Translations under genes and position numbers: made by a program | Source of the DNA: Alphaproteobacteria bacterium | GTDB taxonomy: Bacteria > Pseudomonadota > Alphaproteobacteria > Rhizobiales > Rhizobiaceae | Direction of reading: 5' to 3' | DNA length: 64,000 nucleotides | Assembly: GCA_024742485.1 (NCBI GenBank) | Contig: JANSYK010000001.1 | Coordinates: forward strand, 310,001 to 374,000 | Shown: positions 1 through 64,000 of the stretch, piece after piece | Layout of the letters: each line of letters starts with the position of its first letter | How positions within the stretch are numbered: position 1 is the stretch's first letter | Notes under the pieces: generated by a model | Told to the model about the DNA's origin: nothing | The model's database searches: none | Seen by the model: only the letters and a program-made list of their open reading frames with translations

Positions 1-187
1 CCGGAACGAGGATCTTGGCGACAACGCCTTCATCCACCGCCTCGACTTCCATGGTCGCCTTGTCGGTTTCGATTTCGGCGATCACATCACCGGGCGCAAC
101 ACTGTCGCCTTCCTTGACCAGCCATTTGGCGAGATTGCCTTCCTCCATCGTCGGGGAAAGCGCAGGCATTGTAATATCAATCGGCAT
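1..187 (-). CDS. pdhC: Pyruvate dehydrogenase E2, dihydrolipoamide acetyltransferase (5' part only)
   Basis: Only the first 62 codons lie in the window; the gene continues beyond base 1. The visible part is an N-terminal lipoyl domain that starts [12 protein letters not shown] and has the lipoylated lysine in the motif [14 protein letters not shown]2 takes the acetyl group from E1 on its lipoyl arm and passes it to CoA, and it forms the core of the complex. The start codon is preceded by a GGGGAGG ribosome site, and the gene follows the E1-beta stop by 15 bp, so it is third in a pdhA-pdhB-pdhC operon. The lipoyl domain is almost identical to the one fused to E1-beta next door. With only this domain visible another lipoyl-bearing E2 is formally possible, but the operon order makes the pyruvate complex by far the likeliest. 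Confidence 0.9.
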
Positions 188-202
188 TATCCCAGCCTCC
201 CC

Positions 203-1582
203 TTAAGCGGTGTAAGTCACGGCTTTAACTGCATCGACGACCTCGGCGACATTCGGCAGCGCCAGCTTCTCGAGATTGGCCGCATAGGGCATGGGCACAT
301 CCTTGCCCGCAATCGTCAATACCGGCGCATCGAGATAATCAAAGGCTTGCTGCATCACCCGTGTTGCAATCTCCGTTCCAACAGAGCTTTGCGGAAAACC
401 TTCCTCGACGGTAACAAGTCTGCCGGTTTTCTTGACCGATTCGATAACCGTTGGAAGATCCATCGGGCGAAGAGACCGCAAATCGATGATTTCAACATCG
501 ATCCCCATCTCGGCCAGTTGATCAGCAGCCTGGACGGCATAGGTCATGCCGATGCCAAATGACACGATCGTGGCATCGGTGCCAGACCGGTGTATCCGCG
601 CCTTGCCGATTGGCAGGACAAAGTCGTCAAGCTTCGGCACATCGAAGGTGTGTCCGTACAGGATCTCGTTTTCGAGAAAGATGATCGGGTTCGGATCGCG
701 GATGGCCGCTTTCAACAATCCCTTGGCATCCGCAGCACTGTACGGCATGACAACCTTCAATCCGGGTATATGGCTGTACCAGGACGCATAACATTGCGAG
801 TGTTGGGCGGCAACGCGCGCTGCCGCGCCGTTGGGACCACGAAAGACGATCGGCGTGGTCATCTGACCGCCCGACATGTAATGGGTCTTGGCGGCTGAGT
901 TGATCAGATGGTCCATGGCCTGCATGGCAAAGTTGAATGTCATGAACTCGACAATGGGCTTGAGCCCGGCCATCGCCGCACCCACACCGACACCGGCAAA
1001 TCCGTGCTCGGTTATCGGTGTATCGACCACCCGCCGTGCTCCGAATTCATCGAGCAGTCCCTGGGTGATCTTGTAGGCGCCTTGATATTCGGCGACTTCC
1101 TCACCCATGATGAACACATCATCATCGGCCCGCATCTCCTCCGCCATGGCATCGCGCAGGGCTTCTCGCACGGTGGTCGGCACCATCTCGGTGCCCGCGG
1201 GAATGTCAGGATCATCAGGTGCCTCATTCGCGACCGGCGCAGCAGGTGCAGCCTCGGCCTCAGGCGCGGGTTCGGACGGAGCAGCTTCGGCTGCCGGCGC
1301 CGGTACAGCGACAGTCGAACCGATCTGGTCGGCCGTTTCACCGTCTGCAAGAAGAACCGCGATCACCGCATTGACCTTCACACCTTCGCTGCCCTCGGGC
1401 ACGACAATTTTTCCGACGGTGCCCTCATCAACGGCTTCGACTTCCATCGTGGCCTTGTCGGTTTCGATTTCCGCAATGACATCTCCGGAGGTGACAGGAT
1501 CACCTTCCTTTTTCAGCCATTTGGACAATGTTCCCTCTTCCATGGTTGGAGAGAGCGCGGGCATGAGAATATCGATTGGCAT
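203..1582 (-). CDS. pdhB: Pyruvate dehydrogenase E1 component, beta subunit, with N-terminal lipoyl domain
   Basis: This is the beta half of the thiamine-diphosphate E1 enzyme that decarboxylates pyruvate and acetylates the lipoyl group. The 459-residue product has a lipoyl domain at about residues 1-78 ([13 protein letters not shown] around the lipoyl lysine), an Ala/Pro/Glu-rich linker at about 80-130, and then the transketolase-like pyrimidine-binding and C-terminal domains, including [17 protein letters not shown]. Fusion of a lipoyl domain to E1-beta is a known alphaproteobacterial trait. The reading frame extends five codons upstream to a TTG, but the ATG at 1582 has GGGGGGAG just before it and aligns with the E2 lipoyl start, so it was chosen. 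The gene lies 17 bp downstream of pdhA. Confidence 0.96.
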
Positions 1583-1599
1583 TTTTTCTCCCCCCAATC

Positions 1600-2655
1600 C
1601 TATAAAAGTATATCCGTGTAGAGTTCAGACGGGTCCGGTTCCGGCTCAGTTTGCGCATATTCCGCACTGTCGGCCACGATATCCCGAACCTCCTTGTCGA
1701 TGGCTTTGAGTTCGGCATCGGTCGCCCATTTGTTTTCCAACAGGCGTGTCTTGACCTGCTCGATCGGATCGTGCTCCGACCGCATCTTCTGCACTTCGTC
1801 CTTGCTGCGATATTTTGCCGGATCCGACATGGAATGCCCGCGATACCGGTAGGTCAGCATTTCCAGGATAATCGGGCCATTGCCGTCACGCGCAAAGGCC
1901 AGTGCCCGTTCCGCCGCCGCCTTGACGGCTCTGACATCCATACCGTCAACCTGGTATCCGGGAATATTGAACGACGTGCCGCGTTCGGAAAAATTGGTCT
2001 GCGCCGAGGCTCGGGAAACCGCCGTTCCCATGGCGTAGCGATTGTTTTCGACCACATAGACGATCGGCAGACGCCAGAGCTCGGCCATATTGAAGCTTTC
2101 ATAGACCTGACCTTGATTGGCAGCACCATCCCCAAAAAAGGCAACACTGACGCGACCGTCATCGCGATACCGGTTGGCAAATCCAAGCCCGGTACCAATG
2201 GATACCTGGGAGCCGACAATGCCGTGCCCGCCATAAAAGTTCTTTTCACGGGAGAACATGTGCATCGAGCCGCCCTTGCCTCGCGAATAGCCGCTCTGTC
2301 GCCCAGTCAATTCGGCCATGACCCCACGGGCCGTCATGCCCATGGCCAGCATATGACCGTGATCGCGATAGCCGGTGATCATCTGATCACCATCCTTCAA
2401 CGCCATCTGGATACCGGTTACAACTGCTTCCTGGCCGATATAAAGGTGGCAGAACCCGCCGATAAATCCCATACCGTATAGCTGGCCCGCTTTTTCCTCA
2501 AAGCGACGGATCAGGAGCATCTCCCGATAGACCTCGAGTTCCTCATCCTTGTTGAATTCAGCAATGTCCTTGCCGATTGCCGGTTTGCTTGTTTTTGCGG
2601 ATTTGGATGCGCTGGATCGACGAGTCGTCGACGCTGCACGTTTGCGCGGGGCCAT
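1600..2655 (-). CDS. pdhA: Pyruvate dehydrogenase E1 component, alpha subunit
   Basis: The 351-residue alpha subunit carries the thiamine-diphosphate site. The GDG...NN signature is present ([18 protein letters not shown] followed by [10 protein letters not shown]), as is the loop [18 protein letters not shown] that closes over the active site in E1-alpha proteins. The N terminus is a short basic Lys/Ala/Ser-rich tail, common in this family. The open frame extends eight codons upstream, but the ATG at 2655 follows GGGAGGAC and was taken as the start. This is the first gene of the pdhABC operon; the AT-rich 140 bp upstream presumably holds the promoter. Confidence 0.96.
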
Positions 2656-2795
2656 ATTGTCCTCCCAATGGATTTGCAAGGCTCACCATAAGGAAACAGC
2701 AGTCCGGCAGCAAGGCCAATATTGCATAGCTAAAATGAATGTTAAACTATTGTAATATATAGTTATTTATACTATTAACTTGATAACAGTTAACT

Positions 2796-3113
2796 TCATT
2801 CGTAATCGTAAATTACGATCTCATTTGCCCGAGACAGATTGAGCGCTTCGCGCGCCTGCTCGTCAAGCATATCCTTGACCACGGGACCATGTGACGGCAA
2901 CAGCAACAGCCTTTGCTGAAGCCGTTTGCGCTCGTCCACAAGGGATTCAAGTTGCAGCTCCAATTCAGCGGTACGCTGTTCGAAACTCTGCTTCGCATTC
3001 AGGCCTCGGTGGCCATTGATGGAATGAAACCCAAAATAGCCAATGAAAACCACGGCCAGCGCCGGCACAACCAACCGGCCCGTTTTCCGGATTTTCCGCT
3101 GCCGTGTTGACAT
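2796..3113 (-). CDS. FtsB/DivIC-family septum formation protein
   Basis: This is a 105-residue bitopic membrane protein: a short basic cytoplasmic end, one hydrophobic segment at about residues 13-31 (LVVPALAVVFIGYFGFH), then a heptad-like coiled coil at about 40-75 and a short C-terminal tail. That layout matches FtsB/DivIC proteins, which join FtsL and FtsQ in the divisome. Its place between eno and pdhA is also where such genes are found in alphaproteobacteria. A TTG lies just before the ATG; the ATG was preferred. Sequence identity to FtsB is low in this group, so the family call rests on architecture and context. Confidence 0.8.
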   Translation of the reverse strand: MSTRQRKIRKTGRLVVPALAVVFIGYFGFHSINGHRGLNAKQSFEQRTAELELQLESLVDERKRLQQRLLLLPSHGPVVKDMLDEQAREALNLSRANEIVIYDYE

Positions 3114-3325
3114 CAACGCACGCTACTTGGAACTCAAACAAACTCCGACCGCACACAGGACAAACAACCAACACGCGAGCCGATTGGTCCTTTATGCGCC
3201 AACATGTTTAATAACGTGTTATCGCCGGAGAAATTCCGGCGTTTACATCGTTGAAAGTTGACTTCGATCGTTTTCCGTTTTGTCAGAAAAGGGACAACTG
3301 TGTCGGCATTGATTTTGTCGATGCA

Positions 3326-3355
3326 TTCAGGTTGCCGCTTCCGTCAAAACCTGAA
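3326..3355 (-). terminator. Inverted repeat just after eno
   Basis: TTCAGGTT and AACCTGAA form a perfect 8-bp stem around a 14-base loop, starting six bases past the eno stop codon. No T-run follows, so it may be a weak or factor-assisted terminator, or an mRNA 3'-end stabiliser. Confidence 0.4.
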
Positions 3356-3360
3356 GGGAT

Positions 3361-4680
<1,320 letters not shown>

Positions 4681-4738
4681 TTAGGCAACCCGACGAAAAA
4701 CGCAACGGCGCATCCCTGCAATCCCGTCTTATCGATGA

Positions 4739-5635
4739 TCAGGCCGCCTCAAATGCAAAGACGGCACCCTGTCCTGTAGCGGCTGGCACAACCAGCCGCT
4801 GTCCGATTTCCATATAATCAACGCTCGCCTTGTCCAGCAATCGTTTCAGCGCGGAGAGGTTGTCCGTTGCAAACACGATGGCGCGCAGTCTGAGACCACG
4901 CCCGTGGCTGCAGCCATCGATTCCAAAAAACCCTTTCAGACCGGCTGCATTCAGGACAGAGATGCCGGCATTGGCGGCCGCCAACTCGATACCGAACGAG
5001 TGAGCCAACACCTCTCTTTGCCCGGTCACCTCCTGCATAAGATATTGAAAATCGCTCGGATTGTGCTCCGACAGGATCACCTCGCGAATGCCGAGAACAC
5101 AATTGGTATGGACTTCCAGAACGGACCGGTCCACATCCAGAGGCAGAACGCGTTGGCAGGTGAAGAAGAAGACATCCGGTGCGCGCAAGTCGGCTGCAAA
5201 TGCCAGTTCAAATTGCGCTTGCGCCCGATTGCCGTTCGAATCCACATAGGGTCGGGAAAAAGACAGGTTCTCCCCGGCGCTGATGCCTGTGGCGTTGAAC
5301 CGCCTGTGGTCGTCTTTTGCATCCTTTGACGCAAAAACCAATGCCGAAAACCCATCTTCCCCGCGGCGAAACCGGAAGGCCTGGTCCCGCTTCAAAAACA
5401 CATTGCCGGATTGTGCCGCTGCCTCGCAGGTCTCACGCTGGCGGACTGCCAGTGGCTCCAGATAGGTTCCGTCGGAGAAGTAAACACAAGCATTATGCGT
5501 TCCAAATGGGTGATCGGCCGCAGGAGCAACTGTGAAACCGAGATCAGTCAGCCGATGCCGGGCCACGGCGAGATCGACGGTCGGAAGGACCGCGTGATCA
5601 AGGGAACGAGGTTTTTGCGTACTGGATGTGTTCAT
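4739..5635 (-). CDS. VOC-superfamily (glyoxalase-like domain) protein
   Basis: About 298 residues. The protein opens with LDHAVLPTVDLAVARHRLTDLGF, typical of the glyoxalase-like domain (PF13468 type) in which two beta-alpha-beta-beta-beta units form a metal-binding cup. The second half repeats the fold around the conserved-looking GFFGIDGCSHGRGLRLRAIV. No substrate can be assigned: such proteins include ring-cleavage dioxygenase relatives and uncharacterised enzymes. An in-frame TTG ten codons upstream (5665) is an alternative start, and neither has a clear ribosome site. It stands alone between eno and a TetR gene on the same strand, and the regulator could act on it. Confidence 0.75.
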   Translation of the reverse strand: MNTSSTQKPRSLDHAVLPTVDLAVARHRLTDLGFTVAPAADHPFGTHNACVYFSDGTYLEPLAVRQRETCEAAAQSGNVFLKRDQAFRFRRGEDGFSALVFASKDAKDDHRRFNATGISAGENLSFSRPYVDSNGNRAQAQFELAFAADLRAPDVFFFTCQRVLPLDVDRSVLEVHTNCVLGIREVILSEHNPSDFQYLMQEVTGQREVLAHSFGIELAAANAGISVLNAAGLKGFFGIDGCSHGRGLRLRAIVFATDNLSALKRLLDKASVDYMEIGQRLVVPAATGQGAVFAFEAA

Positions 5636-5698
5636 CGTTGCGGTGTGCCCGAGATTGTCTGCCAAGGCAAGTCACCCGAGATGATCATCCGAACGGGA

Positions 5699-6319
5699 TC
5701 ACAAATCACCGCTGGTCGCTCCATTAAGCGCCAGATTGCAGTGATCGACCATCTCTTGCAGATAGCGCTCCTGCAAGCGGCCATCTTCCTCAAGCAGCAG
5801 CACGTTGGTCAAAATCGTCAACACGTTCACCGTCACTATTCTCCTGACTTGCAGATCGGCAGGGCTGATGTCGGGAGACCGCGCGGCGGCAATATGACTG
5901 ACCAGATCACCGATGAAGTCGTCGGCTACGACATCCGTATGCCTGTAGGTTTTGTTCAGATAGGCAAAATTCAGCAGCGAGATGTAGCTTGGATTCTCGC
6001 GCGCATTGTCGACGAAAAGTCGAATGAGTTTTTCCACCGAGTCCTCATCAAAGGCGTCAAGGCGGGCGGCTGCCTGCGTAACGCCCGCAGCAAGACGTTC
6101 CAACAGCCTGTCATGAGCTGCAATGAGAAGGTCGGCTCTATTTCCAAAATACTGGTAAATCGTACCGACCGCAAAGCCGGTTTCTTCGGCGACATGAGTG
6201 GTCGTCAGCGCTTCCGTCCCGTGGATGACAACCAGACGATCCACTGCATCCAGGATCAGTTGCACCTTTTCGATGGACCTCTTTTGCAGGGGTTTGCGGC
6301 GGCCATCACGCGAATTCAT
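5699..6319 (-). CDS. TetR-family transcriptional regulator (copy 1)
   Basis: A 206-residue repressor-type protein with an N-terminal TetR helix-turn-helix at about residues 12-60 (QKRSIEKVQLILDAVDRL, then TGFAVGTIYQYFGNRADLL) and an alpha-helical ligand and dimer domain after it. It is clearly related to the TetR gene about 360 bp upstream, with nearly the same DNA-recognition helix. Genes it might control are the VOC protein downstream or itself. The ligand is unknown. Confidence 0.88.
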   Translation of the reverse strand: MNSRDGRRKPLQKRSIEKVQLILDAVDRLVVIHGTEALTTTHVAEETGFAVGTIYQYFGNRADLLIAAHDRLLERLAAGVTQAAARLDAFDEDSVEKLIRLFVDNARENPSYISLLNFAYLNKTYRHTDVVADDFIGDLVSHIAAARSPDISPADLQVRRIVTVNVLTILTNVLLLEEDGRLQERYLQEMVDHCNLALNGATSGDL

Positions 6320-6680
6320 GGAGACAAAACCAATTCATTCCGAAACGCAGCTCCAAGGGACGGATTGAAAGTGAAACAATCAAACCCACAAAATTTATCT
6401 GAAATATTTTCATGTTTGTTGCATCACATTCCAATTCATGCCATTGTCATGGCACAGATTCGATCAACATTGCACAATACGGTGGGGGACTTTTGTCAGG
6501 GGCCGCGTGCAAAAAGGTTGACTGATCTGATCGTTTATATGGCCGGGGGCGGCCTTATAAATGCGTGTATTCGCGGGATTGGTCCGGCATTCATGCGCCT
6601 GGTTTCCAGGCATGGTGGATGTCGGGCCTTTTCGTTTTTGGCCTGGTCGTCATAACGGGGCCCGCAATTCAACTGCATTG
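6320..6680. other. Gene-free region between the two TetR genes
   Basis: This 361-bp stretch is upstream of the first TetR gene and downstream of the second. The part next to the TetR start (about 6380-6440) is AT-rich and probably promoter DNA. A 38-codon open frame from 6539 on the plus strand has no recognisable product. No clear operator, RNA or mobile element was found. Confidence 0.4.
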
Positions 6681-7304
6681 TCATGGTGGACCTGCCTCTC
6701 CTACCTTGTCGAGGGCATAGGTGCAGTGTGCAATCATTTCTCTCAGAAACCTCTCCTGCAGTTCCGGATCATCTTCAAGCAACACCACATCCGTCAGAAC
6801 CGAGAGAAGATTGACGACGACCGTTCTCGTCACGACCAACTGCTGTTCACAGACATTCGGTGTCCTGGAAAGAACCACAAGACGCACAAGGTCACCAACA
6901 AAGGCGTCGATATTGGACCCGCTGTGTTCCAGCGATTGATTGGCGTGGGCAAATTTGAGAAGCGACAAATAGCCTGGATAGGATTTGGCGGTCTCGACAT
7001 ACAGACGGATCAAGTGATCGATGGAGTCGCCGTGACCAATATCCGTATTTGCGGCAGCGTCCGCCACACCCGAAGACATCCGCTCAAGCATGCGATCATG
7101 CGCACCCATGAGAATATCGGTTCGGTTGGAGAAATACTGATAGATCGTACCAACTGCAAACCCCGTGACATCGGCAATCTGGGTTGTCGTTACCGCGTCG
7201 GGTCCATGTTCCACGACCAAGGTTTCAACCGCATCGAGAATGGCGCCGACCTTTTCGATCGACCGTTTTTGCCGCGGCAAACGTCGCTTGTCGTTTTGGT
7301 TCAT
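6681..7304 (-). CDS. TetR-family transcriptional regulator (copy 2)
   Basis: A 207-residue TetR-type regulator. The helix-turn-helix region (RQKRSIEKVGAILDAVETL and TGFAVGTIYQYFSNRTDIL) closely matches copy 1, and the C-terminal halves also align (for example VVNLLSVLTDVVLLEDDPELQERFL here and VNVLTILTNVLLLEEDGRLQERYL there). The pair is best explained by duplication and divergence. The frame extends 14 codons upstream to a TTG; the ATG at 7304 aligns with copy 1 and was chosen. No metabolic gene lies next to it apart from pyrG upstream, so its target is unclear. Confidence 0.88.
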   Translation of the reverse strand: MNQNDKRRLPRQKRSIEKVGAILDAVETLVVEHGPDAVTTTQIADVTGFAVGTIYQYFSNRTDILMGAHDRMLERMSSGVADAAANTDIGHGDSIDHLIRLYVETAKSYPGYLSLLKFAHANQSLEHSGSNIDAFVGDLVRLVVLSRTPNVCEQQLVVTRTVVVNLLSVLTDVVLLEDDPELQERFLREMIAHCTYALDKVGEAGPP

Positions 7305-7516
7305 TCGGGCTGCCCCACCCGGTTCAACAATAGGCTTACCGGACAAGCCTTCGCATCAGAAAAAACGTTTCGAATATCGACTATGAAATCAGTCGAAGAA
7401 CACTACGCGTTCTTGGTAAAAATACACGGCGCATTTTAGGCAACCATCAATTGCAGCGCAAGCAGCTCCGGTCATGCCAAACCCTTGGCATTCAAAAGAC
7501 GAATCCACACTTCCGG

Positions 7517-9157
<1,641 letters not shown>

Positions 9158-9268
9158 TTATCCCGTTGTGAGTGATTCCGCCAGCCCCCAACTTGGCATC
9201 TCGGCGCATTTTTTTAGGTGTTTGCACAGAAACAGTTGAAAGCAGAAAAATTTTTCCGCTCACTCCAC

Positions 9269-9296
9269 AAAAAAACCGGAGCGAAAAACGCCCCGG
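9269..9296 (-). terminator. Intrinsic terminator downstream of secG
   Basis: Read on the minus strand this is CCGGGGCG, a TTTTT loop, CGCTCCGG and then seven T residues. The 8-bp stem has a single G-T wobble. It begins about 25 bp past the secG stop and should end the tpiA/secG transcript before pyrG. Confidence 0.85.
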
Positions 9297-9320
9297 CTCA
9301 AGACAATTCAGTGGTCGAAC

Positions 9321-9713
9321 CTATTGCCCGGTCGGGACCTGCGTATCGCCGGAACTTCCAGATGTTTCACTTGACGATGCCGGTGCGTCCGAGGATGTCG
9401 ACGAGCCGCCGAGCTGATCGAGAATACTCTCGCCACCGCCCGGTGCAGTCTGTTCGATCCGGTCGAGAATATCTGTCGGGCGGGCTTCGTAGCGCGCCAG
9501 GATTCCAAGCGCAATCGACGTTGCGAAGAATCCGGCGGCCAGAATGCCTGTCGTCCGGGTCAGCGCATCCGCTGCACCGCGGGCCGACATCAGCCCTCCG
9601 CCGCCTCCACCGCCGCCAATTCCAAGGGCACCGCCCTCGGAGCGCTGCAGCAGCACAACGCCGACCAGCGCGATCACGATCATGAGATGAATAACGATCA
9701 ATACCGTTTGCAT
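9321..9713 (-). CDS. secG: Preprotein translocase subunit SecG
   Basis: A 130-residue inner-membrane protein with two hydrophobic segments at about residues 3-22 and 51-70, joined by a Gly-rich loop (EGGALGIGGGGGGGG) before LMSARGAADALTRTTG, which is the SecG pattern. SecG assists the SecYE channel during SecA-driven export. The Ser/Thr/Gly-rich C-terminal tail is longer than in E. coli SecG, as is usual in alphaproteobacteria. It lies about 105 bp downstream of tpiA, another common pairing. Confidence 0.94.
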   Translation of the reverse strand: MQTVLIVIHLMIVIALVGVVLLQRSEGGALGIGGGGGGGGLMSARGAADALTRTTGILAAGFFATSIALGILARYEARPTDILDRIEQTAPGGGESILDQLGGSSTSSDAPASSSETSGSSGDTQVPTGQ

Positions 9714-9819
9714 AGGTTTCAGTTCCTGCCATGCGGCAAATTACAAATCCGCGGCTGTGTACACGAGGCCGCTCCGGTTTCCAACCCCACGAGGCAAATG
9801 AGGTCTGACTGGGTATTTC

Positions 9820-10578
9820 TTAGCTGTAAGCGTTACAGATGGCGAGGAAGTCCGTCGCTTTCAAGCTTGCACCGCCAACCAATGCGCCATCGACATTGCG
9901 CACAGCCATCAGTTCCGTCGCATTTGCCGGCTTGACCGAGCCACCATAGAGAAGCCGCATGGTCGCACCGTCGCGGCCAAATCGGTTTTCCAGCGTACGC
10001 CGCAAAAAGCCATGGGCTTCCTCTACATCGTTCGCTGTCGGAGTCAATCCGGTTCCGATGGCCCATACCGGTTCATAGGCGATAACGGTGTTTTTCGCTG
10101 TCGAATTGTCCGGCACCGAGCCCGCCAGTTGCGCACCCAGAACCTCCAGTGTTTTGCCTGCCTTGCGCTCGGCATCGGTTTCACCGATGCAGATGATGGA
10201 AACCAGGCTCTCGCCGATCACCGCTTGCGCCTTGGAGCGAACAAGTTCGTCGCTTTCGCCATGATCGGTCCGACGCTCCGAATGTCCGACAATGATGTGT
10301 GTTGCGCCCGCATCGCGCAGCATGCCCGCCGAAAGGTCACCGGTATGAGCGCCGGACGCGGCCGGATGACAGTCCTGTCCGCCAATCGTCAATGGTGATC
10401 CTTCCGCTGCCAACGCCGCCATGGAAACCAGGGTCGCCGGCGGACAGATCAGGGCATCGATCACTTCGCCGAGGGCACCGGCCAATCCGGCCGCGATCGC
10501 GTCGATCTCCGGGAGGGCTGCGCGCTCCCCGTTCATCTTCCAGTTCCCGGCCACCAGCGGCCGCACTCCAGGCGTCAT
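9820..10578 (-). CDS. tpiA: Triosephosphate isomerase
   Basis: The 252-residue enzyme interconverts dihydroxyacetone phosphate and glyceraldehyde 3-phosphate. All family signatures are present: the substrate lysine in [10 protein letters not shown], the electrophilic histidine in IIVGHSERR, the catalytic glutamate in [11 protein letters not shown], and the phosphate-binding LYGGSVKP and [11 protein letters not shown]. The open frame runs 13 codons further upstream, but the ATG at 10578 follows GTGGGGAA and gives the normal N terminus, so it was used. Confidence 0.97.
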
Positions 10579-10914
10579 GTCGTTGTTCCCCACCGATGTC
10601 GGTATAGTTGCCACCACGCTTTAACAAATTCCGTCAAGAAAGCAATCGACCAGCGCGCGTGAAACAGGCTATCCGTGCAGCGCGCCATAGCCTGGTATCA
10701 ACACCTTTTGCGTTATATGGAAGCCGTGATTACCGTCTGGCAGGTTCCTTGGAGGCGCTGCGGAAAAAGCGACGATCCGAAATTCCGACATCGTTCGCAT
10801 GGGCCTCACGGCTTTGCGTCTTGCGGGTGACGCATTCCATGCTTAAAACACCACCAAATCCGATCAATCATGCTTCGCCGAACAGTTTCGAAGCGGCGTC
10901 CGAGGAAAAAATAG
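10579..10914. other. Divergent intergenic region between tpiA and the PpiD-like gene
   Basis: About 336 bp separate two divergently transcribed genes, so promoters for both must lie here. No operator, hairpin or RNA gene could be picked out with confidence. A ribosome site (GAGGAAAA) precedes the plus-strand gene. Confidence 0.45.
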
Positions 10915-12810
10915 ATGTTAGATGCCCTGCGCAACAGCGCCAAATCATGGGTTGTCAAAGTTCTGCTTGGCCTTCTGGTCCTGTCATTCGGTGTCTGGGG
11001 AGTGAGCGGAACCATATTTCAAGGCGTTGGAAGCACCGTGGTGTCGGTGGGTGAAACCAGGGTGACTCCGATTGAGTATCGCCTTGCCTATGATCGGCAG
11101 GTTGCCATCGTTTCCCGTCAGTTCGGCACGCGATTGACGACGGAGCAGGCCCGCGCCCTCGGCCTTGAAAACCAGGTTCTTGGCCAGGTGGTGTCAAATG
11201 CCGCACTCGACGAACAATCACGCCGTATGAATCTCGGCCTTTCCAAGGACCGCCTCGCAACGATTATTGCAGACGATCCGGCTTTCCGCGGTATCAACGG
11301 CCGGTTCGACCGCAACACCTTCGCCAACCTGCTGCGCAATGTCGGCATGACTGAGGAAGATTTCATCGTCAGCCAGGAAAGTGCGGCCATACGCTCGCAG
11401 ATCGTGGAGGCGGTTTCCGACGGCTATCAAGCACCCGCCACCATCATGAAGGCACTGTATCAGTTTGAAAACGAGGAACGGACATTCGACTATATCGTTT
11501 TGAACCGCGATATCGTCGGCGAGATACCGGATCCGTCCGATACGGATCTGCAGACTTATTTCGAGGCCAACAAAGCGACTTACCGTGCGCCCGAATACCG
11601 TAAAATCGCCTATGTCCCGCTGAAGGCTGAGGATATCTCCGATCCGGCCGCCATTTCCGACGCCTCCGTGCGTGCCGATTATGAATCACGGATCGACCGC
11701 TACACCACACCGGAACAGCGGACGATCGAACAGCTCAATTTCGCGGATTCCGACGCAGCAATTGCAGCGTTGGGCAAACTGGCAGGCGGCGCGACATTCG
11801 ATGAGATTGCCACCGAAGAAGGCAAGTCGCCATCTGACATCCGCCTTGGCACATTTGAAAAATCCACGGTCCCCGATCCGGCACTTGCCGATGCGGCATT
11901 CGCCATTGAGGAACAAGGTGGCACCAGTGACGTTGTCGACGGGAGTTTCGGGCCGGTTATCCTCCGCGTCAGCGAAATCATGCCGGAAACCATCCGCGGC
12001 TTTGACGAGGTCAAGGAAGAGATTCGCAGCGAACTGGCCATCGTCGAGGCCGAAGCCATCCTTCTGGACGTTCATGATGCGTATGAAGATTCCCGTGCCG
12101 GTGGCGATACGTTGCAGGAAGCCGCGACAAAACAGAAGATGACACCTGTCATCATCGATGCCGTGGATCGCGCAGCACGGACGCCAAACGGCGACATCCT
12201 GACCGATCTGCCCGAATCCCAGACACTGCTGGCACAGGCGTTCGACACGGAAATCAACGTGGAATCTGCACCGATCAATATCGGCTCCGAGGGCTTCCTC
12301 TGGTTCGAGGTTCTGGACATCATACCAGCGCGCGACCAGGCGTTGGATGAAGTCCGGACCCGTGTCGTCGAGGATTGGAAAAATGAGCAGACCGCAAAGG
12401 CGCTCGGCGCCAGAGGCACTGAACTGAAGGATCGCATCGAAAAGGGCGAGGAACTCACTGCGGTCGCCGCGGAGATCGGTTTGGCCACAGATACGAAATA
12501 CAATGTCAAACGCAGCTACACGGACGCGGTTCTCGGTGCGTCGGCCATCGAGGCGGCGTTCACGGGCCCGGATGGCCATGTTGCGCTGGCGGAAGCCGAG
12601 GGCGGAACCTCGCAGATCCTCATGAAAGTCAATCAGGTATCAACGCCTGACGCGCCAACATCCGGCCCGCAACTGGACAATCTCAATACAGCCGTTTCCC
12701 GTCGTATGGGAGATGACCTGCTTGGCCAGATGGTGGCGCTGATGCAATCGGAATTTGGTGTGTCCTATAACCCGACCGCTGCGGAATTGGCCCTGACCGC
12801 CGGTTACTGA
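10915..12810 (+). CDS. PpiD-like membrane-anchored periplasmic foldase (SurA-N and parvulin-type PPIase domains)
   Basis: The 631-residue protein starts with a short cytoplasmic end and one membrane anchor at about residues 15-35 (VVKVLLGLLVLSFGVWGVSG), followed by a SurA-N-like helical region and a rotamase (parvulin) domain around residues 260-360, and a long C-terminal part. This is the layout of PpiD, which helps newly exported proteins fold as they leave the Sec channel. In many alphaproteobacteria this gene precedes trpD, as here (28 bp apart). The parvulin domain is divergent, so prolyl isomerase activity is uncertain and a chaperone role may dominate. Confidence 0.88.
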   Translation: MLDALRNSAKSWVVKVLLGLLVLSFGVWGVSGTIFQGVGSTVVSVGETRVTPIEYRLAYDRQVAIVSRQFGTRLTTEQARALGLENQVLGQVVSNAALDEQSRRMNLGLSKDRLATIIADDPAFRGINGRFDRNTFANLLRNVGMTEEDFIVSQESAAIRSQIVEAVSDGYQAPATIMKALYQFENEERTFDYIVLNRDIVGEIPDPSDTDLQTYFEANKATYRAPEYRKIAYVPLKAEDISDPAAISDASVRADYESRIDRYTTPEQRTIEQLNFADSDAAIAALGKLAGGATFDEIATEEGKSPSDIRLGTFEKSTVPDPALADAAFAIEEQGGTSDVVDGSFGPVILRVSEIMPETIRGFDEVKEEIRSELAIVEAEAILLDVHDAYEDSRAGGDTLQEAATKQKMTPVIIDAVDRAARTPNGDILTDLPESQTLLAQAFDTEINVESAPINIGSEGFLWFEVLDIIPARDQALDEVRTRVVEDWKNEQTAKALGARGTELKDRIEKGEELTAVAAEIGLATDTKYNVKRSYTDAVLGASAIEAAFTGPDGHVALAEAEGGTSQILMKVNQVSTPDAPTSGPQLDNLNTAVSRRMGDDLLGQMVALMQSEFGVSYNPTAAELALTAGY

Positions 12811-12838
12811 GTAGCACCACCCGGAGACATCCGCCAAC

Positions 12839-13867
12839 ATGCCTGAACTGAGAGATTATATCGCGATCGCCGCGAGCGGACGCCATCTGACCGTCGAAGA
12901 GGCACGCGCTGCTTTTGACATCATGATGTCCGGCGAAGCGACTGCTGCGCAGATCGGTGGCTTCCTGATGGCGCTGCGTGTTCGCGGTGAGAGCATTGCC
13001 GAAATCACCGGTGCGGTCAGCACCATGCGTGACAAGATGCTACCGGTGTCCGCCCCCGATCATGCAATCGATATCGTCGGCACCGGCGGTGATGCTTCCG
13101 GATCCTATAATGTTTCCACATGCGCGGCGATCGTGGCAGCCGGAGCCGGGCTGACTGTGGCCAAGCATGGCAATCGAGCGCTTACATCGAAGTCCGGTGC
13201 GGCCGACACATTGATGGCCCTCGGCGTCAATCTGGAGCTCAACCCCGAAGGGATCGCAGCCTGCATCGACCAGGCAGGTATCGGTTTCATGTTTGCTCCG
13301 GCCCATCACGCCGCCATGCGTCATGTCGGACCGGCAAGGGTTGAACTGGGAACCCGGACAATCTTCAATCTGCTTGGTCCGCTTTCCAATCCCGCCAGCG
13401 TGAACCGTCAATTGCTCGGTGTCTTCGATCGCGATTGGGTCGAACCTCTTGCCCATGTGCTTCGGGATCTCGGATCGGAAACTGTCTGGGTCGTACATGG
13501 TGATGGCCTGGATGAAATGACAACCACCGGAACCACCCACATCGCTGCACTGGAAAATGGCAAGATCCGAACCTTCGATATCACGCCCGAGGAGGTCGGG
13601 CTGACCCGCGTCAGTATCGATCAGTTGAAGGGCGGCAACGCCCAACACAATGCACGAGCCCTGATGGGCGTTCTTCAGGGTGAAAAAAATCCCTATCGTG
13701 AGATCGTACTGCTGAACGCCGGAGCCGCTCTGGTTGTTGGTGGTACCGCTGATAATATCAGGGATGGAATCAACAAGGCCGGTGCAGCGATCGATAATGG
13801 TGCAGCCCTTGCCGCACTTGAGATGCTCATAAAGACGTCCAATGCGCACACCAAGGAAAACGAATGA
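12839..13867 (+). CDS. trpD: Anthranilate phosphoribosyltransferase
   Basis: The 342-residue enzyme joins anthranilate to phosphoribosyl pyrophosphate in tryptophan synthesis. Visible signatures are the PRPP-binding [18 protein letters not shown], the [16 protein letters not shown] motif, [18 protein letters not shown], and [11 protein letters not shown]. The length is normal. It is followed after 3 bp by trpC, and the two are co-transcribed with moaC and moeA. Confidence 0.98.
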
Positions 13868-13870
13868 TCG

Positions 13871-14668
13871 ATGACTGACATCCTGGAAAAAATCGAGGCC
13901 TATAAGCGCCAGGAGATTGCTGCCGCGAAGACCGCAACGCCCCTCGCTGAATTGCGGTCTGCGATTGCCGATGTGGAGCAGCCTCGCGGTTTCCTCGATT
14001 CCCTTGAACGCAGGCAACAAAATGGTGAGTTCGGTCTGATCGCCGAAATCAAGAAGGCCAGCCCTTCAAAGGGATTGATTCGTGAGGATTTCAACCCGCC
14101 CGAACTGGCCCGCGCCTATGAGGCAGGCGGCGCGGCGTGCCTTTCCGTTCTGACGGATGTGCCCTCGTTTCAGGGTGCGCCGGAATTTTTGACCCGGGCC
14201 AGAGCGGCAACCGCCCTGCCCGCCCTGCGCAAGGACTTCATGTTTGAACCCTATCAGGTCTATGAAGCCCGCGCCTGGGGCGCCGACGCCATCCTGATCA
14301 TCATGGCGTCTCTGGATGATGATTCAGCGCGTGCACTTGAAGATACGGCAGGCGAGCTTGGCATGGATGCTTTGATTGAAGTGCATGATGAACGGGAGAT
14401 GGACCGGGCGCTCCGGCTTCAGTCACGGCTTCTGGGAGTCAACAATCGCAATCTTCGAACATTCGATGTCAGTCTTGAAACCTGCGAGCGGCTGGCAGCA
14501 ATGGTGCCGGATGAGCGCCACCTTGTCGGTGAAAGCGGCATCTTCACCTTCGAGGATTGCCAGCGATTGGCGCGGTCCGGCATCCGGTCCTTTCTGGTGG
14601 GTGAAAGTCTGATGCGTCAAAACGACGTGGAAGTCGCCACCCGCACTCTGCTGAATGGTCCGCAATAA
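13871..14668 (+). CDS. trpC: Indole-3-glycerol phosphate synthase
   Basis: The 265-residue single-domain TIM barrel closes the ring of carboxyphenylamino-deoxyribulose phosphate to give indole glycerol phosphate. It has the catalytic lysine and glutamate motifs [14 protein letters not shown] and [10 protein letters not shown], the lysine in [31 protein letters not shown], and [11 protein letters not shown]. It is not fused to TrpF. Its stop codon overlaps the moaC start by one base (TAATG), a sign of translational coupling. Confidence 0.98.
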
Positions 14669-15189
14669 TGGTCGAGGAACCCACGGAGCCGGACATTACC
14701 GGATTGACCCACATCGACGAAGACGGCGCGGCTCATATGGTTGATGTGGGGCAGAAATCCGAGACCGAACGCATCGCCGCCGCCGAGGGCTGGGTGAAGA
14801 TGAAAGCCGAAACGCTGCAATTGATCCGCAGCGGCAACGCCAAAAAGGGCGATGTCATCGGAGTGGCAAGGCTGGCTGGAATCATGGCGGCCAAGCAGAC
14901 ATCCAACCTGATCCCTCTTTGCCACCCTCTGATGCTTTCAAAGGTTTCGGTTGATATCGAGGAAGATACCACCCTGCCGGGCCTGCGTGTTGAAGCGACC
15001 GCGAAACTGACCGGGCGCACCGGCGTTGAAATGGAGGCGCTGACCGCCGTATCGGTGGCCTGCCTGACCATCTATGACATGGCGAAGGCAGTGGACCGGG
15101 CAATGGAAATCCGGGATATCCGGCTGGTCAAGAAATCTGGCGGCAAGTCGGGAAGCTGGAGCCGTTTGTCGACCGGTGACGAGCATTGA
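14668..15189 (+). CDS. moaC: Cyclic pyranopterin monophosphate synthase
   Basis: The 173-residue enzyme works with MoaA to make cyclic pyranopterin monophosphate, the first intermediate of molybdenum cofactor. Family motifs are [32 protein letters not shown], and the highly conserved [20 protein letters not shown]. It sits between trpC and moeA with overlapping ends on both sides, an arrangement known from many rhizobial genomes. Confidence 0.98.
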
Positions 15190-16409
15190 CACCTCTGCTG
15201 CCTGTTGAGGAAGCTCGTCAGCGGATTCTGGCCGAATGCAGGCCCGTTGAGGACACCGAGATCGTTCCACTGGAGCAGGCCGCGGGCCGCTTGCTGGCCA
15301 ATGACATTGTGGCGCGCCGATCACAGCCACCCTTTGCCGCCTCGGCCATGGATGGATACGCCGTCAGGGCAAATGATATCAATTCTACCCCAGTTGAACT
15401 GACAGTCGTCGGAGATGCGCCCGCGGGTCACCAGTTTCGCGGTGTGGTCGGTTCGGGGCAAGCCGTTCGCATATTCACCGGCGCGCCGGTTCCCGAAGGC
15501 GCCGATACGATCGTCATCCAGGAGGATACGGAGCGGTTGTCACCGGAACGGGTGCGAGTCGATCAATCTGCCGCCCCGGGAACCTATGTCAGACCGGCCG
15601 GTCTGGATTTCGCCGAAGGCGAACCTGTTCTCAAGGCGGGAGACCTATTGGATGCCGGAAGGCTCACGGTCGCCGCAGCCATGAACGAACCGGCGCTGAC
15701 CGTCCGCCGCCTTCCGCGCGTGGCAATCCTGGCAACGGGCGACGAACTGGTGTTGCCGGGCCACGAACCGAAGCCCGATCAGATCATTGCCTCCAACAGT
15801 TTCGGCGTTCGGGCCATCGCCGAAGCCTCGGGGGCAGCGGTCACCGATCTTGGTATTGCCGAAGACCGACAGGATGTCATTGAAGCGGCGATCGGCCGCG
15901 CCCTGTCAGCCAGCTCGGATGTGCTTATCACACTCGGCGGTGCATCTGTCGGGGAACACGATCTCGTCCAGGCAGCCCTGACCAACCGTGGCATGACCCT
16001 GGATTTCTGGCGGATCGCGATGCGTCCCGGCAAACCTCTGATGTATGGACGCCTGGACAATCTTCACGTCCTTGGACTGCCAGGCAACCCGGTCTCCAGT
16101 CTGGTCTGCTCCCACCTGTTCCTGCGGCCGCTTCTGGCGGCGCTGTCGGGATCACCGCCCATCGATCCCATCCATCCCGCCATTCTCGGAACGGCCGTCC
16201 CGGCAAACGACCGGCGCCAGGATTATCTGCGGGCACGGCTCGAGCGAAAGATCGACGGTACGCTGATTGCGCATCCCTTTGACCGGCAGGATTCCTCCAT
16301 GACGCGGGTATTTGCCCAGTCCGATTGCCTGATCATCCGCAAACCCTTCGCCGAACCGGCTCGGGCCGGCGAAACCTGCGACATATTCCTGTTGCGCGAC
16401 AGCATGTAA
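15186..16409 (+). CDS. moeA: Molybdopterin molybdenumtransferase
   Basis: The 407-residue enzyme inserts molybdate into adenylylated molybdopterin. It has the N-terminal MoeA domains ([19 protein letters not shown], and [20 protein letters not shown]), the MoCF-binding central domain ([36 protein letters not shown]) and a C-terminal beta domain. The start is a TTG at 15186 that overlaps the moaC stop by 4 bp; no ATG lies nearby that would keep the N-terminal helix. It is the last gene of the trpD-trpC-moaC-moeA unit. In related genomes lexA usually follows, but here lexA is about 34 kb away. Confidence 0.97.
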
Positions 16410-16667
16410 TCACTGCATTTTAAGCGGATTTCAGTCCGCGTTGATTGCTCGTTACAACCGTGATCTCGTATGGGATCCGAGCGGAATCCCATTAATTCGT
16501 CGTAACGGAACTTGTCAACAATGGTCGCAATCTGACCAATTTGGGGCGTGGGTTGTCGCATATAGACATCACAACACCGTGATACGCTTCCATCGCGGGG
16601 TTGATTGCTCCTGCCAATAACACAGCATCGGCCAACCGGTGTCACTGTCATTCAAGGGAGGGAACCA

Positions 16668-18293
16668 ATGACAGATACCACGGAAAGTCCCGGCGCAGAG
16701 GCGCCCCATCCTATCGAAACCGACTTCAAAATTGGTCAGCACAACATCACGCCATTTGGACTGGATATTCACAATCCGGTGTTTCTGGTCTCGGGTCTGA
16801 CGATCATCGCCTTTGTCCTTATTACGCTGATGTTTCAGGAAGCCGCGACCGGATTCTTCGGCTGGCTCCGGCCGTTCCTGACGGCAACATTCGACTGGTT
16901 CTTTTTAAGCGCGGCCAACATATTCGTTCTGCTATGCATCGCGCTGATGATCACTCCGCTTGGCGCAATTCGCCTGGGCGGCGACGATGCAACACCGGAC
17001 TATGGCTATATCGGGTGGTTTGCGATGCTGTTCGCTGCCGGTATGGGGATCGGTCTCATGTTTTTTGGTGTCTCCGAGCCGATGTCACATTTTGCGTCCT
17101 CCATGGGAGGCACGGCGGCTGAAGGTGGGGTCCGCACCGATTGGGCGCCGCTTGGGGCCGCTGCGGGCGATACCGCCGCCGCACGCGACCTCGGAATGGC
17201 AGCGACCATCTTTCACTGGGCGCTGCATCCCTGGGCAATCTATGCCGTCGTCGCCCTGTCACTGGCGTTTTTCACCTATAACCGGGGACTGCCACTAACC
17301 CTGCGCTCGGCCTTCTATCCAATTTTGGGAGAACGCATTTGGGGATGGTGGGGCCACGTCATCGACATACTCGCTGTCTTCGCCACCCTTTTTGGTCTGG
17401 CAACGTCGCTTGGCTTCGGCACCGAACAGGCACTGGCCGGTCTCAATTACCTGTTTGGCTGGAGCACCGGCAACGGAGCAAAGGTCATTTTGATCGCAGC
17501 GATTACGGCCCTTGCCCTGATCTCGGTGGTTCGCGGTCTCGACGGCGGCGTCAAGGTCCTTTCGGAAGTCAACATTGCCCTGGCCGCCCTGTTGCTGGTC
17601 TTCGTGTTGCTGGTCGGACCGACGGGTGACATCTTCGCGACCATTTTCTCCGGTGGAGCTGCCTATGTCAGCAACATTGTGCCTCTTTCGATGCCCTTCG
17701 GGCGTGAGGACACAAATTTCTCGCAGGGCTGGACATCGTTTTACTGGGCCTGGTGGATATCTTGGTCACCCTTTGTCGGCATGTTCATTGCCCGGGTTTC
17801 CCGCGGCCGGACCGTACGGGAGTTCGTGTTCTGCGTGATTGTGATCCCGACAATCGTCTGCATCTTCTGGATGGGTGTCTTTGGCGGCACGGCGATTACC
17901 CAGGTGGTTGCGGATGCTTCAGCACCGGTGAAGGATGCAGCGCTCGAGCTGAAGCTGTTCGAAATGCTCAAACCGTTGCCGCTGGCTGGCATCACATCGT
18001 TTATCGGCATTGTTCTGGTGCTGGTCTTCTTTGTCACGTCCTCCGATTCCGGGTCGCTTGTGATCGATACGATAACGGCGGGCGGAAAAACCGATGCGCC
18101 GGTATCGCAGCGGGTATTCTGGTGCACCTTCGAAGGCATTGTTGCCGCAACATTGTTGTTGGTCGGCGGCGCCGGTGCGCTGACTGCACTTCAGGCAATG
18201 GCGGTCAGCACAGGCTTTCCGTTCACGATCGTCCTGCTGGTCATGTGCGTCAGTCTGGTCATCGGGCTGAACCAGGCACGCAAGGCCGCATGA
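16668..18293 (+). CDS. BCCT-family transporter (betaine/choline/carnitine type)
   Basis: A 541-residue inner-membrane protein with about 12 membrane segments. BCCT signatures are clear: FAAGMGIGLMFFGVSEPMSHF in the early helices, FHWALHPWAIYAVVALSLAF, GLDGGVKVLSEVNI, and the tryptophan-rich TSFYWAWWISWSPFVGMFIA before SRGRTVREF. These carriers take up quaternary amines such as glycine betaine or choline with Na+ or H+. The ATG at 16668 follows AAGGGAGGG. The C-terminal cytoplasmic tail is short, so osmosensing like that of BetP is not evident. It is the first gene after moeA and has no visible partner genes. The substrate is not resolved. Confidence 0.93.
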   Translation: MTDTTESPGAEAPHPIETDFKIGQHNITPFGLDIHNPVFLVSGLTIIAFVLITLMFQEAATGFFGWLRPFLTATFDWFFLSAANIFVLLCIALMITPLGAIRLGGDDATPDYGYIGWFAMLFAAGMGIGLMFFGVSEPMSHFASSMGGTAAEGGVRTDWAPLGAAAGDTAAARDLGMAATIFHWALHPWAIYAVVALSLAFFTYNRGLPLTLRSAFYPILGERIWGWWGHVIDILAVFATLFGLATSLGFGTEQALAGLNYLFGWSTGNGAKVILIAAITALALISVVRGLDGGVKVLSEVNIALAALLLVFVLLVGPTGDIFATIFSGGAAYVSNIVPLSMPFGREDTNFSQGWTSFYWAWWISWSPFVGMFIARVSRGRTVREFVFCVIVIPTIVCIFWMGVFGGTAITQVVADASAPVKDAALELKLFEMLKPLPLAGITSFIGIVLVLVFFVTSSDSGSLVIDTITAGGKTDAPVSQRVFWCTFEGIVAATLLLVGGAGALTALQAMAVSTGFPFTIVLLVMCVSLVIGLNQARKAA

Positions 18294-18303
18294 CGGCAGT
18301 CAC

Positions 18304-18333
18304 AAAAAATCCCGCCGCATGGATCGCGGCGGG
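18304..18333 (-). terminator. Intrinsic terminator at the end of paaABCDE
   Basis: CCCGCCGC (18311-18318) and GCGGCGGG (18326-18333) form a perfect 8-bp stem with a 7-base loop. On the minus strand six T residues follow. It lies between the convergent BCCT gene and paaE, 22 bp past the paaE stop, and may also stop the BCCT transcript. Confidence 0.85.
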
Positions 18334-18355
18334 GCCACAGTTCGGGAACGGCCGG

Positions 18356-19447
18356 TCAGACTTCGTCGAAATCCAAAAAGACCTTTTCAGTCAACGGGCG
18401 TGACTGGCAGGCCAGTACGAAGCCTGCTTCCAGTTCCCATGGCTCCAGCGAATAGTTCGCCGCCATCTCGACCTTGCCGTCCTTGACCTTGGCGCGGCAG
18501 GTGCAGCACATGCCGCCCTTGCAGGAAAACGGCAATTCAATCCCCTGGCGATGCGCCGCGTCGACCACGTTCGTATCACCCGCCACCATGTCGAATGCGC
18601 GAACCGCGCCGTCAAGCACGGTTTCGATACGCACACCTTGGCTGACGGCCGCCGCGGCCTGATCCGACATCGGCTCTGTCAGCTGCATGTCCTCGCGCCC
18701 GGTGGTGAACAATTCATACCGAATTCGATCGGACGGTACGCCCAGTTTTTCCAGCGTATCTCGGCCCGATTCAATCATGTTGCCAGGTCCACACAGAAAC
18801 ACAGTTGTTGCTTCAGCAGGGTTGAACAGTCCGGTCTCGGCGAAGCTCCTGATCCGCTCCGCATCCAGGCGCCCGTGCAACAAATCGACATCCTGACCTT
18901 CGCGGCTCAAAACATGCACAAGCGTAAACCGCTGCAGAAACCGATCCTTCAGGTCCTCCAGCTGTTCGCGGAAGATCACGGAATTGCGGTCCCGGTTGCC
19001 GTAAAACAGCGTGAACACGCTGTCGGGCTCGCGGGTGAGAACCGTCTTGACGATTGACAGGATCGGTGTGACGCCTGAACCCGCTGCAAACGCAACGTAA
19101 TTTCCCGTCGCCTTGGCATCCGGCACAGCCGTAAACCGACCGAGCGGTGCCATGACATCGAGCGCCATGCCGACCGAAAGATTATCGTTGGCAAAGTTCG
19201 AAAACACACCTCCATCGACTCGCTTCACCGCAATACGCAGTTCGTCATCATCAATTCCACTGCAGATGGAATAGGTTCGTTGGACCGGTGTGCCATCAAG
19301 CGTGGCACGTACGGTTAGATATTGCCCCGGCACAAAATCGAAGTCACCATCGACGGCATCGGGAACATCAAACGCTATGGAGACGGCGTCGTCGGTTTCA
19401 CGCTGGATGTCTTTGATCACAAGAGAGTGGAAACGGGACATGGACAT
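18356..19447 (-). CDS. paaE: Phenylacetyl-CoA epoxidase, reductase subunit
   Basis: The 363-residue protein passes electrons from NADPH to the di-iron site of PaaA. It has a ferredoxin-reductase-like FAD domain (QRTYSICSG binding the flavin), an NAD(P) domain (FAAGSGVTPILSIVKTVL, FLCGPGNMIE) and a C-terminal plant-type 2Fe-2S domain with CKGGMCCTCRAKV and a fourth cysteine in LACQSRPL. This FAD-NAD-[2Fe-2S] order is the PaaE order. It is the last gene of the paaABCDE operon, 3 bp after paaD. Confidence 0.96.
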   Translation of the reverse strand: MSMSRFHSLVIKDIQRETDDAVSIAFDVPDAVDGDFDFVPGQYLTVRATLDGTPVQRTYSICSGIDDDELRIAVKRVDGGVFSNFANDNLSVGMALDVMAPLGRFTAVPDAKATGNYVAFAAGSGVTPILSIVKTVLTREPDSVFTLFYGNRDRNSVIFREQLEDLKDRFLQRFTLVHVLSREGQDVDLLHGRLDAERIRSFAETGLFNPAEATTVFLCGPGNMIESGRDTLEKLGVPSDRIRYELFTTGREDMQLTEPMSDQAAAAVSQGVRIETVLDGAVRAFDMVAGDTNVVDAAHRQGIELPFSCKGGMCCTCRAKVKDGKVEMAANYSLEPWELEAGFVLACQSRPLTEKVFLDFDEV

Positions 19448-19450
19448 TCC

Positions 19451-19972
19451 TCAAAGGCACTTGAAATAGTCAAAGGGCTCGCGACAGGCGGTGCAGCGAT
19501 AGAGCGCCTTGCAGGGCGTCGACCCGAATTCGCTGATGCGCTCCGTCCGCTCGTCACCGCAATGGGGACAGGGCACGATGGTTTCACCAAACAGTGCCGC
19601 CTTGGAATTGGATGTTTCCTGCGGCGGTGCAATGCCATAATGGCGCAGCTTTTCGCGCCCTTCGACACTGATCCAGTCCGTTGTCCAGGCCGGGCTCAGA
19701 ACCGCTTCGACACGGGCATTGTCAAACCCTGCCTTTTTCAACGCCTCGAGCACCATCTGTTCGATCATTTGCGTTGCGGGACAACCCGAATATGTCGGGG
19801 TCACGAAGGCGACAGCCTTGCCGGTTTCGTCGACATCGACAGACCGCAGGATACCAAGATCGGCGACTGTGACGACCGGGATCTCCGGGTCAGGCACCGA
19901 TGCCGCCGCGTTCCAGGCATCCAGCAAGAGCCGATTGTGTTCCAGATCGCTCAATTTCGCGCGCATATTCAT
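19451..19972 (-). CDS. paaD: Phenylacetate-CoA oxygenase subunit PaaD (iron-sulfur assembly type)
   Basis: The 173-residue protein has a DUF59/MIP18-like domain at about residues 12-95 (VPDPEIPVVTVADLGILRSV, YSGCPATQMI) and a C-terminal zinc-ribbon-like part with CPHC, CKALYRCTAC and a final Cys. PaaD is needed for phenylacetyl-CoA epoxidase function, probably in iron-sulfur or di-iron maturation. It follows paaC by 7 bp. Confidence 0.95.
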   Translation of the reverse strand: MNMRAKLSDLEHNRLLLDAWNAAASVPDPEIPVVTVADLGILRSVDVDETGKAVAFVTPTYSGCPATQMIEQMVLEALKKAGFDNARVEAVLSPAWTTDWISVEGREKLRHYGIAPPQETSNSKAALFGETIVPCPHCGDERTERISEFGSTPCKALYRCTACREPFDYFKCL

Positions 19973-19979
19973 AAGGCCG

Positions 19980-20744
19980 CTACCATGTCAGACCCGGATA
20001 GGTGCGCTGCATATATTGCAATTCGCTGAGGATATGGCCGAGATGTTCCGTATGCCTTCCAGCCCGGCCACCGGTTTGCATGTGCGAGACTTCTGGAAAT
20101 TTCAGCGTCGCTTCTGAGAGAACCGTTTCAACGGTTGTCCGCCATTCGCGCTCGAGTCCGGCAGCATCGACACCGATGCCCTGCTCGACCATGCGTTTCG
20201 ACAGATCATCCATTTCAAACAATTCGCCGGTATAGATGCTCATCTCATCGAGTGCGTCGACCATGCGCCGGTGGCTTTCTTCTGTCCCATCTCCAAGCCG
20301 GATCACCCATTCCGAAGCGTGACGCAAATGATAGGAAACTTCCTTTAGGGCCTTGGCCGCTATCGCCGCGAGTGTCGCATCCTTGGAATTCAACATTGCG
20401 TGCCAGAACGGTTTCATGAAGGCGGCGACGAAAAACTGGCGAGTGATCGTGCAGGCAAAATCACCATTGGGCAGTTCTGCAATGAGAGCATTTCGATAAT
20501 CCCGCTCGTAGCGCAGAAAGGCCAGTTGATCCTCATCACGCCCCTTGCCTTCGACCGTGGCGGCATAGTCGTAAAGAGACCTGGCCTGACCAATCAGGTC
20601 CAGCGCGATATTGGCAAGTGCCAGATCCTCTTCAAGTGTGGGTGCTTCGCCACACCATTCACCCAGCCGTTGGCCCAAAATCAGATGGTCGTCGGCCAGT
20701 CTGATCACATAATCGAACAGTGAATTGTCGTCGGTCATTGGCAT
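19980..20744 (-). CDS. paaC: Phenylacetyl-CoA epoxidase, structural subunit PaaC
   Basis: A 254-residue all-helical ferritin-like protein that pairs with PaaA and stabilises it; PaaC itself has lost metal binding in the family. Family features are LADDHLILGQRLGEWCGEAP near the N terminus and the LKEVSYHLRHASEWVIRLGDGTEES stretch in the middle. The frame extends upstream into paaB. The ATG at 20744, one base after the paaB stop, was chosen; the ATG two codons later (20738) is equally possible. Confidence 0.95.
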   Translation of the reverse strand: MPMTDDNSLFDYVIRLADDHLILGQRLGEWCGEAPTLEEDLALANIALDLIGQARSLYDYAATVEGKGRDEDQLAFLRYERDYRNALIAELPNGDFACTITRQFFVAAFMKPFWHAMLNSKDATLAAIAAKALKEVSYHLRHASEWVIRLGDGTEESHRRMVDALDEMSIYTGELFEMDDLSKRMVEQGIGVDAAGLEREWRTTVETVLSEATLKFPEVSHMQTGGRAGRHTEHLGHILSELQYMQRTYPGLTW

Positions 20745-20745
20745 C

Positions 20746-21033
20746 TCACATATTGCCGACTTCGTCGGGAATCTCATAAAATGTCGGATGCCGGTAGATC
20801 TTTGTTGCCGTCGGTTCGAACATCATGTCCTTGTCGACCGGATCAGAAGCGACAATATCGCTCGACCGCACAACCCAGACGCTTTGCCCCTCGCCGCGCC
20901 GTGTATAGACATCACGGGCCGCCTGCAGCGCCATTTCCGAATCCGCGGCATGAATTGATCCGGCATGTTTGTGACTGAGTCCGTTGCGGGCGCGTATAAA
21001 CACTTCCCAAAGCGGTGTCGTTACCTCTGTCAT
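20746..21033 (-). CDS. paaB: Phenylacetyl-CoA epoxidase subunit PaaB
   Basis: A 95-residue protein of the usual PaaB length with the conserved start PLWEVFIRARNGLSHKHAGS and the segment GEGQSVWVVRSSDIVASDP. PaaB bridges PaaAC units and may help electron transfer from PaaE. An upstream extension of the frame of 46 codons overlaps the paaA 3' end and is not supported; the ATG at 21033 gives the family N terminus. The paaA-paaB gap is 55 bp. Confidence 0.95.
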   Translation of the reverse strand: MTEVTTPLWEVFIRARNGLSHKHAGSIHAADSEMALQAARDVYTRRGEGQSVWVVRSSDIVASDPVDKDMMFEPTATKIYRHPTFYEIPDEVGNM

Positions 21034-21088
21034 CGTGTATTCCCTGATTGGTTGTTGAGCCGCTTTCCAGCCGACCCGACTATTGTCA

Positions 21089-22084
21089 CTACTCAGCAGC
21101 CATCCGGCTTGTCTGCTTGCGTTCTTCTCTCTTTTGAGCATGTGCAAGCGCCGCTTCCCGTACCCAGGCACCCTCGCGGTGGACGCGTCTTCTGTTTTTC
21201 ATCCGCTCGCGGTTGCAGGGTCCATCCCCTTTGACGACACGCCAGAACTCTTCCCAGTCAATGTCCCCATGGTCATAAGACTTTGTTTGCTCGTTCCACC
21301 GCAGATCAGGGTCGGGCACGCTGAGGCCGAGATACTCGGCCTGCGGAACCGTTGCGTTGATGAATTTGTCGCGCAAATCATCATTGGAGAAACGCTTGAT
21401 CTTCCACGCCATCGATTGGCTTGAGTGAACGGAATCACCTTCGGAAGGTCCGAACATCATCAGGGACGGCCACCAGAAACGGTTGAGTGCGTCCTGCGCC
21501 AGTTCCTTCTGTTCATCAGAGCCGTTGCAAAGCGCGATCATGATTTCATAGCCCTGCCGCTGATGAAAACTCTCTTCCTTGCAAATACGGATCATCGCCC
21601 GCGCATAGGGTCCGTAGGAGCACCGGCACAGCGCAATCTGGTTCATGATCGCTGCGCCATCAACCAGCCAGCCGATCGCTCCGATATCGGCCCAGGTCAA
21701 TGCCGGATAATTGAAGATCGAGGAGTATTTCGCAGCACCCGACAGGAGCTGATCAGTCAACTCTTCGCGGCTGACGCCAAGCGTTTCACTGGCCGAATAG
21801 AGATAGAGCCCGTGCCCGCCTTCGTCCTGGATCTTGGCCAACAGCGCAGCCTTGCGCCGCAAGGTCGGCGCCCGCGTGATCCAGTTGCCCTCCGGCTGCA
21901 TGCCGATGATTTCCGAATGGGCGTGTTGCGACATCTGCCGCACCAGGGTTTTGCGATAGCCTTCCGGCATCGGATCGTTCGGCTCGATCTTGAGCTCGGC
22001 ATCAATCCGTTTCTGAAACGCCTGGAGGAATGCCTCGTCTTCCTCGGTGGCACCGTCTGCCCCGATCAACCCCTGAGAGTACAT
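21089..22084 (-). CDS. paaA: Phenylacetyl-CoA epoxidase, catalytic subunit
   Basis: The 331-residue ferritin-like di-iron subunit forms the 1,2-epoxide of phenylacetyl-CoA. It carries the conserved [19 protein letters not shown] and [22 protein letters not shown], which supply Glu and His iron ligands, the second ligand set in [15 protein letters not shown], and the typical end [19 protein letters not shown]. It is the first gene of paaABCDE; a GGAGAAC ribosome site inside a 20-bp palindrome precedes the ATG. Confidence 0.97.
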
Positions 22085-22092
22085 TGATTTTG

Positions 22093-22141
22093 TTCTCCAA
22101 TTAACTGGAGAATATATATGTTACAAAAATCAAAAAGTCAA
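22093..22141 (-). promoter_or_regulatory. Promoter of paaABCDE with a palindrome over the ribosome site
   Basis: On the minus strand TTGACT (22141-22136) and TATATA (22118-22113) are 17 bp apart and resemble a sigma-70 promoter. Just downstream TTCTCCA-N6-TGGAGAA (22093-22112) is a perfect inverted repeat that includes the paaA ribosome site GGAGAA. It could be a PaaX or PaaR operator or an RNA hairpin that hides the ribosome site. The 13-mer GAATATATATGTT (22110-22122, plus strand) recurs upstream of paaG. Confidence 0.6.
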
Positions 22142-22174
22142 AGTGATTTTCGCAACACATTGACCATTCTCCAG

Positions 22175-23095
22175 TCATCCACCAAATCGATTGGCGACAT
22201 CAATACCAGGTGATTGCAGCTGATCACCGGAGGCATTGCGGCATTGATCCAACCACTGCTCACTGGGCGCTGCAAGCTGTCTGTAGAGATCGGAAACAAG
22301 CTGGCGGGCAGCGTTCCCCTGCCAATCAACCGGTCTGAGTTGATTGGGGATTTGCGGGTCCCGCAGAACCATGCGCCGGAACCTGTGAATGAGAAGGCTG
22401 CGCGCTGCGATTGACGACAGGGGGCCTGGTTGCGAGCCGGCCGCCAAACATGCAGCAAGTGGCGTGAAGGCCTCGATCAACGACCGATATCCCGTTTCGA
22501 TTTCGTCAAGCGGCCATGCGCTTGCGACGAGATCTCGAGCTGTCGTTTCATCCGACAGGTCGGATTGAAACACAAACTCGCCATTTGATGCGCCTTTTTC
22601 GGGAATGGCCACGTTCCGGCCCGGCAGCACGAACACCGTTGGTGACAGGGATCCGAATCCAGCGGCACGCAACTGCGCACGTCGAATATCACGCGCACTG
22701 CCCGCCCCTCCCGTCAGGACGATTATGGTCCATTCATCGGATTGACCTTGCGGTTGCGGCCCGTAGATCTTTTTCGTGCCGGCCGCGAACTCGGCCTTCC
22801 CGGCCTCCGCCAGCTGATAAAAACTGTTGCGTCCAACCCGAACCCGCTTCAGCCATCCATCGGCCGTCAATCTGGACATCGCGGCCCGCAATGCATTGGG
22901 TTCAATCCGTAGGCGCTGCATCAGTTCCTGAAGAGAACCAAGCCAGAACTCGCCGCCGCGCGGCACCACAGCATCGCCGAAAATGGTAATGACGAGAGAC
23001 CAGATGCGCAAGCGCTCCTGGGCATGGAATTCGTCGATCAGGACGTCCAGTTCATGGTCAAACGATTCGGACATGGGCCCTTTATCGACCCGCAT
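22175..23095 (-). CDS. paaX: PaaX-family transcriptional repressor of phenylacetate genes
   Basis: The 306-residue protein has a GntR-like winged helix near the N terminus (SLVITIFGDAVVPRGGEFWLG, then NALRAAMSRLTADGWLKRVRVGRNSFYQL) followed by the PaaX middle and C-terminal domains (WTIIVLTG, then LAACLAAG and LIHRFRRMVLRDPQIPNQLRPVDWQG). PaaX represses paa operons and is released by phenylacetyl-CoA. An ATG seven codons in (23074) is an alternative start. It lies 10 bp after paaR and ends 90 bp before paaA, so it is the last gene of the paaGIK-paaR-paaX unit. Confidence 0.94.
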   Translation of the reverse strand: MRVDKGPMSESFDHELDVLIDEFHAQERLRIWSLVITIFGDAVVPRGGEFWLGSLQELMQRLRIEPNALRAAMSRLTADGWLKRVRVGRNSFYQLAEAGKAEFAAGTKKIYGPQPQGQSDEWTIIVLTGGAGSARDIRRAQLRAAGFGSLSPTVFVLPGRNVAIPEKGASNGEFVFQSDLSDETTARDLVASAWPLDEIETGYRSLIEAFTPLAACLAAGSQPGPLSSIAARSLLIHRFRRMVLRDPQIPNQLRPVDWQGNAARQLVSDLYRQLAAPSEQWLDQCRNASGDQLQSPGIDVANRFGG

Positions 23096-23105
23096 TTCGC
23101 CAGGA

Positions 23106-23708
23106 TCAAGCTCTGGCCACCCCCCGCGCGCCGTCGATTACCAGGCGGCTGGCGATCTGCGCGTAGTCATCCCGGCCGATCTTGCCGTCGGACCGGAACC
23201 ACATGTAGTGCCAGTTGAGCATGCCGAACAAAGACATGGTAATCGGTTTCAGAAGCCCCCTTTGATCACCGAGCGCCGGCTCGACAGCATGGATCGCATC
23301 GGCAAAAACGGCAACCAACCGGCGTTCCAGATTCTTGAGTTCCTCCTGCTGATCGGCAGGCAGGTATTTCATGGCATTGATCTGGACCTGATGCTGATGA
23401 TCGGCCGCGCGATAGGCATTGAGCAAAGCGGCAACCAGGCTCTGCAATCGCATCTCCGGCTCCAGCGTCCGGTTATCGGCACCTTCCACCCGGGCACACA
23501 AGTCGTTCAGATGGGTACCAATGACATCGAAAAGCAACGCGTCCTTGCTGCTATAGTAGTGGTAAAGAAGCGCTTTCGACACGCCACATGTCTCGGCCAG
23601 CTGTGACATGGACGCACGATCAAAACCTGTTTCTGCAAAGAGTCTCGCCGCCGAAAGCAGGATGGCATCCCGTTTCTCATCGTAGTCATTCGCCTTTGTT
23701 CTGGCCAC
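23106..23708 (-). CDS. paaR: TetR-family regulator, PaaR type
   Basis: A 200-residue TetR repressor: N-terminal helix-turn-helix at about residues 12-58 (EKRDAILLSAARLFAETGF, CGVSKALLYHYYSSKDALL) and a helical effector domain. Its position between paaK and paaX, and the start MARTKANDYDEKRDAIL, match the PaaR regulators that bind phenylacetyl-CoA in several proteobacteria. A 16-bp palindrome between paaG and paaN is a plausible binding site. Having both PaaR and PaaX in one cluster is less common than having one. The function is inferred from context and similarity. Confidence 0.85.
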   Translation of the reverse strand: MARTKANDYDEKRDAILLSAARLFAETGFDRASMSQLAETCGVSKALLYHYYSSKDALLFDVIGTHLNDLCARVEGADNRTLEPEMRLQSLVAALLNAYRAADHQHQVQINAMKYLPADQQEELKNLERRLVAVFADAIHAVEPALGDQRGLLKPITMSLFGMLNWHYMWFRSDGKIGRDDYAQIASRLVIDGARGVARA

Positions 23709-23744
23709 GCTCTGCCCTCTTTCCTGCGCCGTTTTGTTTGCCGC

Positions 23745-25109
23745 TCAGTCGGCGCGGCGGTGATCGATTACCCGGCGGGCCTTGCCCGCTGACCGTTCGA
23801 CACCACCCGGGTGGTTTACCTGAACCGTGGCGCTCACACCGATTGCACTTTTGACATGATGGGTCAGTTCGCCACGGCTTGCATCCCTGGCCTTGTCGGT
23901 TGCGGCATCCGCCAACGCCTCGACCTTGATCGTCATGCGGTCGAGGCGGCCCTCTCGCGACAATTCGATCTGGTAGTGCGGGGCAAGACCGGCACATTTC
24001 AGGATCAGTTCCTCGATCTGGGTCGGGAAGACATTGACACCGCGAATGATCATCATGTCGTCAGAGCGCCCGGTGACCTTTTCCATCCGCCGCATCGACC
24101 GTGCGGTCCCCGGCAGGAGCCGGGTGAGGTCGCGGGTTCGATAACGTATGATTGGAAAGGCCTCCTTGGTCAGGGAGGTGAAGACCAGTTCACCTTTCTG
24201 GCCATCCGGCAGAACCTCACCGGTGTCGGGATCAATGATCTCGGGATAGAAATGATCCTCCCAGATATGCAGTCCATCTTTCGTTTCCACACACTCATTG
24301 GCAACGCCTGGCCCGATGATCTCGGAAAGGCCGTAAATATCCACCGCATCCATGGCAAATGCACTTTCGATCTCTTCTCGCATCGAATTGGTCCACGGTT
24401 CGGCGCCGAATATGCCGACCTTGAGTGCCGTGCTGGCCGGATCAATGCCGACACGCCGAAATTCGTCGAGAACCGAGAGCATGTAGGACGGCGTGACCAT
24501 GATGATTTGCGGCTCGAAGTCGACAATCAGGTTGACCTGCCGTTCCGTCATACCGCCGGAAACCGGAACGACCGTACAGCCGAGTTTTTCCGCACCGTAG
24601 TGGGCGCCCAGACCGCCGGTGAACAATCCATAACCATAGGCCACATGAACCAGGTCCCCTGGCCGACCTCCGCTGGCATAGATGGACCGCGCGACGACCT
24701 GCGCCCACATATCGATATCGTTTTGCGTGTACCCGACCACGGTTGGTTTGCCCGTCGTGCCCGAAGATGCATGAAGCCGGGCCAGTTTTTGACGTGGTAC
24801 GGAAAACATGCCGAATGGGTAATTGTCTCTCAGGTCTGATTTGACCGTGAATGGAAACCTTGCCAGGTCCTCCAGCCCCGCCAGATCATCAGGATGGACG
24901 CCGTGCCGGTCAAAATGGGCTTTGTAGAAAGGAGAATTGTCATAGGCACGCTGTAGCGTCAGCCGCATACGGTCCAGCTGCAGCGCAGCGATCTCATCGC
25001 GTGATGCCGTCTCGATGGCATCCAGTCCGCCGCTTTTTTTGGAAGATATTGTCTTTGGCGCGTCGATAGCGCCGCCCGTCTTGTTTTGCATGACTATCCC
25101 TGCACTCAT
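23745..25109 (-). CDS. paaK: Phenylacetate-CoA ligase
   Basis: The 454-residue enzyme activates phenylacetate with ATP and CoA, the entry step of the pathway. AMP-binding motifs are present: LHASSGTTGKPTVVGYT, YGLSEIIGPGVANEC, YRTRDLTRLLPG and the C-terminal GRSDDMMIIRGVNVFPTQIE typical of PaaK. The protein has about 20 extra residues at the N terminus (Lys/Ser-rich); an ATG six codons in (25091) is an alternative start. It is between paaI (17 bp upstream) and paaR. Confidence 0.97.
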   Translation of the reverse strand: MSAGIVMQNKTGGAIDAPKTISSKKSGGLDAIETASRDEIAALQLDRMRLTLQRAYDNSPFYKAHFDRHGVHPDDLAGLEDLARFPFTVKSDLRDNYPFGMFSVPRQKLARLHASSGTTGKPTVVGYTQNDIDMWAQVVARSIYASGGRPGDLVHVAYGYGLFTGGLGAHYGAEKLGCTVVPVSGGMTERQVNLIVDFEPQIIMVTPSYMLSVLDEFRRVGIDPASTALKVGIFGAEPWTNSMREEIESAFAMDAVDIYGLSEIIGPGVANECVETKDGLHIWEDHFYPEIIDPDTGEVLPDGQKGELVFTSLTKEAFPIIRYRTRDLTRLLPGTARSMRRMEKVTGRSDDMMIIRGVNVFPTQIEELILKCAGLAPHYQIELSREGRLDRMTIKVEALADAATDKARDASRGELTHHVKSAIGVSATVQVNHPGGVERSAGKARRVIDHRRAD

Positions 25110-25126
25110 GGTTTCCCGTGATCGAT

Positions 25127-25582
25127 TTACACCGGCAGATGTGTGCCCTTGATCGTTCGTGAATGTCCGCGAAATTCCGCCACCACCTCACCGTCGGATC
25201 GGGTCACGCGAATATCGTACAGACCACCCCTGCCGACGCGATTGACCTCACGCGCTTCAGCCGTCAGCCGTTCTCCTGATTTGACCGGCGCGAGAAACGT
25301 GATCGAGCAATGCTGTGCCACCGTATTGTGGTTGTTGCCGTTGCAGGCAAAGGCGAATGCGCTGTCGGCCAGTGTAAAGATAAACCCGCCATGACAAATA
25401 TCATGCCCGTTGGTCATGTGGTCAGCGACGGTCATACTCATCCGGGCAAATCCGGCAGAAACCGTGTCCAGAACCATCCCCAGATGCCTGGACGCCTTGT
25501 CACGGCTCCACATAACCTCTGCAACCGCACGCGCCAATTCATCCGGCGTCAGTTGGCCCACGTCCTTTTCACCGGCACTCAT
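25127..25582 (-). CDS. paaI: Hydroxyphenylacetyl-CoA thioesterase PaaI
   Basis: The 151-residue hot-dog-fold thioesterase has the PaaI pattern MTVADHMTNGHDICHGGFIFTLADSAFAFACN with the catalytic Asn/His/Gly and Asp region. PaaI removes CoA from dead-end ring-hydroxylated or shunt products and so prevents CoA depletion. The ATG at 25582 follows GGAGGTGACCCC, a strong ribosome site formed partly by the paaG stop codon region; longer upstream reading is not supported. Confidence 0.96.
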   Translation of the reverse strand: MSAGEKDVGQLTPDELARAVAEVMWSRDKASRHLGMVLDTVSAGFARMSMTVADHMTNGHDICHGGFIFTLADSAFAFACNGNNHNTVAQHCSITFLAPVKSGERLTAEAREVNRVGRGGLYDIRVTRSDGEVVAEFRGHSRTIKGTHLPV

Positions 25583-25586
25583 GGGG

Positions 25587-26375
25587 TCACCTCCGCCCCG
25601 TATAGACGGGTGGACGTTTCTCCAGGAAGGCTTTGACACCCTCGGCATAGTCGGGGGTTTGCCCTGCCTGACGCTGGGTATCTCGTTCCAGGTCAAGCTG
25701 TTGGTCGAGTGTGTTTGATCCAGCCGCCTGAACCAGTGTTTTTGTCCATCCGAGCCCGAGGGTTGGGCCCTTTGCCAATCGGGCTGTCAGATCGCGCGCT
25801 GTCTCCATCAGATCGTCATCGTCGACCGCGCGCCAGATCAAACCCCAATTCTCTGCGGTTTCCGCCGGTACCGGCTCGCCAGTCATCATGATCGCCTTCG
25901 CCCGGGCTTCACCAACAAGGCGTGTGACCGTCCAGGTTCCGCCGCTGTCCGGAACAAGGCCGATCTTGCTGAAAACCTCGATAAACTTTGCCGATCGGGC
26001 AGCCAGCACGATATCGCAGGCCAGTGCGATATTCGCGCCGGCGCCCGCAGCCACACCGTTGACGGCGCAGACAATTGGTATCTCCATCGACCGCATTTTC
26101 CGAACCAGCGGATTGTACAACGTATCGATGGTCTCTCCGAGATCTGAGGGTCCATCCGAGGGATCCCGATCGCCAAGATCCTGGCCAGCGCAAAATCCGC
26201 GGCCAGCTCCCGTCAACAGGACAGCGCGACATTCCGGATCAGAATCAGCAGCTTGCAGCGCCGCCAGCAGGCTTTTGTTCTGCGTCATGTTGAATGCGTT
26301 CAGCTTGTCCGGCCGGTTCAGTGTGACGACGGCAAAGCCGTCGGCCTGTTCCACCAGTACAGATCCGTCTTCCAT
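25587..26375 (-). CDS. paaG: 1,2-epoxyphenylacetyl-CoA isomerase
   Basis: The 262-residue crotonase-family enzyme converts the epoxide to oxepin-CoA and later moves double bonds. It shows the crotonase fold motifs LNRPDKLNAFNMTQNKSLL, LTGAGRGFCAGQDLGDRD, and VCAVNGVAAGAGANIALACD, with the Asp-rich region typical of PaaG. The ATG at 26375 follows GGGAGG; 19 upstream codons were excluded. It is the first gene of the paaGIK-paaR-paaX operon and is divergent from paaN. Confidence 0.96.
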   Translation of the reverse strand: MEDGSVLVEQADGFAVVTLNRPDKLNAFNMTQNKSLLAALQAADSDPECRAVLLTGAGRGFCAGQDLGDRDPSDGPSDLGETIDTLYNPLVRKMRSMEIPIVCAVNGVAAGAGANIALACDIVLAARSAKFIEVFSKIGLVPDSGGTWTVTRLVGEARAKAIMMTGEPVPAETAENWGLIWRAVDDDDLMETARDLTARLAKGPTLGLGWTKTLVQAAGSNTLDQQLDLERDTQRQAGQTPDYAEGVKAFLEKRPPVYTGRR

Positions 26376-26415
26376 GCGGGGCCTCCCTCGAACCGCGAAC
26401 AAAATGCAGGTCTCT

Positions 26416-26450
26416 GAATATATATGTTGCATAGACCGACCGGTTGGTCA
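26416..26450. promoter_or_regulatory. Operator and promoter region between paaG and paaN
   Basis: GACCGACCGGTTGGTC (26434-26449) is a near-perfect 16-bp palindrome of the kind bound by TetR regulators, so PaaR is the natural candidate. On the minus strand it overlaps a TTGACC -35-like hexamer, and downstream of it is the 13-mer GAATATATATGTT (26416-26428 as read on plus), identical to one upstream of paaA. Confidence 0.6.
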
Positions 26451-26463
26451 ATTATTGCGTTAA

Positions 26464-26505
26464 CCCGATGATCGGTGCCCGATGATCAGTGCCCGATGAT
26501 CAGTG
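26464..26505. repeat. Three tandem copies of a 14-bp unit upstream of paaN
   Basis: The unit CCCGATGATCRGTG occurs three times head to tail; copy 1 has G and copies 2 and 3 have A at the variable position. It ends 23 bp before the paaN start codon. It may be slippage-prone or a stacked protein-binding site. Confidence 0.85.
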
Positions 26506-26528
26506 AATGAAAAATCCCGGAGGCAAAG

Positions 26529-28196
26529 ATGAGCGATTTCTTTCAGGCACACCAAAAAACACTGGATGAGGCGGTTGCGGCCAGCAGAACACGCGATTTC
26601 TGGACTCCCTATCCCGAGATCGCCAGCGGGAAAATCTATGGCGAGACGGCCAAGGAGGATGGCGCATCGGCATTCCAAGCCCGCCTCGATTGCGCATTTT
26701 CCCTGCCGGATCACCCAGCCGATGGACCGCCGGTCGGCGCAGAGACCTCTCCCTATGGAGGCGATTTGGGCATCAAATACCCGTCCGCTTCTGTCGCATC
26801 ATTGATCGATGCTGCAAAAACCGCCGGTATCGGGTGGGCCGCGGCATCCATTGAGACCCGTGTCGGCATCTGTCTCGAAATTCTCCACCGTTTGAACAAA
26901 AACAGCTTTGAGATGGCTCACGCGGTGTCCCAGACCACCGGACAGGCCTTCATGATGGCTTTCCAGGCCGGTGGCCCCCACGCTCAGGACCGGGGGCTGG
27001 AGGCCGTGGCCTATGCCTATGCGGAAATGACACGGACACCGCACACCGCGACCTGGACCAAACCACAGGGCAAGCATGACCCGCTTGTCATGGAAAAGAC
27101 TTACCGTGTGGTTCCGCGTGGCGTCGCTCTGACCATCGGATGCGCGACTTTCCCCACCTGGAACGGCTATCCGGGTTTGTTTGCCAGTCTGGCGACCGGC
27201 AATCCGGTGATTGTCAAACCGCACCCGGGCGCCATTCTCCCCTTGGCGATAACGGTCGAGATCGGGCGGAATGTGCTCAAGGAAGCCGGATTTGATCCAA
27301 ACGTCCTGCTGTTGGCGGCAGATGAGCCCGGAGCCGAAATCACCAAGCAGCTGGTGACGCATCCGGACGTGAAAATCGTTGATTTCACCGGCTCCAATGC
27401 CTTCGGCACATGGGTTCGTGAAAACGCCGGGTCCGGAACAAAGGTCTATACTGAAGAGGCCGGCGTGAACTCGATCGTCATTGCGTCCACTGACAATTTC
27501 AAGGGCATGTGTTCCAACATCGCATTTTCATTGTCTCTCTACAGTGGCCAGATGTGCACGGCTCCACAGAACATCTATGTGCCGAAAGGCGGGATCGACA
27601 CCGATGACGGCCACAAGAGCTTTGACGAGGTGGCCGAGGCCATCAAGGTGGCTGTCGACAAACTGCTTGGTGATCCCGACCGGGCTGCCGGTATTTGCGG
27701 CGCCATATCCAATGATGCGGTGAGCGAACGCGTCAAGGCGGCGGAAAGTCTCGGTACGGTCCTGCGACAGTCAGAAACGATCACATCACTTCCGAATGCC
27801 CGCACGGCAACGCCCATGATCCTCAAGGTCGGCGAGTCGCAAAGCAAAGCCCATCGTGAGGAACGGTTTGGTCCGATCAGTTTCATCATCGCAACCGACG
27901 ATGTCGCTCAGGCGATCGACAGCGCCTCCGCGCTGGCCGCCGAAAAGGGAGCCATTACGGCTGCAATTTATGCAACCGATGATCAAACGATTGACGCCGC
28001 CGCCGATGCATTTTCCGCAGCCGGTGTTGGCCTCTCCTGCAACCTGACCGGTGGCATCTTCGTCAACCAGAACGCTGCTTTCAGCGATTTTCATGTGTCC
28101 GGCGGCAACCCGGCCGGCAATGCGTGTCTCACTGACACCGCTTTCGTGGCAAACCGCTTCACGGTGGCAGCGATCAGGCGGCACAAGGCTGCCTGA
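26529..28196 (+). CDS. paaN: Phenylacetate degradation aldehyde dehydrogenase PaaN
   Basis: The 555-residue protein belongs to the aldehyde dehydrogenase superfamily branch named PaaN. Typical motifs are FPTWNGYPGLFASLATGNPVIVKPHP, the DFTGSNAFG stretch, and the catalytic cysteine in LYSGQMCTAPQN. It lacks the C-terminal MaoC-like hydratase domain of PaaZ, so it could oxidise the ring-opened semialdehyde but would need a separate hydrolase for oxepin-CoA opening. CGGAGG lies 8 bp before the ATG. It is transcribed away from paaG. Confidence 0.94.
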   Translation: MSDFFQAHQKTLDEAVAASRTRDFWTPYPEIASGKIYGETAKEDGASAFQARLDCAFSLPDHPADGPPVGAETSPYGGDLGIKYPSASVASLIDAAKTAGIGWAAASIETRVGICLEILHRLNKNSFEMAHAVSQTTGQAFMMAFQAGGPHAQDRGLEAVAYAYAEMTRTPHTATWTKPQGKHDPLVMEKTYRVVPRGVALTIGCATFPTWNGYPGLFASLATGNPVIVKPHPGAILPLAITVEIGRNVLKEAGFDPNVLLLAADEPGAEITKQLVTHPDVKIVDFTGSNAFGTWVRENAGSGTKVYTEEAGVNSIVIASTDNFKGMCSNIAFSLSLYSGQMCTAPQNIYVPKGGIDTDDGHKSFDEVAEAIKVAVDKLLGDPDRAAGICGAISNDAVSERVKAAESLGTVLRQSETITSLPNARTATPMILKVGESQSKAHREERFGPISFIIATDDVAQAIDSASALAAEKGAITAAIYATDDQTIDAAADAFSAAGVGLSCNLTGGIFVNQNAAFSDFHVSGGNPAGNACLTDTAFVANRFTVAAIRRHKAA

Positions 28197-28214
28197 GTTC
28201 AGGTGACGCCCGGT

Positions 28215-28231
28215 CGATCGGTCACCGATCG
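28215..28231. repeat. Palindrome between convergent paaN and FAD-oxidase genes
   Basis: CGATCGGT-C-ACCGATCG is a perfect 8-bp inverted repeat around one base, covering the stop codon of the FAD oxidase. The loop is too short for a usual terminator hairpin, so it could be a protein site or incidental. Confidence 0.35.
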
Positions 28232-29640
28232 TCCGGATGAAGGATGGCGCCGGGATTCATCGCATTGTCAGGATCGATCGCCGATTTCAACATGCCCATC
28301 AGAGCCCTTTCCGACGGCTCGGCAGCGTTCAGGAAACTGTCGCGTTTGAGCCGGCCAACACCATGTTCCGCGGCGATGGTGCCATCCAGCTTCAACGCCT
28401 CAGCTTCGATCACCTTGCTGAGATCTTTTCGGTGTGACCTGAATTGTGCTGCGTCCATACCGTCGGGACGCACAACATTGAAATGGATGTTTCCGTCGCC
28501 CAGATGCCCGAACGCCGCATTGTGCACCCCGGGCAGGCTGGCCGTCAGTGCGGCATCGGTATTGGCGATGAAATCCGGAACATTCGAAACCGGAACCGCC
28601 GTATCGCTCTTCAGGCTTGAGCGGTCCTCGATGAAATAGGTCGCGACGGATTCGCGCAGGAACCAGAATGCATTGCGTTGCGTTTCGGATTGCGCCACCA
28701 CGGCATCGACCACACAGCCTCGTTCCATCCCTGCCGCCAGCCCGGCTTCAAGGGCATCTTTCAGGTTGGCATCGCGCATCGGCGTCTCTACCTCGATCAG
28801 CACGCTCCACGGATGCGTGGAGCCGAGGGGATAGCGCGCGTTCTCGATTTTCAAGGCGAATGAAACCGTTTTATCCGACAACAGTTCGAAGGCTGCGATT
28901 GTTTCCCCCACATGGGTTTCCAGATCGCGCAGCAAGGTCAGAGCTGCCTCTGGACTTGGAACGGCAACCATCGCCGTGGCGCGACTGTGGGGATAAGGTC
29001 GGAGTTTCAGCACCACGCCCGTGACCACACCCAATGTGCCTTCAGCACCGATAAACAACTGTTTGAGATCATATCCGGCAGTGTTCTTGCGCAGTCGGCG
29101 AAGACCGTTCCAAATCGTGCCGTCCGGCAGGACGACCTCCAGGCCGAGAACCTGATCACGCGCCGTTCCATACCGCACGGCATTGTTGCCACCGCAATTG
29201 GTTGACACGTTGCCGCCGATCAGGCTGGACCCCTGCGCTCCGTGACTGAGCGGAAAATACCGCCCTGCCCGCTCGGCAGCAGCCTGGACATCCGCCAGCA
29301 CCACGCCGGCATCGACCGTGATGGTGTTGTCCATCGGATCGACATTGCGAATAGCCTTCATCCGATCAAGCGATAGGATCGCCGCATCCCTGGACCCCAC
29401 AGGCACAGCAGCACCGCACAATCCGGTCAGCCCGCCCTGCGGCACGATGGCGAGGTTGTTTTGCCGGCACCAGCGAACGGCCGAAGACACCTCCGATGTG
29501 GACGCCGGACGCAGAACTGCCATCGGCACCGAGCCGGACGTATCCATCAGATCATGGACATAGCGATCCATCTCGGATGATGCCGCGACAACCGCCTTGG
29601 CACCGATTTTCGCTTCTAGTGACGTCAGATCAACAGCCAT
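28222..29640 (-). CDS. FAD-linked 2-hydroxyacid dehydrogenase (GlcD / D-lactate dehydrogenase family)
   Basis: The 472-residue protein has an N-terminal FAD-binding PCMH domain (IVPQGGLTGLCGAAVP, HGAQGSSLIGGNVSTNCGGNN, FIGAEGTLGVVTGVVLKL) and a C-terminal FAD-oxidase domain (HLGDGNIHFNVVRP, AAEHGVGRLKR). This family oxidises D-2-hydroxy acids such as lactate, glycolate or 2-hydroxyglutarate. It is last in a minus-strand operon with a COG2984-type ABC transporter and an AhpD-like protein, so the true substrate is probably what that transporter brings in or a derivative. No iron-sulfur partner gene is present. Confidence 0.88.
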   Translation of the reverse strand: MAVDLTSLEAKIGAKAVVAASSEMDRYVHDLMDTSGSVPMAVLRPASTSEVSSAVRWCRQNNLAIVPQGGLTGLCGAAVPVGSRDAAILSLDRMKAIRNVDPMDNTITVDAGVVLADVQAAAERAGRYFPLSHGAQGSSLIGGNVSTNCGGNNAVRYGTARDQVLGLEVVLPDGTIWNGLRRLRKNTAGYDLKQLFIGAEGTLGVVTGVVLKLRPYPHSRATAMVAVPSPEAALTLLRDLETHVGETIAAFELLSDKTVSFALKIENARYPLGSTHPWSVLIEVETPMRDANLKDALEAGLAAGMERGCVVDAVVAQSETQRNAFWFLRESVATYFIEDRSSLKSDTAVPVSNVPDFIANTDAALTASLPGVHNAAFGHLGDGNIHFNVVRPDGMDAAQFRSHRKDLSKVIEAEALKLDGTIAAEHGVGRLKRDSFLNAAEPSERALMGMLKSAIDPDNAMNPGAILHPDDR

Positions 29641-29687
29641 CGAACTGTTCCTTTCCGATGGAATCCGGTTCGCTCATGCCACGTGTC

Positions 29688-30296
29688 CTAGGTATGGTTC
29701 CAATTGTCCGGATCATCCGACTGGTTCGGTGACAGCCCCAATATGTCACCCTCCGTCGAACACCCCAATCCCAGCACCGTGCGATTGGCATAGCTGAAAT
29801 AGGCTGAAACCTGATTGATCTCAAGGATTTCGCCGTCCGAATAGCCTGCATTACGCAGTTGAATCACGATGTCCTCGGTCATGGCGCCGGGATCGACCGT
29901 CAGTTGTTCGGCATAAACCATGGCAAGCTTTTGTTTCTCGTCAAGAGGAGCCGAAGCGATATCGCGCCGGTCGATCGCGGATCGGATACCGTTGGCCTTT
30001 TCATCATCGGCCAGCAAGCGTCTGAGACCTTCAAAATGATGCTGAACGCAATAGTCGCACCGGTTCAGCGACGAAACCCAGACACCGAGCGTTTCCAGGA
30101 ACCACTTGGGAACCGTGTTACCGGTGTGATGAAGGACATATTTGTAGAGCGCCATGTGCCCTTCCATGCTGTGCGGGCGCAGCGAGTGCATCATCATGAT
30201 GTTGTCGACATTGTTGTCACGGCCTTTGACACGGTCATAAAGCATTTTGAGTTTGCCGTTCGCATCCTCATAGGCGACGGTCTCTATCCACGGCAT
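29688..30296 (-). CDS. AhpD-like (carboxymuconolactone decarboxylase family) peroxidase-related protein
   Basis: A 202-residue helical protein with the redox-active pair in NRCDYCVQHHFEGL at about residues 82-95, the CxxC-x2-H signature of the AhpD/CMD superfamily. Members of the peroxidase-related subfamily reduce peroxides or serve in poorly known catabolic steps. It lies 47 bp upstream of the FAD oxidase and 54 bp downstream of the ABC ATPase. It may scavenge hydrogen peroxide if the FAD enzyme acts as an oxidase; that is an inference from adjacency. Confidence 0.85.
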   Translation of the reverse strand: MPWIETVAYEDANGKLKMLYDRVKGRDNNVDNIMMMHSLRPHSMEGHMALYKYVLHHTGNTVPKWFLETLGVWVSSLNRCDYCVQHHFEGLRRLLADDEKANGIRSAIDRRDIASAPLDEKQKLAMVYAEQLTVDPGAMTEDIVIQLRNAGYSDGEILEINQVSAYFSYANRTVLGLGCSTEGDILGLSPNQSDDPDNWNHT

Positions 30297-30350
30297 GGTT
30301 CGGTCTCCTGTTAGAGTCTTGATATTCTGAGCATTTGGATCGTCGGATCT

Positions 30351-31145
30351 TCAGCCGAGAAGAAGAGAATCGTCTGCCAACTCTTCGCCCTGCTCCCGCT
30401 TGAACAGTTCGAGCAAATCGCCGACTTCCATCTTGTCTCTTTCGGCACCGTCGGCATCGAAAACGATCCGTCCCCGATGAAACATCAAGGTGCGCTCGCC
30501 GGTATGAAGCGCCTGCGCCATTGAATGGGTCACCATGACGGCAGTCAGTTTCAACTCGCCGACAATCTGTTTTGTCAGGTCGAGAACGAACTCGGCGGTC
30601 TTGGGATCCAGTGCGGCCGTGTGTTCGTCAAGCAGCAGCACTTTCGTATCACCGGTGGCCGCCATCAGCAGACTGACGGCCTGCCTTTGACCGCCTGACA
30701 GGAGCCCGACCCGGTCGTCCAGCCGGTTCTCCAGTCCAAGCCCAAGAACCTTGAGCCTTTCGGCTGCCTCGTCACGCATATTGGGTCCCACAGCGAAGCG
30801 AAAACCGCGCGGTCTGGTGCGGCCGTGTGCCAGGGCAAAGTTTTCCAGGATCGTCAGATCCTCGCAGGTTCCCATCTTGGGGTCCTGGAAAACACGCGAG
30901 AGCATCTTCGAGCGTTTGTAGACCGGCCAGGCCGTCACATCCTCGTCATCCACCTTCACGAACCCCCGCTCCACCTTGGTCAGACCGGCAATAACGTTCA
31001 GGCAGGTCGACTTTCCGGCGCCATTGGAGCCGATAATGGTCAGGAACTGGCCTTCTGGAACGTCCAGATTGACACCGCGAAGGGCGCGGGTTTCAAGCGG
31101 CGTCCCCTTGTTGAAGGTGACATCGATGTCGGAAATGCTGATCAT
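30351..31145 (-). CDS. ABC transporter ATP-binding protein (COG1101 type)
   Basis: The 264-residue ATPase has Walker A (IGSNGAGKST), the signature LLSGGQRQAVSLLMAA, Walker B (KVLLLDEHTAALDP) and the H-loop in VMVTHSMAQAL. It overlaps the permease gene by 4 bp, and with the substrate-binding protein forms an uptake system of the kind sometimes called TrpXYZ-like. The substrate is not identified; relatives are annotated for aromatic amino acids or unknown compounds. Confidence 0.93.
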   Translation of the reverse strand: MISISDIDVTFNKGTPLETRALRGVNLDVPEGQFLTIIGSNGAGKSTCLNVIAGLTKVERGFVKVDDEDVTAWPVYKRSKMLSRVFQDPKMGTCEDLTILENFALAHGRTRPRGFRFAVGPNMRDEAAERLKVLGLGLENRLDDRVGLLSGGQRQAVSLLMAATGDTKVLLLDEHTAALDPKTAEFVLDLTKQIVGELKLTAVMVTHSMAQALHTGERTLMFHRGRIVFDADGAERDKMEVGDLLELFKREQGEELADDSLLLG

Positions 31146-32044
31146 TTGCCTGCCCCCTTCCTGAATATCTGAAAAATCGATCCGGTCTGCTGCAGGATCA
31201 AGGCTATGGCCACGAGAACAGCGGTCACCAATTGCACATCCGATGCCTGGAAACCCATGAAATCCGCGTTCAGCGCAACCGCGACGGCCAGCCGGTAAAG
31301 CACTGCTCCGACAAGGCAGGCAAAGGTGGCCAGGACAATCGTCCTGGAGGGCAGAATTGACATGCCGACGATGACCGATGCCAACCCGACGATGATCACG
31401 CCGATCCCCATATAGGCATCTGCCGCACCGAAGATTTGTGCGAAGAGTGCACCGGCAATGGCAGTCAGGGCGTTGGCGGTACCGACACCATAGAGCTTCA
31501 TCTTGCCCACATTGACTCCGTTGGCCTCAGCCATGGCCGGATTGGCGCCAGCCGCGCGCATGGAGATACCCCAGCCGGTCGCCAGAAAGGCGTCCAGCGC
31601 GAGTTTGATGAGCAACACGATCACGCCGAGAAAGATCGGGTTGATGATGTATCCGGGAATTCCGAAGCCTTCGAGCGCCGTGAAAACGGAATCCACCTGG
31701 AGAAGCGGTTTGTTCGGTCCGCTCATGATCCGCAGATTGACCGAATAGAGCGATATCGCCAGCAAAATACCGGCAAGGATGTGGAGGATATTGAACCGGA
31801 CATTCAGGAAAGCTGTCAGGTAACCGGCGCAGAATCCGGCCAGACCAGCCGCACCGGTCGACAGCCAGGGATTCCAGCCGGCATTGACCATCAAGGTCGC
31901 CGCCACGGCGGCGCCAAGTGGAAAACTGCCCTCAACGGTCAGGTCCGGGAAATCCAGTATTTGAAATGTCAGATAGGCGCCGAGGGCAACAATGCCAAAA
32001 ATGAACCCGGTCTCCAGCGTACCGAGAATTTCGTAAAGCGACAT
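31142..32044 (-). CDS. ABC transporter permease (COG4120 type)
   Basis: The 300-residue membrane protein has about eight hydrophobic segments and belongs to the branched-chain-permease-like superfamily (GISMRAAGANPAMAEANGVNVGKMKLYGV is the cytoplasmic loop that contacts the ATPase). Its length and partner genes fit the COG2984/COG4120/COG1101 transporter set. It is 108 bp downstream of the binding-protein gene and overlaps the ATPase gene. Confidence 0.93.
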   Translation of the reverse strand: MSLYEILGTLETGFIFGIVALGAYLTFQILDFPDLTVEGSFPLGAAVAATLMVNAGWNPWLSTGAAGLAGFCAGYLTAFLNVRFNILHILAGILLAISLYSVNLRIMSGPNKPLLQVDSVFTALEGFGIPGYIINPIFLGVIVLLIKLALDAFLATGWGISMRAAGANPAMAEANGVNVGKMKLYGVGTANALTAIAGALFAQIFGAADAYMGIGVIIVGLASVIVGMSILPSRTIVLATFACLVGAVLYRLAVAVALNADFMGFQASDVQLVTAVLVAIALILQQTGSIFQIFRKGAGK

Positions 32045-32152
32045 GATTTACGCTCCCCGCAGCGTCAGCAATGAAACGGTCACGCCATGACAGCGTGACC
32101 GGAGAGGAATGGGACTTTTTACAAACGCGTATTCAACCGGGCCAATCCATCC

Positions 32153-33130
32153 CTATTCGATAACTTGGGTCGCGCGGGACATGACAGACTCAGGGATCGT
32201 GACACCCATGCGTTCCGCTGCGCCCTTGTTGATGACAACCTTGAAATTGTCCACGACCTTGTAGGCAATGACAGCGTCGATATCACCGACTGTTTTGCCT
32301 TCGAGCACATCAGCAGCCATGTTGCCGGCCACCTCGCCGATTGCAACATAGTCGAGGCCGACCGATGCAATGGCGCCGCGCTCGACACCACCGGTTTCGC
32401 CGGTGAAGATTGGCGTGTTGGTGTCCTGCCCGATCTTGACGATCGCCTCAAGCGCCGCAACGATCGTCGTGTCATTCGGGATGTAGATGGCGTCGACCTT
32501 GCCCACGAGCTTCTTGGTGGCCAGGATCACTTCATTGGTGGTTGGCGACGGCGATTCCACGACCTCGATTCCGCGAGGGGCACCGTGTTCCTTGACCCAG
32601 CCGAGGGTGGCAAGCGCATTGTCCAGGCCTGGATTGTAAACAAAGCCGATCTTTTTCAATCCGGGGATAATTTCCTTGAACATATCAAGCTGCGGCTCGA
32701 TTGGAGCAGCATCTGAAACGCCGGTGACATTGGCGCCAGGCTTTTCATACTGCGTAATCAGCTTTGCTTTCACCGGATCGGTCACGGTGGAAAAGACAAT
32801 CGGTATGTCGGACGTGGCCGCCACCATGGCCTGTGACGTCGGCGTGGTGATCGGCATGAGAATATCATGACCGCCACCGACAAATTTCTTGGCGATCTGC
32901 TGCTGCGTCGGCATGTTTCCGTTGGCGTTTTGGTAATCGATCTTGAGGTTCTCACCCTCCACATAACCGCGTTCTGCCAGGGCCGCGATGATGCCGTCTC
33001 TTGTCTCGGTCAGCGCCGGCACTTCGACGATGGTCGATATGCCTATTGATTTCATGTCTTCGGCGTAGGCCGCCGAGACGACAAAGCCGGCAAGCAGGCT
33101 CGCTGTTGCAATTCTTACAATGTTACGCAT
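32153..33130 (-). CDS. ABC transporter substrate-binding protein (COG2984, PF04392 family)
   Basis: The 325-residue periplasmic protein starts with a Sec signal peptide (about residues 1-23, ending AAYA) and has the two-lobed ABC_sub_bind fold: GISTIVEVPALTETRDGI at the start of the mature part, PITTPTSQAMVAAT and PIVFSTVTDPVKAKLI in the first lobe, and DAIYIPNDTTIVAALEAIV later. It is the first gene of the operon and is divergent from the IclR gene across a 145-bp intergenic region, which suggests control by that regulator. Confidence 0.92.
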   Translation of the reverse strand: MRNIVRIATASLLAGFVVSAAYAEDMKSIGISTIVEVPALTETRDGIIAALAERGYVEGENLKIDYQNANGNMPTQQQIAKKFVGGGHDILMPITTPTSQAMVAATSDIPIVFSTVTDPVKAKLITQYEKPGANVTGVSDAAPIEPQLDMFKEIIPGLKKIGFVYNPGLDNALATLGWVKEHGAPRGIEVVESPSPTTNEVILATKKLVGKVDAIYIPNDTTIVAALEAIVKIGQDTNTPIFTGETGGVERGAIASVGLDYVAIGEVAGNMAADVLEGKTVGDIDAVIAYKVVDNFKVVINKGAAERMGVTIPESVMSRATQVIE

Positions 33131-33240
33131 GCATTCCCTCCATTGGATTGGTCAAACTATCTGTGCGATCGATGAACTGTCGAGTCCCGTTTGTCAGATT
33201 GAATTATGTTGACGCCACCGATCCGAATAGTGTTTCATAA

Positions 33241-33259
33241 TGTGAGCATATACCTCATA
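33241..33259. promoter_or_regulatory. Imperfect inverted repeat in front of the first IclR gene
   Basis: TGTGAG-N7-CTCATA with further partly matching flanks lies 17 bp upstream of the IclR start and in the divergent promoter region. It could be the autoregulatory operator. About 8 of 11 positions match between the longer arms. Confidence 0.35.
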
Positions 33260-33275
33260 TAACGGGATGATCTGA

Positions 33276-34061
33276 ATGAAAGTCAAGGCAGAAAACCAGG
33301 CAGGTGTCGCCCTGGTCGCTAAGGCTCTTCTGATCCTGGACATGTTTCAGGTGAACAATCCCACATGGACACAAGCCGAGCTCGTCCAGGCAACCGGCCT
33401 CAACCGGTCGACCGTCAACAGGCTCGTCGGGTTTCTGACCAGCAAGGGGTATCTCGCCCAAATCGAACACACGGGCCGATACTCTCTCGGCCTTGCAGCC
33501 ATCGAACTCGGCAATCGGGCCAATCTCAGTTTCGATCTTCGCTCCGTTTGCCGCTCTGTCATGACCAGGCTGGTGGCCGAGATCAACGAAACCGTGGTTC
33601 TGACGGCCCTGGACCGCGCCAATCTGGAGGGAGTCTGCATTGACCAGATAGAGGGGCAGCACGAGGGTCTGCGGGTCTTTGAGCGGGTTGGTGCGACCTT
33701 TCCGCTGCATGCCGGCGCTGCGCCGAAGGCCATTCTCGCGCATTTGTCAGAGGAAACCAGGTCCCTTTATCTCAATGGCAAACTCAAACGGTTTACTGAC
33801 AAGACCCTGACTGTGCGGGACGCCCTGGAGGACGATATCCGCGCAACCCGTGAACGCGGATACGCCCTATCGCAACAGGAAACCTATGAGGGAACCGCGG
33901 GCGTTGCCGCTGCCATATTGGGCGCCGACAACACCGCCATCGCCAGCATCGCGATTGCCATGCCCGTGCATCGCGCCAAACCTGACTTTCTGCACAAGAT
34001 CGGCCGCATTCTGGCAACCGCGACAAATGATGTTTCACAACAGATACGAGGCGCTGCATGA
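33276..34061 (+). CDS. IclR-family transcriptional regulator (first)
   Basis: A 261-residue regulator with an N-terminal winged helix at about residues 10-70 (TQAELVQATGLNRSTVNRLVGFLTSKGYL) and an IclR effector domain (RSVMTRLVAEINETVVLTALD, FPLHAGAAPKAILAHL, QETYEGTAGVAAAILG). It begins the plus-strand operon with the MDR, CoA-transferase, urocanase-like and DUF1330 genes and faces the ABC transporter operon, so it probably governs both directions. Its stop overlaps the next start by 4 bp. The effector is unknown. Confidence 0.93.
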   Translation: MKVKAENQAGVALVAKALLILDMFQVNNPTWTQAELVQATGLNRSTVNRLVGFLTSKGYLAQIEHTGRYSLGLAAIELGNRANLSFDLRSVCRSVMTRLVAEINETVVLTALDRANLEGVCIDQIEGQHEGLRVFERVGATFPLHAGAAPKAILAHLSEETRSLYLNGKLKRFTDKTLTVRDALEDDIRATRERGYALSQQETYEGTAGVAAAILGADNTAIASIAIAMPVHRAKPDFLHKIGRILATATNDVSQQIRGAA

Positions 34062-35050
34062 CGCCGTCCGAAAACATCGAACGGATGCGCTGTTGGACAT
34101 CCGGTGAACAGCCCGGATGTGCGAACCTTCAATTCGACGAAGCGCCGGTTCCGGAGCAACAGCCCGGGACGATGCTTGTCCGCGTGCATGCGGCTGCCCT
34201 CAATTTTTCAGATCTTCTGATGATTGACGGCAAATATCAGGTGCGGCCGCCACGACCCTTTATCCCGGGACAGGAAGTGTCCGGAACCGTCGTCAAAACA
34301 ACGGGTGAAAGTCGCTGGAAGGCAGGAGACCGGATCGCCAGCAAGGTCTTTTGGGGCGGGTTTGCGCAATATGTCAGCGTCCGTGAAGATATGGCAATGG
34401 CCCTGCCCGACGACCTCGACTTCGCAAGGGGAGCCGCCTTGCCTGTGGTTTACATGACGGCGATGGTGGCGTTGCATGACAGTGTCATCGCAGGGCCGCA
34501 GGACACGGTTCTTGTCCATGCTGCGGCCGGTGGTGTCGGTCTTGCTGCTGTTGAAATTGCCAAAGCGGCGGGTGCCAGGGTGATTGCCACCGCGGGCACG
34601 GATGCAAAACGCCACCTTGCCCTGCAGCATGGCGCCGATATCGCGATCGATTACCGCGGTGACGGCTGGAAAGACGAGGTCAAGGCGGCAACCGATGGCA
34701 AGGGTGCGTCCATCATCGTCGATCCTGTCGGCGGCGACATCGCTGTTGAAAGCCTGCGCTGCCTGGCCCGACATGGAACTCTGCTGATCGTCGGATTTGC
34801 GTCCGGAACCATCGCCAGGCTTCCGTCGAACTACCTGCTGCTCAACAGCGCCACGGTCAAAGGCGTCCTGTGGGACCATGACCGCGACGCATCGATCGTA
34901 GCGGAGATGACAGAGCGCCTTTGGGATCTCTGGAACCGGAAGAAGATCAATCCGGTCGTCGACACCCGTTTTTCATTGGAAGACCTGCCTCGGGCATTGG
35001 ACGAACTGGCCAGCCGCGGATCGACCGGAAAGCTGATTTTGAAAGTTTGA
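34058..35050 (+). CDS. MDR-family NADPH-dependent oxidoreductase (quinone oxidoreductase-like)
   Basis: A 330-residue medium-chain dehydrogenase/reductase without the catalytic zinc ligands. It has the GroES-like N-terminal domain (ALNFSDLLMIDGKYQVRPPRPFIPGQEVSG) and the Rossmann motif VHAAAGGVGLAAVEIAKAAGARVIATAG. Relatives reduce quinones or enoyl thioesters. Co-transcription with a CoA-transferase makes reduction of an unsaturated acyl-CoA a reasonable guess. It overlaps iclR by 4 bp and precedes the CoA-transferase by 10 bp. Confidence 0.9.
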   Translation: MTPSENIERMRCWTSGEQPGCANLQFDEAPVPEQQPGTMLVRVHAAALNFSDLLMIDGKYQVRPPRPFIPGQEVSGTVVKTTGESRWKAGDRIASKVFWGGFAQYVSVREDMAMALPDDLDFARGAALPVVYMTAMVALHDSVIAGPQDTVLVHAAAGGVGLAAVEIAKAAGARVIATAGTDAKRHLALQHGADIAIDYRGDGWKDEVKAATDGKGASIIVDPVGGDIAVESLRCLARHGTLLIVGFASGTIARLPSNYLLLNSATVKGVLWDHDRDASIVAEMTERLWDLWNRKKINPVVDTRFSLEDLPRALDELASRGSTGKLILKV

Positions 35051-35060
35051 GACAGTGACC

Positions 35061-36254
35061 ATGGCACACACCGAGATATTGAGGGGCATTCGCATTCTCG
35101 ACCTGACGCGCGTCATGTCCGGTCCCTATTGCACATCAATGCTGGCGGATCTCGGGGCCGAAGTCATCAAGATCGAAATGCCTGGATTTGGCGATGAAGC
35201 GCGGCATTTCGGACCCTACAAGGACGACGAGAGCACCTATTTCATGATGCTCAATCGATATAAGAAAAGCGTCACGGTTGACATGAAAAACGAAGAGGGC
35301 CGGAAGATCGTCGAGGCGCTGGTGCCCAAATGCGATGTCATTGTTGAAAATTTTCGTCCCGGCGTCATGCACCGTCTTGGATTGGGGGAGGATGCCGTGC
35401 GGGCAATGAACCCGTCCATGATCTATGCAAGCATCTCGGGCTTCGGCCAGGAAAGCCCGCTGCAGAACTGGCCCGCTTTCGATCTGGTGATCCAGGCCAT
35501 GGGTGGGCTGATGAGCCTGACGGGCCCCAAGGGCGGGCCGGCAACGGCTGTCGGCGAATCCATGGCCGATGTCTGCACGGGCATGTTCGGCGCCTTCGGC
35601 ATTGTCGCCGCACTGTTCGATCGCGAGCGAACGGGCAAGGGACGTGTCGTTGATGTTGCGATGCTGGATTCGATCATGGCCATGCAACTGACTGGCCTTT
35701 CCCGGCAGCTTTATTCCGGCGACACGCCCAAACCGGCCGGAAACCGGCACCCGGTTACCTATCCGGTTGACAGCTTCCCGACCCAAACCGGCGACATCGT
35801 TCTGGTCTGCTTCTCCCAGCCGAGCTTTGCAGCACTCTGCACCATGATGGGACAGCCCGAACTGGCCGACGATCCGCGCTTTGCGACCAACAGCGACCGC
35901 AATCAGAACGAGGATGAGTTGCGACGGCTCATCACCGAATGGACCGCCCGGCAGGAACAGGAACCGCTGGTCGCCCGGCTGCAGGAAGCCGGTATTCCCG
36001 CAGGGCCGGTATGGAATCTTGAACAACTCACGACATCGGATCATGTCGCCGAGCGGGATCTTGTAGTGCAGGGCGCTCACGAAAAATTCGGCACTGTGCC
36101 TCTGGTTCCGCAACCGGTTCGGTTTTCTGGCGCTGCCTGCGCACCGGTTCCCTTCGTGCCGACGCTTGGGCAACACACAGATGAGGTTCTGGGAGACCTG
36201 CTCGACATGAGCGAAGACGACATTGCAAAATTGCGAAAGAGGAAAGCCATATGA
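35061..36254 (+). CDS. CaiB/BaiF (family III) CoA-transferase
   Basis: The 397-residue enzyme starts with the typical [28 protein letters not shown] and has the middle region [16 protein letters not shown] followed by the catalytic aspartate in [16 protein letters not shown]. Family III enzymes move CoA between carboxylic acids by way of an aspartyl anhydride. The substrate is unknown; the neighbouring urocanase homologue suggests an acid with an imidazole or similar ring. A GTG two codons upstream could also start. The next gene begins 13 bp after this stop. Confidence 0.92.
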
Positions 36255-36267
36255 CGAGGGTTTCCCG

Positions 36268-37944
36268 ATGAGCGGGTCAATCCCCAACACACGAGTGATC
36301 CGTGCACCACGAGGCGACAAGCTGAATGCCAGGAGTTGGCAAACAGAGGCTCCGCTGCGGCTTTTGATGAACAATCTGGATCCGGATGTTGCCGAACGCC
36401 CGCAGGATCTTGTCGTCTATGGCGGCATTGGCCGGGCAGCGCGCAACTGGGAGGCCTTTGACGAGATCGTCCGGCAACTGAAGGTTCTGGAACAGGACGA
36501 GACACTCCTTGTGCAGTCAGGCAAGCCGGTCGGCGTGCTCAAGACACACCGAATGGCACCACGGGTGCTGATCGCCAATGCCAATCTCGTTCCGCTTTGG
36601 TCCACCTGGGAAAAATTCAACGAACTCGATCGGCTCGGACTGACCATGTACGGTCAGATGACGGCCGGTTCCTGGCTCTATATTGGCAGCCAGGGCATCG
36701 TGCAGGGTACATTCGAAACCTTCTCCGAGATCGGACGGCGTTATTTTGACGGCTCGCCGGAGGGCCGGCTGGTGGTTACCGGCGGATTGGGCGGCATGGG
36801 CGGCGCACAGCCATTGGCCGCAACCATGGCCGGCTTCAATGCGATCGTGGTCGAGTGCCAGCCGAGCAAGATCGAGTTTCGCCTCCGCTCCGGCTATCTG
36901 CACATGCAGGCCGCATCGCTTGATGAAGCGCTTGAGCACATTGCCGAAGCCAATGCGAAGGGCAATGCCCTGTCGGTCGGGCTGCTCGGCAATGTCGTGG
37001 ATGTTCTTGCCGAGATGAAGGATCGTTCACTGGTTCCCGACGTGTTGACGGATCAAACGTCGGCCCACGATCCGGTCAATGGCTACCTGCCGGTGGGCTG
37101 GTCCATCGGCAAGTGGGAGACCAGCCAGAAATCCGACCCGGACGGGCTGGCAGCCGAGGCCAAAAAATCCATGGCCCGGCACGTCGAACTGATGCTGGAA
37201 TTCAAGGATCAGGGGGCGATCGTTTTCGAATACGGCAACAATTTACGCGCCATGGCTGAAGAAGCAGGCGCAGCCGACGCCTTCGGGTTTCCAGGATTTG
37301 TCGAAGCCTTTGTGAGGCCCCTGTTTTGCCGCGGCAAGGGTCCGTTTCGCTGGGTCGCCTTGTCCGGTGACCCGGAAGATATCTACAAGACGGACGCCAA
37401 GGTACGGGACCTAATTCCTGATGATCCGTTTTTGCATACCTGGCTGGAAAAGGCCCGACAGAACATCAAGTTTCAGGGGCTTCCGTCACGCATTTGCTGG
37501 GTTGGACTGGGCGACCGGGACCGGCTGGGCCTGGCCTTCAATGAAATGGTGCGAAAAGGCGAGCTCAGCGCTCCCATCGTCATCGGGCGAGACCATATGG
37601 ACTCCGGCTCCGTTGCCAGTCCGAACCGCGAAACCGAAGGCATGAAGGATGGCTCAGACGCGATTTCCGACTGGCCGATCCTCAACGCCCTGCTCAACGC
37701 CGCCAACGGTGCCACCTGGGTTTCCTTTCACCATGGAGGCGGCATGGGCATGGGATATTCCCAGCATGCCGGGATTGCCTTGGTTGCTGACGGGTCCGAG
37801 GAAGCGGATGAAATCATAGCCCGGACGCTTTGGAACGATCCGGCCAGCGGGGTCATCCGCCATGCCGATGCCGGCTATGAATCAGCCATCGAATGCGCAA
37901 GAGAGCACAATCTCAACCTGCCCATGTTGAACACACCGGAGTAA
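36268..37944 (+). CDS. Urocanate hydratase homologue (orphan, in a CoA-transferase operon)
   Basis: The 558-residue protein has the full urocanase length and signatures: [76 protein letters not shown] and [17 protein letters not shown]. Urocanases use tightly bound NAD+ as an electrophile to hydrate urocanate to imidazolonepropionate. Some segments differ from what I recall for HutU ([10 protein letters not shown] rather than [23 protein letters not shown] rather than GGGVGIGxSxHAG). No hutH, hutI, hutG or hutC is nearby, so it may use a modified urocanate (for example N-methyl or thio). The start at 36268 follows GAGGG. The alternative is an ordinary HutU displaced from its cluster. Confidence 0.85.
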
Positions 37945-37950
37945 GACAAA

Positions 37951-38244
37951 ATGACGGCCTACATCGTTTCGCGTGTCAGCATCGAAGACAGCGCGGCCAT
38001 GAAAGACTACATGGCCGACGCGCCTGCAACGGTGGCCGCCTATGGCGGAAAATATCTGGCCAGAACACCCGATATCGAGGTGCTGGAGGGGGACGCCGAC
38101 TACAACCGAATGGTGGTGCTCGAATTTCCCGACAAGAAAAGTGCCCTCGCCTGGTATCATTCGGACGACTATCGCGAGCTGCGGGAAGCCCGCTGGCGCG
38201 CGGCTTCGGCCCATATCGTCCTGTTGCCGGGTGAGATGGTCTAG
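37951..38244 (+). CDS. DUF1330-family small protein
   Basis: A 97-residue dimeric alpha-beta barrel-type protein with the DUF1330 pattern: MKDYMADAPATVAAYGGKYLAR near the start and VVLEFPDKKSALAWYHSDDYRELREARWRAA in the second half. The function of the family is unknown; it is seen in catabolic operons. It is 6 bp after the urocanase homologue and ends the operon. A short palindrome (CCCTGA-G-TCAGGG, 38253-38265) follows the stop. Confidence 0.88.
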   Translation: MTAYIVSRVSIEDSAAMKDYMADAPATVAAYGGKYLARTPDIEVLEGDADYNRMVVLEFPDKKSALAWYHSDDYRELREARWRAASAHIVLLPGEMV

Positions 38245-38585
38245 GGGCAGGACCCTGAGTCAGGGCCACTGAACCGAACTGTCATTTGTTGCTTGCAGCT
38301 AAATCCGTTTGTCAGCCGATCCGGTCAGACGAATTGGCAAATGTCAATCCCACGATCAAAGGATAACGCAACCGGCCCTCCCCTGAGATACTCGCTGTGC
38401 CTTGGTGCCGTTCGAATACACATCTTCCGTGGTTGGCATGAATTGCTCCCCTTTTGGGTATGCCAGCCTTGTATTCAACGACACCACGGCACTTGGCACG
38501 CCAGGTCGGGAGGGACGAGCCGTGCACCCAAGGGTCGATCATTTGAATCCAATCGCGCTGCAGCTCGTTCCGAGGATGCAGTGAC
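38245..38585. other. Gene-free region before the unknown membrane protein
   Basis: This 341-bp stretch begins with the palindrome CCCTGA-G-TCAGGG (38253-38265). Overlapping open frames of about 107 codons occur on both strands, but neither has a recognisable domain, a convincing ribosome site or conserved-looking composition. I see no confident feature apart from probable promoter DNA for the following gene. Confidence 0.35.
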
Positions 38586-39623
38586 ATGTCAAATTCCACG
38601 ACAACAGGTGCCGTGAAGCGCTGGATCATGCGCAACTCACCCGAGCTGCAGTTCTGGGGTTATGAGGGCGGAAATGTGCTTGCGGCTGTTGCTGGCGCCG
38701 GTGGCTTTCTGGCCTTTTACCACGGCGTTGGAGCGATCGCGGCCGAAAGCGGAACCGGCCTGGGCCAGCGGGCAGCCGCGCTCCTCTCGGGATTTCCCGA
38801 CGCTGCTGCGACGATTGGCCTGGCAACCATCATCCTCTGGTCCTTGGGGCTCGGCGCAATTGTCAAGCGAACAGGCGCTGGTTTCCTCAATGGGCCGATC
38901 GACGGGTTGGCAGCCATCGCCGGAATCATCCTGATCGCCGCGACGATCATATTCGGCGCCAGTTGGATAACGATTTCAGCGGTCTTTTTCGTTTCGGGCT
39001 CCGCGCTTTTGCGCCAGTGCTTCGAAAGTCCGGTGTTCCTGAAATTGGGCGGTCTGCTGATCTCGGGCGGCGGCGTGTGCCTTACCGGAGCGGGACTGAC
39101 CTATGGATGGGCCGCCGAGGCCTTCTGGGTGGCCATTTTGACCACGGTGACCGGATTTTATGTCGCCGGTGCCGGTTTGATGACCTATCGCGGTGGAATG
39201 TTCGAATGTAACGCCGCCAAGGCAAGCGCCGGTACAGGCGAAGGCCAAAGCGGGCTCTTTCATCCGTTCAGCCTGTCTGCCCGGGCCTTGGAATATGCGC
39301 TCGACCGCCCGGTGCTTGTTCTGGTCGAAACGGTGGTACTGCCGTCGCTTTTCTGGATACCCGCATCGATCAAAATGCATGCGCCGTTTCTGACATCCAT
39401 GTGGGCCCGTCTTCCCTGGCGGCTTCTGACCGCTATTGCAGCGCTCGCAACCGGCTCGGCGGAAGGTCTGACTTTCGCCGCCGCAAATCTGCTTTGGGCC
39501 GCAGGCGATATTTCCATCGGCTCGCTGGACTGGGAGTCGGGCGGCGAGGATATTGCTGAGGTAAATTCGCAAATTCCGGCCAGTTGTGAACCCTGCGCCC
39601 CGGCAAACATCAACGGATTATAG
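38586..39623 (+). CDS. Multipass membrane protein of unknown family
   Basis: I do not recognise this 345-residue protein. It has roughly seven or eight hydrophobic segments (about residues 31-51, 72-92, 105-143, 154-175, 180-200, 242-258, 277-303), a soluble loop with Gly/Ser (about 212-225) and a hydrophilic C-terminal tail ending CEPCAPANINGL. The tail is notable because a diverged copy of it, CEPCAPTNIN, is encoded at 50.7 kb, showing that the C terminus including the Cys pair is conserved between two copies. The gene stands alone on the plus strand after the DUF1330 operon. It has an ATG at 38586 but a poor ribosome site. Confidence 0.7.
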   Translation: MSNSTTTGAVKRWIMRNSPELQFWGYEGGNVLAAVAGAGGFLAFYHGVGAIAAESGTGLGQRAAALLSGFPDAAATIGLATIILWSLGLGAIVKRTGAGFLNGPIDGLAAIAGIILIAATIIFGASWITISAVFFVSGSALLRQCFESPVFLKLGGLLISGGGVCLTGAGLTYGWAAEAFWVAILTTVTGFYVAGAGLMTYRGGMFECNAAKASAGTGEGQSGLFHPFSLSARALEYALDRPVLVLVETVVLPSLFWIPASIKMHAPFLTSMWARLPWRLLTAIAALATGSAEGLTFAAANLLWAAGDISIGSLDWESGGEDIAEVNSQIPASCEPCAPANINGL

Positions 39624-40005
39624 CCAACCGTCACCGGGTCCGTGGATTACAGAGCGGCTCTTGTGAAAGTGTTGCAGACCAGCGCGAAAGATCATTGGAT
39701 CATCGCCCAACAGCGGTGGTCATTGTCGGTGTGATGACAGACGTCCAACGTGTCTATCAAGACGTCCACGCCGAATAAATATCGGTCGCCCTTTCCGTGC
39801 CTTTGCCTGTCGTGCGAACCTTGCTGCTCAGCGACCGATCCAGGTCGCCGGGAAAGACGAGGGTGATCAAACTCCAGCTCGACCCATCAAACAGCCCGCA
39901 AATTGTCGATCCATCCCTGACCACCGGGCTGCGGTCTGCGAAATATTTGTGCGGGGCCTATCTTGGCTGCCAGGCCCGGAAAATCATAAGACAAGCAAAA
40001 TTCTG
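39624..40005. other. Gene-free region between the unknown membrane protein and the aminotransferase
   Basis: This 382-bp convergent region holds no intact gene that I can support. The first bases after the stop still resemble the sequence after the truncated copy at 50.7 kb (ACCGTCACC followed by GGGTCCG or AGATCCG). A frame ending near 39779 reads AVVIVGVMTDVQRVYQDVHAE and looks protein-like but has no start, so decayed coding sequence is possible. Confidence 0.35.
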
Positions 40006-41208
40006 TCAGATTGGATCATCTGATGACCGGGAATTGGCCCATTGTCCAAGAGCGTGTGATGCCGCGCCAACCCCGGTATATTCCAGCGCTCGCCCCTTTG
40101 CTGCAAGTGCCGCATCAATGCTGCCTAGGCAACCCAGAATGGTCGGCGCGTTGACGTGCCCCATATGGCCGATGCGGATCGACTCCTTCACCAGATTGCC
40201 CAGGCCGCTGCCCAATGTAACCCCACACTGTGTCCTGCAATAATCTACGATCTCAGCAGCGAATGTACCGTCGAAGCGAAAGACAGAAACCGAGTTGGAG
40301 CGGCTCGCGGGCTCGGAGATATTGAACGTCGCCCCCGCCGCCTCCCATGCCGATATCGCCGCCCTTGTGGCCGTCGCAACGGCCGCATGTCGCCGGTAAA
40401 CCTCGGGCAAACCTTCCTCGAACATCATCTTCAGGGCCTCTTGAAGGCCAAACAGAAGCTGTTCCGGGGGCGTGCCGCAATATTTCTGATAGTGAACATC
40501 GCCATCGCGGGCCGTCCAATCCCAATAGGGCGTACGCAATTGCGCCGACCGGTGCTTTCGCTTGGCTTTTTCGCCAACGGCCACAAAACCCAGGCCGGCC
40601 GGCGACATCAGCCCCTTTTGTGACGCTGAAATGGCAACATCAACGCCCCAATTGTCCAGTTCGAATGGCATGGTTCCAAGAGAGGCAACCGCGTCGACCA
40701 AAAAGAGCGCCTCGTGATCCGTCGCATCAATGGCGTTTCGCAGCGTGGCGATATCGTTGACACATCCGCTTGCCGTATCGATCTGCACGACAAGTATCGC
40801 CGCAATGTCCCCCGCAGAATCCTGCCGCAACCGTTCCTCAAGCGCATCCGGATCAACCGCCGAATCCCAGCGACCGGGAAGCACTTCGATTTCCAGGCCC
40901 AGAAAACGCGCCATTTCTCCCCAGCCGACCGCAAACCGCCCAGATTCCAGAACCAGCAGCTTTTCGCCACTGGAAAACAGATTTGTCAGCACAGCTTCCC
41001 ACACACCATGTCCGTTTGACGCGTATAGATAGGGAACAGTTGATGATCCAAAAACCTGCTGGAGGCCGGATTGGCAATCAGCTGTCACATCCAGCATTGG
41101 CCCGGCATAAATATCCATGGATGCCCGATGCATCGCACCCAGCACCCGGTCAGGCAGAATCGACGGCCCCGGGATCAGCACCGTTTCGCGCCCATTGGCA
41201 AACGACAT
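40006..41208 (-). CDS. Class V PLP-dependent aminotransferase (alanine/serine-glyoxylate type)
   Basis: The 400-residue enzyme begins LIPGPSILPDRVLGAMHRASMDI, has YLYASNGHGVWEAVLTNLFSSG for cofactor contacts, the PLP-binding aspartate in FLVDAVASLGTMPFELD, the Schiff-base lysine in AISASQKGLMSPAGLGF, and IRIGHMGHVNAPTILGCLG near the end. Such enzymes use alanine, serine, ureidoglycine, 2-aminoethylphosphonate or pyridoxamine as amino donors, and the partner cannot be read from sequence. It is the last gene of the DUF6282-FAH-TAXI-TRAP operon, 36 bp after the permease. Confidence 0.9.
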   Translation of the reverse strand: MSFANGRETVLIPGPSILPDRVLGAMHRASMDIYAGPMLDVTADCQSGLQQVFGSSTVPYLYASNGHGVWEAVLTNLFSSGEKLLVLESGRFAVGWGEMARFLGLEIEVLPGRWDSAVDPDALEERLRQDSAGDIAAILVVQIDTASGCVNDIATLRNAIDATDHEALFLVDAVASLGTMPFELDNWGVDVAISASQKGLMSPAGLGFVAVGEKAKRKHRSAQLRTPYWDWTARDGDVHYQKYCGTPPEQLLFGLQEALKMMFEEGLPEVYRRHAAVATATRAAISAWEAAGATFNISEPASRSNSVSVFRFDGTFAAEIVDYCRTQCGVTLGSGLGNLVKESIRIGHMGHVNAPTILGCLGSIDAALAAKGRALEYTGVGAASHALGQWANSRSSDDPI

Positions 41209-41244
41209 TGCGAATTCTCACTTCGTCAGGCAGCAGAACCATCG

Positions 41245-43206
41245 TCAGGCGTTGACGAGCTGACTGGTCTTGAAATTGCGCCGAGCGGCCAATGCAAGCA
41301 ATGGCAAAATCAGCGCTGCACTCAACAACATTATTTCGATCTTGCTCAATGGCAAGACACTTTCGCCCGGCAGGGGCAACAACAGGCTGCCAATGAGAAA
41401 GAACCCTCGCTCAATGGGTTTCAGTTTGCCAATACCGAACAGATATCCCTGCATGGCACTGGCAAACAGGGTTATGCCGATAAGCGCCAGTATCAAAGTG
41501 GCCAGGGTTTGCAGCAAAGGTCCCTGTAGAACAAGTGCAGGATCCAGGACAAAGAAGAACGGAATGAAGTAGATAACGCTCCCAAGCCGCATGGCTTCAA
41601 ATCCCGTTTTCATCGGTGACGCTCTTGCGACGGACGCCGCCGCAAAGGCACCCAGCGCAACCGGTGGCGTGATGAATGACAGCATGCCCCAATAGAATAT
41701 GAAAAGATGGACCGCCATCGGGTTAAGCCCTGTCGCGATCAGCGCAGGCGCCAGGATGATCGCCAGAAAAATATAGGCCGCTGTGACGGTCATACCGATG
41801 CCCAGAACAAAGCTCGTCGCCGCGCCTATGATCAATAGCAGGAGCTGTGAACCACCAGCAATTGACAGCAGGTCATTGACCAGCGTGCCGGCAAGGCCGG
41901 TCATGGACAGGGCGCCGACAATCAATCCGATACCCGCCAGCACACCAACGAGTTCTGCGAACAGTTTCGCCAGCGTGTCGAAAAAGCCCACCAATTCCTT
42001 CCAGCCCCAACGGGTGTCTTTGGAAACGAACTGATTGATCAATATGAGCACGGGCGTGGCATAGAAGGGGGCAAGCATTTCACGGCGCAGGAACAACAGC
42101 AGATAGACAAGCAGCGCAAACGCAAACAGATAATACCAGCCTTCCTTCAATGTCTTCCGCAGCGACGGCAGCTCTGCCCGATCCAGGCCTTCGATTTTGT
42201 CATGGGCCGAACGCGCATCAATCTGCACAAACAGTCCAAAGAAATAAAGGAACGACGGGATGATGGCGGCGAGCGCAACACTGGCATAGGACACGCCGAG
42301 AAAATTGGCCATGATGAAGGCCGTTGCGCCCATGACAGGCGGCATCAAAACCCCACCCGTCGAGGCACACGCTTCGACCCCCGCGGCAAACGGCGCCGTC
42401 AGCTTGATGCGGCGCATTGCAGGAATGGTCATGACTCCGGTTGTCATGACATTTGTCACCACCGAACCGCTCATTGAGCCCATCAGACCACTGGCAACGA
42501 TCGCCACCTTGGCCGGCCCGCCGCGAATGTGCCCAAGCAGAGCAAAGGCCAGATTGATAAAGAACGTACCGGCACCGGTATGCTGCAGGGCCGCACCAAA
42601 TATGATGAAACCGATGACCAGATTGGCAAAGGCGCGCATCGGAATTCCGATCACGCTTTCATTGCTCATCGCGTGATAGGCCGCAACGGTGTCGATCGGG
42701 AAAGAAAATCCGGCAATCGGGCCGGGCATGACGTCGGCGAAAAGCGGATAGAGCGATGCAATGCCAACGATAATGGCAAGTGACGTTCCACCGGCGCGAC
42801 GCGAGGCCTCAAAAATCAAAATCCAAAACACCAGGGCAACATTGACTGCATATTGCGGCGCTGCGAGTTCCCAGCCGTTCTCGATCATTCGCAGTGAATT
42901 TGCGATGAGAAAACCAAGCACACCGATCGTGGCCAAAGCCAGCAGGATGTCATACCAGGGAACGCGATTACGGGGCGCACCGCCATACATTGGCAGCAAA
43001 ATGTATATGGACGGAACGACGATCAGCAGAATTGTATAAATATATTGGTTCGCAAGCAGTGTTTGACCAACAAAGAAATGCAGATTGAACGCCTGGTTGA
43101 TGGCAAGCAGAACCAGTGTCAGTGCACCCGTTCTAATCAGCCATCGCCAGGCAGTCGGAAGGTCACGAAAGCGGCTGACAGCCGCTTTCGGTTGTTCGTT
43201 TGGCAC
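41245..43206 (-). CDS. TRAP transporter fused permease (DctQM-type, TAXI partner)
   Basis: A membrane protein of about 653 residues with many hydrophobic segments, in which the small (DctQ-like) and large (DctM-like) permease parts are joined, as is usual in TAXI-TRAP systems. Characteristic stretches are GGPAKVAIVASGLMGSMSGS, TTGVMTIPAMRRIKLTAPFA, EACASTGGVLMPPVMGATAF and FITPPVALGAFAAASVA. The start is uncertain: GTG at 43206 comes directly after the solute-binding gene's stop, while ATG codons at 43230 and 43239 would overlap that gene. It imports organic anions using an ion gradient. Confidence 0.93.
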   Translation of the reverse strand: MPNEQPKAAVSRFRDLPTAWRWLIRTGALTLVLLAINQAFNLHFFVGQTLLANQYIYTILLIVVPSIYILLPMYGGAPRNRVPWYDILLALATIGVLGFLIANSLRMIENGWELAAPQYAVNVALVFWILIFEASRRAGGTSLAIIVGIASLYPLFADVMPGPIAGFSFPIDTVAAYHAMSNESVIGIPMRAFANLVIGFIIFGAALQHTGAGTFFINLAFALLGHIRGGPAKVAIVASGLMGSMSGSVVTNVMTTGVMTIPAMRRIKLTAPFAAGVEACASTGGVLMPPVMGATAFIMANFLGVSYASVALAAIIPSFLYFFGLFVQIDARSAHDKIEGLDRAELPSLRKTLKEGWYYLFAFALLVYLLLFLRREMLAPFYATPVLILINQFVSKDTRWGWKELVGFFDTLAKLFAELVGVLAGIGLIVGALSMTGLAGTLVNDLLSIAGGSQLLLLIIGAATSFVLGIGMTVTAAYIFLAIILAPALIATGLNPMAVHLFIFYWGMLSFITPPVALGAFAAASVARASPMKTGFEAMRLGSVIYFIPFFFVLDPALVLQGPLLQTLATLILALIGITLFASAMQGYLFGIGKLKPIERGFFLIGSLLLPLPGESVLPLSKIEIMLLSAALILPLLALAARRNFKTSQLVNA

Positions 43207-43207
43207 G

Positions 43208-44356
43208 TTATTTATCCCAGACCGGAGCATGTCCGGCATCCGTCAGAGCCTTGGCACGGACGACCATCCAGCGATCCTTGAAATCATCACCACTTTTGTC
43301 AGCCATGCCCGCCCAGGCATCGGCGAGAACGGCCTGCCTGTCGAGCAGTCTTTGATTGTGCGCTTCGGCCTCGTCTGACCACAGACCCTTTTCCTTCCAG
43401 AAGGCAACCGCGCCCGCATGGTACGGCAACACCCATTGGAAGTTCTGTCGACCATCAGCCCATCCACCAGCCGAGGGTTCAGCCTTGACGAAATTGTCGA
43501 ACTGCGCGCTGATTCCCTTGGCCATGTCGTGAACGAGCATGTCATCGCGATCTGGCGCCGTCACAAGAATTGGATAAGGAAATCCACCACACTGTAACGG
43601 ATTGTCCTTGGACAGGTTGGTGCCGGCAGTTGCGACCCTTTGAGCCATGTGTGGCGCAACAGCCTGCATCCGTTTCCAGTTCTCCGTTTCATCATGCGGT
43701 GTTTCCAGCCAGGACAATCCACGTGGCGAAGCATCCAATTCTGTGCCCCCGCCTGTCGTGAACGATGTCATGGCATCGGCCTGGTCATTGACCAGCGCTT
43801 TCCATGCAGCATCAAATCCCGACACTTCAACACGTGTAACATCATCCCAAGTCAGGCCGCCATAGGCCAGAAATGCCGTCACATTCGTCTGCAGTGACGG
43901 AGACCCCAGCACCCATGGCAGCCGCTTTCCCTTCAGGTCCGCCGCTGTTTTGATATTCGCATCCGTGGCGGTTCCTAGCGCCAGGCAGTTCCGTCCTGTT
44001 GCACTCATCACCATCTGCAGTTTCTGCGGTCCCAACTCGGGCTTTGCCCAACCAAGTACCCCTTCAACGGCATAGAACACACCGGAGCCGGCCGCGGAAA
44101 AATCGATCTGGCCTTTCATCACGGGAATGACCCTGGACACGTCATTTTTTGCCGGAACCACGCGCAGCGTGACGCCATAGCCATCCTGCAAGGCTTTGCC
44201 GATGGCAACGGATTGGCTGTAGCCGCTGCTGCCGACATTGTAGGCTGTCCAGGACAGGGTTTTCGGCAGATCGACGTCGCCGGCGGCAAATGCCGCACCG
44301 GATATGAGCGCGCTGAGTGCCGTGGCCGTTGCAAGTTTCGCGAGTTGAATATTCAC
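43208..44356 (-). CDS. TAXI-family TRAP transporter solute-binding protein
   Basis: The 382-residue periplasmic protein begins with a signal peptide of about 26 residues (ending SGAAFA) and has the TAXI fold: LSWTAYNVGSSGYSQSVAIGKAL, then GQIDFSAAGSGVFYAVEG and GKRLPWVLGSPSLQTNVTAFLA. The open frame runs 60 codons further upstream, but a GTG at 44356 is preceded by GGAGG at 7 bp and gives a proper signal peptide, so it was taken as the start. TAXI proteins bind glutamate, alpha-keto acids or other carboxylates; the ligand here is unknown. The permease gene follows immediately. Confidence 0.92.
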   Translation of the reverse strand: MNIQLAKLATATALSALISGAAFAAGDVDLPKTLSWTAYNVGSSGYSQSVAIGKALQDGYGVTLRVVPAKNDVSRVIPVMKGQIDFSAAGSGVFYAVEGVLGWAKPELGPQKLQMVMSATGRNCLALGTATDANIKTAADLKGKRLPWVLGSPSLQTNVTAFLAYGGLTWDDVTRVEVSGFDAAWKALVNDQADAMTSFTTGGGTELDASPRGLSWLETPHDETENWKRMQAVAPHMAQRVATAGTNLSKDNPLQCGGFPYPILVTAPDRDDMLVHDMAKGISAQFDNFVKAEPSAGGWADGRQNFQWVLPYHAGAVAFWKEKGLWSDEAEAHNQRLLDRQAVLADAWAGMADKSGDDFKDRWMVVRAKALTDAGHAPVWDK

Positions 44357-44424
44357 CTTGTTTCCTCCCATTGGTGATCCCGTCTTCCAGCGTGGTTGAT
44401 GGGGATCGGTTAGATTGCGCCGGC

Positions 44425-45405
44425 CTATTTGAGGCCGGGTACAAATTCGATTGGATTGGCCATGCTTCCAAGGCCCTTGATGGATGAGCGCATGGTCCCG
44501 CCAATTTTCCCAAGATCGATTGTCGCCATGGTCCATGGTTGGACCGGACCAACGGTTCCCGTGGATATGATATCGCCGGGTTTGAGCGCATGGGCCCGCG
44601 ACAGGTAGGAAATCAGATGCGCCGCGTTAAAAACATGTTCTGCCGTTGTTCCATGTTGCACATGATCATCGTTCAGCCAGGCATCCAAAACCGCCTCGTC
44701 CGGGTGTGGCGCTTCATCTGGCGTGACCAGCCAGGGACCCATCGGTGAAAATGTATCGAAATTCTTGTACCGGCCGGGATAGGTCAGTTGCTCCTGGGAA
44801 CCATCAGCCCGCTGCATGCAAATCCACTCAGTCGTCTTGCGCATATGATGGGCGGTAATGTCATTGTGCACCACATATCCGAACACATGGTCCAATGCCT
44901 TGTCTTCCGGGATATCGTGGCCGGCTTTTCCGATAATGATGGCCAGTTCGATTTCCGGGCCAACCTGGCCGACATCCGGGATACGCACAGTGTCAGACGG
45001 TCCGACAATGCAGGACGGCAGTTTGGTGAAATAGGTGGCGTGCGGATTTTCCGGTTTGATGGCCGTATCCCACCCGCCATGGCGGTTGATTGCAATAGCA
45101 AAGAATTTTTGTGGGTCATCGATCGGTGCCAGAATATGTGCGCCGTCAACTGCGACAAGATGGTTCGCATGGGCACTGTCATCGGCCTTGATCGCATCCC
45201 AGACTTTTTTGGCCGCGGTGATTGCGACATCACCATCTTCGATCATGACCTTGAGGCTGGCCGGGATCGCGTAGCCCACAGTCGATCCGTTGTTTGACTG
45301 AAGGCTTGCATGGATCGCCGCCACATCGGCAATGTATTGATCATCCCGGCAAGCCAGACCAATGGCCACGTCACCTTGCTGGCGCTGGAATCGGCAGAAC
45401 TTCAT
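44425..45405 (-). CDS. Fumarylacetoacetate hydrolase (FAH) family protein
   Basis: The 326-residue enzyme has the FAH C-terminal domain with the metal-binding pattern GPEIELAIIIGKAGHDIPEDKALDHVFGYVVHNDITAHH and a late SRAHALKPGDIISTGT. FAH-family members hydrolyse or decarboxylate beta-diketo and 2-oxo acids or hydrate 2-oxopent-4-enoate analogues. It lies 40 bp after the DUF6282 gene and 68 bp before the TAXI gene. In this operon it may cleave a C-C bond of the imported acid; the precise reaction is not readable. Confidence 0.9.
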   Translation of the reverse strand: MKFCRFQRQQGDVAIGLACRDDQYIADVAAIHASLQSNNGSTVGYAIPASLKVMIEDGDVAITAAKKVWDAIKADDSAHANHLVAVDGAHILAPIDDPQKFFAIAINRHGGWDTAIKPENPHATYFTKLPSCIVGPSDTVRIPDVGQVGPEIELAIIIGKAGHDIPEDKALDHVFGYVVHNDITAHHMRKTTEWICMQRADGSQEQLTYPGRYKNFDTFSPMGPWLVTPDEAPHPDEAVLDAWLNDDHVQHGTTAEHVFNAAHLISYLSRAHALKPGDIISTGTVGPVQPWTMATIDLGKIGGTMRSSIKGLGSMANPIEFVPGLK

Positions 45406-45445
45406 GGTTTAATATTCCTTTTTGTCTTCGCGGCCCAATCGATCA

Positions 45446-46390
45446 TCAATTGGCGCCTTCGAAATTCGCACCTTCCAGACCGATGATGCGCGCACAGTTT
45501 GTGGTGGTCATTTTGCGCACGTCCTCATCGCTGTATCCGAGGCTGAGTATCAGTTCGATGAAGGCACGCATGCCTTCAACAGGGCTGGGATTGCCGGTCT
45601 GACCCAGGTCTGAGCCGAGGACCGTATTGTCGACGCCACCGGCGTCGATATGCTGGCGCAGCTCTTCCGGCGTGTAGCATTTGAACTTGCTGTCGATGTA
45701 GAACGCTGCCGAATGTTCCACGACCGCACCATTTTCTGTCAATTCGCTGATATCAGCCATGCTGCAGCCCACGACATAGGTCGGATGATTGACCAGGCGT
45801 CGGTTCACTCCACGGGCTTTGGCCTCTTCGAACAGTGGCCAGATTTCGCTGATATGGAGGTGTCCCGACGACAATACAGCATCGAATTCCGCAATCAAAT
45901 CAAGTATTTCCTTGACCTCATCAACCAGCCTTCCCTTGTTGTCAACAACCGAGATTCCTTCTGCCGGGCGCATTGGCTTGGCGGTAACAAGGCGCTTTTT
46001 TCGGTGGGTGGAGCGAATATGATTGGCGGCCGATGACGTCGGCATCCACACCAGGCTGGCCCCCATTTTCAGGAACGTATCCACTGCGAAGGGATTGAGA
46101 CCGCCAGACGTGTTGTTGAGCGGAATGCCGCCAAGAATCTCGACCCCGTATTCTTCCATATGCGGTCTGAGCAAATTGACGGTTGGCGCGCCCGAATAAT
46201 AGTGATCCTTGATCAGGATGGCACGCTGACCTGCCGCGGATGCTTCTTTCATGGCTTCAATGTGATCGACCATGCGCGCCATGACGGATGGCCCGGAATG
46301 AATGTGCAGATCAATAGCCCCCTTCATGTGGCCATCGATGCGGGCTGTCATATTCGAACCGTCTGTATTTTGTTCTTTCTGGTCCAGCAT
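45446..46390 (-). CDS. DUF6282-family metal-dependent hydrolase-like protein
   Basis: The 314-residue protein resembles amidohydrolase/PHP-type TIM barrels: an early metal pair AIDLHIHSGPS, ILIKDHYYSG, a later LSSGHLHISE, VNHPTYV and a final GSDLGQTGNPSPVEGMRAFI. These His and Asp residues could bind one or two metal ions. I recognise it as the DUF6282 type, for which no reaction is established. The ATG at 46390 follows CAGGAG at 8 bp; 22 upstream codons were left out because they would run into the operator region. It is the first gene of the five-gene operon and is divergent from the second IclR gene. Confidence 0.82.
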   Translation of the reverse strand: MLDQKEQNTDGSNMTARIDGHMKGAIDLHIHSGPSVMARMVDHIEAMKEASAAGQRAILIKDHYYSGAPTVNLLRPHMEEYGVEILGGIPLNNTSGGLNPFAVDTFLKMGASLVWMPTSSAANHIRSTHRKKRLVTAKPMRPAEGISVVDNKGRLVDEVKEILDLIAEFDAVLSSGHLHISEIWPLFEEAKARGVNRRLVNHPTYVVGCSMADISELTENGAVVEHSAAFYIDSKFKCYTPEELRQHIDAGGVDNTVLGSDLGQTGNPSPVEGMRAFIELILSLGYSDEDVRKMTTTNCARIIGLEGANFEGAN

Positions 46391-46458
46391 TGCGCGCTCC
46401 TGCTTCACGATAATCACGGTTTCCGAAACGGTATGCAGGGCACCCATTCGGCGCAATT

Positions 46459-46488
46459 TGAAATTCCGTTCATTTCACTCTATGAAAT
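46459..46488. promoter_or_regulatory. Putative operator of the second IclR regulator, divergent promoter
   Basis: TGAAAT (46459-46464), ATTTCA (46472-46477) and TGAAAT (46483-46488) are half-sites in alternating orientation, giving ATTTCA-N5-TGAAAT and TGAAAT-N7-ATTTCA. They lie between the divergent DUF6282 operon and the IclR gene. The ATTTCA-N5-TGAAAT core recurs at 50564-50580 upstream of the dehydrogenase operon. Confidence 0.7.
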
Positions 46489-46520
46489 TTTCAGAACCTG
46501 AAACCTTCGGGAAAAGCGCC

Positions 46521-47297
46521 ATGACGTCATTCTCACCGGTACGCGCTGTAGAACGCACGCTTCATATTCTTGAGCACCTGAACCGCAACCGCGTGACCCG
46601 TGTTCAGGACCTGCACAAGGCAACCGGCCTGCCAAAACCGACCATTGTTCGCCTGCTTCAAACGCTGGAACAGACAGGCTACGTGTCGAATGATCCACGC
46701 CACGGTGGATACCAGGTCACATCCCGGGTGACATCGCTCAGCGCCGGGTTTCACGGCGACCCATTGGTGGTTGAAGCCGGCCGGCCGCACGCAGCAGCAT
46801 TGACCAAACAGTTCATGTGGCCGGCAACAATTGCCATTTTGCAGGATGCAATGGTCATCGTACGGTATTCGACCATCCCCGACAGTCCGAATTCTCCGTT
46901 TCACGCAACGGTCAATATGCGATTGACCCTGGATCACCACGCGCTGGGACTTGCCTATCTGGCGTTTTGCCCGACCGAACAGCAAGACACACTCATCAAG
47001 ATGCTGATGGCTGAAGAGGAGGGCAGCAAAGACCGAATTCAGGAGAAAGAGGTCCTGCTGCGCCGGAAACTGAAAACGGTCAGGGACCAGGGCTTCGCCG
47101 ACCGGGACGCAAACATGGAACCGCGATCGTCAAACACCATCGCGGTTCCGGTCATGAGCGAAGACCGGGTACTTGGAACCCTTGGCGTCACCTATTTTCG
47201 CGCCGCGCACAAGAGAGCCGATGCAATCGGCAAATTTACCAGCAAGCTGCAGACCGCAGTCAGGAGGATTTCCCGGGATATCAGAAGATTGGGCTAG
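46521..47297 (+). CDS. IclR-family transcriptional regulator (second)
   Basis: The 258-residue regulator has a winged helix at about residues 5-65 (VRAVERTLHILEHLNRNRVTRVQDLHKATGLPKPTIVRLLQTLEQTGYV in segments) and an IclR effector domain (PHAAALTKQFMWPATIAIL, LDHHALGLAYLAFCPT, ANMEPRSSNTIAVPVM). The ATG at 46521 follows GGGAAAA; an ATG 13 codons upstream (46482) would overlap the operator. The stop codon TAG is supplied by the left arm of a foldback repeat. It probably controls the DUF6282 operon and the dehydrogenase-hydratase operon. Confidence 0.9.
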   Translation: MTSFSPVRAVERTLHILEHLNRNRVTRVQDLHKATGLPKPTIVRLLQTLEQTGYVSNDPRHGGYQVTSRVTSLSAGFHGDPLVVEAGRPHAAALTKQFMWPATIAILQDAMVIVRYSTIPDSPNSPFHATVNMRLTLDHHALGLAYLAFCPTEQQDTLIKMLMAEEEGSKDRIQEKEVLLRRKLKTVRDQGFADRDANMEPRSSNTIAVPVMSEDRVLGTLGVTYFRAAHKRADAIGKFTSKLQTAVRRISRDIRRLG

Positions 47298-47477
47298 AGC
47301 ATCGGGCGATCATATTGAACCATTTGATGATCCAAATCAGGTCGCTCGGCTAGGCGAACGGCGCCGCGCGATGTGACGCATCGGGCAAGCCGTTCAACAA
47401 CGCAGACGGGCTGATTTGGCTCACCGAAGGCCTGACAAGCTGGTCAAATGGTCCAGTATTATCGCCCGATGCTCTAG
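47294..47477. repeat. 184-bp palindromic foldback element (MITE- or REP-like)
   Basis: The terminal 33 bases TAGAGCATCGGGCGAT... (47295-47327) match the reverse complement of 47444-47476 at 30 of 33 positions. The arms pair further inside: CCAAATCAG (47332-47340) with CTGATTTGG (47411-47419), and GAACGGC (47356-47362) with GCCGTTC (47389-47395). The element could fold into one long hairpin. Each end provides the TAG stop of the adjoining gene. It carries no gene and may act as a two-way terminator. Confidence 0.88.
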
Positions 47478-48088
47478 GCGCGGTCGCGGTTGAGTTCTTC
47501 CATCAACGAGTCCAGCTTGCCCTTCGCCTCATTCTTGAGATTTGTGTAGAGGCAGTTGCCACGCACATCGACACCGACGGTCAAAGGTCCCAGACGCTCG
47601 ACCTTGAGCCGGGTGAGTCGAAACTGTGGAATGAAATCGTGCCAGGCAACCTCCAACACATCGCGGACGGCCTCTGATGTCAGGGCGCTTGCGCCGCCGA
47701 TAAACGAGACATAGACACACCCGTATGCCTTCATGGCCTCAATCGTTTTCGGTCCGACTCCGCCCTTGCCACCAATCATCCGGACCCCGGTTCCGCCAAT
47801 AATGGTCGGCAGATACGGCTCGAACCGGGTGCTTGTGGACGGATTGATATAGCGGCTGACCTGTTTGTTGCCCTGCGTTTCGACATAACAACCCACCTGG
47901 CAGAGCATGCCGTTCGACAAGTCCATCGGCAGCTCTTTGCCGGCATCGACAAATTCGGCGATGCGTTTGTGTGTTGGAAGCCCGACCGTGACGATGATTT
48001 CACCGGTCAGATAGACCAGGTCGCCGATTTGCAGCGGCGTGATGTCGTCCGGTTGCAGTGGCAAAGAAAGCTCATGGATATTGCTCAT
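47474..48088 (-). CDS. Class I fumarase/tartrate dehydratase-type hydratase, beta (C-terminal) subunit
   Basis: The 204-residue protein matches the C-terminal fumarase domain (TtdB-like): ITPLQIGDLVYLTGEIIVTVG near the start, STSTRFEPYLPTII, then VRMIGGKGGVGPKTIEAMKAYG. In tartrate dehydratase beta and fumarase the strand after LTG leads to an RDxxH motif; here the segment is VGLPTHKRI, so the Arg-Asp is missing while the His remains. That suggests a different substrate. It follows the alpha subunit by 8 bp, and its stop lies in the foldback element. Confidence 0.88.
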   Translation of the reverse strand: MSNIHELSLPLQPDDITPLQIGDLVYLTGEIIVTVGLPTHKRIAEFVDAGKELPMDLSNGMLCQVGCYVETQGNKQVSRYINPSTSTRFEPYLPTIIGGTGVRMIGGKGGVGPKTIEAMKAYGCVYVSFIGGASALTSEAVRDVLEVAWHDFIPQFRLTRLKVERLGPLTVGVDVRGNCLYTNLKNEAKGKLDSLMEELNRDRA

Positions 48089-48096
48089 GGCGACCT

Positions 48097-48963
48097 CTAT
48101 TCAATGCGTTCAACATTGCCGGAATTGTAAATCCGGGCCCGCGTCCGCCGATTGATCCAGCAGTTGAAGCAGACCGCGACGGGCGTGAAACCGTGCCCGG
48201 CAGAGAAGTCGATGTGAATGCCCAGGGCGGTGGTGTCGCCGCCCTGCCCCATCGGTCCGAATCCTGTCTTGTTGATCGCCTTGAAAAGCCGCTTCTCCAT
48301 GTCAGCCAGGATCGGCTCCGGGTTCTCGGTGCCCATCGGCCTGAGTGTCGCTTGCTTGGCCATCTTGGCTGCATGGTCAAATGACCCGCCGATGCCAACA
48401 CCGATCATCACCGGCGGACAATGCTGCGACCCTGCGCGGATCACCGTCTCCATGATGTATTTTTCAATGTCCTCAAGACTGGGATAGACAAAAATCTCAA
48501 GGGTCGCCCACCGCCCCGATCCCAGCGCCTTTGGCGAGCATGTTATGTCGATATAGTCTGCACCATCCAGCACATCCCAACTGACGATGGGCATGTCCTT
48601 GCCCTTGTAGGACCGCTCATTTGTCAGCGGGTTCTGCACAAATTGCAGCAATGGCGGATCGATACGACCGACCAGCTCTTCAAATCCATCGGCAAAGGCT
48701 CGCTTGATGTCGCCGGAAAATACCGCCTGGGAACCGATCTTGACCGAATAGACCGGGACGCCTGCGTCCGAGCACAGGAACCGGTCCTTTTCCTCGGCGC
48801 GTTTTGCGCTCTGGATCATGAAATTGAGGACCTTGCGGGCGCCTTCCCCGGTTTCCTCTTCATACGCATCGGCAAGCCTGGCCTTTGTGTCTTCGGGGAT
48901 CTTTTTCAGGGACCATTCGTAGAGGTCAGCCGAAACGCGCTTGATCTGTTCATAGTCTATCAT
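48097..48963 (-). CDS. Class I fumarase/tartrate dehydratase-type hydratase, alpha (iron-sulfur) subunit
   Basis: The 288-residue subunit carries three cysteine positions expected for the [4Fe-4S] cluster: LCSDAGVPVY at about residue 71, the SQHCPPVMIGVGIGGSFDHA region, and the end motif VCFNCWINRR. The usual CQDTG around the first cysteine is CSDAG here. These enzymes add or remove water from a dicarboxylic acid (fumarate, tartrate, mesaconate). It is 3 bp after the flavin reductase gene and pairs with the beta subunit downstream. Confidence 0.9.
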   Translation of the reverse strand: MIDYEQIKRVSADLYEWSLKKIPEDTKARLADAYEEETGEGARKVLNFMIQSAKRAEEKDRFLCSDAGVPVYSVKIGSQAVFSGDIKRAFADGFEELVGRIDPPLLQFVQNPLTNERSYKGKDMPIVSWDVLDGADYIDITCSPKALGSGRWATLEIFVYPSLEDIEKYIMETVIRAGSQHCPPVMIGVGIGGSFDHAAKMAKQATLRPMGTENPEPILADMEKRLFKAINKTGFGPMGQGGDTTALGIHIDFSAGHGFTPVAVCFNCWINRRTRARIYNSGNVERIE

Positions 48964-48966
48964 CGA

Positions 48967-49596
48967 TCAGTCCTGCTCGACTTTGTGATAGGGGCTGGGC
49001 ATGGAAAAGCGCTCTCCGATGGTCGCAAAATCCTGATACCCCAACCGGGTCAGGTGTTGGACCCGGTCGTAGTTCACCAATCCGTCGGCTAGGCAATCAT
49101 CGGCAATATGCACGCCAACCACCTGCCCGAAAACGATTGTGCTCGGATTTTCCGGTCGCTCACTCGGAAGATGCAGAACCTCGATGGTCTTGCATTCAAA
49201 TTGTATCGGCGACTCTGCCACCCGCATGGGCTTCACGATCGTTGAAGGTGACGGTGTCAAACCGGTTTCCCGCATTTCATCAACGTCGGCTGACCAGGAG
49301 GTTGATGTCAGATTGACTTTTTCGCGCAGCGCATAAGTCGCAACGTTGTAGACAAATTCTCCGGTCTGCTTGGCATTGACCCAGCTGTCTTTCGGTGTGC
49401 CGTCTGCCTTGAGGCCGTTACAGGCGAACGCCACCGTTGGAGGGAAATTGTGCACCAGATTGAAATAGCTGAAGGGTGCGAGATTTCCGATGCCATCAGC
49501 GCTGGTGGTGGAAATCCAGCCAATCGGCCGCGGCGCGACACAGGCAGCTATTGGATTGTGCGGAAGGCCGTGGCCATCTTTCGGTTCAAAAAACAA
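48967..49596 (-). CDS. Flavin reductase-like FMN-binding split-barrel protein
   Basis: A 209-residue protein of the flavin reductase/DIM6-NTAB type: AACVAPRPIGWISTTSADGIGNLAPFSYFNLVHNFPP is the flavin-binding core, and GEFVYNVATYALREKVNLTS follows. Such proteins supply reduced flavin to a monooxygenase or act on small substrates themselves. No two-component flavin monooxygenase is encoded in the window, so the partner, if any, is elsewhere. It is 26 bp downstream of the dehydrogenase gene. Confidence 0.88.
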   Translation of the reverse strand: MFFEPKDGHGLPHNPIAACVAPRPIGWISTTSADGIGNLAPFSYFNLVHNFPPTVAFACNGLKADGTPKDSWVNAKQTGEFVYNVATYALREKVNLTSTSWSADVDEMRETGLTPSPSTIVKPMRVAESPIQFECKTIEVLHLPSERPENPSTIVFGQVVGVHIADDCLADGLVNYDRVQHLTRLGYQDFATIGERFSMPSPYHKVEQD

Positions 49597-49622
49597 TTTT
49601 GCTTGGTCCCCACCTATTGCCG

Positions 49623-50513
49623 CTACGGGTCCTGCACATCGTTGCAGGCATCACGAACCATCGCTGCAAAATCCGATGCGCCATTGCCCGCGGCTTGAAA
49701 TTCCCTGTAACTGGCAAGTGCAGCAGAGATGGCCGGCGCGTCGACACCCAGTTCCAGCGCGGTCCGAGAGAACAAGGCCAGGTCTCCGGCAATACCGTCG
49801 GCCGTGAAGCTCACGGCATCGGATTGACCCAGGATCACCGCCGATTTGCCAGCGAGCGATCCATTGGCAGCCGGACTTCCAACGAGGATCTCCAGCATCG
49901 CCCGGGGCTCAAGTCCGGCGCGCTTTCCGACCTGCATGGCCTCCTTCAGGCACTGCCAATAACCACCCAGCATCATATTGTTGACGATCTTCATGGCGGC
50001 CCCATCACCAAGTCCGCCAACATGATGAATACGATCCGAAAGCAATTTCGCCACCGGCATAAAAACGGCAACATCGCGGTCTTCGCCACCAACATACAGC
50101 CCTGCCTTGCCGTTGGAGACCATCTGAGGCCAACCGGATATCGGCGCATCCAGTGCCCTGCCACCAGCTGCTTCGATTGCACCAACTTGGCCTCGCAAGG
50201 TTTGCGGGCTGACCGTGCTGCAGTCCACGATCAGCTTATCGGTCAAAGGATATCGGCACATCTCGTCGAGAACGGCCGTTACCGCGTCATCATCCGAAAG
50301 AGAAAGGATGACCAACTCGCTGCTTGCAAGGAGTGACGAGACATCCGGCTGGGCATCGACGGACAGGGATATCGCTTTTTCCGGCGAGACACCGCTCCGC
50401 GACCAGGCCGATACACGATATCCCGAATTTGAAAGCCGCTTGGCCACGGCGCTGCCCATCTTGCCCATTCCGGCGATTCCAACGCGCTGATCTGATGCTT
50501 TTCCAACTGTCAT
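49623..50513 (-). CDS. NAD(P)-dependent beta-hydroxyacid dehydrogenase (3-hydroxyisobutyrate dehydrogenase family)
   Basis: The 296-residue enzyme has the Rossmann start VGIAGMGKMGSAVAKRLSNSGY, the substrate-binding VDCSTVSPQT, DAPISGWPQMVSNGKAGLYVGG, and the catalytic lysine in AAMKIVNNMMLGGYWQCLKEA. Family members include tartronate semialdehyde reductase and 3-hydroxyisobutyrate dehydrogenase. In this protein the usual GG...A in the substrate loop is ISGWPQMVSNGKAG, again hinting at a special substrate. It is the first gene of the operon with the flavin reductase and the hydratase subunits. Confidence 0.9.
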   Translation of the reverse strand: MTVGKASDQRVGIAGMGKMGSAVAKRLSNSGYRVSAWSRSGVSPEKAISLSVDAQPDVSSLLASSELVILSLSDDDAVTAVLDEMCRYPLTDKLIVDCSTVSPQTLRGQVGAIEAAGGRALDAPISGWPQMVSNGKAGLYVGGEDRDVAVFMPVAKLLSDRIHHVGGLGDGAAMKIVNNMMLGGYWQCLKEAMQVGKRAGLEPRAMLEILVGSPAANGSLAGKSAVILGQSDAVSFTADGIAGDLALFSRTALELGVDAPAISAALASYREFQAAGNGASDFAAMVRDACNDVQDP

Positions 50514-50563
50514 GCGTCATTACTAGGCCATGTCAGCCGCAAGCCAAATGGAATTCGGAATTC

Positions 50564-50580
50564 ATTTCATCTGTTGAAAT
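50564..50580. promoter_or_regulatory. Second copy of the putative IclR operator
   Basis: ATTTCA-TCTGT-TGAAAT is a perfect 6-bp inverted repeat with a 5-bp spacer, 51 bp upstream of the dehydrogenase start. Flanking bases on the left (GGAATTC...) also resemble the site at 46.46 kb (GAAATTC...). Confidence 0.68.
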
Positions 50581-50623
50581 GCTGAATGGCGGTCGACCAT
50601 GTTGATATCGCGACCTCTTCGTC

Positions 50624-50809
50624 ATGCGGGCGGCCGGTGATGTCTCCATTGGCTCACTGGGCCCGGTACCGGCAGAGCAGGACTCCGCCGACAGGCGCGC
50701 GAAATTGCCTGCCGGTTGCGAACCCTGCGCCCCGACAAACATCAACGAACCATTGCTGACCGTCACCAGATCCGGCCAAATCCAGGCGCTCAATCGGGTT
50801 AATACTTGA
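50624..50809 (+). pseudogene. 3' remnant of a gene homologous to the unknown membrane protein
   Basis: The reading frame encodes AAGDVSIGSL followed by a variable stretch and CEPCAPTNIN, matching residues 305-342 of the membrane protein at 38.6 kb (AAGDISIGSL ... CEPCAPANIN). At DNA level 50715-50747 matches 39583-39615 at 31 of 33 positions. The upstream 300 codons are missing and the copy runs on 20 codons past the intact gene's stop position. It is therefore a truncated duplicate, in the same orientation as the intact gene. Confidence 0.8.
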
Positions 50810-50844
50810 TTAACCTATCTCGGGCACTTTCGCAGACACTTGCA

Positions 50845-50885
50845 GAACACAACTGGAACATATAGTGTATGTTCTGTATTTGTTT
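50845..50885 (+). promoter_or_regulatory. LexA operator(s) upstream of lexA
   Basis: GAAC-ACAACTG-GAAC (50845-50859) exactly fits the alphaproteobacterial SOS box GAAC-N7-GAAC. The second GAAC also starts a palindrome GAACATA-N5-TATGTTC (50856-50874), whose end begins a weaker direct repeat GTTC-N7-GTTT (50871-50885). The sites end about 20 bp before the lexA start, as expected for autoregulation. Confidence 0.88.
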
Positions 50886-50905
50886 CTCTGAGTCGGGAGC
50901 CGACC

Positions 50906-51619
50906 ATGCTGACGCGCAAACAACACGAATTGCTGCTTTTTATCCATGAACGCATGAAGGAAAGCGGCATTCCACCCTCCTTCGATGAAATGAAGGATGC
51001 GTTGGATCTCGCTTCCAAATCCGGCATACACCGCCTGATCACGGCACTTGAAGAGCGCGGATTCATCCGGCGCCTTCCCAATCGCGCCCGCGCGCTTGAG
51101 GTTATCCGAATGCCCGAGACAATGGCTCCCGGATTGCAGCCAAGGCGCGGATTTTCACCCAGTGTCATCGAGGGCAGCCTCGGCAAACCGAAGCGCGAGC
51201 CGGAACGATCCGCACCCGCCGGTTCGTCATCTGGTGGCGTCAGTGTTCCCGTGATGGGGCGGATTGCGGCCGGTGTGCCGATTTCCGCCATTCAGAACAA
51301 CACCCATGATATCAGTGTTCCCCCTGAGATGCTCGGTGGCGGCGAACATTATGCGCTTGAGGTCAAGGGCGATTCGATGATCGAAGCCGGCATATTCGAC
51401 GGAGACACAGTGGTGATCAAGAACACCTCCTCCGCCAATCCCGGTGAAATCGTCGTCGCGCTGGTGGATGATGAGGAAGCGACATTGAAGCGGTTCCGCC
51501 GCAAGGGGGCATCCATTGCCCTGGAAGCGGCAAACCCATCCTATGAAACCCGAATTTTCGGCCCGGATCAGGTCAAGATTCAAGGCAAGCTTGTCGGCCT
51601 GATCCGCAGATATCACTAG
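50906..51619 (+). CDS. lexA: SOS-response repressor LexA
   Basis: The 237-residue repressor has the winged helix [19 protein letters not shown] and [22 protein letters not shown] at the N terminus, a longer alphaproteobacterial linker, the self-cleavage Ala-Gly in [10 protein letters not shown], the catalytic serine in [15 protein letters not shown] and the lysine in [12 protein letters not shown]. Cleavage on RecA filaments releases the SOS genes. The ATG at 50906 follows GGGAG; upstream frame extension runs through the operator and was rejected. In related genomes it follows moeA directly. Confidence 0.97.
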
Positions 51620-51651
51620 ATCATATTGGTTCCATTCGACCCGCCATCCAG

Positions 51652-54024
51652 TCAGCGTGTGACCCAGTCCGGCCGATTGAATTCATAGGTGCGACTTCTC
51701 CAGTCAAAGGACCGATGCACCGTCCAGGGGCGTTCGGTCTTGCCGATGGCGGTGATGATACGCGGGGCATCTCCATCGGTTGACCCGCGAACCTCGACCG
51801 CGCCGGTCTGTCGCAGCATGCGCCCAGTGATCAATATGGCGCCCGACCGGCATTCAGCCATGTCGATTGAACGGCTTGTAATGACAATATCGGCCCGGTC
51901 GCATGCCGGACCAAGCAAGCTCAGGTCCGTGACAACAGCCACCAGCAGGCCCGACATCGTTGTTCCGATGCACAGCATGTCTTTCAGACAATGAAAGGCC
52001 GGTTCATCGGCCACGCCCAGTTCAACGGAATCCCAATCCAACGCCGTAACACTCGCCTTGTCCGAACTGACCTCCAGGGCATTAGGGCGCATATGATCAC
52101 TCCGACGAAGCGCCCGTTGCCATTGTTCGAAAATGAATTTTGAAGGCCGCGACCGGTTGCTGGCAAGCGCGGTTTCGCCAACAATCGCCACCAACCGCCC
52201 ATCTTCCGATACCACCAGGTCCGGTTGCCCGGCCGTTGGCTGGGCGAAAAACAGTCCCATCGCCAAGGCGATCATGGGCAACCCGGCAAGCCTCAACCAT
52301 GACCGAAGAAGCACCAGGATCAGGAACCCACCCGATAAAAGGACAAACGCCAAAGCCGGCAGGCGGCCTGTAACCAGATGACCGCCCAAAGCCTCGACAA
52401 AATAGGCAACTTCAAGCACCCCTTGCAGCCCAAACCCCATCAGTTGAAGCGGCCAGTATTCGAGCCCCAGAGGCATGGCCAGGATCGACAGAAGCCCGGC
52501 AGGCATCACGATCAGGCTGACAATCGGCATCGCGGCGAGATTGGCGATCAGGCCATAGGATGCCACCCGATGAAAATGAAATGTCGCAAAGGGTGCCGTG
52601 GCAAACCCGGCCACCAGGGATGTCATGGCCAATCCGACAAAAAACAGCAGAATGAAACGGGCAATACCAAACCCGGTAGCTTGATTGGTCGGTGATGAGC
52701 GCCTCCGTCGCCATATCGCATAGGCCGCGATAAGTGCCGCCGTTGCGGCAAACGACATCTGAAAGCCCGGCCCGACAACCGCCGATGGCGTCAGCAATAT
52801 GATGCAGACGGCGGCGAGCGCGACGTTTCGCAGCGTCAAAGCCGGTCGGTCGACCAGCACCGCGATCAGAACGATTGCCAACATCAACCAGGCACGCTGG
52901 GTCGAGACGCTGGCGCCGGAAATCATCAAATAGGCAGTGGCGACAAGCAACGAGACAGCGGCTGCAAGTTTTTTGACCGGAAATTTCTGCGCGAATGAAG
53001 GCACGAGGCTGAACCCGGTACGCAGCGCAAAAAAGACCGTCCCGGCCACCAGAGCCATATGCAGGCCGGATATGGCCAGCACATGCGCCAACCCGCTTGC
53101 GCGCAGGGCCTCGACCGAAGCCGGGCTCATCGCGCGACGGTCGGCAACGGCAAGCGCACTTGCAAATGCTCCAACATCGCCATCCAGAACCGTCCGAATG
53201 CGAAGGGCGATTGTCTCCCGAAACCGAACCAGAGCCATTTTGAAGCCGGTTGCGATGCCAACACTCTCCGCAGCTTCGTCATTCAACAGGGTCTCAGGCC
53301 TGCCGTAGAAGAAACCGAATGCGCCAAGCCCCTGGAAATAGGCGTTGAACGCAAAATCATATTGGCCCGGGAGTGCCGGCCCGGAGGGTGGCTGCAAGCG
53401 TGCCAGGCCGGTGATGCCCTCGCCTATTCCGATCGGTTCATGACGGCTCCTGGCCAGGAGGCGGACCCGCTCTGGTGGCCTGCGAATGATTGGATCATCG
53501 GTCGCGGTAAGATTGATCGTATACCGCCACCGCCCGCGATCATCGACATCCCGTGCGATGACCATACCCTGGATTCGGGTTGTTACAGCGCTGTCCAGCA
53601 GCGTTGTCGCATGGCGCCTGGTCTCCATGGCAGCAGCCACCATTCCGATGAGAATTGCACAAGCCAGGGCGGCGCAATAGCGGGATGTCGGATAGGCCGT
53701 CAGAAGGAATACACCGGCCGCCAACGGGGCGATCAAGAGCGCCAGAGGCCATATCGCGATGTCATGATCCGTGGCAAACCAGATCGCTGCACCGAGTACC
53801 ATGGCGACGGGCATCCAAAGAAATCCGTGTCCAAAACGCGCCTCTTCGTCCACCGCCAAATGTACAGAGGTCCGAAACGCCGCCAGAGGCGCCTTTGCGC
53901 CACCGGCAGTACGTGCACCACCGGCCTCATCGAAGGCATCCGTTGTGCTCTCATCCGGCGCAACAATGAACCCCGACGCGCGATCGGCCTTCCCTCGCCT
54001 GGCTTGGTCCCCAACTTCGCTCAT
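51652..54024 (-). CDS. comEC: ComEC/Rec2-family DNA-uptake channel protein
   Basis: The 790-residue membrane protein has an N-terminal DUF4131-like domain, then the competence domain with the hallmark GLAHVLAISGLHMALVAG and a run of hydrophobic segments, and a short soluble C-terminal part. ComEC moves single-stranded DNA across the inner membrane during transformation. A full metallo-beta-lactamase domain is not evident at the C terminus; HxHxDH is absent, as in many alphaproteobacterial members. It converges on lexA (32 bp apart) and is divergent from gltX. Whether the cell is competent is unknown. Confidence 0.93.
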   Translation of the reverse strand: MSEVGDQARRGKADRASGFIVAPDESTTDAFDEAGGARTAGGAKAPLAAFRTSVHLAVDEEARFGHGFLWMPVAMVLGAAIWFATDHDIAIWPLALLIAPLAAGVFLLTAYPTSRYCAALACAILIGMVAAAMETRRHATTLLDSAVTTRIQGMVIARDVDDRGRWRYTINLTATDDPIIRRPPERVRLLARSRHEPIGIGEGITGLARLQPPSGPALPGQYDFAFNAYFQGLGAFGFFYGRPETLLNDEAAESVGIATGFKMALVRFRETIALRIRTVLDGDVGAFASALAVADRRAMSPASVEALRASGLAHVLAISGLHMALVAGTVFFALRTGFSLVPSFAQKFPVKKLAAAVSLLVATAYLMISGASVSTQRAWLMLAIVLIAVLVDRPALTLRNVALAAVCIILLTPSAVVGPGFQMSFAATAALIAAYAIWRRRRSSPTNQATGFGIARFILLFFVGLAMTSLVAGFATAPFATFHFHRVASYGLIANLAAMPIVSLIVMPAGLLSILAMPLGLEYWPLQLMGFGLQGVLEVAYFVEALGGHLVTGRLPALAFVLLSGGFLILVLLRSWLRLAGLPMIALAMGLFFAQPTAGQPDLVVSEDGRLVAIVGETALASNRSRPSKFIFEQWQRALRRSDHMRPNALEVSSDKASVTALDWDSVELGVADEPAFHCLKDMLCIGTTMSGLLVAVVTDLSLLGPACDRADIVITSRSIDMAECRSGAILITGRMLRQTGAVEVRGSTDGDAPRIITAIGKTERPWTVHRSFDWRSRTYEFNRPDWVTR

Positions 54025-54137
54025 GGTCCCGCATCAAAGCACTTTTTGCCGCGTGGGGTTGATAAAAAGTGCCTGATGTTTCAAGACGCGCCGCAACAGC
54101 GCGCTTCAACCATTCGCCCTCAACGCAAGGAACCTCC

Positions 54138-55559
54138 ATGTCCGGAGAGATCATCACTCGATTTGCCCCCTCACCAACCGGTTTCCTCCATATCGGCGGT
54201 GCCAGGACCGCGCTTTTCAACTGGCTTCATGCCAAACACGCCGGCGGCAAGATGCTGCTTCGAATCGAAGATACCGACCGGAGCCGCAACTCGCCCGAAG
54301 CCGTGAAAGCCATTCTCGACGGATTGACCTGGATGGGTCTGACCTGGGATGGCGAGCCAATATCGCAATTTGAACGCGCGGACCGGCACCGTCAGGTGGC
54401 CGAGGAACTGGTCGACCTTGGCAAGGCATACCATTGCTACGCAACTCCCGAAGAACTGACGGAAATGCGGGAATTGGCGCGCGCAGAGGGGCGGCCGCCG
54501 CGTTATGATGGCCGCTGGCGCGATCGCGATGCCGCCGATGCGCCCAAGGATGTATCGCCGGCCATACGGATCAAGGCACCGCTAGAGGGCGCGACCGTTG
54601 TTGCTGACCGTGTGCAGGGCGATGTCAGTTTTCCCAACGCCGACTTGGATGATTTCATCATTTTACGGTCGGACGGCAATCCCACCTACATGCACGCCGT
54701 GGTGGTGGATGACCACGATATGGGGGTTACCGACATTATTCGCGGAGACGACCATCTGACCAATGCAGCGCGGCAGACGATTATCTATCAGGCCATGGGT
54801 TGGCCCGTTCCGCGAATAGCCCACATTCCCCTGATCCACGGCCCCGATGGCGGCAAGCTGTCCAAGCGCCACGGTGCCCTTGGCGCCGAGGCCTATCGTG
54901 CCATGGGCTATCTTCCCGAAGCTCTGTGCAACTATCTCGCACGTCTCGGCTGGAGCCACGGGGACGACGAGATCATGTCGATGGAACAGATGATCGAGTG
55001 GTTTGACATCGCCGACGTCAACAAGGGCGCGGCCCGCTTCGATATCAAGAAACTGGAAGCCATCAATGGCCATTACATCCGCCATGGCGATGACCAGATG
55101 TTGACTGACGCCATGCTTGCCATATTGCCGGAAATGGAAAACGGCGCCTATTTCTCCGAACGTCTCGACGATCGGACCAGAAGAAATCTCGTTGCTGCAA
55201 TGCCCGGACTCAAGGAGCGCGCCAAGACCCTGGTCGAACTCGCCGACGGTGCACGGTTCCTGTTCGCCAGACGACCCCTGGAAAACGAGGAAAAGGCAGA
55301 AAAGATCCTGGCTGATGGTGGGCGTGAGGTTTTGACTGCTCTTTTACCGCAGCTGGAAGCGCTGACCGAATGGCAGATTGCTGTCATTGAAGAGTGTATT
55401 CGCAATTTTGCGGACAGTCAGGATCTCAAGCTCGGAAAAGTCGCACAGCCGTTGCGGGCAGCGCTCACTGGTCGCACGACATCACCCGGCGTTTTCGACG
55501 TTTTGGCAGTGCTGGGGCGCGACGAGGCCCTTGGCCGCATCGGCGATCAATTGAATTGA
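54138..55559 (+). CDS. gltX: Glutamate--tRNA ligase
   Basis: The 473-residue class I aminoacyl-tRNA synthetase charges tRNA-Glu. The HIGH motif is in [20 protein letters not shown] and KMSKS is [15 protein letters not shown]; the anticodon-binding helical domain follows. The frame reads 23 codons further upstream, but the ATG at 54138 after AAGGAAC gives the family N terminus. Hairpins follow the stop, and gltA begins 341 bp later. Confidence 0.97.
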
Positions 55560-55581
55560 GCTCACGCGCCACACTGGAAAA

Positions 55582-55704
55582 ATCATTACGGGCGTAGTAA
55601 TGATAATTTGATCGCCATTCATGTGCCCCGGCCGAGCGGAGCACTGTTCGGTGATTGCTTGAGGCAATGATTATTATCTACTTGTTTTTAGGTAATAATT
55701 TTTA
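55582..55704 (+). terminator. Two hairpins in the gltX-gltA intergenic region
   Basis: ATCATTAC-N7-GTAATGAT (55582-55604) is a perfect 8-bp stem 23 bp after gltX. A second stem, ATTATTATCTA with TAGGTAATAAT (55670-55699, one G-T pair, 8-base loop), is followed by TTTTT and looks like an AT-rich intrinsic terminator for gltX. The remaining DNA up to gltA (to 55900) shows no gene and should hold the gltA promoter. Confidence 0.5.
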
Positions 55705-55900
55705 TATTTGGATTTGCGGCTAACCCATATTGGCTGCGCAGACTCGCTCTGGCGGGTCAACCCGTGCAATGCGGCGCAATATACCACTTATGCCTATCTT
55801 GGCAGCGCCAGGGAAATCGTCTAGCAACGGCGAACGAACGACACATCCGATCCGGAGTGAAACCCGGATCCTGTATATTTGATTGTTGAAGGGGATCAGT

Positions 55901-57193
55901 ATGACGGAATCGAAGGCAAAGCTCTCTGTCGATGGCAGCGATATCGAATTGCAGGTGCGCAACGGAACGGTTGGTCCGGATGTTGTTGATATTGCAAGTC
56001 TTTACAAGCAGACAGGCGCTTTTACCTACGATCCCGGATTTACCTCCACCGCGTCTTGCGAGTCCAAGATAACCTATATTGATGGCGATCAGGGCATCCT
56101 TCTGCATCGAGGCTATCCGATCGACCAGTTGGCCGAGCATGGAGACTTCCTCGAGGTCTGCTATCTGCTTCTCTACGGTGAATTACCGACCAAAACGCAA
56201 AAGACCGATTTTGACTACCGGGTCACCCGTCACACGATGATCCATGAACAGATGTCGCGCTTTTTCACCGGTTTCCGGCGGGATGCACATCCGATGGCGA
56301 TCATGTGCGGTGTCGTCGGTGCGCTCTCGGCCTTTTATCACGATTCAACCGATATCACCGATCCCCATCAGCGAATGGTGGCGAGCCTGCGCATGATCGC
56401 CAAAATGCCGACCATCGCTGCCATGGCGTACAAGTATCACATCGGCCAGCCGTTCATCTATCCACAAAACGATCTCGACTATGCGGCCAACTTTCTACGC
56501 ATGTGCTTTGCTGTTCCCTGCGAGGATTATGAGGTCAATCCGGTGATGGCACGCGCCATGGACCGTATCTTCATCCTGCATGCGGACCATGAGCAGAACG
56601 CTTCCACATCGACTGTTCGCCTCGCCGGATCCTCCGGTGCCAATCCCTTCGCCTGTATTGCTGCCGGTATCGCCTGCCTGTGGGGTCCGGCCCATGGCGG
56701 CGCCAACGAAGCAGCGCTCAACATGCTGTCGGATATCGGAACAGTTGATCGCATTCCCGAATTCATTGCGCGGGCCAAGGACCATGACGATCCCTTCCGG
56801 CTGATGGGTTTTGGCCACCGGGTCTACAAGAACTACGACCCGCGGGCCAAGATCATGCAGAAGACCACCCATGAGGTGTTGGCCGAACTCGGCATCAAGG
56901 ATGATCCGTTGCTCGACGTGGCAATCGAACTCGAACGCATTGCCTTGACCGACGAGTATTTCATCGAGAAGAAACTCTATCCCAACATCGATTTCTACTC
57001 CGGCATCACCCTCAAGGCGCTTGGCTTCCCGACCACCATGTTCACCGTGCTGTTTGCGCTTGCGCGGACCGTCGGCTGGATTGCCCAGTGGAAGGAGATG
57101 ATCGAAGATCCGCACCAGAAGATCGGTCGGCCCCGGCAGCTCTATACCGGTGAAAACCATCGCGATTATGTTCCGATTTCGAGTCGTTCCTGA
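55901..57193 (+). CDS. gltA: Citrate synthase (type II, hexameric)
   Basis: The 430-residue enzyme condenses acetyl-CoA with oxaloacetate to start the TCA cycle. Visible motifs are the N-terminal beta domain ([18 protein letters not shown]), [12 protein letters not shown], the catalytic histidine regions [16 protein letters not shown] and [30 protein letters not shown] and the aspartate region [10 protein letters not shown]. The ATG at 55901 follows GAAGGGGAT; six upstream codons were dropped. Order gltX-gltA is common in rhizobia. Confidence 0.98.
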
Positions 57194-57201
57194 GACCCGG
57201 T

Positions 57202-57224
57202 CGGGCGCTCGACGAAAGCGCCCG
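57202..57224 (+). terminator. Hairpin after gltA
   Basis: CGGGCGCT and AGCGCCCG form a perfect 8-bp GC-rich stem with a 7-base loop, starting 9 bp past the gltA stop. No T-run follows, so it may be a Rho-assisted end or a 3' stabiliser. Confidence 0.55.
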
Positions 57225-57422
57225 CCACCTTCCCGTTGTAACCCTGGTGTTCGTAACGGTGTATCCCCGGTGCCGGGATGGCAGGCCGCATTGCCAAACG
57301 CGCTAACACTCGCAAAAAACACCGGAATCTGGCACACTCCAGGTGATTCGAATCACCAGTGAACGGCCGGGCAACCAGGAATGGCAAGCGACGTTCATAA
57401 CGACTGAGGCCAAACCTGATAA

Positions 57423-59513
57423 ATGGATGACACGACAGACCTCTTTTCCGGAATTGGCAACGCAACACCAACTGCCTCTGCAGATGAAGCAAAATCATCC
57501 GCGACCCGGTCGACCGGCAAATCCAGCAGCCGGTCCGCATCAAAAAAATCGGCATCCCGTCAAGCCGGCCACACGGATGGTGGAAACTCCTATTCGGCTG
57601 CTGATATCGAGGTTCTTGAGGGGCTTGAGCCGGTTCGTCGCCGTCCGGGCATGTATATCGGCGGCACCGATATCGGCGCACTGCATCATCTGTTCGCCGA
57701 AGTCATTGACAATTCGATGGATGAGGCCGTCGCCGGACACGCAAATTTCATTGATGTGGAACTCGATTCCGAGGGCTTTCTGAGCGTCACGGACAACGGT
57801 CGGGGCATCCCCGTCGATCCGCATCCCAAATTCAAGGATAAATCGGCGCTCGAGGTCATCATGACCACGCTGCATGCGGGCGGCAAATTCGACTCCAAGG
57901 TCTACGAAACGTCGGGCGGTCTTCATGGTGTTGGCGTATCGGTCGTCAACGCCCTGTCCGACGTTCTGGAAGTGGAAGTCGCCCTCAATCGGCGCCTCTA
58001 CCGGCAGACTTTTTCGCGCGGTGTGCCACAAGGTGCGTTGGAAGATCTGGGCGAGGTCCACAACCGGCGCGGCACGAAAGTGCGCTTTCATCCCGATGCG
58101 GATATTTTCGGAAAGAATGCGCGCTTTGAGCCCGCCCGCCTGTTCAAGATGGCCCGCTCAAAGGCCTATCTGTTTGGCGGTGTGGAAATACGCTGGTCCT
58201 GTGATCCCTCACTGATCGGCGAAAAGGATGAAACCCCCGCAAAGTCGGTATTTCATTTTCCGGGCGGATTGCGGGACTTCCTCGACGCCTCCATCGGATC
58301 GGAACATAAGGTCACGAACGAGATCTTTTCCGGACGATCCGAAAAGACGGGCGGCCATGGCACCGTCGAATGGGCGGTGACGTGGTATACTGGTGATCCC
58401 TTCGTGAATTCCTATTGCAACACGGTTCCCACGCCCGAGGGTGGCACCCATGAGGCTGGGTTTCGCCTGGCCCTGACCCGTGGTCTGAAGGCCTATGCCG
58501 AACTCACCGGCAACAAACGCGGTTCCATCATCACCACCGATGATGTGATGATTTCCGCCGCTGCCATGCTGTCCGTCTTCGTGCGCGAGCCCGAATTTGT
58601 TGGTCAGACGAAGGACAAGCTCGCCACGGTCGAGGCGCAACGGATCGTTGAAAACGCAATTCGTGATTCCTTTGATCATTTTCTGGCCGATTCTCCTCAG
58701 GAAACCGCACGGCTGCTGGACTGGGTGCTGGAACGGGCGGATGATCGAGTTCGCCGCCGCAAGGAAAAGGAAGTCAACCGAAAGAGCGCGGTGCGCAAAC
58801 TGCGCTTGCCGGGAAAACTGTCCGATTGTTCGCAAAATTCAGCAGCCGGAGCCGAACTCTTCATCGTGGAGGGCGATTCCGCGGGAGGTTCAGCCAAACA
58901 GGCCCGCAACCGAGCCAACCAGGCGATCCTTCCCCTGCGCGGCAAAATCCTCAACGTCGCCAGCGCCGGTCGAGACAAGCTTGGGGCCAACCAGCAGATT
59001 GCTGACCTGGTTCAGGCGCTTGGATGCGGGACACGTTCGAAATACCGCGAAGATGACCTTCGTTACGACCGCATCATCATCATGACAGACGCCGATGTCG
59101 ATGGCGCGCATATTGCCTCGCTGCTGATCACGTTCTTCTATCAGGAGATGCCTGAACTCATCCATGGCGGACATCTGTTCCTTGCGGTGCCGCCGCTCTA
59201 CCGCATCACCCAGGGCCAAAAGACGCTGTATGCGCGTGACGACGAGCATCGCGCGGAACTCATGGAAACGGAATTCAAGGGCAGCGGTAAAATTGATATT
59301 GGCCGGTTCAAGGGTCTTGGCGAAATGCTGCCCGCACAGCTCAAGGAAACCACGATGCATCCGGACAAGCGGACGCTGCTGCGTGTCCAGATCGACGAAA
59401 GCACGGCCGATGCCACACGCAAGACTGTCGACAATCTGATGGGAACGAAAGCCGAGGCCCGCTTCCAGTTCATTCAGGAACGCGCTGAATTCGTCGACGA
59501 TCTGGATATCTGA
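57423..59513 (+). CDS. parE: DNA topoisomerase IV subunit B
   Basis: The 696-residue ATPase subunit of topoisomerase IV, which with ParC unlinks daughter chromosomes. It has a variable Ser/Ala-rich N-terminal extension of about 50 residues, then the GHKL ATPase core (EGLEPVRRRPGMYIGGTD, DNSMDEAVAG, VTDNGRGIPVD, SGGLHGVGVSVVNALS), the transducer domain, and the TOPRIM region (ELFIVEGDSAGGSAKQ, PLRGKILNVAS, MTDADVDGAHIASLL). GyrB-type insertions are absent, and the length fits ParE. No parC is in the window. Confidence 0.94.
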   Translation: MDDTTDLFSGIGNATPTASADEAKSSATRSTGKSSSRSASKKSASRQAGHTDGGNSYSAADIEVLEGLEPVRRRPGMYIGGTDIGALHHLFAEVIDNSMDEAVAGHANFIDVELDSEGFLSVTDNGRGIPVDPHPKFKDKSALEVIMTTLHAGGKFDSKVYETSGGLHGVGVSVVNALSDVLEVEVALNRRLYRQTFSRGVPQGALEDLGEVHNRRGTKVRFHPDADIFGKNARFEPARLFKMARSKAYLFGGVEIRWSCDPSLIGEKDETPAKSVFHFPGGLRDFLDASIGSEHKVTNEIFSGRSEKTGGHGTVEWAVTWYTGDPFVNSYCNTVPTPEGGTHEAGFRLALTRGLKAYAELTGNKRGSIITTDDVMISAAAMLSVFVREPEFVGQTKDKLATVEAQRIVENAIRDSFDHFLADSPQETARLLDWVLERADDRVRRRKEKEVNRKSAVRKLRLPGKLSDCSQNSAAGAELFIVEGDSAGGSAKQARNRANQAILPLRGKILNVASAGRDKLGANQQIADLVQALGCGTRSKYREDDLRYDRIIIMTDADVDGAHIASLLITFFYQEMPELIHGGHLFLAVPPLYRITQGQKTLYARDDEHRAELMETEFKGSGKIDIGRFKGLGEMLPAQLKETTMHPDKRTLLRVQIDESTADATRKTVDNLMGTKAEARFQFIQERAEFVDDLDI

Positions 59514-59647
59514 CGTCATAGCGGCCGTTACCCATCATTTGGTGACCGGAAGACATGTGTTGGTCTTGTGTTTGAAAATACCCAGGGAACTGGTATCCGT
59601 GGAACGGAACGGCCCATTTGGTCCTGTCGGTATGCGGGGACACCCTG

Positions 59648-60325
59648 TTGAAGATTCTGCTGGCTGAAGATGATGAAAAAGCAGCGGACTATATCCGCAA
59701 CGGGCTGATCGAAAACGGCCATACCGTCGATTGGCTGACCGATGGCAGAGAAGCGCTGACCTATTGCCTCTACAACCAGTGCGACCTGGCGATTATCGAC
59801 CGTATGATACCGGGTATGGATGGCCTGTCCGTTGTTCGTGCCCTCAGGGCGACCACCAGCAAACTCCCGATTATTTTCCTGACCGCGCTTGGCGATGTCG
59901 ATGACAAGGTCGAGGGGCTGCTGGCGGGCGGGGACGACTACTTGGTCAAGCCGTTTCATTTTTCGGAGCTGCTGGCACGGATAACTGCCCTTTCCCGCCG
60001 CCCCCATGAAACCATCGTGACCACCGAACTCAAGGTGTATGATTTGACCCTTGATCTCCTGGCCCGAACAGCCAGCCGCGGCGAAACGGTCATCGAATTG
60101 AAGCAGAAGGAGTTTGCGCTCCTGGAACTGTTGATGAAGAACGCCGGGCGGGTGGTGACCCGAACGATGATCCTCGAATCCATCTGGGGCTTCGATTTTG
60201 ATCCGGGAACATCGGTGGTCGAAACCCATATCAGCAATCTTCGCCAGAAGATCGACAAGCCCTTTGACGTTGCACTGATCCACACCGTTCGAAACGCCGG
60301 ATATTCGCTCCGTGCGCCGCGCTGA
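59648..60325 (+). CDS. OmpR-family response regulator
   Basis: The 225-residue regulator has a receiver domain with the acidic pair in LAEDDEKAADYI, the phosphorylated aspartate in LAIIDRMIPGMDGL, Thr/Ala in FLTALGDVDDK and Lys in DDYLVKPFHF, then a winged-helix DNA-binding domain (LKQKEFALLELLMKNAGRVVTRTMILESIWGF). The start is a TTG at 59648 preceded by GCGGGGA; a longer TTG start at 59618 is less likely. It overlaps the kinase gene by 14 bp. Target genes are unknown; the MoxR operon downstream is one possibility. Confidence 0.93.
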   Translation: MKILLAEDDEKAADYIRNGLIENGHTVDWLTDGREALTYCLYNQCDLAIIDRMIPGMDGLSVVRALRATTSKLPIIFLTALGDVDDKVEGLLAGGDDYLVKPFHFSELLARITALSRRPHETIVTTELKVYDLTLDLLARTASRGETVIELKQKEFALLELLMKNAGRVVTRTMILESIWGFDFDPGTSVVETHISNLRQKIDKPFDVALIHTVRNAGYSLRAPR

Positions 60326-61673
60326 CATACGATCCGGTCTGGCATTCAAAACCGCCGTGCGGGCCGCCGGGATTTTCATTCTCCTGCTTCTCATTGCCGG
60401 CAGCGTTCTGGTGGTGGCGGTTACCAATACGCTTGAAAGCGAATTACACGCCCAGAACGAAGAACAGATTGTTCTGCTGCAGCAGATTTACCGCACTGAG
60501 GGTCGGGATGGTCTCGTCCAGGCGGTTGAAAACCTGACCCGAAATCCCCACGGCGGTGAACAGACTGCCGGTTTGTTTGACAAGGACGGGCTCAGGCTGG
60601 CCGGAGGGCTGACCTCGGCACCGCCGATGGTGGGATGGCAGCGAACCAGGATTGGGCTTGTCGAGGGTGTTTTTTCCCCCGGTTCCTTCTATCTGCACCG
60701 TGTGTTGGTTGACGAACTGACGCTGGTTGTGGGGCGAAGCAGCGACATTGTCGACGCCGCCCGCTGGTGGTTGACCTTCTGGCTGGTGCTGCTTGGCGTA
60801 ACGCTGACCGTTTGCACACTGACCCTCGGCTACTTCGCGAGCCGGAAGTCACTCCAAAAGCTGCAGGCGATGGAGGATGTTCTCCAGGACGTGTCCCAAG
60901 GCAATCTCGAGGCGCGGCTGGCGGTTGCGGCCGAAAATGATCAGATCGACAGGATCTCCGAACAGGTTAATCAGCATATCGCCCGGCTTTCCCATCTGAT
61001 GGAGCGGCTTCAATCGACCGCCACGGCCATTGCCCATGATCTCAAGACGCCGCTTTCAGACGCACAGATCTCGCTGCATCAGGCGCTCGATACGATTGGT
61101 GCGAACAAGAACCCGAGTGATCAGATCGAAGCTGCACAGGCTGACCTGCAGCGTTTGAACACGATTTTCGAAACGATCCTCCGCATCTCCAATATTGAGG
61201 CCGGGCGAGGCAAACCTGCGTTTCAGAACATTGATCTTCCGAGCCTTGTCGATGAAATTGTGGAATTTCTGCAGCCGCTCGCGGAAGAATCCGGTCAAAA
61301 TATTGAAATCGGGCTCTCGCTGAAATCCGGCGCAACGCTTCGCGGCGACGACGGAATGATCAAGCAGCTCCTCGTCAATATCATCAGCAATGCGATTGCC
61401 CATTGTCCGGCTCGGACGCGAATTTTTTTGGATACTTTCGAGGATCGGGAAAGTATCACCCTCATCGTCGAGGATAATGGACCAGGCATTCCGGCCACGG
61501 ATCGACAACGTGTCCTGCAACCATTTGTCCGGCTCGACAGCGCCCGAACTGCACCGGGAAGCGGATTGGGATTGGCGCTCGTTGCAGCGATTGCGGATCA
61601 TCACAATGCCACCGTCCAGCTTGACGACGCTGGGCCCGGCCTGCGCCTCTCCATCCGGTTTCCCAAACTATAA
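60312..61673 (+). CDS. Sensor histidine kinase
   Basis: The 453-residue membrane kinase has an N-terminal transmembrane segment (about residues 14-36), a periplasmic sensor region of roughly 115 residues, a second transmembrane segment (about 153-175), a HAMP domain, the phosphorylated histidine in IAHDLKTPLSDAQISLHQAL, and an ATPase domain with N box (QLLVNIISNAIAHC), VEDNGPGIP and GSGLGLALVAAIADHH. The start is GTG inside the regulator gene. The signal is not known. Confidence 0.93.
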   Translation: MRRADIRSGLAFKTAVRAAGIFILLLLIAGSVLVVAVTNTLESELHAQNEEQIVLLQQIYRTEGRDGLVQAVENLTRNPHGGEQTAGLFDKDGLRLAGGLTSAPPMVGWQRTRIGLVEGVFSPGSFYLHRVLVDELTLVVGRSSDIVDAARWWLTFWLVLLGVTLTVCTLTLGYFASRKSLQKLQAMEDVLQDVSQGNLEARLAVAAENDQIDRISEQVNQHIARLSHLMERLQSTATAIAHDLKTPLSDAQISLHQALDTIGANKNPSDQIEAAQADLQRLNTIFETILRISNIEAGRGKPAFQNIDLPSLVDEIVEFLQPLAEESGQNIEIGLSLKSGATLRGDDGMIKQLLVNIISNAIAHCPARTRIFLDTFEDRESITLIVEDNGPGIPATDRQRVLQPFVRLDSARTAPGSGLGLALVAAIADHHNATVQLDDAGPGLRLSIRFPKL

Positions 61674-61761
61674 GTATTTTTGAACTTCGCTTCAGGCGCA
61701 GTTGAAAATCGCATCCCATCTTCATCCCAATCCAGTTTGGGACCCCGATTAGGGAATGGAG

Positions 61762-61893
61762 ATGAACATGATCCGCACGAACAGCAAACCGCCTGTCACT
61801 GACAAAATCGCTGAAACGGCAGTGTCGGGAAGGCCAATTGGCCCAGACACGTGCACGCTCTCAATCACACAAAACACCTTCTTCCAGCTTTGA
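61762..61893 (+). CDS. Possible small protein (43 residues)
   Basis: An ATG at 61762 (or 61768) preceded by GGGAATGGAG opens a 43-codon frame, MNMIRTNSKPPVTDKI..., ending TFFQL just 78 bp before the MoxR gene. The sequence is hydrophilic with no recognisable domain. It might be a leader peptide or simply chance; the ribosome site is its only support. Confidence 0.25.
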   Translation: MNMIRTNSKPPVTDKIAETAVSGRPIGPDTCTLSITQNTFFQL

Positions 61894-61971
61894 CGGGTTT
61901 GGATCGACCGTTCCCAAGCAGTCGATATCTCTCCCTGTTTCCTGGTTCCGACGATTGAAAGGAAAATCCCG

Positions 61972-62961
61972 ATGAACCTTCACGCCCCCATCACATCCGC
62001 TGCGGCAACCAGCGATCTGGTTTCGAATTTGCGCAGCTTCATGAATGCGCGGATTGTCGGACAGGAGCAATTCGTCGACCGTATTCTTCTTGGTCTCTTC
62101 AGTGACGGACACGTTCTTGTCATCGGCGCTCCCGGGCTTGCCAAGACAAAGGCGGTGAATGCACTTTCCGAAATCATCGACTGTGATGCACGCCGCATTC
62201 AGTTCACACCCGACCTCCTTCCAAGCGATCTGACCGGCACCGATATTTATCGTTCGGAACTCGGCGAGTTCAAGTTTCGACAAGGCCCGCTGTTCAACAG
62301 TCTCATTCTGGCCGACGAGGTCAATCGCGCACCCGCCAAGGTTCAATCGGCCTTGCTGGAAGCAATGGCAGAAAAGCAGATTACCGTGGGCGGCACGACC
62401 TATGAACTGCCTTCCCTCTTCATGGTTCTGGCGACACAAAACCCGATTGAACAGGAAGGCACCTACCCTCTCCCGGAAGCCCAGCTCGACCGGTTTCTTC
62501 TGCAGGTCAATGTCGATTTCCCGTCCGCCGACGCAGAACGGCAAATCCTCAAGCTGGTGCGCGGTGAGGTGTTCGGCGAAACCACGCCGCCGGCACGCCG
62601 GATCAGTGTCGAGGAGATATTCAGCGCCCGTCGTGATGCCATGGGAACCCACGTATCCGAGGCACTCGAGGAGTATATCATTCAGCTGGTGCAGGCGACG
62701 CGCAACCCCGCCGCCTACGGAGACGATTTGTCCTCCATGATTGCTTATGGCGCAAGCCCGCGCAGCACCATCGCCCTGGACAGATGTGCCCGGGTCCATG
62801 CCTGGATGCGCGGATCCGATTTCGCCACCCCGGCAGACGTCCAGGCCATTTTGCATGACGTCCTGCGGCATCGGATCATCTTGAGTTTCGAAGCTGAAGC
62901 GGACGGACAAACCCGTGATGGGTTCATCGACACCCTCATTGAGCGTGTTCCGGTCAGTTGA
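61972..62961 (+). CDS. MoxR-family AAA+ ATPase
   Basis: The 329-residue ATPase has Walker A GAPGLAKTKA (with Ala in place of the usual second Gly, as in many MoxR proteins), Walker B LILADEVNRAPAKVQSALLEAM, sensor 1 LATQNPIEQEGTYPLPEAQLDRF, and the C-terminal lid with YGASPRSTIAL. MoxR proteins act as chaperone-like partners for von Willebrand factor A proteins. It starts the MoxR-DUF58-DUF4381 operon; the DUF58 gene begins 9 bp later. Confidence 0.95.
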   Translation: MNLHAPITSAAATSDLVSNLRSFMNARIVGQEQFVDRILLGLFSDGHVLVIGAPGLAKTKAVNALSEIIDCDARRIQFTPDLLPSDLTGTDIYRSELGEFKFRQGPLFNSLILADEVNRAPAKVQSALLEAMAEKQITVGGTTYELPSLFMVLATQNPIEQEGTYPLPEAQLDRFLLQVNVDFPSADAERQILKLVRGEVFGETTPPARRISVEEIFSARRDAMGTHVSEALEEYIIQLVQATRNPAAYGDDLSSMIAYGASPRSTIALDRCARVHAWMRGSDFATPADVQAILHDVLRHRIILSFEAEADGQTRDGFIDTLIERVPVS

Positions 62962-62970
62962 GGTGGAACC

Positions 62971-63903
62971 ATGTCACAGCACACTTCATACGCGGCCGGT
63001 ATTGAGGCGAGCACATCAGAGCTGATCCGCGCCCGCCCGCCCCGCACGGTTACCGGTTTTGCCCCCTCGGGACGCGTCAGCACCCATCAATGGGGAACCA
63101 ACAATTCGGTTTTCCGCGGCCGGGGCATGGAATTCGCGGAATCCCGTGAATACCAACCCGGCGATGATGTCAAACATGTTGACTGGAAAGTCACCGCAAG
63201 AACCGGCCGGGCTCATACCAAGCTCTTTCAGGAGGAACGCGAGCGGCCGGTGCACATCCTGCTCGACCTGCGGAACATGATGCATTTCGGCAGCCGGATT
63301 CGGTTCAAATCCCATCTGGCAGCGGAGATTGCAGCTCAGCTTGCATGGGTGGGCCACGACGGCGGAGATCGCGTTGGCGGATTGATTCTGACCAGACGCG
63401 GCGTCCGGGATTTTCGCGCAGCGCGCACCCGCAGAGGTGTGTTGCGGTTCATTGATGCGATTTCAGACGAAACGCGTCTTGCCCGTGAGAACGCAGATGA
63501 ATTGAGCCTTGCCCAGGGAATTCGACGCCTTCGACACGAATGTCGCCCCGGAGCACTTGCCTTCGTCATCAGCGATTTTTCCGATTTTGACGAAACATGT
63601 GAACAGGAATTGCGCAGGCTGTCGAAGAGCCCTCACGTCACCAACATCCTGATCACCGATCCGTTGGACAGTGAACTGCCGCCAAGAGGCGGCAGGATCA
63701 GCGACGGGCACAAGGCCTTGTCCCTGAGCGGCCTCAAGCGCACGGCTCTGCATGATTATGCCGAGGCATTCCGTCAGCGTCGGCAGCGTCTTGAGCAATC
63801 CTGCCGTCAGCGGGGCATGGCCTTCCACGCCCTTTCAACGTCTGACAATGCCACTTCCATTCTCCACATCAAGGGCGGTCGGCCACCCAGGAGGTCACAG
63901 TGA
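62971..63903 (+). CDS. DUF58-domain protein
   Basis: The 310-residue cytosolic protein has the DUF58 signature GMEFAESREYQPGDDVKHVDWK followed by TARTGRAHTKLFQEERERPV, and a VWA-like fold with HILLDLRNMMHFGS in the role of the metal-site loop. Proteins of this family are constant partners of MoxR ATPases. Its stop codon overlaps the next start (GTGA), indicating coupling. Confidence 0.94.
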   Translation: MSQHTSYAAGIEASTSELIRARPPRTVTGFAPSGRVSTHQWGTNNSVFRGRGMEFAESREYQPGDDVKHVDWKVTARTGRAHTKLFQEERERPVHILLDLRNMMHFGSRIRFKSHLAAEIAAQLAWVGHDGGDRVGGLILTRRGVRDFRAARTRRGVLRFIDAISDETRLARENADELSLAQGIRRLRHECRPGALAFVISDFSDFDETCEQELRRLSKSPHVTNILITDPLDSELPPRGGRISDGHKALSLSGLKRTALHDYAEAFRQRRQRLEQSCRQRGMAFHALSTSDNATSILHIKGGRPPRRSQ

Positions 63904-64000
63904 ACCCGCAACTTTCACCGGACATCCAATCGCAGCTGGAGTTGTTGCGGGATATCCGTCTTCCCGAACCGATCGGCTGGTGGCCGCTGGCACCTGGTTG
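63900..64000 (+). CDS. DUF4381-domain protein (5' part only)
   Basis: The first 33 codons are visible before the window ends. The start is a GTG overlapping the DUF58 stop. The peptide LLRDIRLPEPIGWWPLAPG is typical of the N-terminal part of DUF4381 membrane proteins, which come next in MoxR-DUF58 operons ahead of the von Willebrand factor A genes. Confidence 0.85.
   Translation, partial: MNPQLSPDIQSQLELLRDIRLPEPIGWWPLAPG

Follow-up and report, generated by a model that had tools for sequence, protein, structure and literature searches.

The window, the whole 64,000-nucleotide stretch of DNA that was analysed, contains two operons, both on the same strand and separated by an iclR gene. Gene calling together with Pfam and NCBIfam matches confirms as open frames all nine enzyme and transporter genes, and the regulator gene, that the preliminary description had named:

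40006..41208, minus strand: class V aminotransferase (Aminotran_5), last gene of operon 1
41245..43239, minus strand: TRAP transporter fused permease (TIGR02123, 579.1 bits; cut-off 320.65)
43208..44401, minus strand: TAXI solute-binding protein (TIGR02122, 162.5 bits; cut-off 84.35)
44425..45405, minus strand: FAH-superfamily enzyme (FAA_hydrolase, PF01557)
45446..46390, minus strand: DUF6282 protein, predicted amidohydrolase-superfamily barrel (PF19799, 242.6 bits), first gene of operon 1
46521..47297, plus strand: IclR-family regulator of the MhpR type (NF007342, 260.3 bits; cut-off 251)
47474..48088, minus strand: TtdB-like hydro-lyase beta subunit (Fumerase_C, PF05683)
48097..48963, minus strand: TtdA-like Fe-S hydro-lyase alpha subunit (Fumerase, PF05681)
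48967..49596, minus strand: flavin reductase-like protein (Flavin_Reduct, PF01613)
49623..50513, minus strand: beta-hydroxyacid dehydrogenase (NAD_binding_2/11; PF03446, PF14833), first gene of operon 2

The start codons of the DUF6282 and iclR genes are our choice, as is that of the TAXI gene, whose longest ORF extends to 44536. Intergenic gaps within both operons measure approximately 3-40 bp. Judged by its genes, the locus looks like the acid-uptake catabolic module that it had been taken for.

The IclR regulator passes the cut-offs of both its domains (HTH_IclR, 52.4 bits against 22; IclR_C, 26.3 bits against 24). Upstream of both operons lies a conserved palindrome with a 5+5+5 layout, TTTCAnnnnnTGAAA:

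46473..46487, no strand: operator-like palindrome TTTCACTCTATGAAA, 82 bp upstream of the DUF6282 start
46489..46503, no strand: operator-like palindrome TTTCAGAACCTGAAA, 17 bp upstream of the iclR start
50565..50579, no strand: operator-like palindrome TTTCATCTGTTGAAA, 51 bp upstream of the dehydrogenase start

The operator-like repeat reported earlier is real, since TTTCANNNNNTGAAA occurs four times in the window, where 0.10 occurrences would be expected, and none of 100 shuffles reaches four. Three copies (46473, 46489, and 50565) precede the DUF6282 and IclR genes and the dehydrogenase gene; the fourth (51982), within a comEC-like ORF, is probably a chance occurrence. The whole genome contains 11 such palindromes, and the reversed control pattern gives one. 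All four relatives of the cluster (L009, L010, L011, and L066) also carry the palindrome, or a near variant of it, before both operons, with one arm altered in the DUF6282 site of L009 and both arms altered in the two sites of L066. A pattern loosened after the sites had been seen, TTYCRnnnnnYGRAA (approximately 0.026 expected per 440 bp), is found in 13 of 16 distinct IclR upstream regions of DUF6282 loci, including those of L009-L011; the other three lack it. The palindrome before each operon supports the earlier suggestion that both are likely governed by one IclR-type operator. The identical motif also precedes another IclR gene in this genome, so motif sharing alone is no proof of control by this particular IclR. 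We propose that the regulator binds the palindromes and, in the presence of the imported acid or of an intermediate, would release or activate both operons.

A neighbourhood search revealed that the gene set recurs elsewhere, in three loci of the same order and, rearranged, on plasmid pW43B of Parasedimentitalea marina; the preliminary description had named a lack of such co-occurrence as its own refutation. The three same-order loci (L009, L010, and L011, from a Rhizobiaceae MAG, a Paracoccaceae MAG, and a MAG labelled Blastopirellula) contain all genes except the aminotransferase, at 52-91% identity by tblastn, the highest figure covering a 178-residue piece only. Plasmid pW43B carries relatives of all but the FAH gene, and an aldolase instead. 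The TRAP permease is present in all five loci, though only in part in L010, and no further gene is common to three or more of them among the ORFs found by the gene caller, which is crude and missed some genes, such as the iclR of L066.

The aminotransferase, previously treated as a constant part of the set, proves to be its least certain member, being present in two clusters of five and absent from three. The pW43B copy occupies the same place, is 60% identical and is shorter. None was found in the L009, L010, and L011 clusters (in L010 even the TRAP gene was called only partly), and the genome containing L009, G385, has a 48% relative on a different contig. The enzyme is a distant relative of BhcA (296.7 bits; BhcA cut-off 650). 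With the beta-hydroxyaspartate cycle (bhcRABCD) the cluster shares a BhcA-like aminotransferase and an IclR regulator, but the latter scores 50.4 against a BhcR cut-off of 350, and neither Pfam nor NCBIfam reveals BhcB, BhcC, or BhcD among the ten proteins of the set.

Two features flank the cluster:

38586..39623, plus strand: ORF345, left flank, apparently adjoining lexA in a congener that lacks the island
50702..50774, plus strand: right flank, where the 3' end of ORF345 and the bases immediately after it are repeated (identity in 60 of 73 columns)

Six of seven congeners lack the DUF6282 gene (E 1e-60). In one genome without the island, G387, ORF345 runs off the end of one contig and continues at the edge of a second, in front of lexA; with these ends joined, ORF345 appears to stand directly before lexA. 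The cluster in G385 lies approximately 142 kb away from the lexA of that genome, and the same unit occupies differing genomic places in other genomes. Base composition was rejected as a mark of the island, the GC content of the block (0.55-0.57) being barely below that of its surroundings (0.56-0.61) and no evidence alone. The cluster is real, a mobile catabolic module whose operons are probably co-regulated; it may, as the preliminary description read it, amount to a complete peripheral pathway. Its rare and accessory nature would also fit a detoxification or salvage module that removes a damaged or toxic acid and does not support growth, as might an amidohydrolase-like protein alongside a flavin protein; a dedicated uptake system within the operon would argue for feeding on the compound, and we regard a detoxification role as very improbable.

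Pfam describes DUF6282 as having no known function; members of the family occur in alpha-, beta-, and gammaproteobacteria as well as on haloarchaeal plasmids. Members of the amidohydrolase superfamily share an eight-stranded barrel with an HxH motif after strand 1, histidines after strands 5 and 6, and an aspartate after strand 8. Sequence searches of the PDB gave no credible relative of the DUF6282 protein, and the best Foldseek match of its AlphaFold2 model (pLDDT 85.7) is 2i5g (E 5.6e-8, 16% identity). An HxH motif, H168, H193, and D252 are invariant in 34 sequences, and the modelled fold is that of a distant barrel member of the superfamily. After strand 4 neither Lys nor Glu is invariant, and we read this as suggesting a single metal. 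For this protein the earlier labels "C-C bond hydrolase" and "hydrolase" are family guesses; the former reading was dropped, its basis being the superfamily only. The enzyme could instead be a decarboxylase or hydratase.

In the FAH enzyme, E151, E153, and D182, the metal ligands of the family, are invariant in four sequences. HpcE-like proteins and the L-2,4-diketo-3-deoxyrhamnonate hydrolase 8gsr are among the solved chains closest to it, though it falls below the cut-offs for LRA6 (2,4-diketo-3-deoxy-L-rhamnonate hydrolase; NF053535, 127.1 against 500) and for the homoprotocatechuate enzyme HpaG-C (103.7 against 276.4). The TtdA-like subunit has four cysteines invariant in nine sequences. 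The hydro-lyase resembles L(+)-tartrate dehydratase TtdAB and class I fumarase in its two subunits and invariant cysteines, but it has different neighbours from the tartrate enzyme and its scores (146.7 and 115.8) are below the TtdA and TtdB cut-offs (365 and 264). The four solved relatives of the flavin reductase-like protein include NTA monooxygenase component B and 2-nitrobenzoate nitroreductase; no monooxygenase partner for a two-component flavin system is present among the ten proteins (Pfam) or the genes common to the five loci. The flavin reductase was discarded as a marker because relatives in 143 of 385 genomes of the class (E 1e-25) make the family too common. Several of the closest solved chains of the TAXI protein are TAXI binding proteins.

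Sub-cut-off matches to HpaG, the diketo-deoxy-rhamnonate hydrolase, TtdAB, and BhcA raise the question of whether the cluster encodes a variant, with unusual enzymes, of a characterised route: homoprotocatechuate, gentisate, L-fucose/L-rhamnose, L-tartrate, or the beta-hydroxyaspartate cycle. This is improbable given that all of these scores are far under the curated cut-offs and that Pfam detects no ring dioxygenase or sugar dehydrogenase among the ten proteins.

Alternatively, one regulator might govern two separate pathways, with operon 1 degrading one acid and operon 2 acting on a different acid or in a general mesaconate/fumarate-type step. Pelagibacterium has DUF6282, TAXI, TRAP, and an FAH-family gene without operon 2, and on plasmids of Martelella, Roseomonas, and Paracoccus the annotated regions contain TtdA relatives without DUF6282, indicating that the hydro-lyase is a reusable part. 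However, the gene sets of both operons occur together in all five close clusters, whose other neighbours are mostly different; the palindrome is common to both operons; and TtdA is again found beside DUF6282 in L021, L022, L063, and L103. We consider two separate pathways rather unlikely.

Our preferred reading, to which we assign a probability of roughly 0.55, is a horizontally acquired island of approximately 11 kb whose operons act jointly, under IclR control, in the catabolism of an acid. The TAXI-TRAP transporter would import an anionic organic acid, probably cyclic or unsaturated, which the DUF6282 protein may open or trim through hydrolysis, hydration, or decarboxylation. Beside a carboxylate, the TtdAB-like Fe-S hydro-lyase could add or remove water, and the beta-hydroxyacid dehydrogenase would oxidise the hydroxyacid formed. 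The 2,4-dioxo acid so produced would be split by the FAH enzyme, giving pyruvate and one further acid, and the class V aminotransferase, where present, may move nitrogen to or from the 2-oxo product. As the two operons encode no monooxygenase, the flavin protein would either deliver reduced FMN or perform one reduction itself. Pyrone and pyridine dicarboxylates, kojic and comenic acid, orotate, and uronic-acid derivatives were considered as the chemistry and dropped for want of evidence. The cluster, compact, mobile, and equipped with a transporter, a regulator, and operator-like sites of its own, offers a direct route to the DUF6282 substrate: its TAXI and IclR proteins would be two independent sensors of one compound or its product. 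Searches of the open-licence literature, which cannot prove absence, turned up no described pathway with this gene set, as the preliminary description had supposed, and no paper on DUF6282 or on the substrate of the set.

An HpcH/HpaI aldolase and FAH alternate across 72 DUF6282 loci: tblastn finds the aldolase in 61, FAH in 7, both in 1, and neither in 5. Kinship among these loci means that the counts are not independent. The DUF6282 loci of Pseudomonas, Burkholderia, and Paracoccus resemble the island in having IclR genes and acid-type transporters near DUF6282, but where the island has FAH, the hydro-lyase, and the flavin protein they usually contain an HpcH/HpaI aldolase, often with a cupin, and, in 29 of the 72 loci, a dihydroorotate dehydrogenase-like gene; L021 and L022 also carry the hydro-lyase and the flavin protein. 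An alternation between an aldolase and a dehydrogenase/hydrolase pair distinguishes L-fucose routes 1 and 3 (PMC11199699). There, FucB and FucC are followed by either the aldolase FucH or the dehydrogenase FucF and hydrolase FucG, a sequence of lactonase, dehydratase, and then aldolase or dehydrogenase plus hydrolase that leads to pyruvate; the title of a reference in that paper places the lactonase in the amidohydrolase superfamily. Compared with the non-phosphorylating L-fucose/L-rhamnose routes (LRA5/LRA6), the layout of the island would work alike, and the closest relatives of its FAH enzyme include the solved L-2,4-diketo-3-deoxyrhamnonate hydrolase. Its enzyme families are different (DUF6282, Fe-S TtdAB, and beta-hydroxyacid dehydrogenase), and it has an acid-type transporter and no sugar dehydrogenase in the set. 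The analogy with the fucose routes is imperfect, since P. marina retains the dehydrogenase despite having the aldolase. A broader and more tentative proposal, which we rate at a little under even odds, is that DUF6282 starts the breakdown of an acid in an undescribed pathway. Across Proteobacteria, DUF6282 enzymes would supply a common 2-oxo-4-hydroxy (or 4-oxo) acid node, which either an HpcH/HpaI aldolase with a cupin or the combination of hydro-lyase, dehydrogenase, and FAH would drain, with parts swapped between mobile islands.

The ten genes of the cluster (about 40006-50580 of the window) lie where the preliminary description placed them, all as open frames with the domains it named (gene calls, Pfam/NCBIfam). 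Operon 1, on the minus strand, encodes in order DUF6282, an FAH-superfamily enzyme (FAH), a TAXI solute-binding protein, a fused TRAP permease and an aminotransferase. Operon 2 has the same orientation and encodes a dehydrogenase, a flavin protein and the Fe-S hydro-lyase subunits TtdA and TtdB. The iclR gene between them has the opposite orientation (plus strand), diverging from operon 1 and converging on operon 2; DUF6282 likely starts at 46390 and iclR at 46521. The regulator, transporter and enzyme families are already known, and it is their combination that appears to be new: as the preliminary description supposed, no pathway with this gene set was found described in the portions of the open-licence PMC literature covered.

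A DUF6282 scan of genome contigs gave 51 loci. Three of these, in a Rhizobiaceae MAG (L009), a MAG labelled Blastopirellula (L010) and a Paracoccaceae MAG (L011), keep the window's gene order for all genes but the aminotransferase at 52-91% identity, the highest figure covering a 178-residue piece. The L010 cluster is very close to the alphaproteobacterial clusters, so mis-binning or recent transfer is likely. Plasmid pW43B of Parasedimentitalea marina (L066) carries a rearranged version: DUF6282, HpcH/HpaI aldolase, an extra gene, dehydrogenase, flavin protein, TtdAB, iclR, TAXI, TRAP and aminotransferase. Identity to the window is 84% for TtdA, 76% for TAXI and 71% for the flavin protein, with only 51% for DUF6282; the aminotransferase (L101:3297-4301) is 60% identical and shorter. 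Since the set recurs in the three MAGs and in P. marina, the genes do co-occur elsewhere, as had been expected of a single system. Comparison of called ORFs from five loci (stretches of 17-32 kb, where the gene caller overlooks some genes) gave the ten genes and three other families, each common to two loci. A TtdA this close is rare, occurring in 1/398 sampled phylum genomes (E 1e-85; the window's own) and 7/72,556 plasmid records (E 1e-60), versus 8/72 DUF6282 loci (tblastn E 1e-10; loci not independent).

The window contains four copies of the palindrome TTTCANNNNNTGAAA, where 0.10 would be expected (100 shuffles), and the 6,867,895-base genome contains 11, compared with one for the reversed control. 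Three of the copies in the window are upstream of gene starts, 82 bp from that of DUF6282, 17 bp from that of iclR and 51 bp from that of the dehydrogenase, bearing out the shared operator-like repeat proposed earlier. The fourth exact copy (51982-51996), within a comEC-like coding sequence, is probably due to chance. The palindrome or a variant precedes both operons in L009, L010, L011 and L066, and a relaxed pattern (TTYCRnnnnnYGRAA) finds no further site in these loci (17-21 kb). One arm is altered at the L009 DUF6282 site, and both arms at both L066 sites. Among 16 distinct IclR regions of DUF6282 loci (17 rows minus L102, on the same contig as L009; the IclR gene does not adjoin DUF6282 in L012, L013 and L057), 13 carry a match to the strict pattern or to the relaxed one, which was picked after sites were seen and has a background of 77 in 1,324,519 bases, or ~0.026 per 440 bp; L064, L103 and L104 have none by either. 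Because the same palindrome also precedes another IclR gene of the window's genome, on contig 121, the motif seems to be a property of the regulator subfamily and not of this cluster alone. This other IclR gene (L068, positions 8825 and 10640) is 30% identical and lies near a TRAP permease-like gene and SDR-like genes.

Among seven congeners, DUF6282 is matched at E 1e-60 in G385 alone (the L009 genome), where it lies roughly 142 kb away from lexA. In congener G387, the left-flank ORF345 (38586-39623, plus strand, in the window) is cut short after 261 residues by the end of its contig, and its continuation lies at another contig's end, directly before lexA; this would be an empty site if the two contigs join as we infer. 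Beside lexA in the window, 50702-50774 repeats the 3' end of ORF345 (73 columns, 82%), which likely marks the island borders; insertion or recombination at the end of ORF345 could leave such a copy. Congeners G389 and G391 have paa genes within 20 kb upstream of lexA, without the catabolic block. The first-IclR block (29688-38244) is likewise absent at this place in G387. It holds the first IclR gene, an ABC transporter, QOR, CoA-transferase and a urocanate hydratase-like gene, names that reflect our own reading and the 64% match with a gene annotated as urocanate hydratase in L063.

FAH and aldolase largely substitute for each other around DUF6282: by tblastn, 61 of 72 loci have the aldolase and seven have FAH, with both in one (L023) and neither in five. 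The swap resembles L-fucose breakdown, where, in excerpts of PMC11199699, a lactonase and a dehydratase act first and a single carbon skeleton is then cleaved either by an aldolase (route 1) or by the joint action of a dehydrogenase and a hydrolase (route 3). We take an L-fucose-like scheme as our working model for how the cluster probably works. The acid would be imported and acted on by DUF6282, the hydro-lyase reaction and an oxidation would follow, and FAH would cleave the product, releasing pyruvate plus another acid. What speaks against this model is P. marina, which has the aldolase yet retains the dehydrogenase. A hydroxyacid intermediate would fit, because a dehydrogenase/oxidoreductase gene, of several families, adjoins the hydro-lyase or sits a few genes off in the TtdA loci viewed (the window, L009-L011, L021, L022, L063, L066, L103 and L140-L143). 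Another common DUF6282 partner, of ~300 aa, is present in 31/72 loci (tblastn; e.g. L065:10691-11593, L066:10716-11624). Its sequence suggests a double cupin, but two members lack any Pfam match at E 0.01, and a cupin-like Mameliella member (L063:7283-8181) is annotated as two separate ORFs.

Pfam assigns DUF6282 no function. For its structure model (pLDDT 85.7, from 34 sequences), the best 50 Foldseek matches are nearly all amidohydrolase-superfamily barrels (9-17% identity, best E 5.6e-8), and its invariant residues coincide with what we take to be metal-ligand positions of that superfamily. By sequence, DUF6282 has 15 PDB matches at E 1 or better. The ten strongest are pentatricopeptide chains, none of them with a stretch that passes; within the higher-scoring half of the matches only 7w89 (E 0.0049), a putative pre-16S rRNA nuclease, has such a stretch. 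The genome has a second, 32% identical DUF6282 gene (L061/L069, C154:457080-457697), whose neighbours resemble a LysR regulator and a solute-binding protein.

No cluster protein reached an NCBIfam pathway-enzyme equivalog cut-off; those reached were for transporter subfamilies, the TtdA domain subfamily and one MhpR-type regulator model. The closest solved chains to FAH include HpcE-like proteins and L-2,4-diketo-3-deoxyrhamnonate hydrolase, and the sole solved relative found for TtdA is a fumarate hydratase. Among TAXI proteins characterised elsewhere, one bound glutamate and another system takes alpha-ketoglutarate (excerpts of PMC11574862). Solved relatives of the flavin protein include 2-nitrobenzoate nitroreductase, so it may itself act on a substrate. 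In L141 (5179-7889) and L142 (5428-7918), a flavin reductase gene lies near an aconitase-family gene and TtdAB relatives, which gives another example of a flavin protein close to a hydro-lyase.
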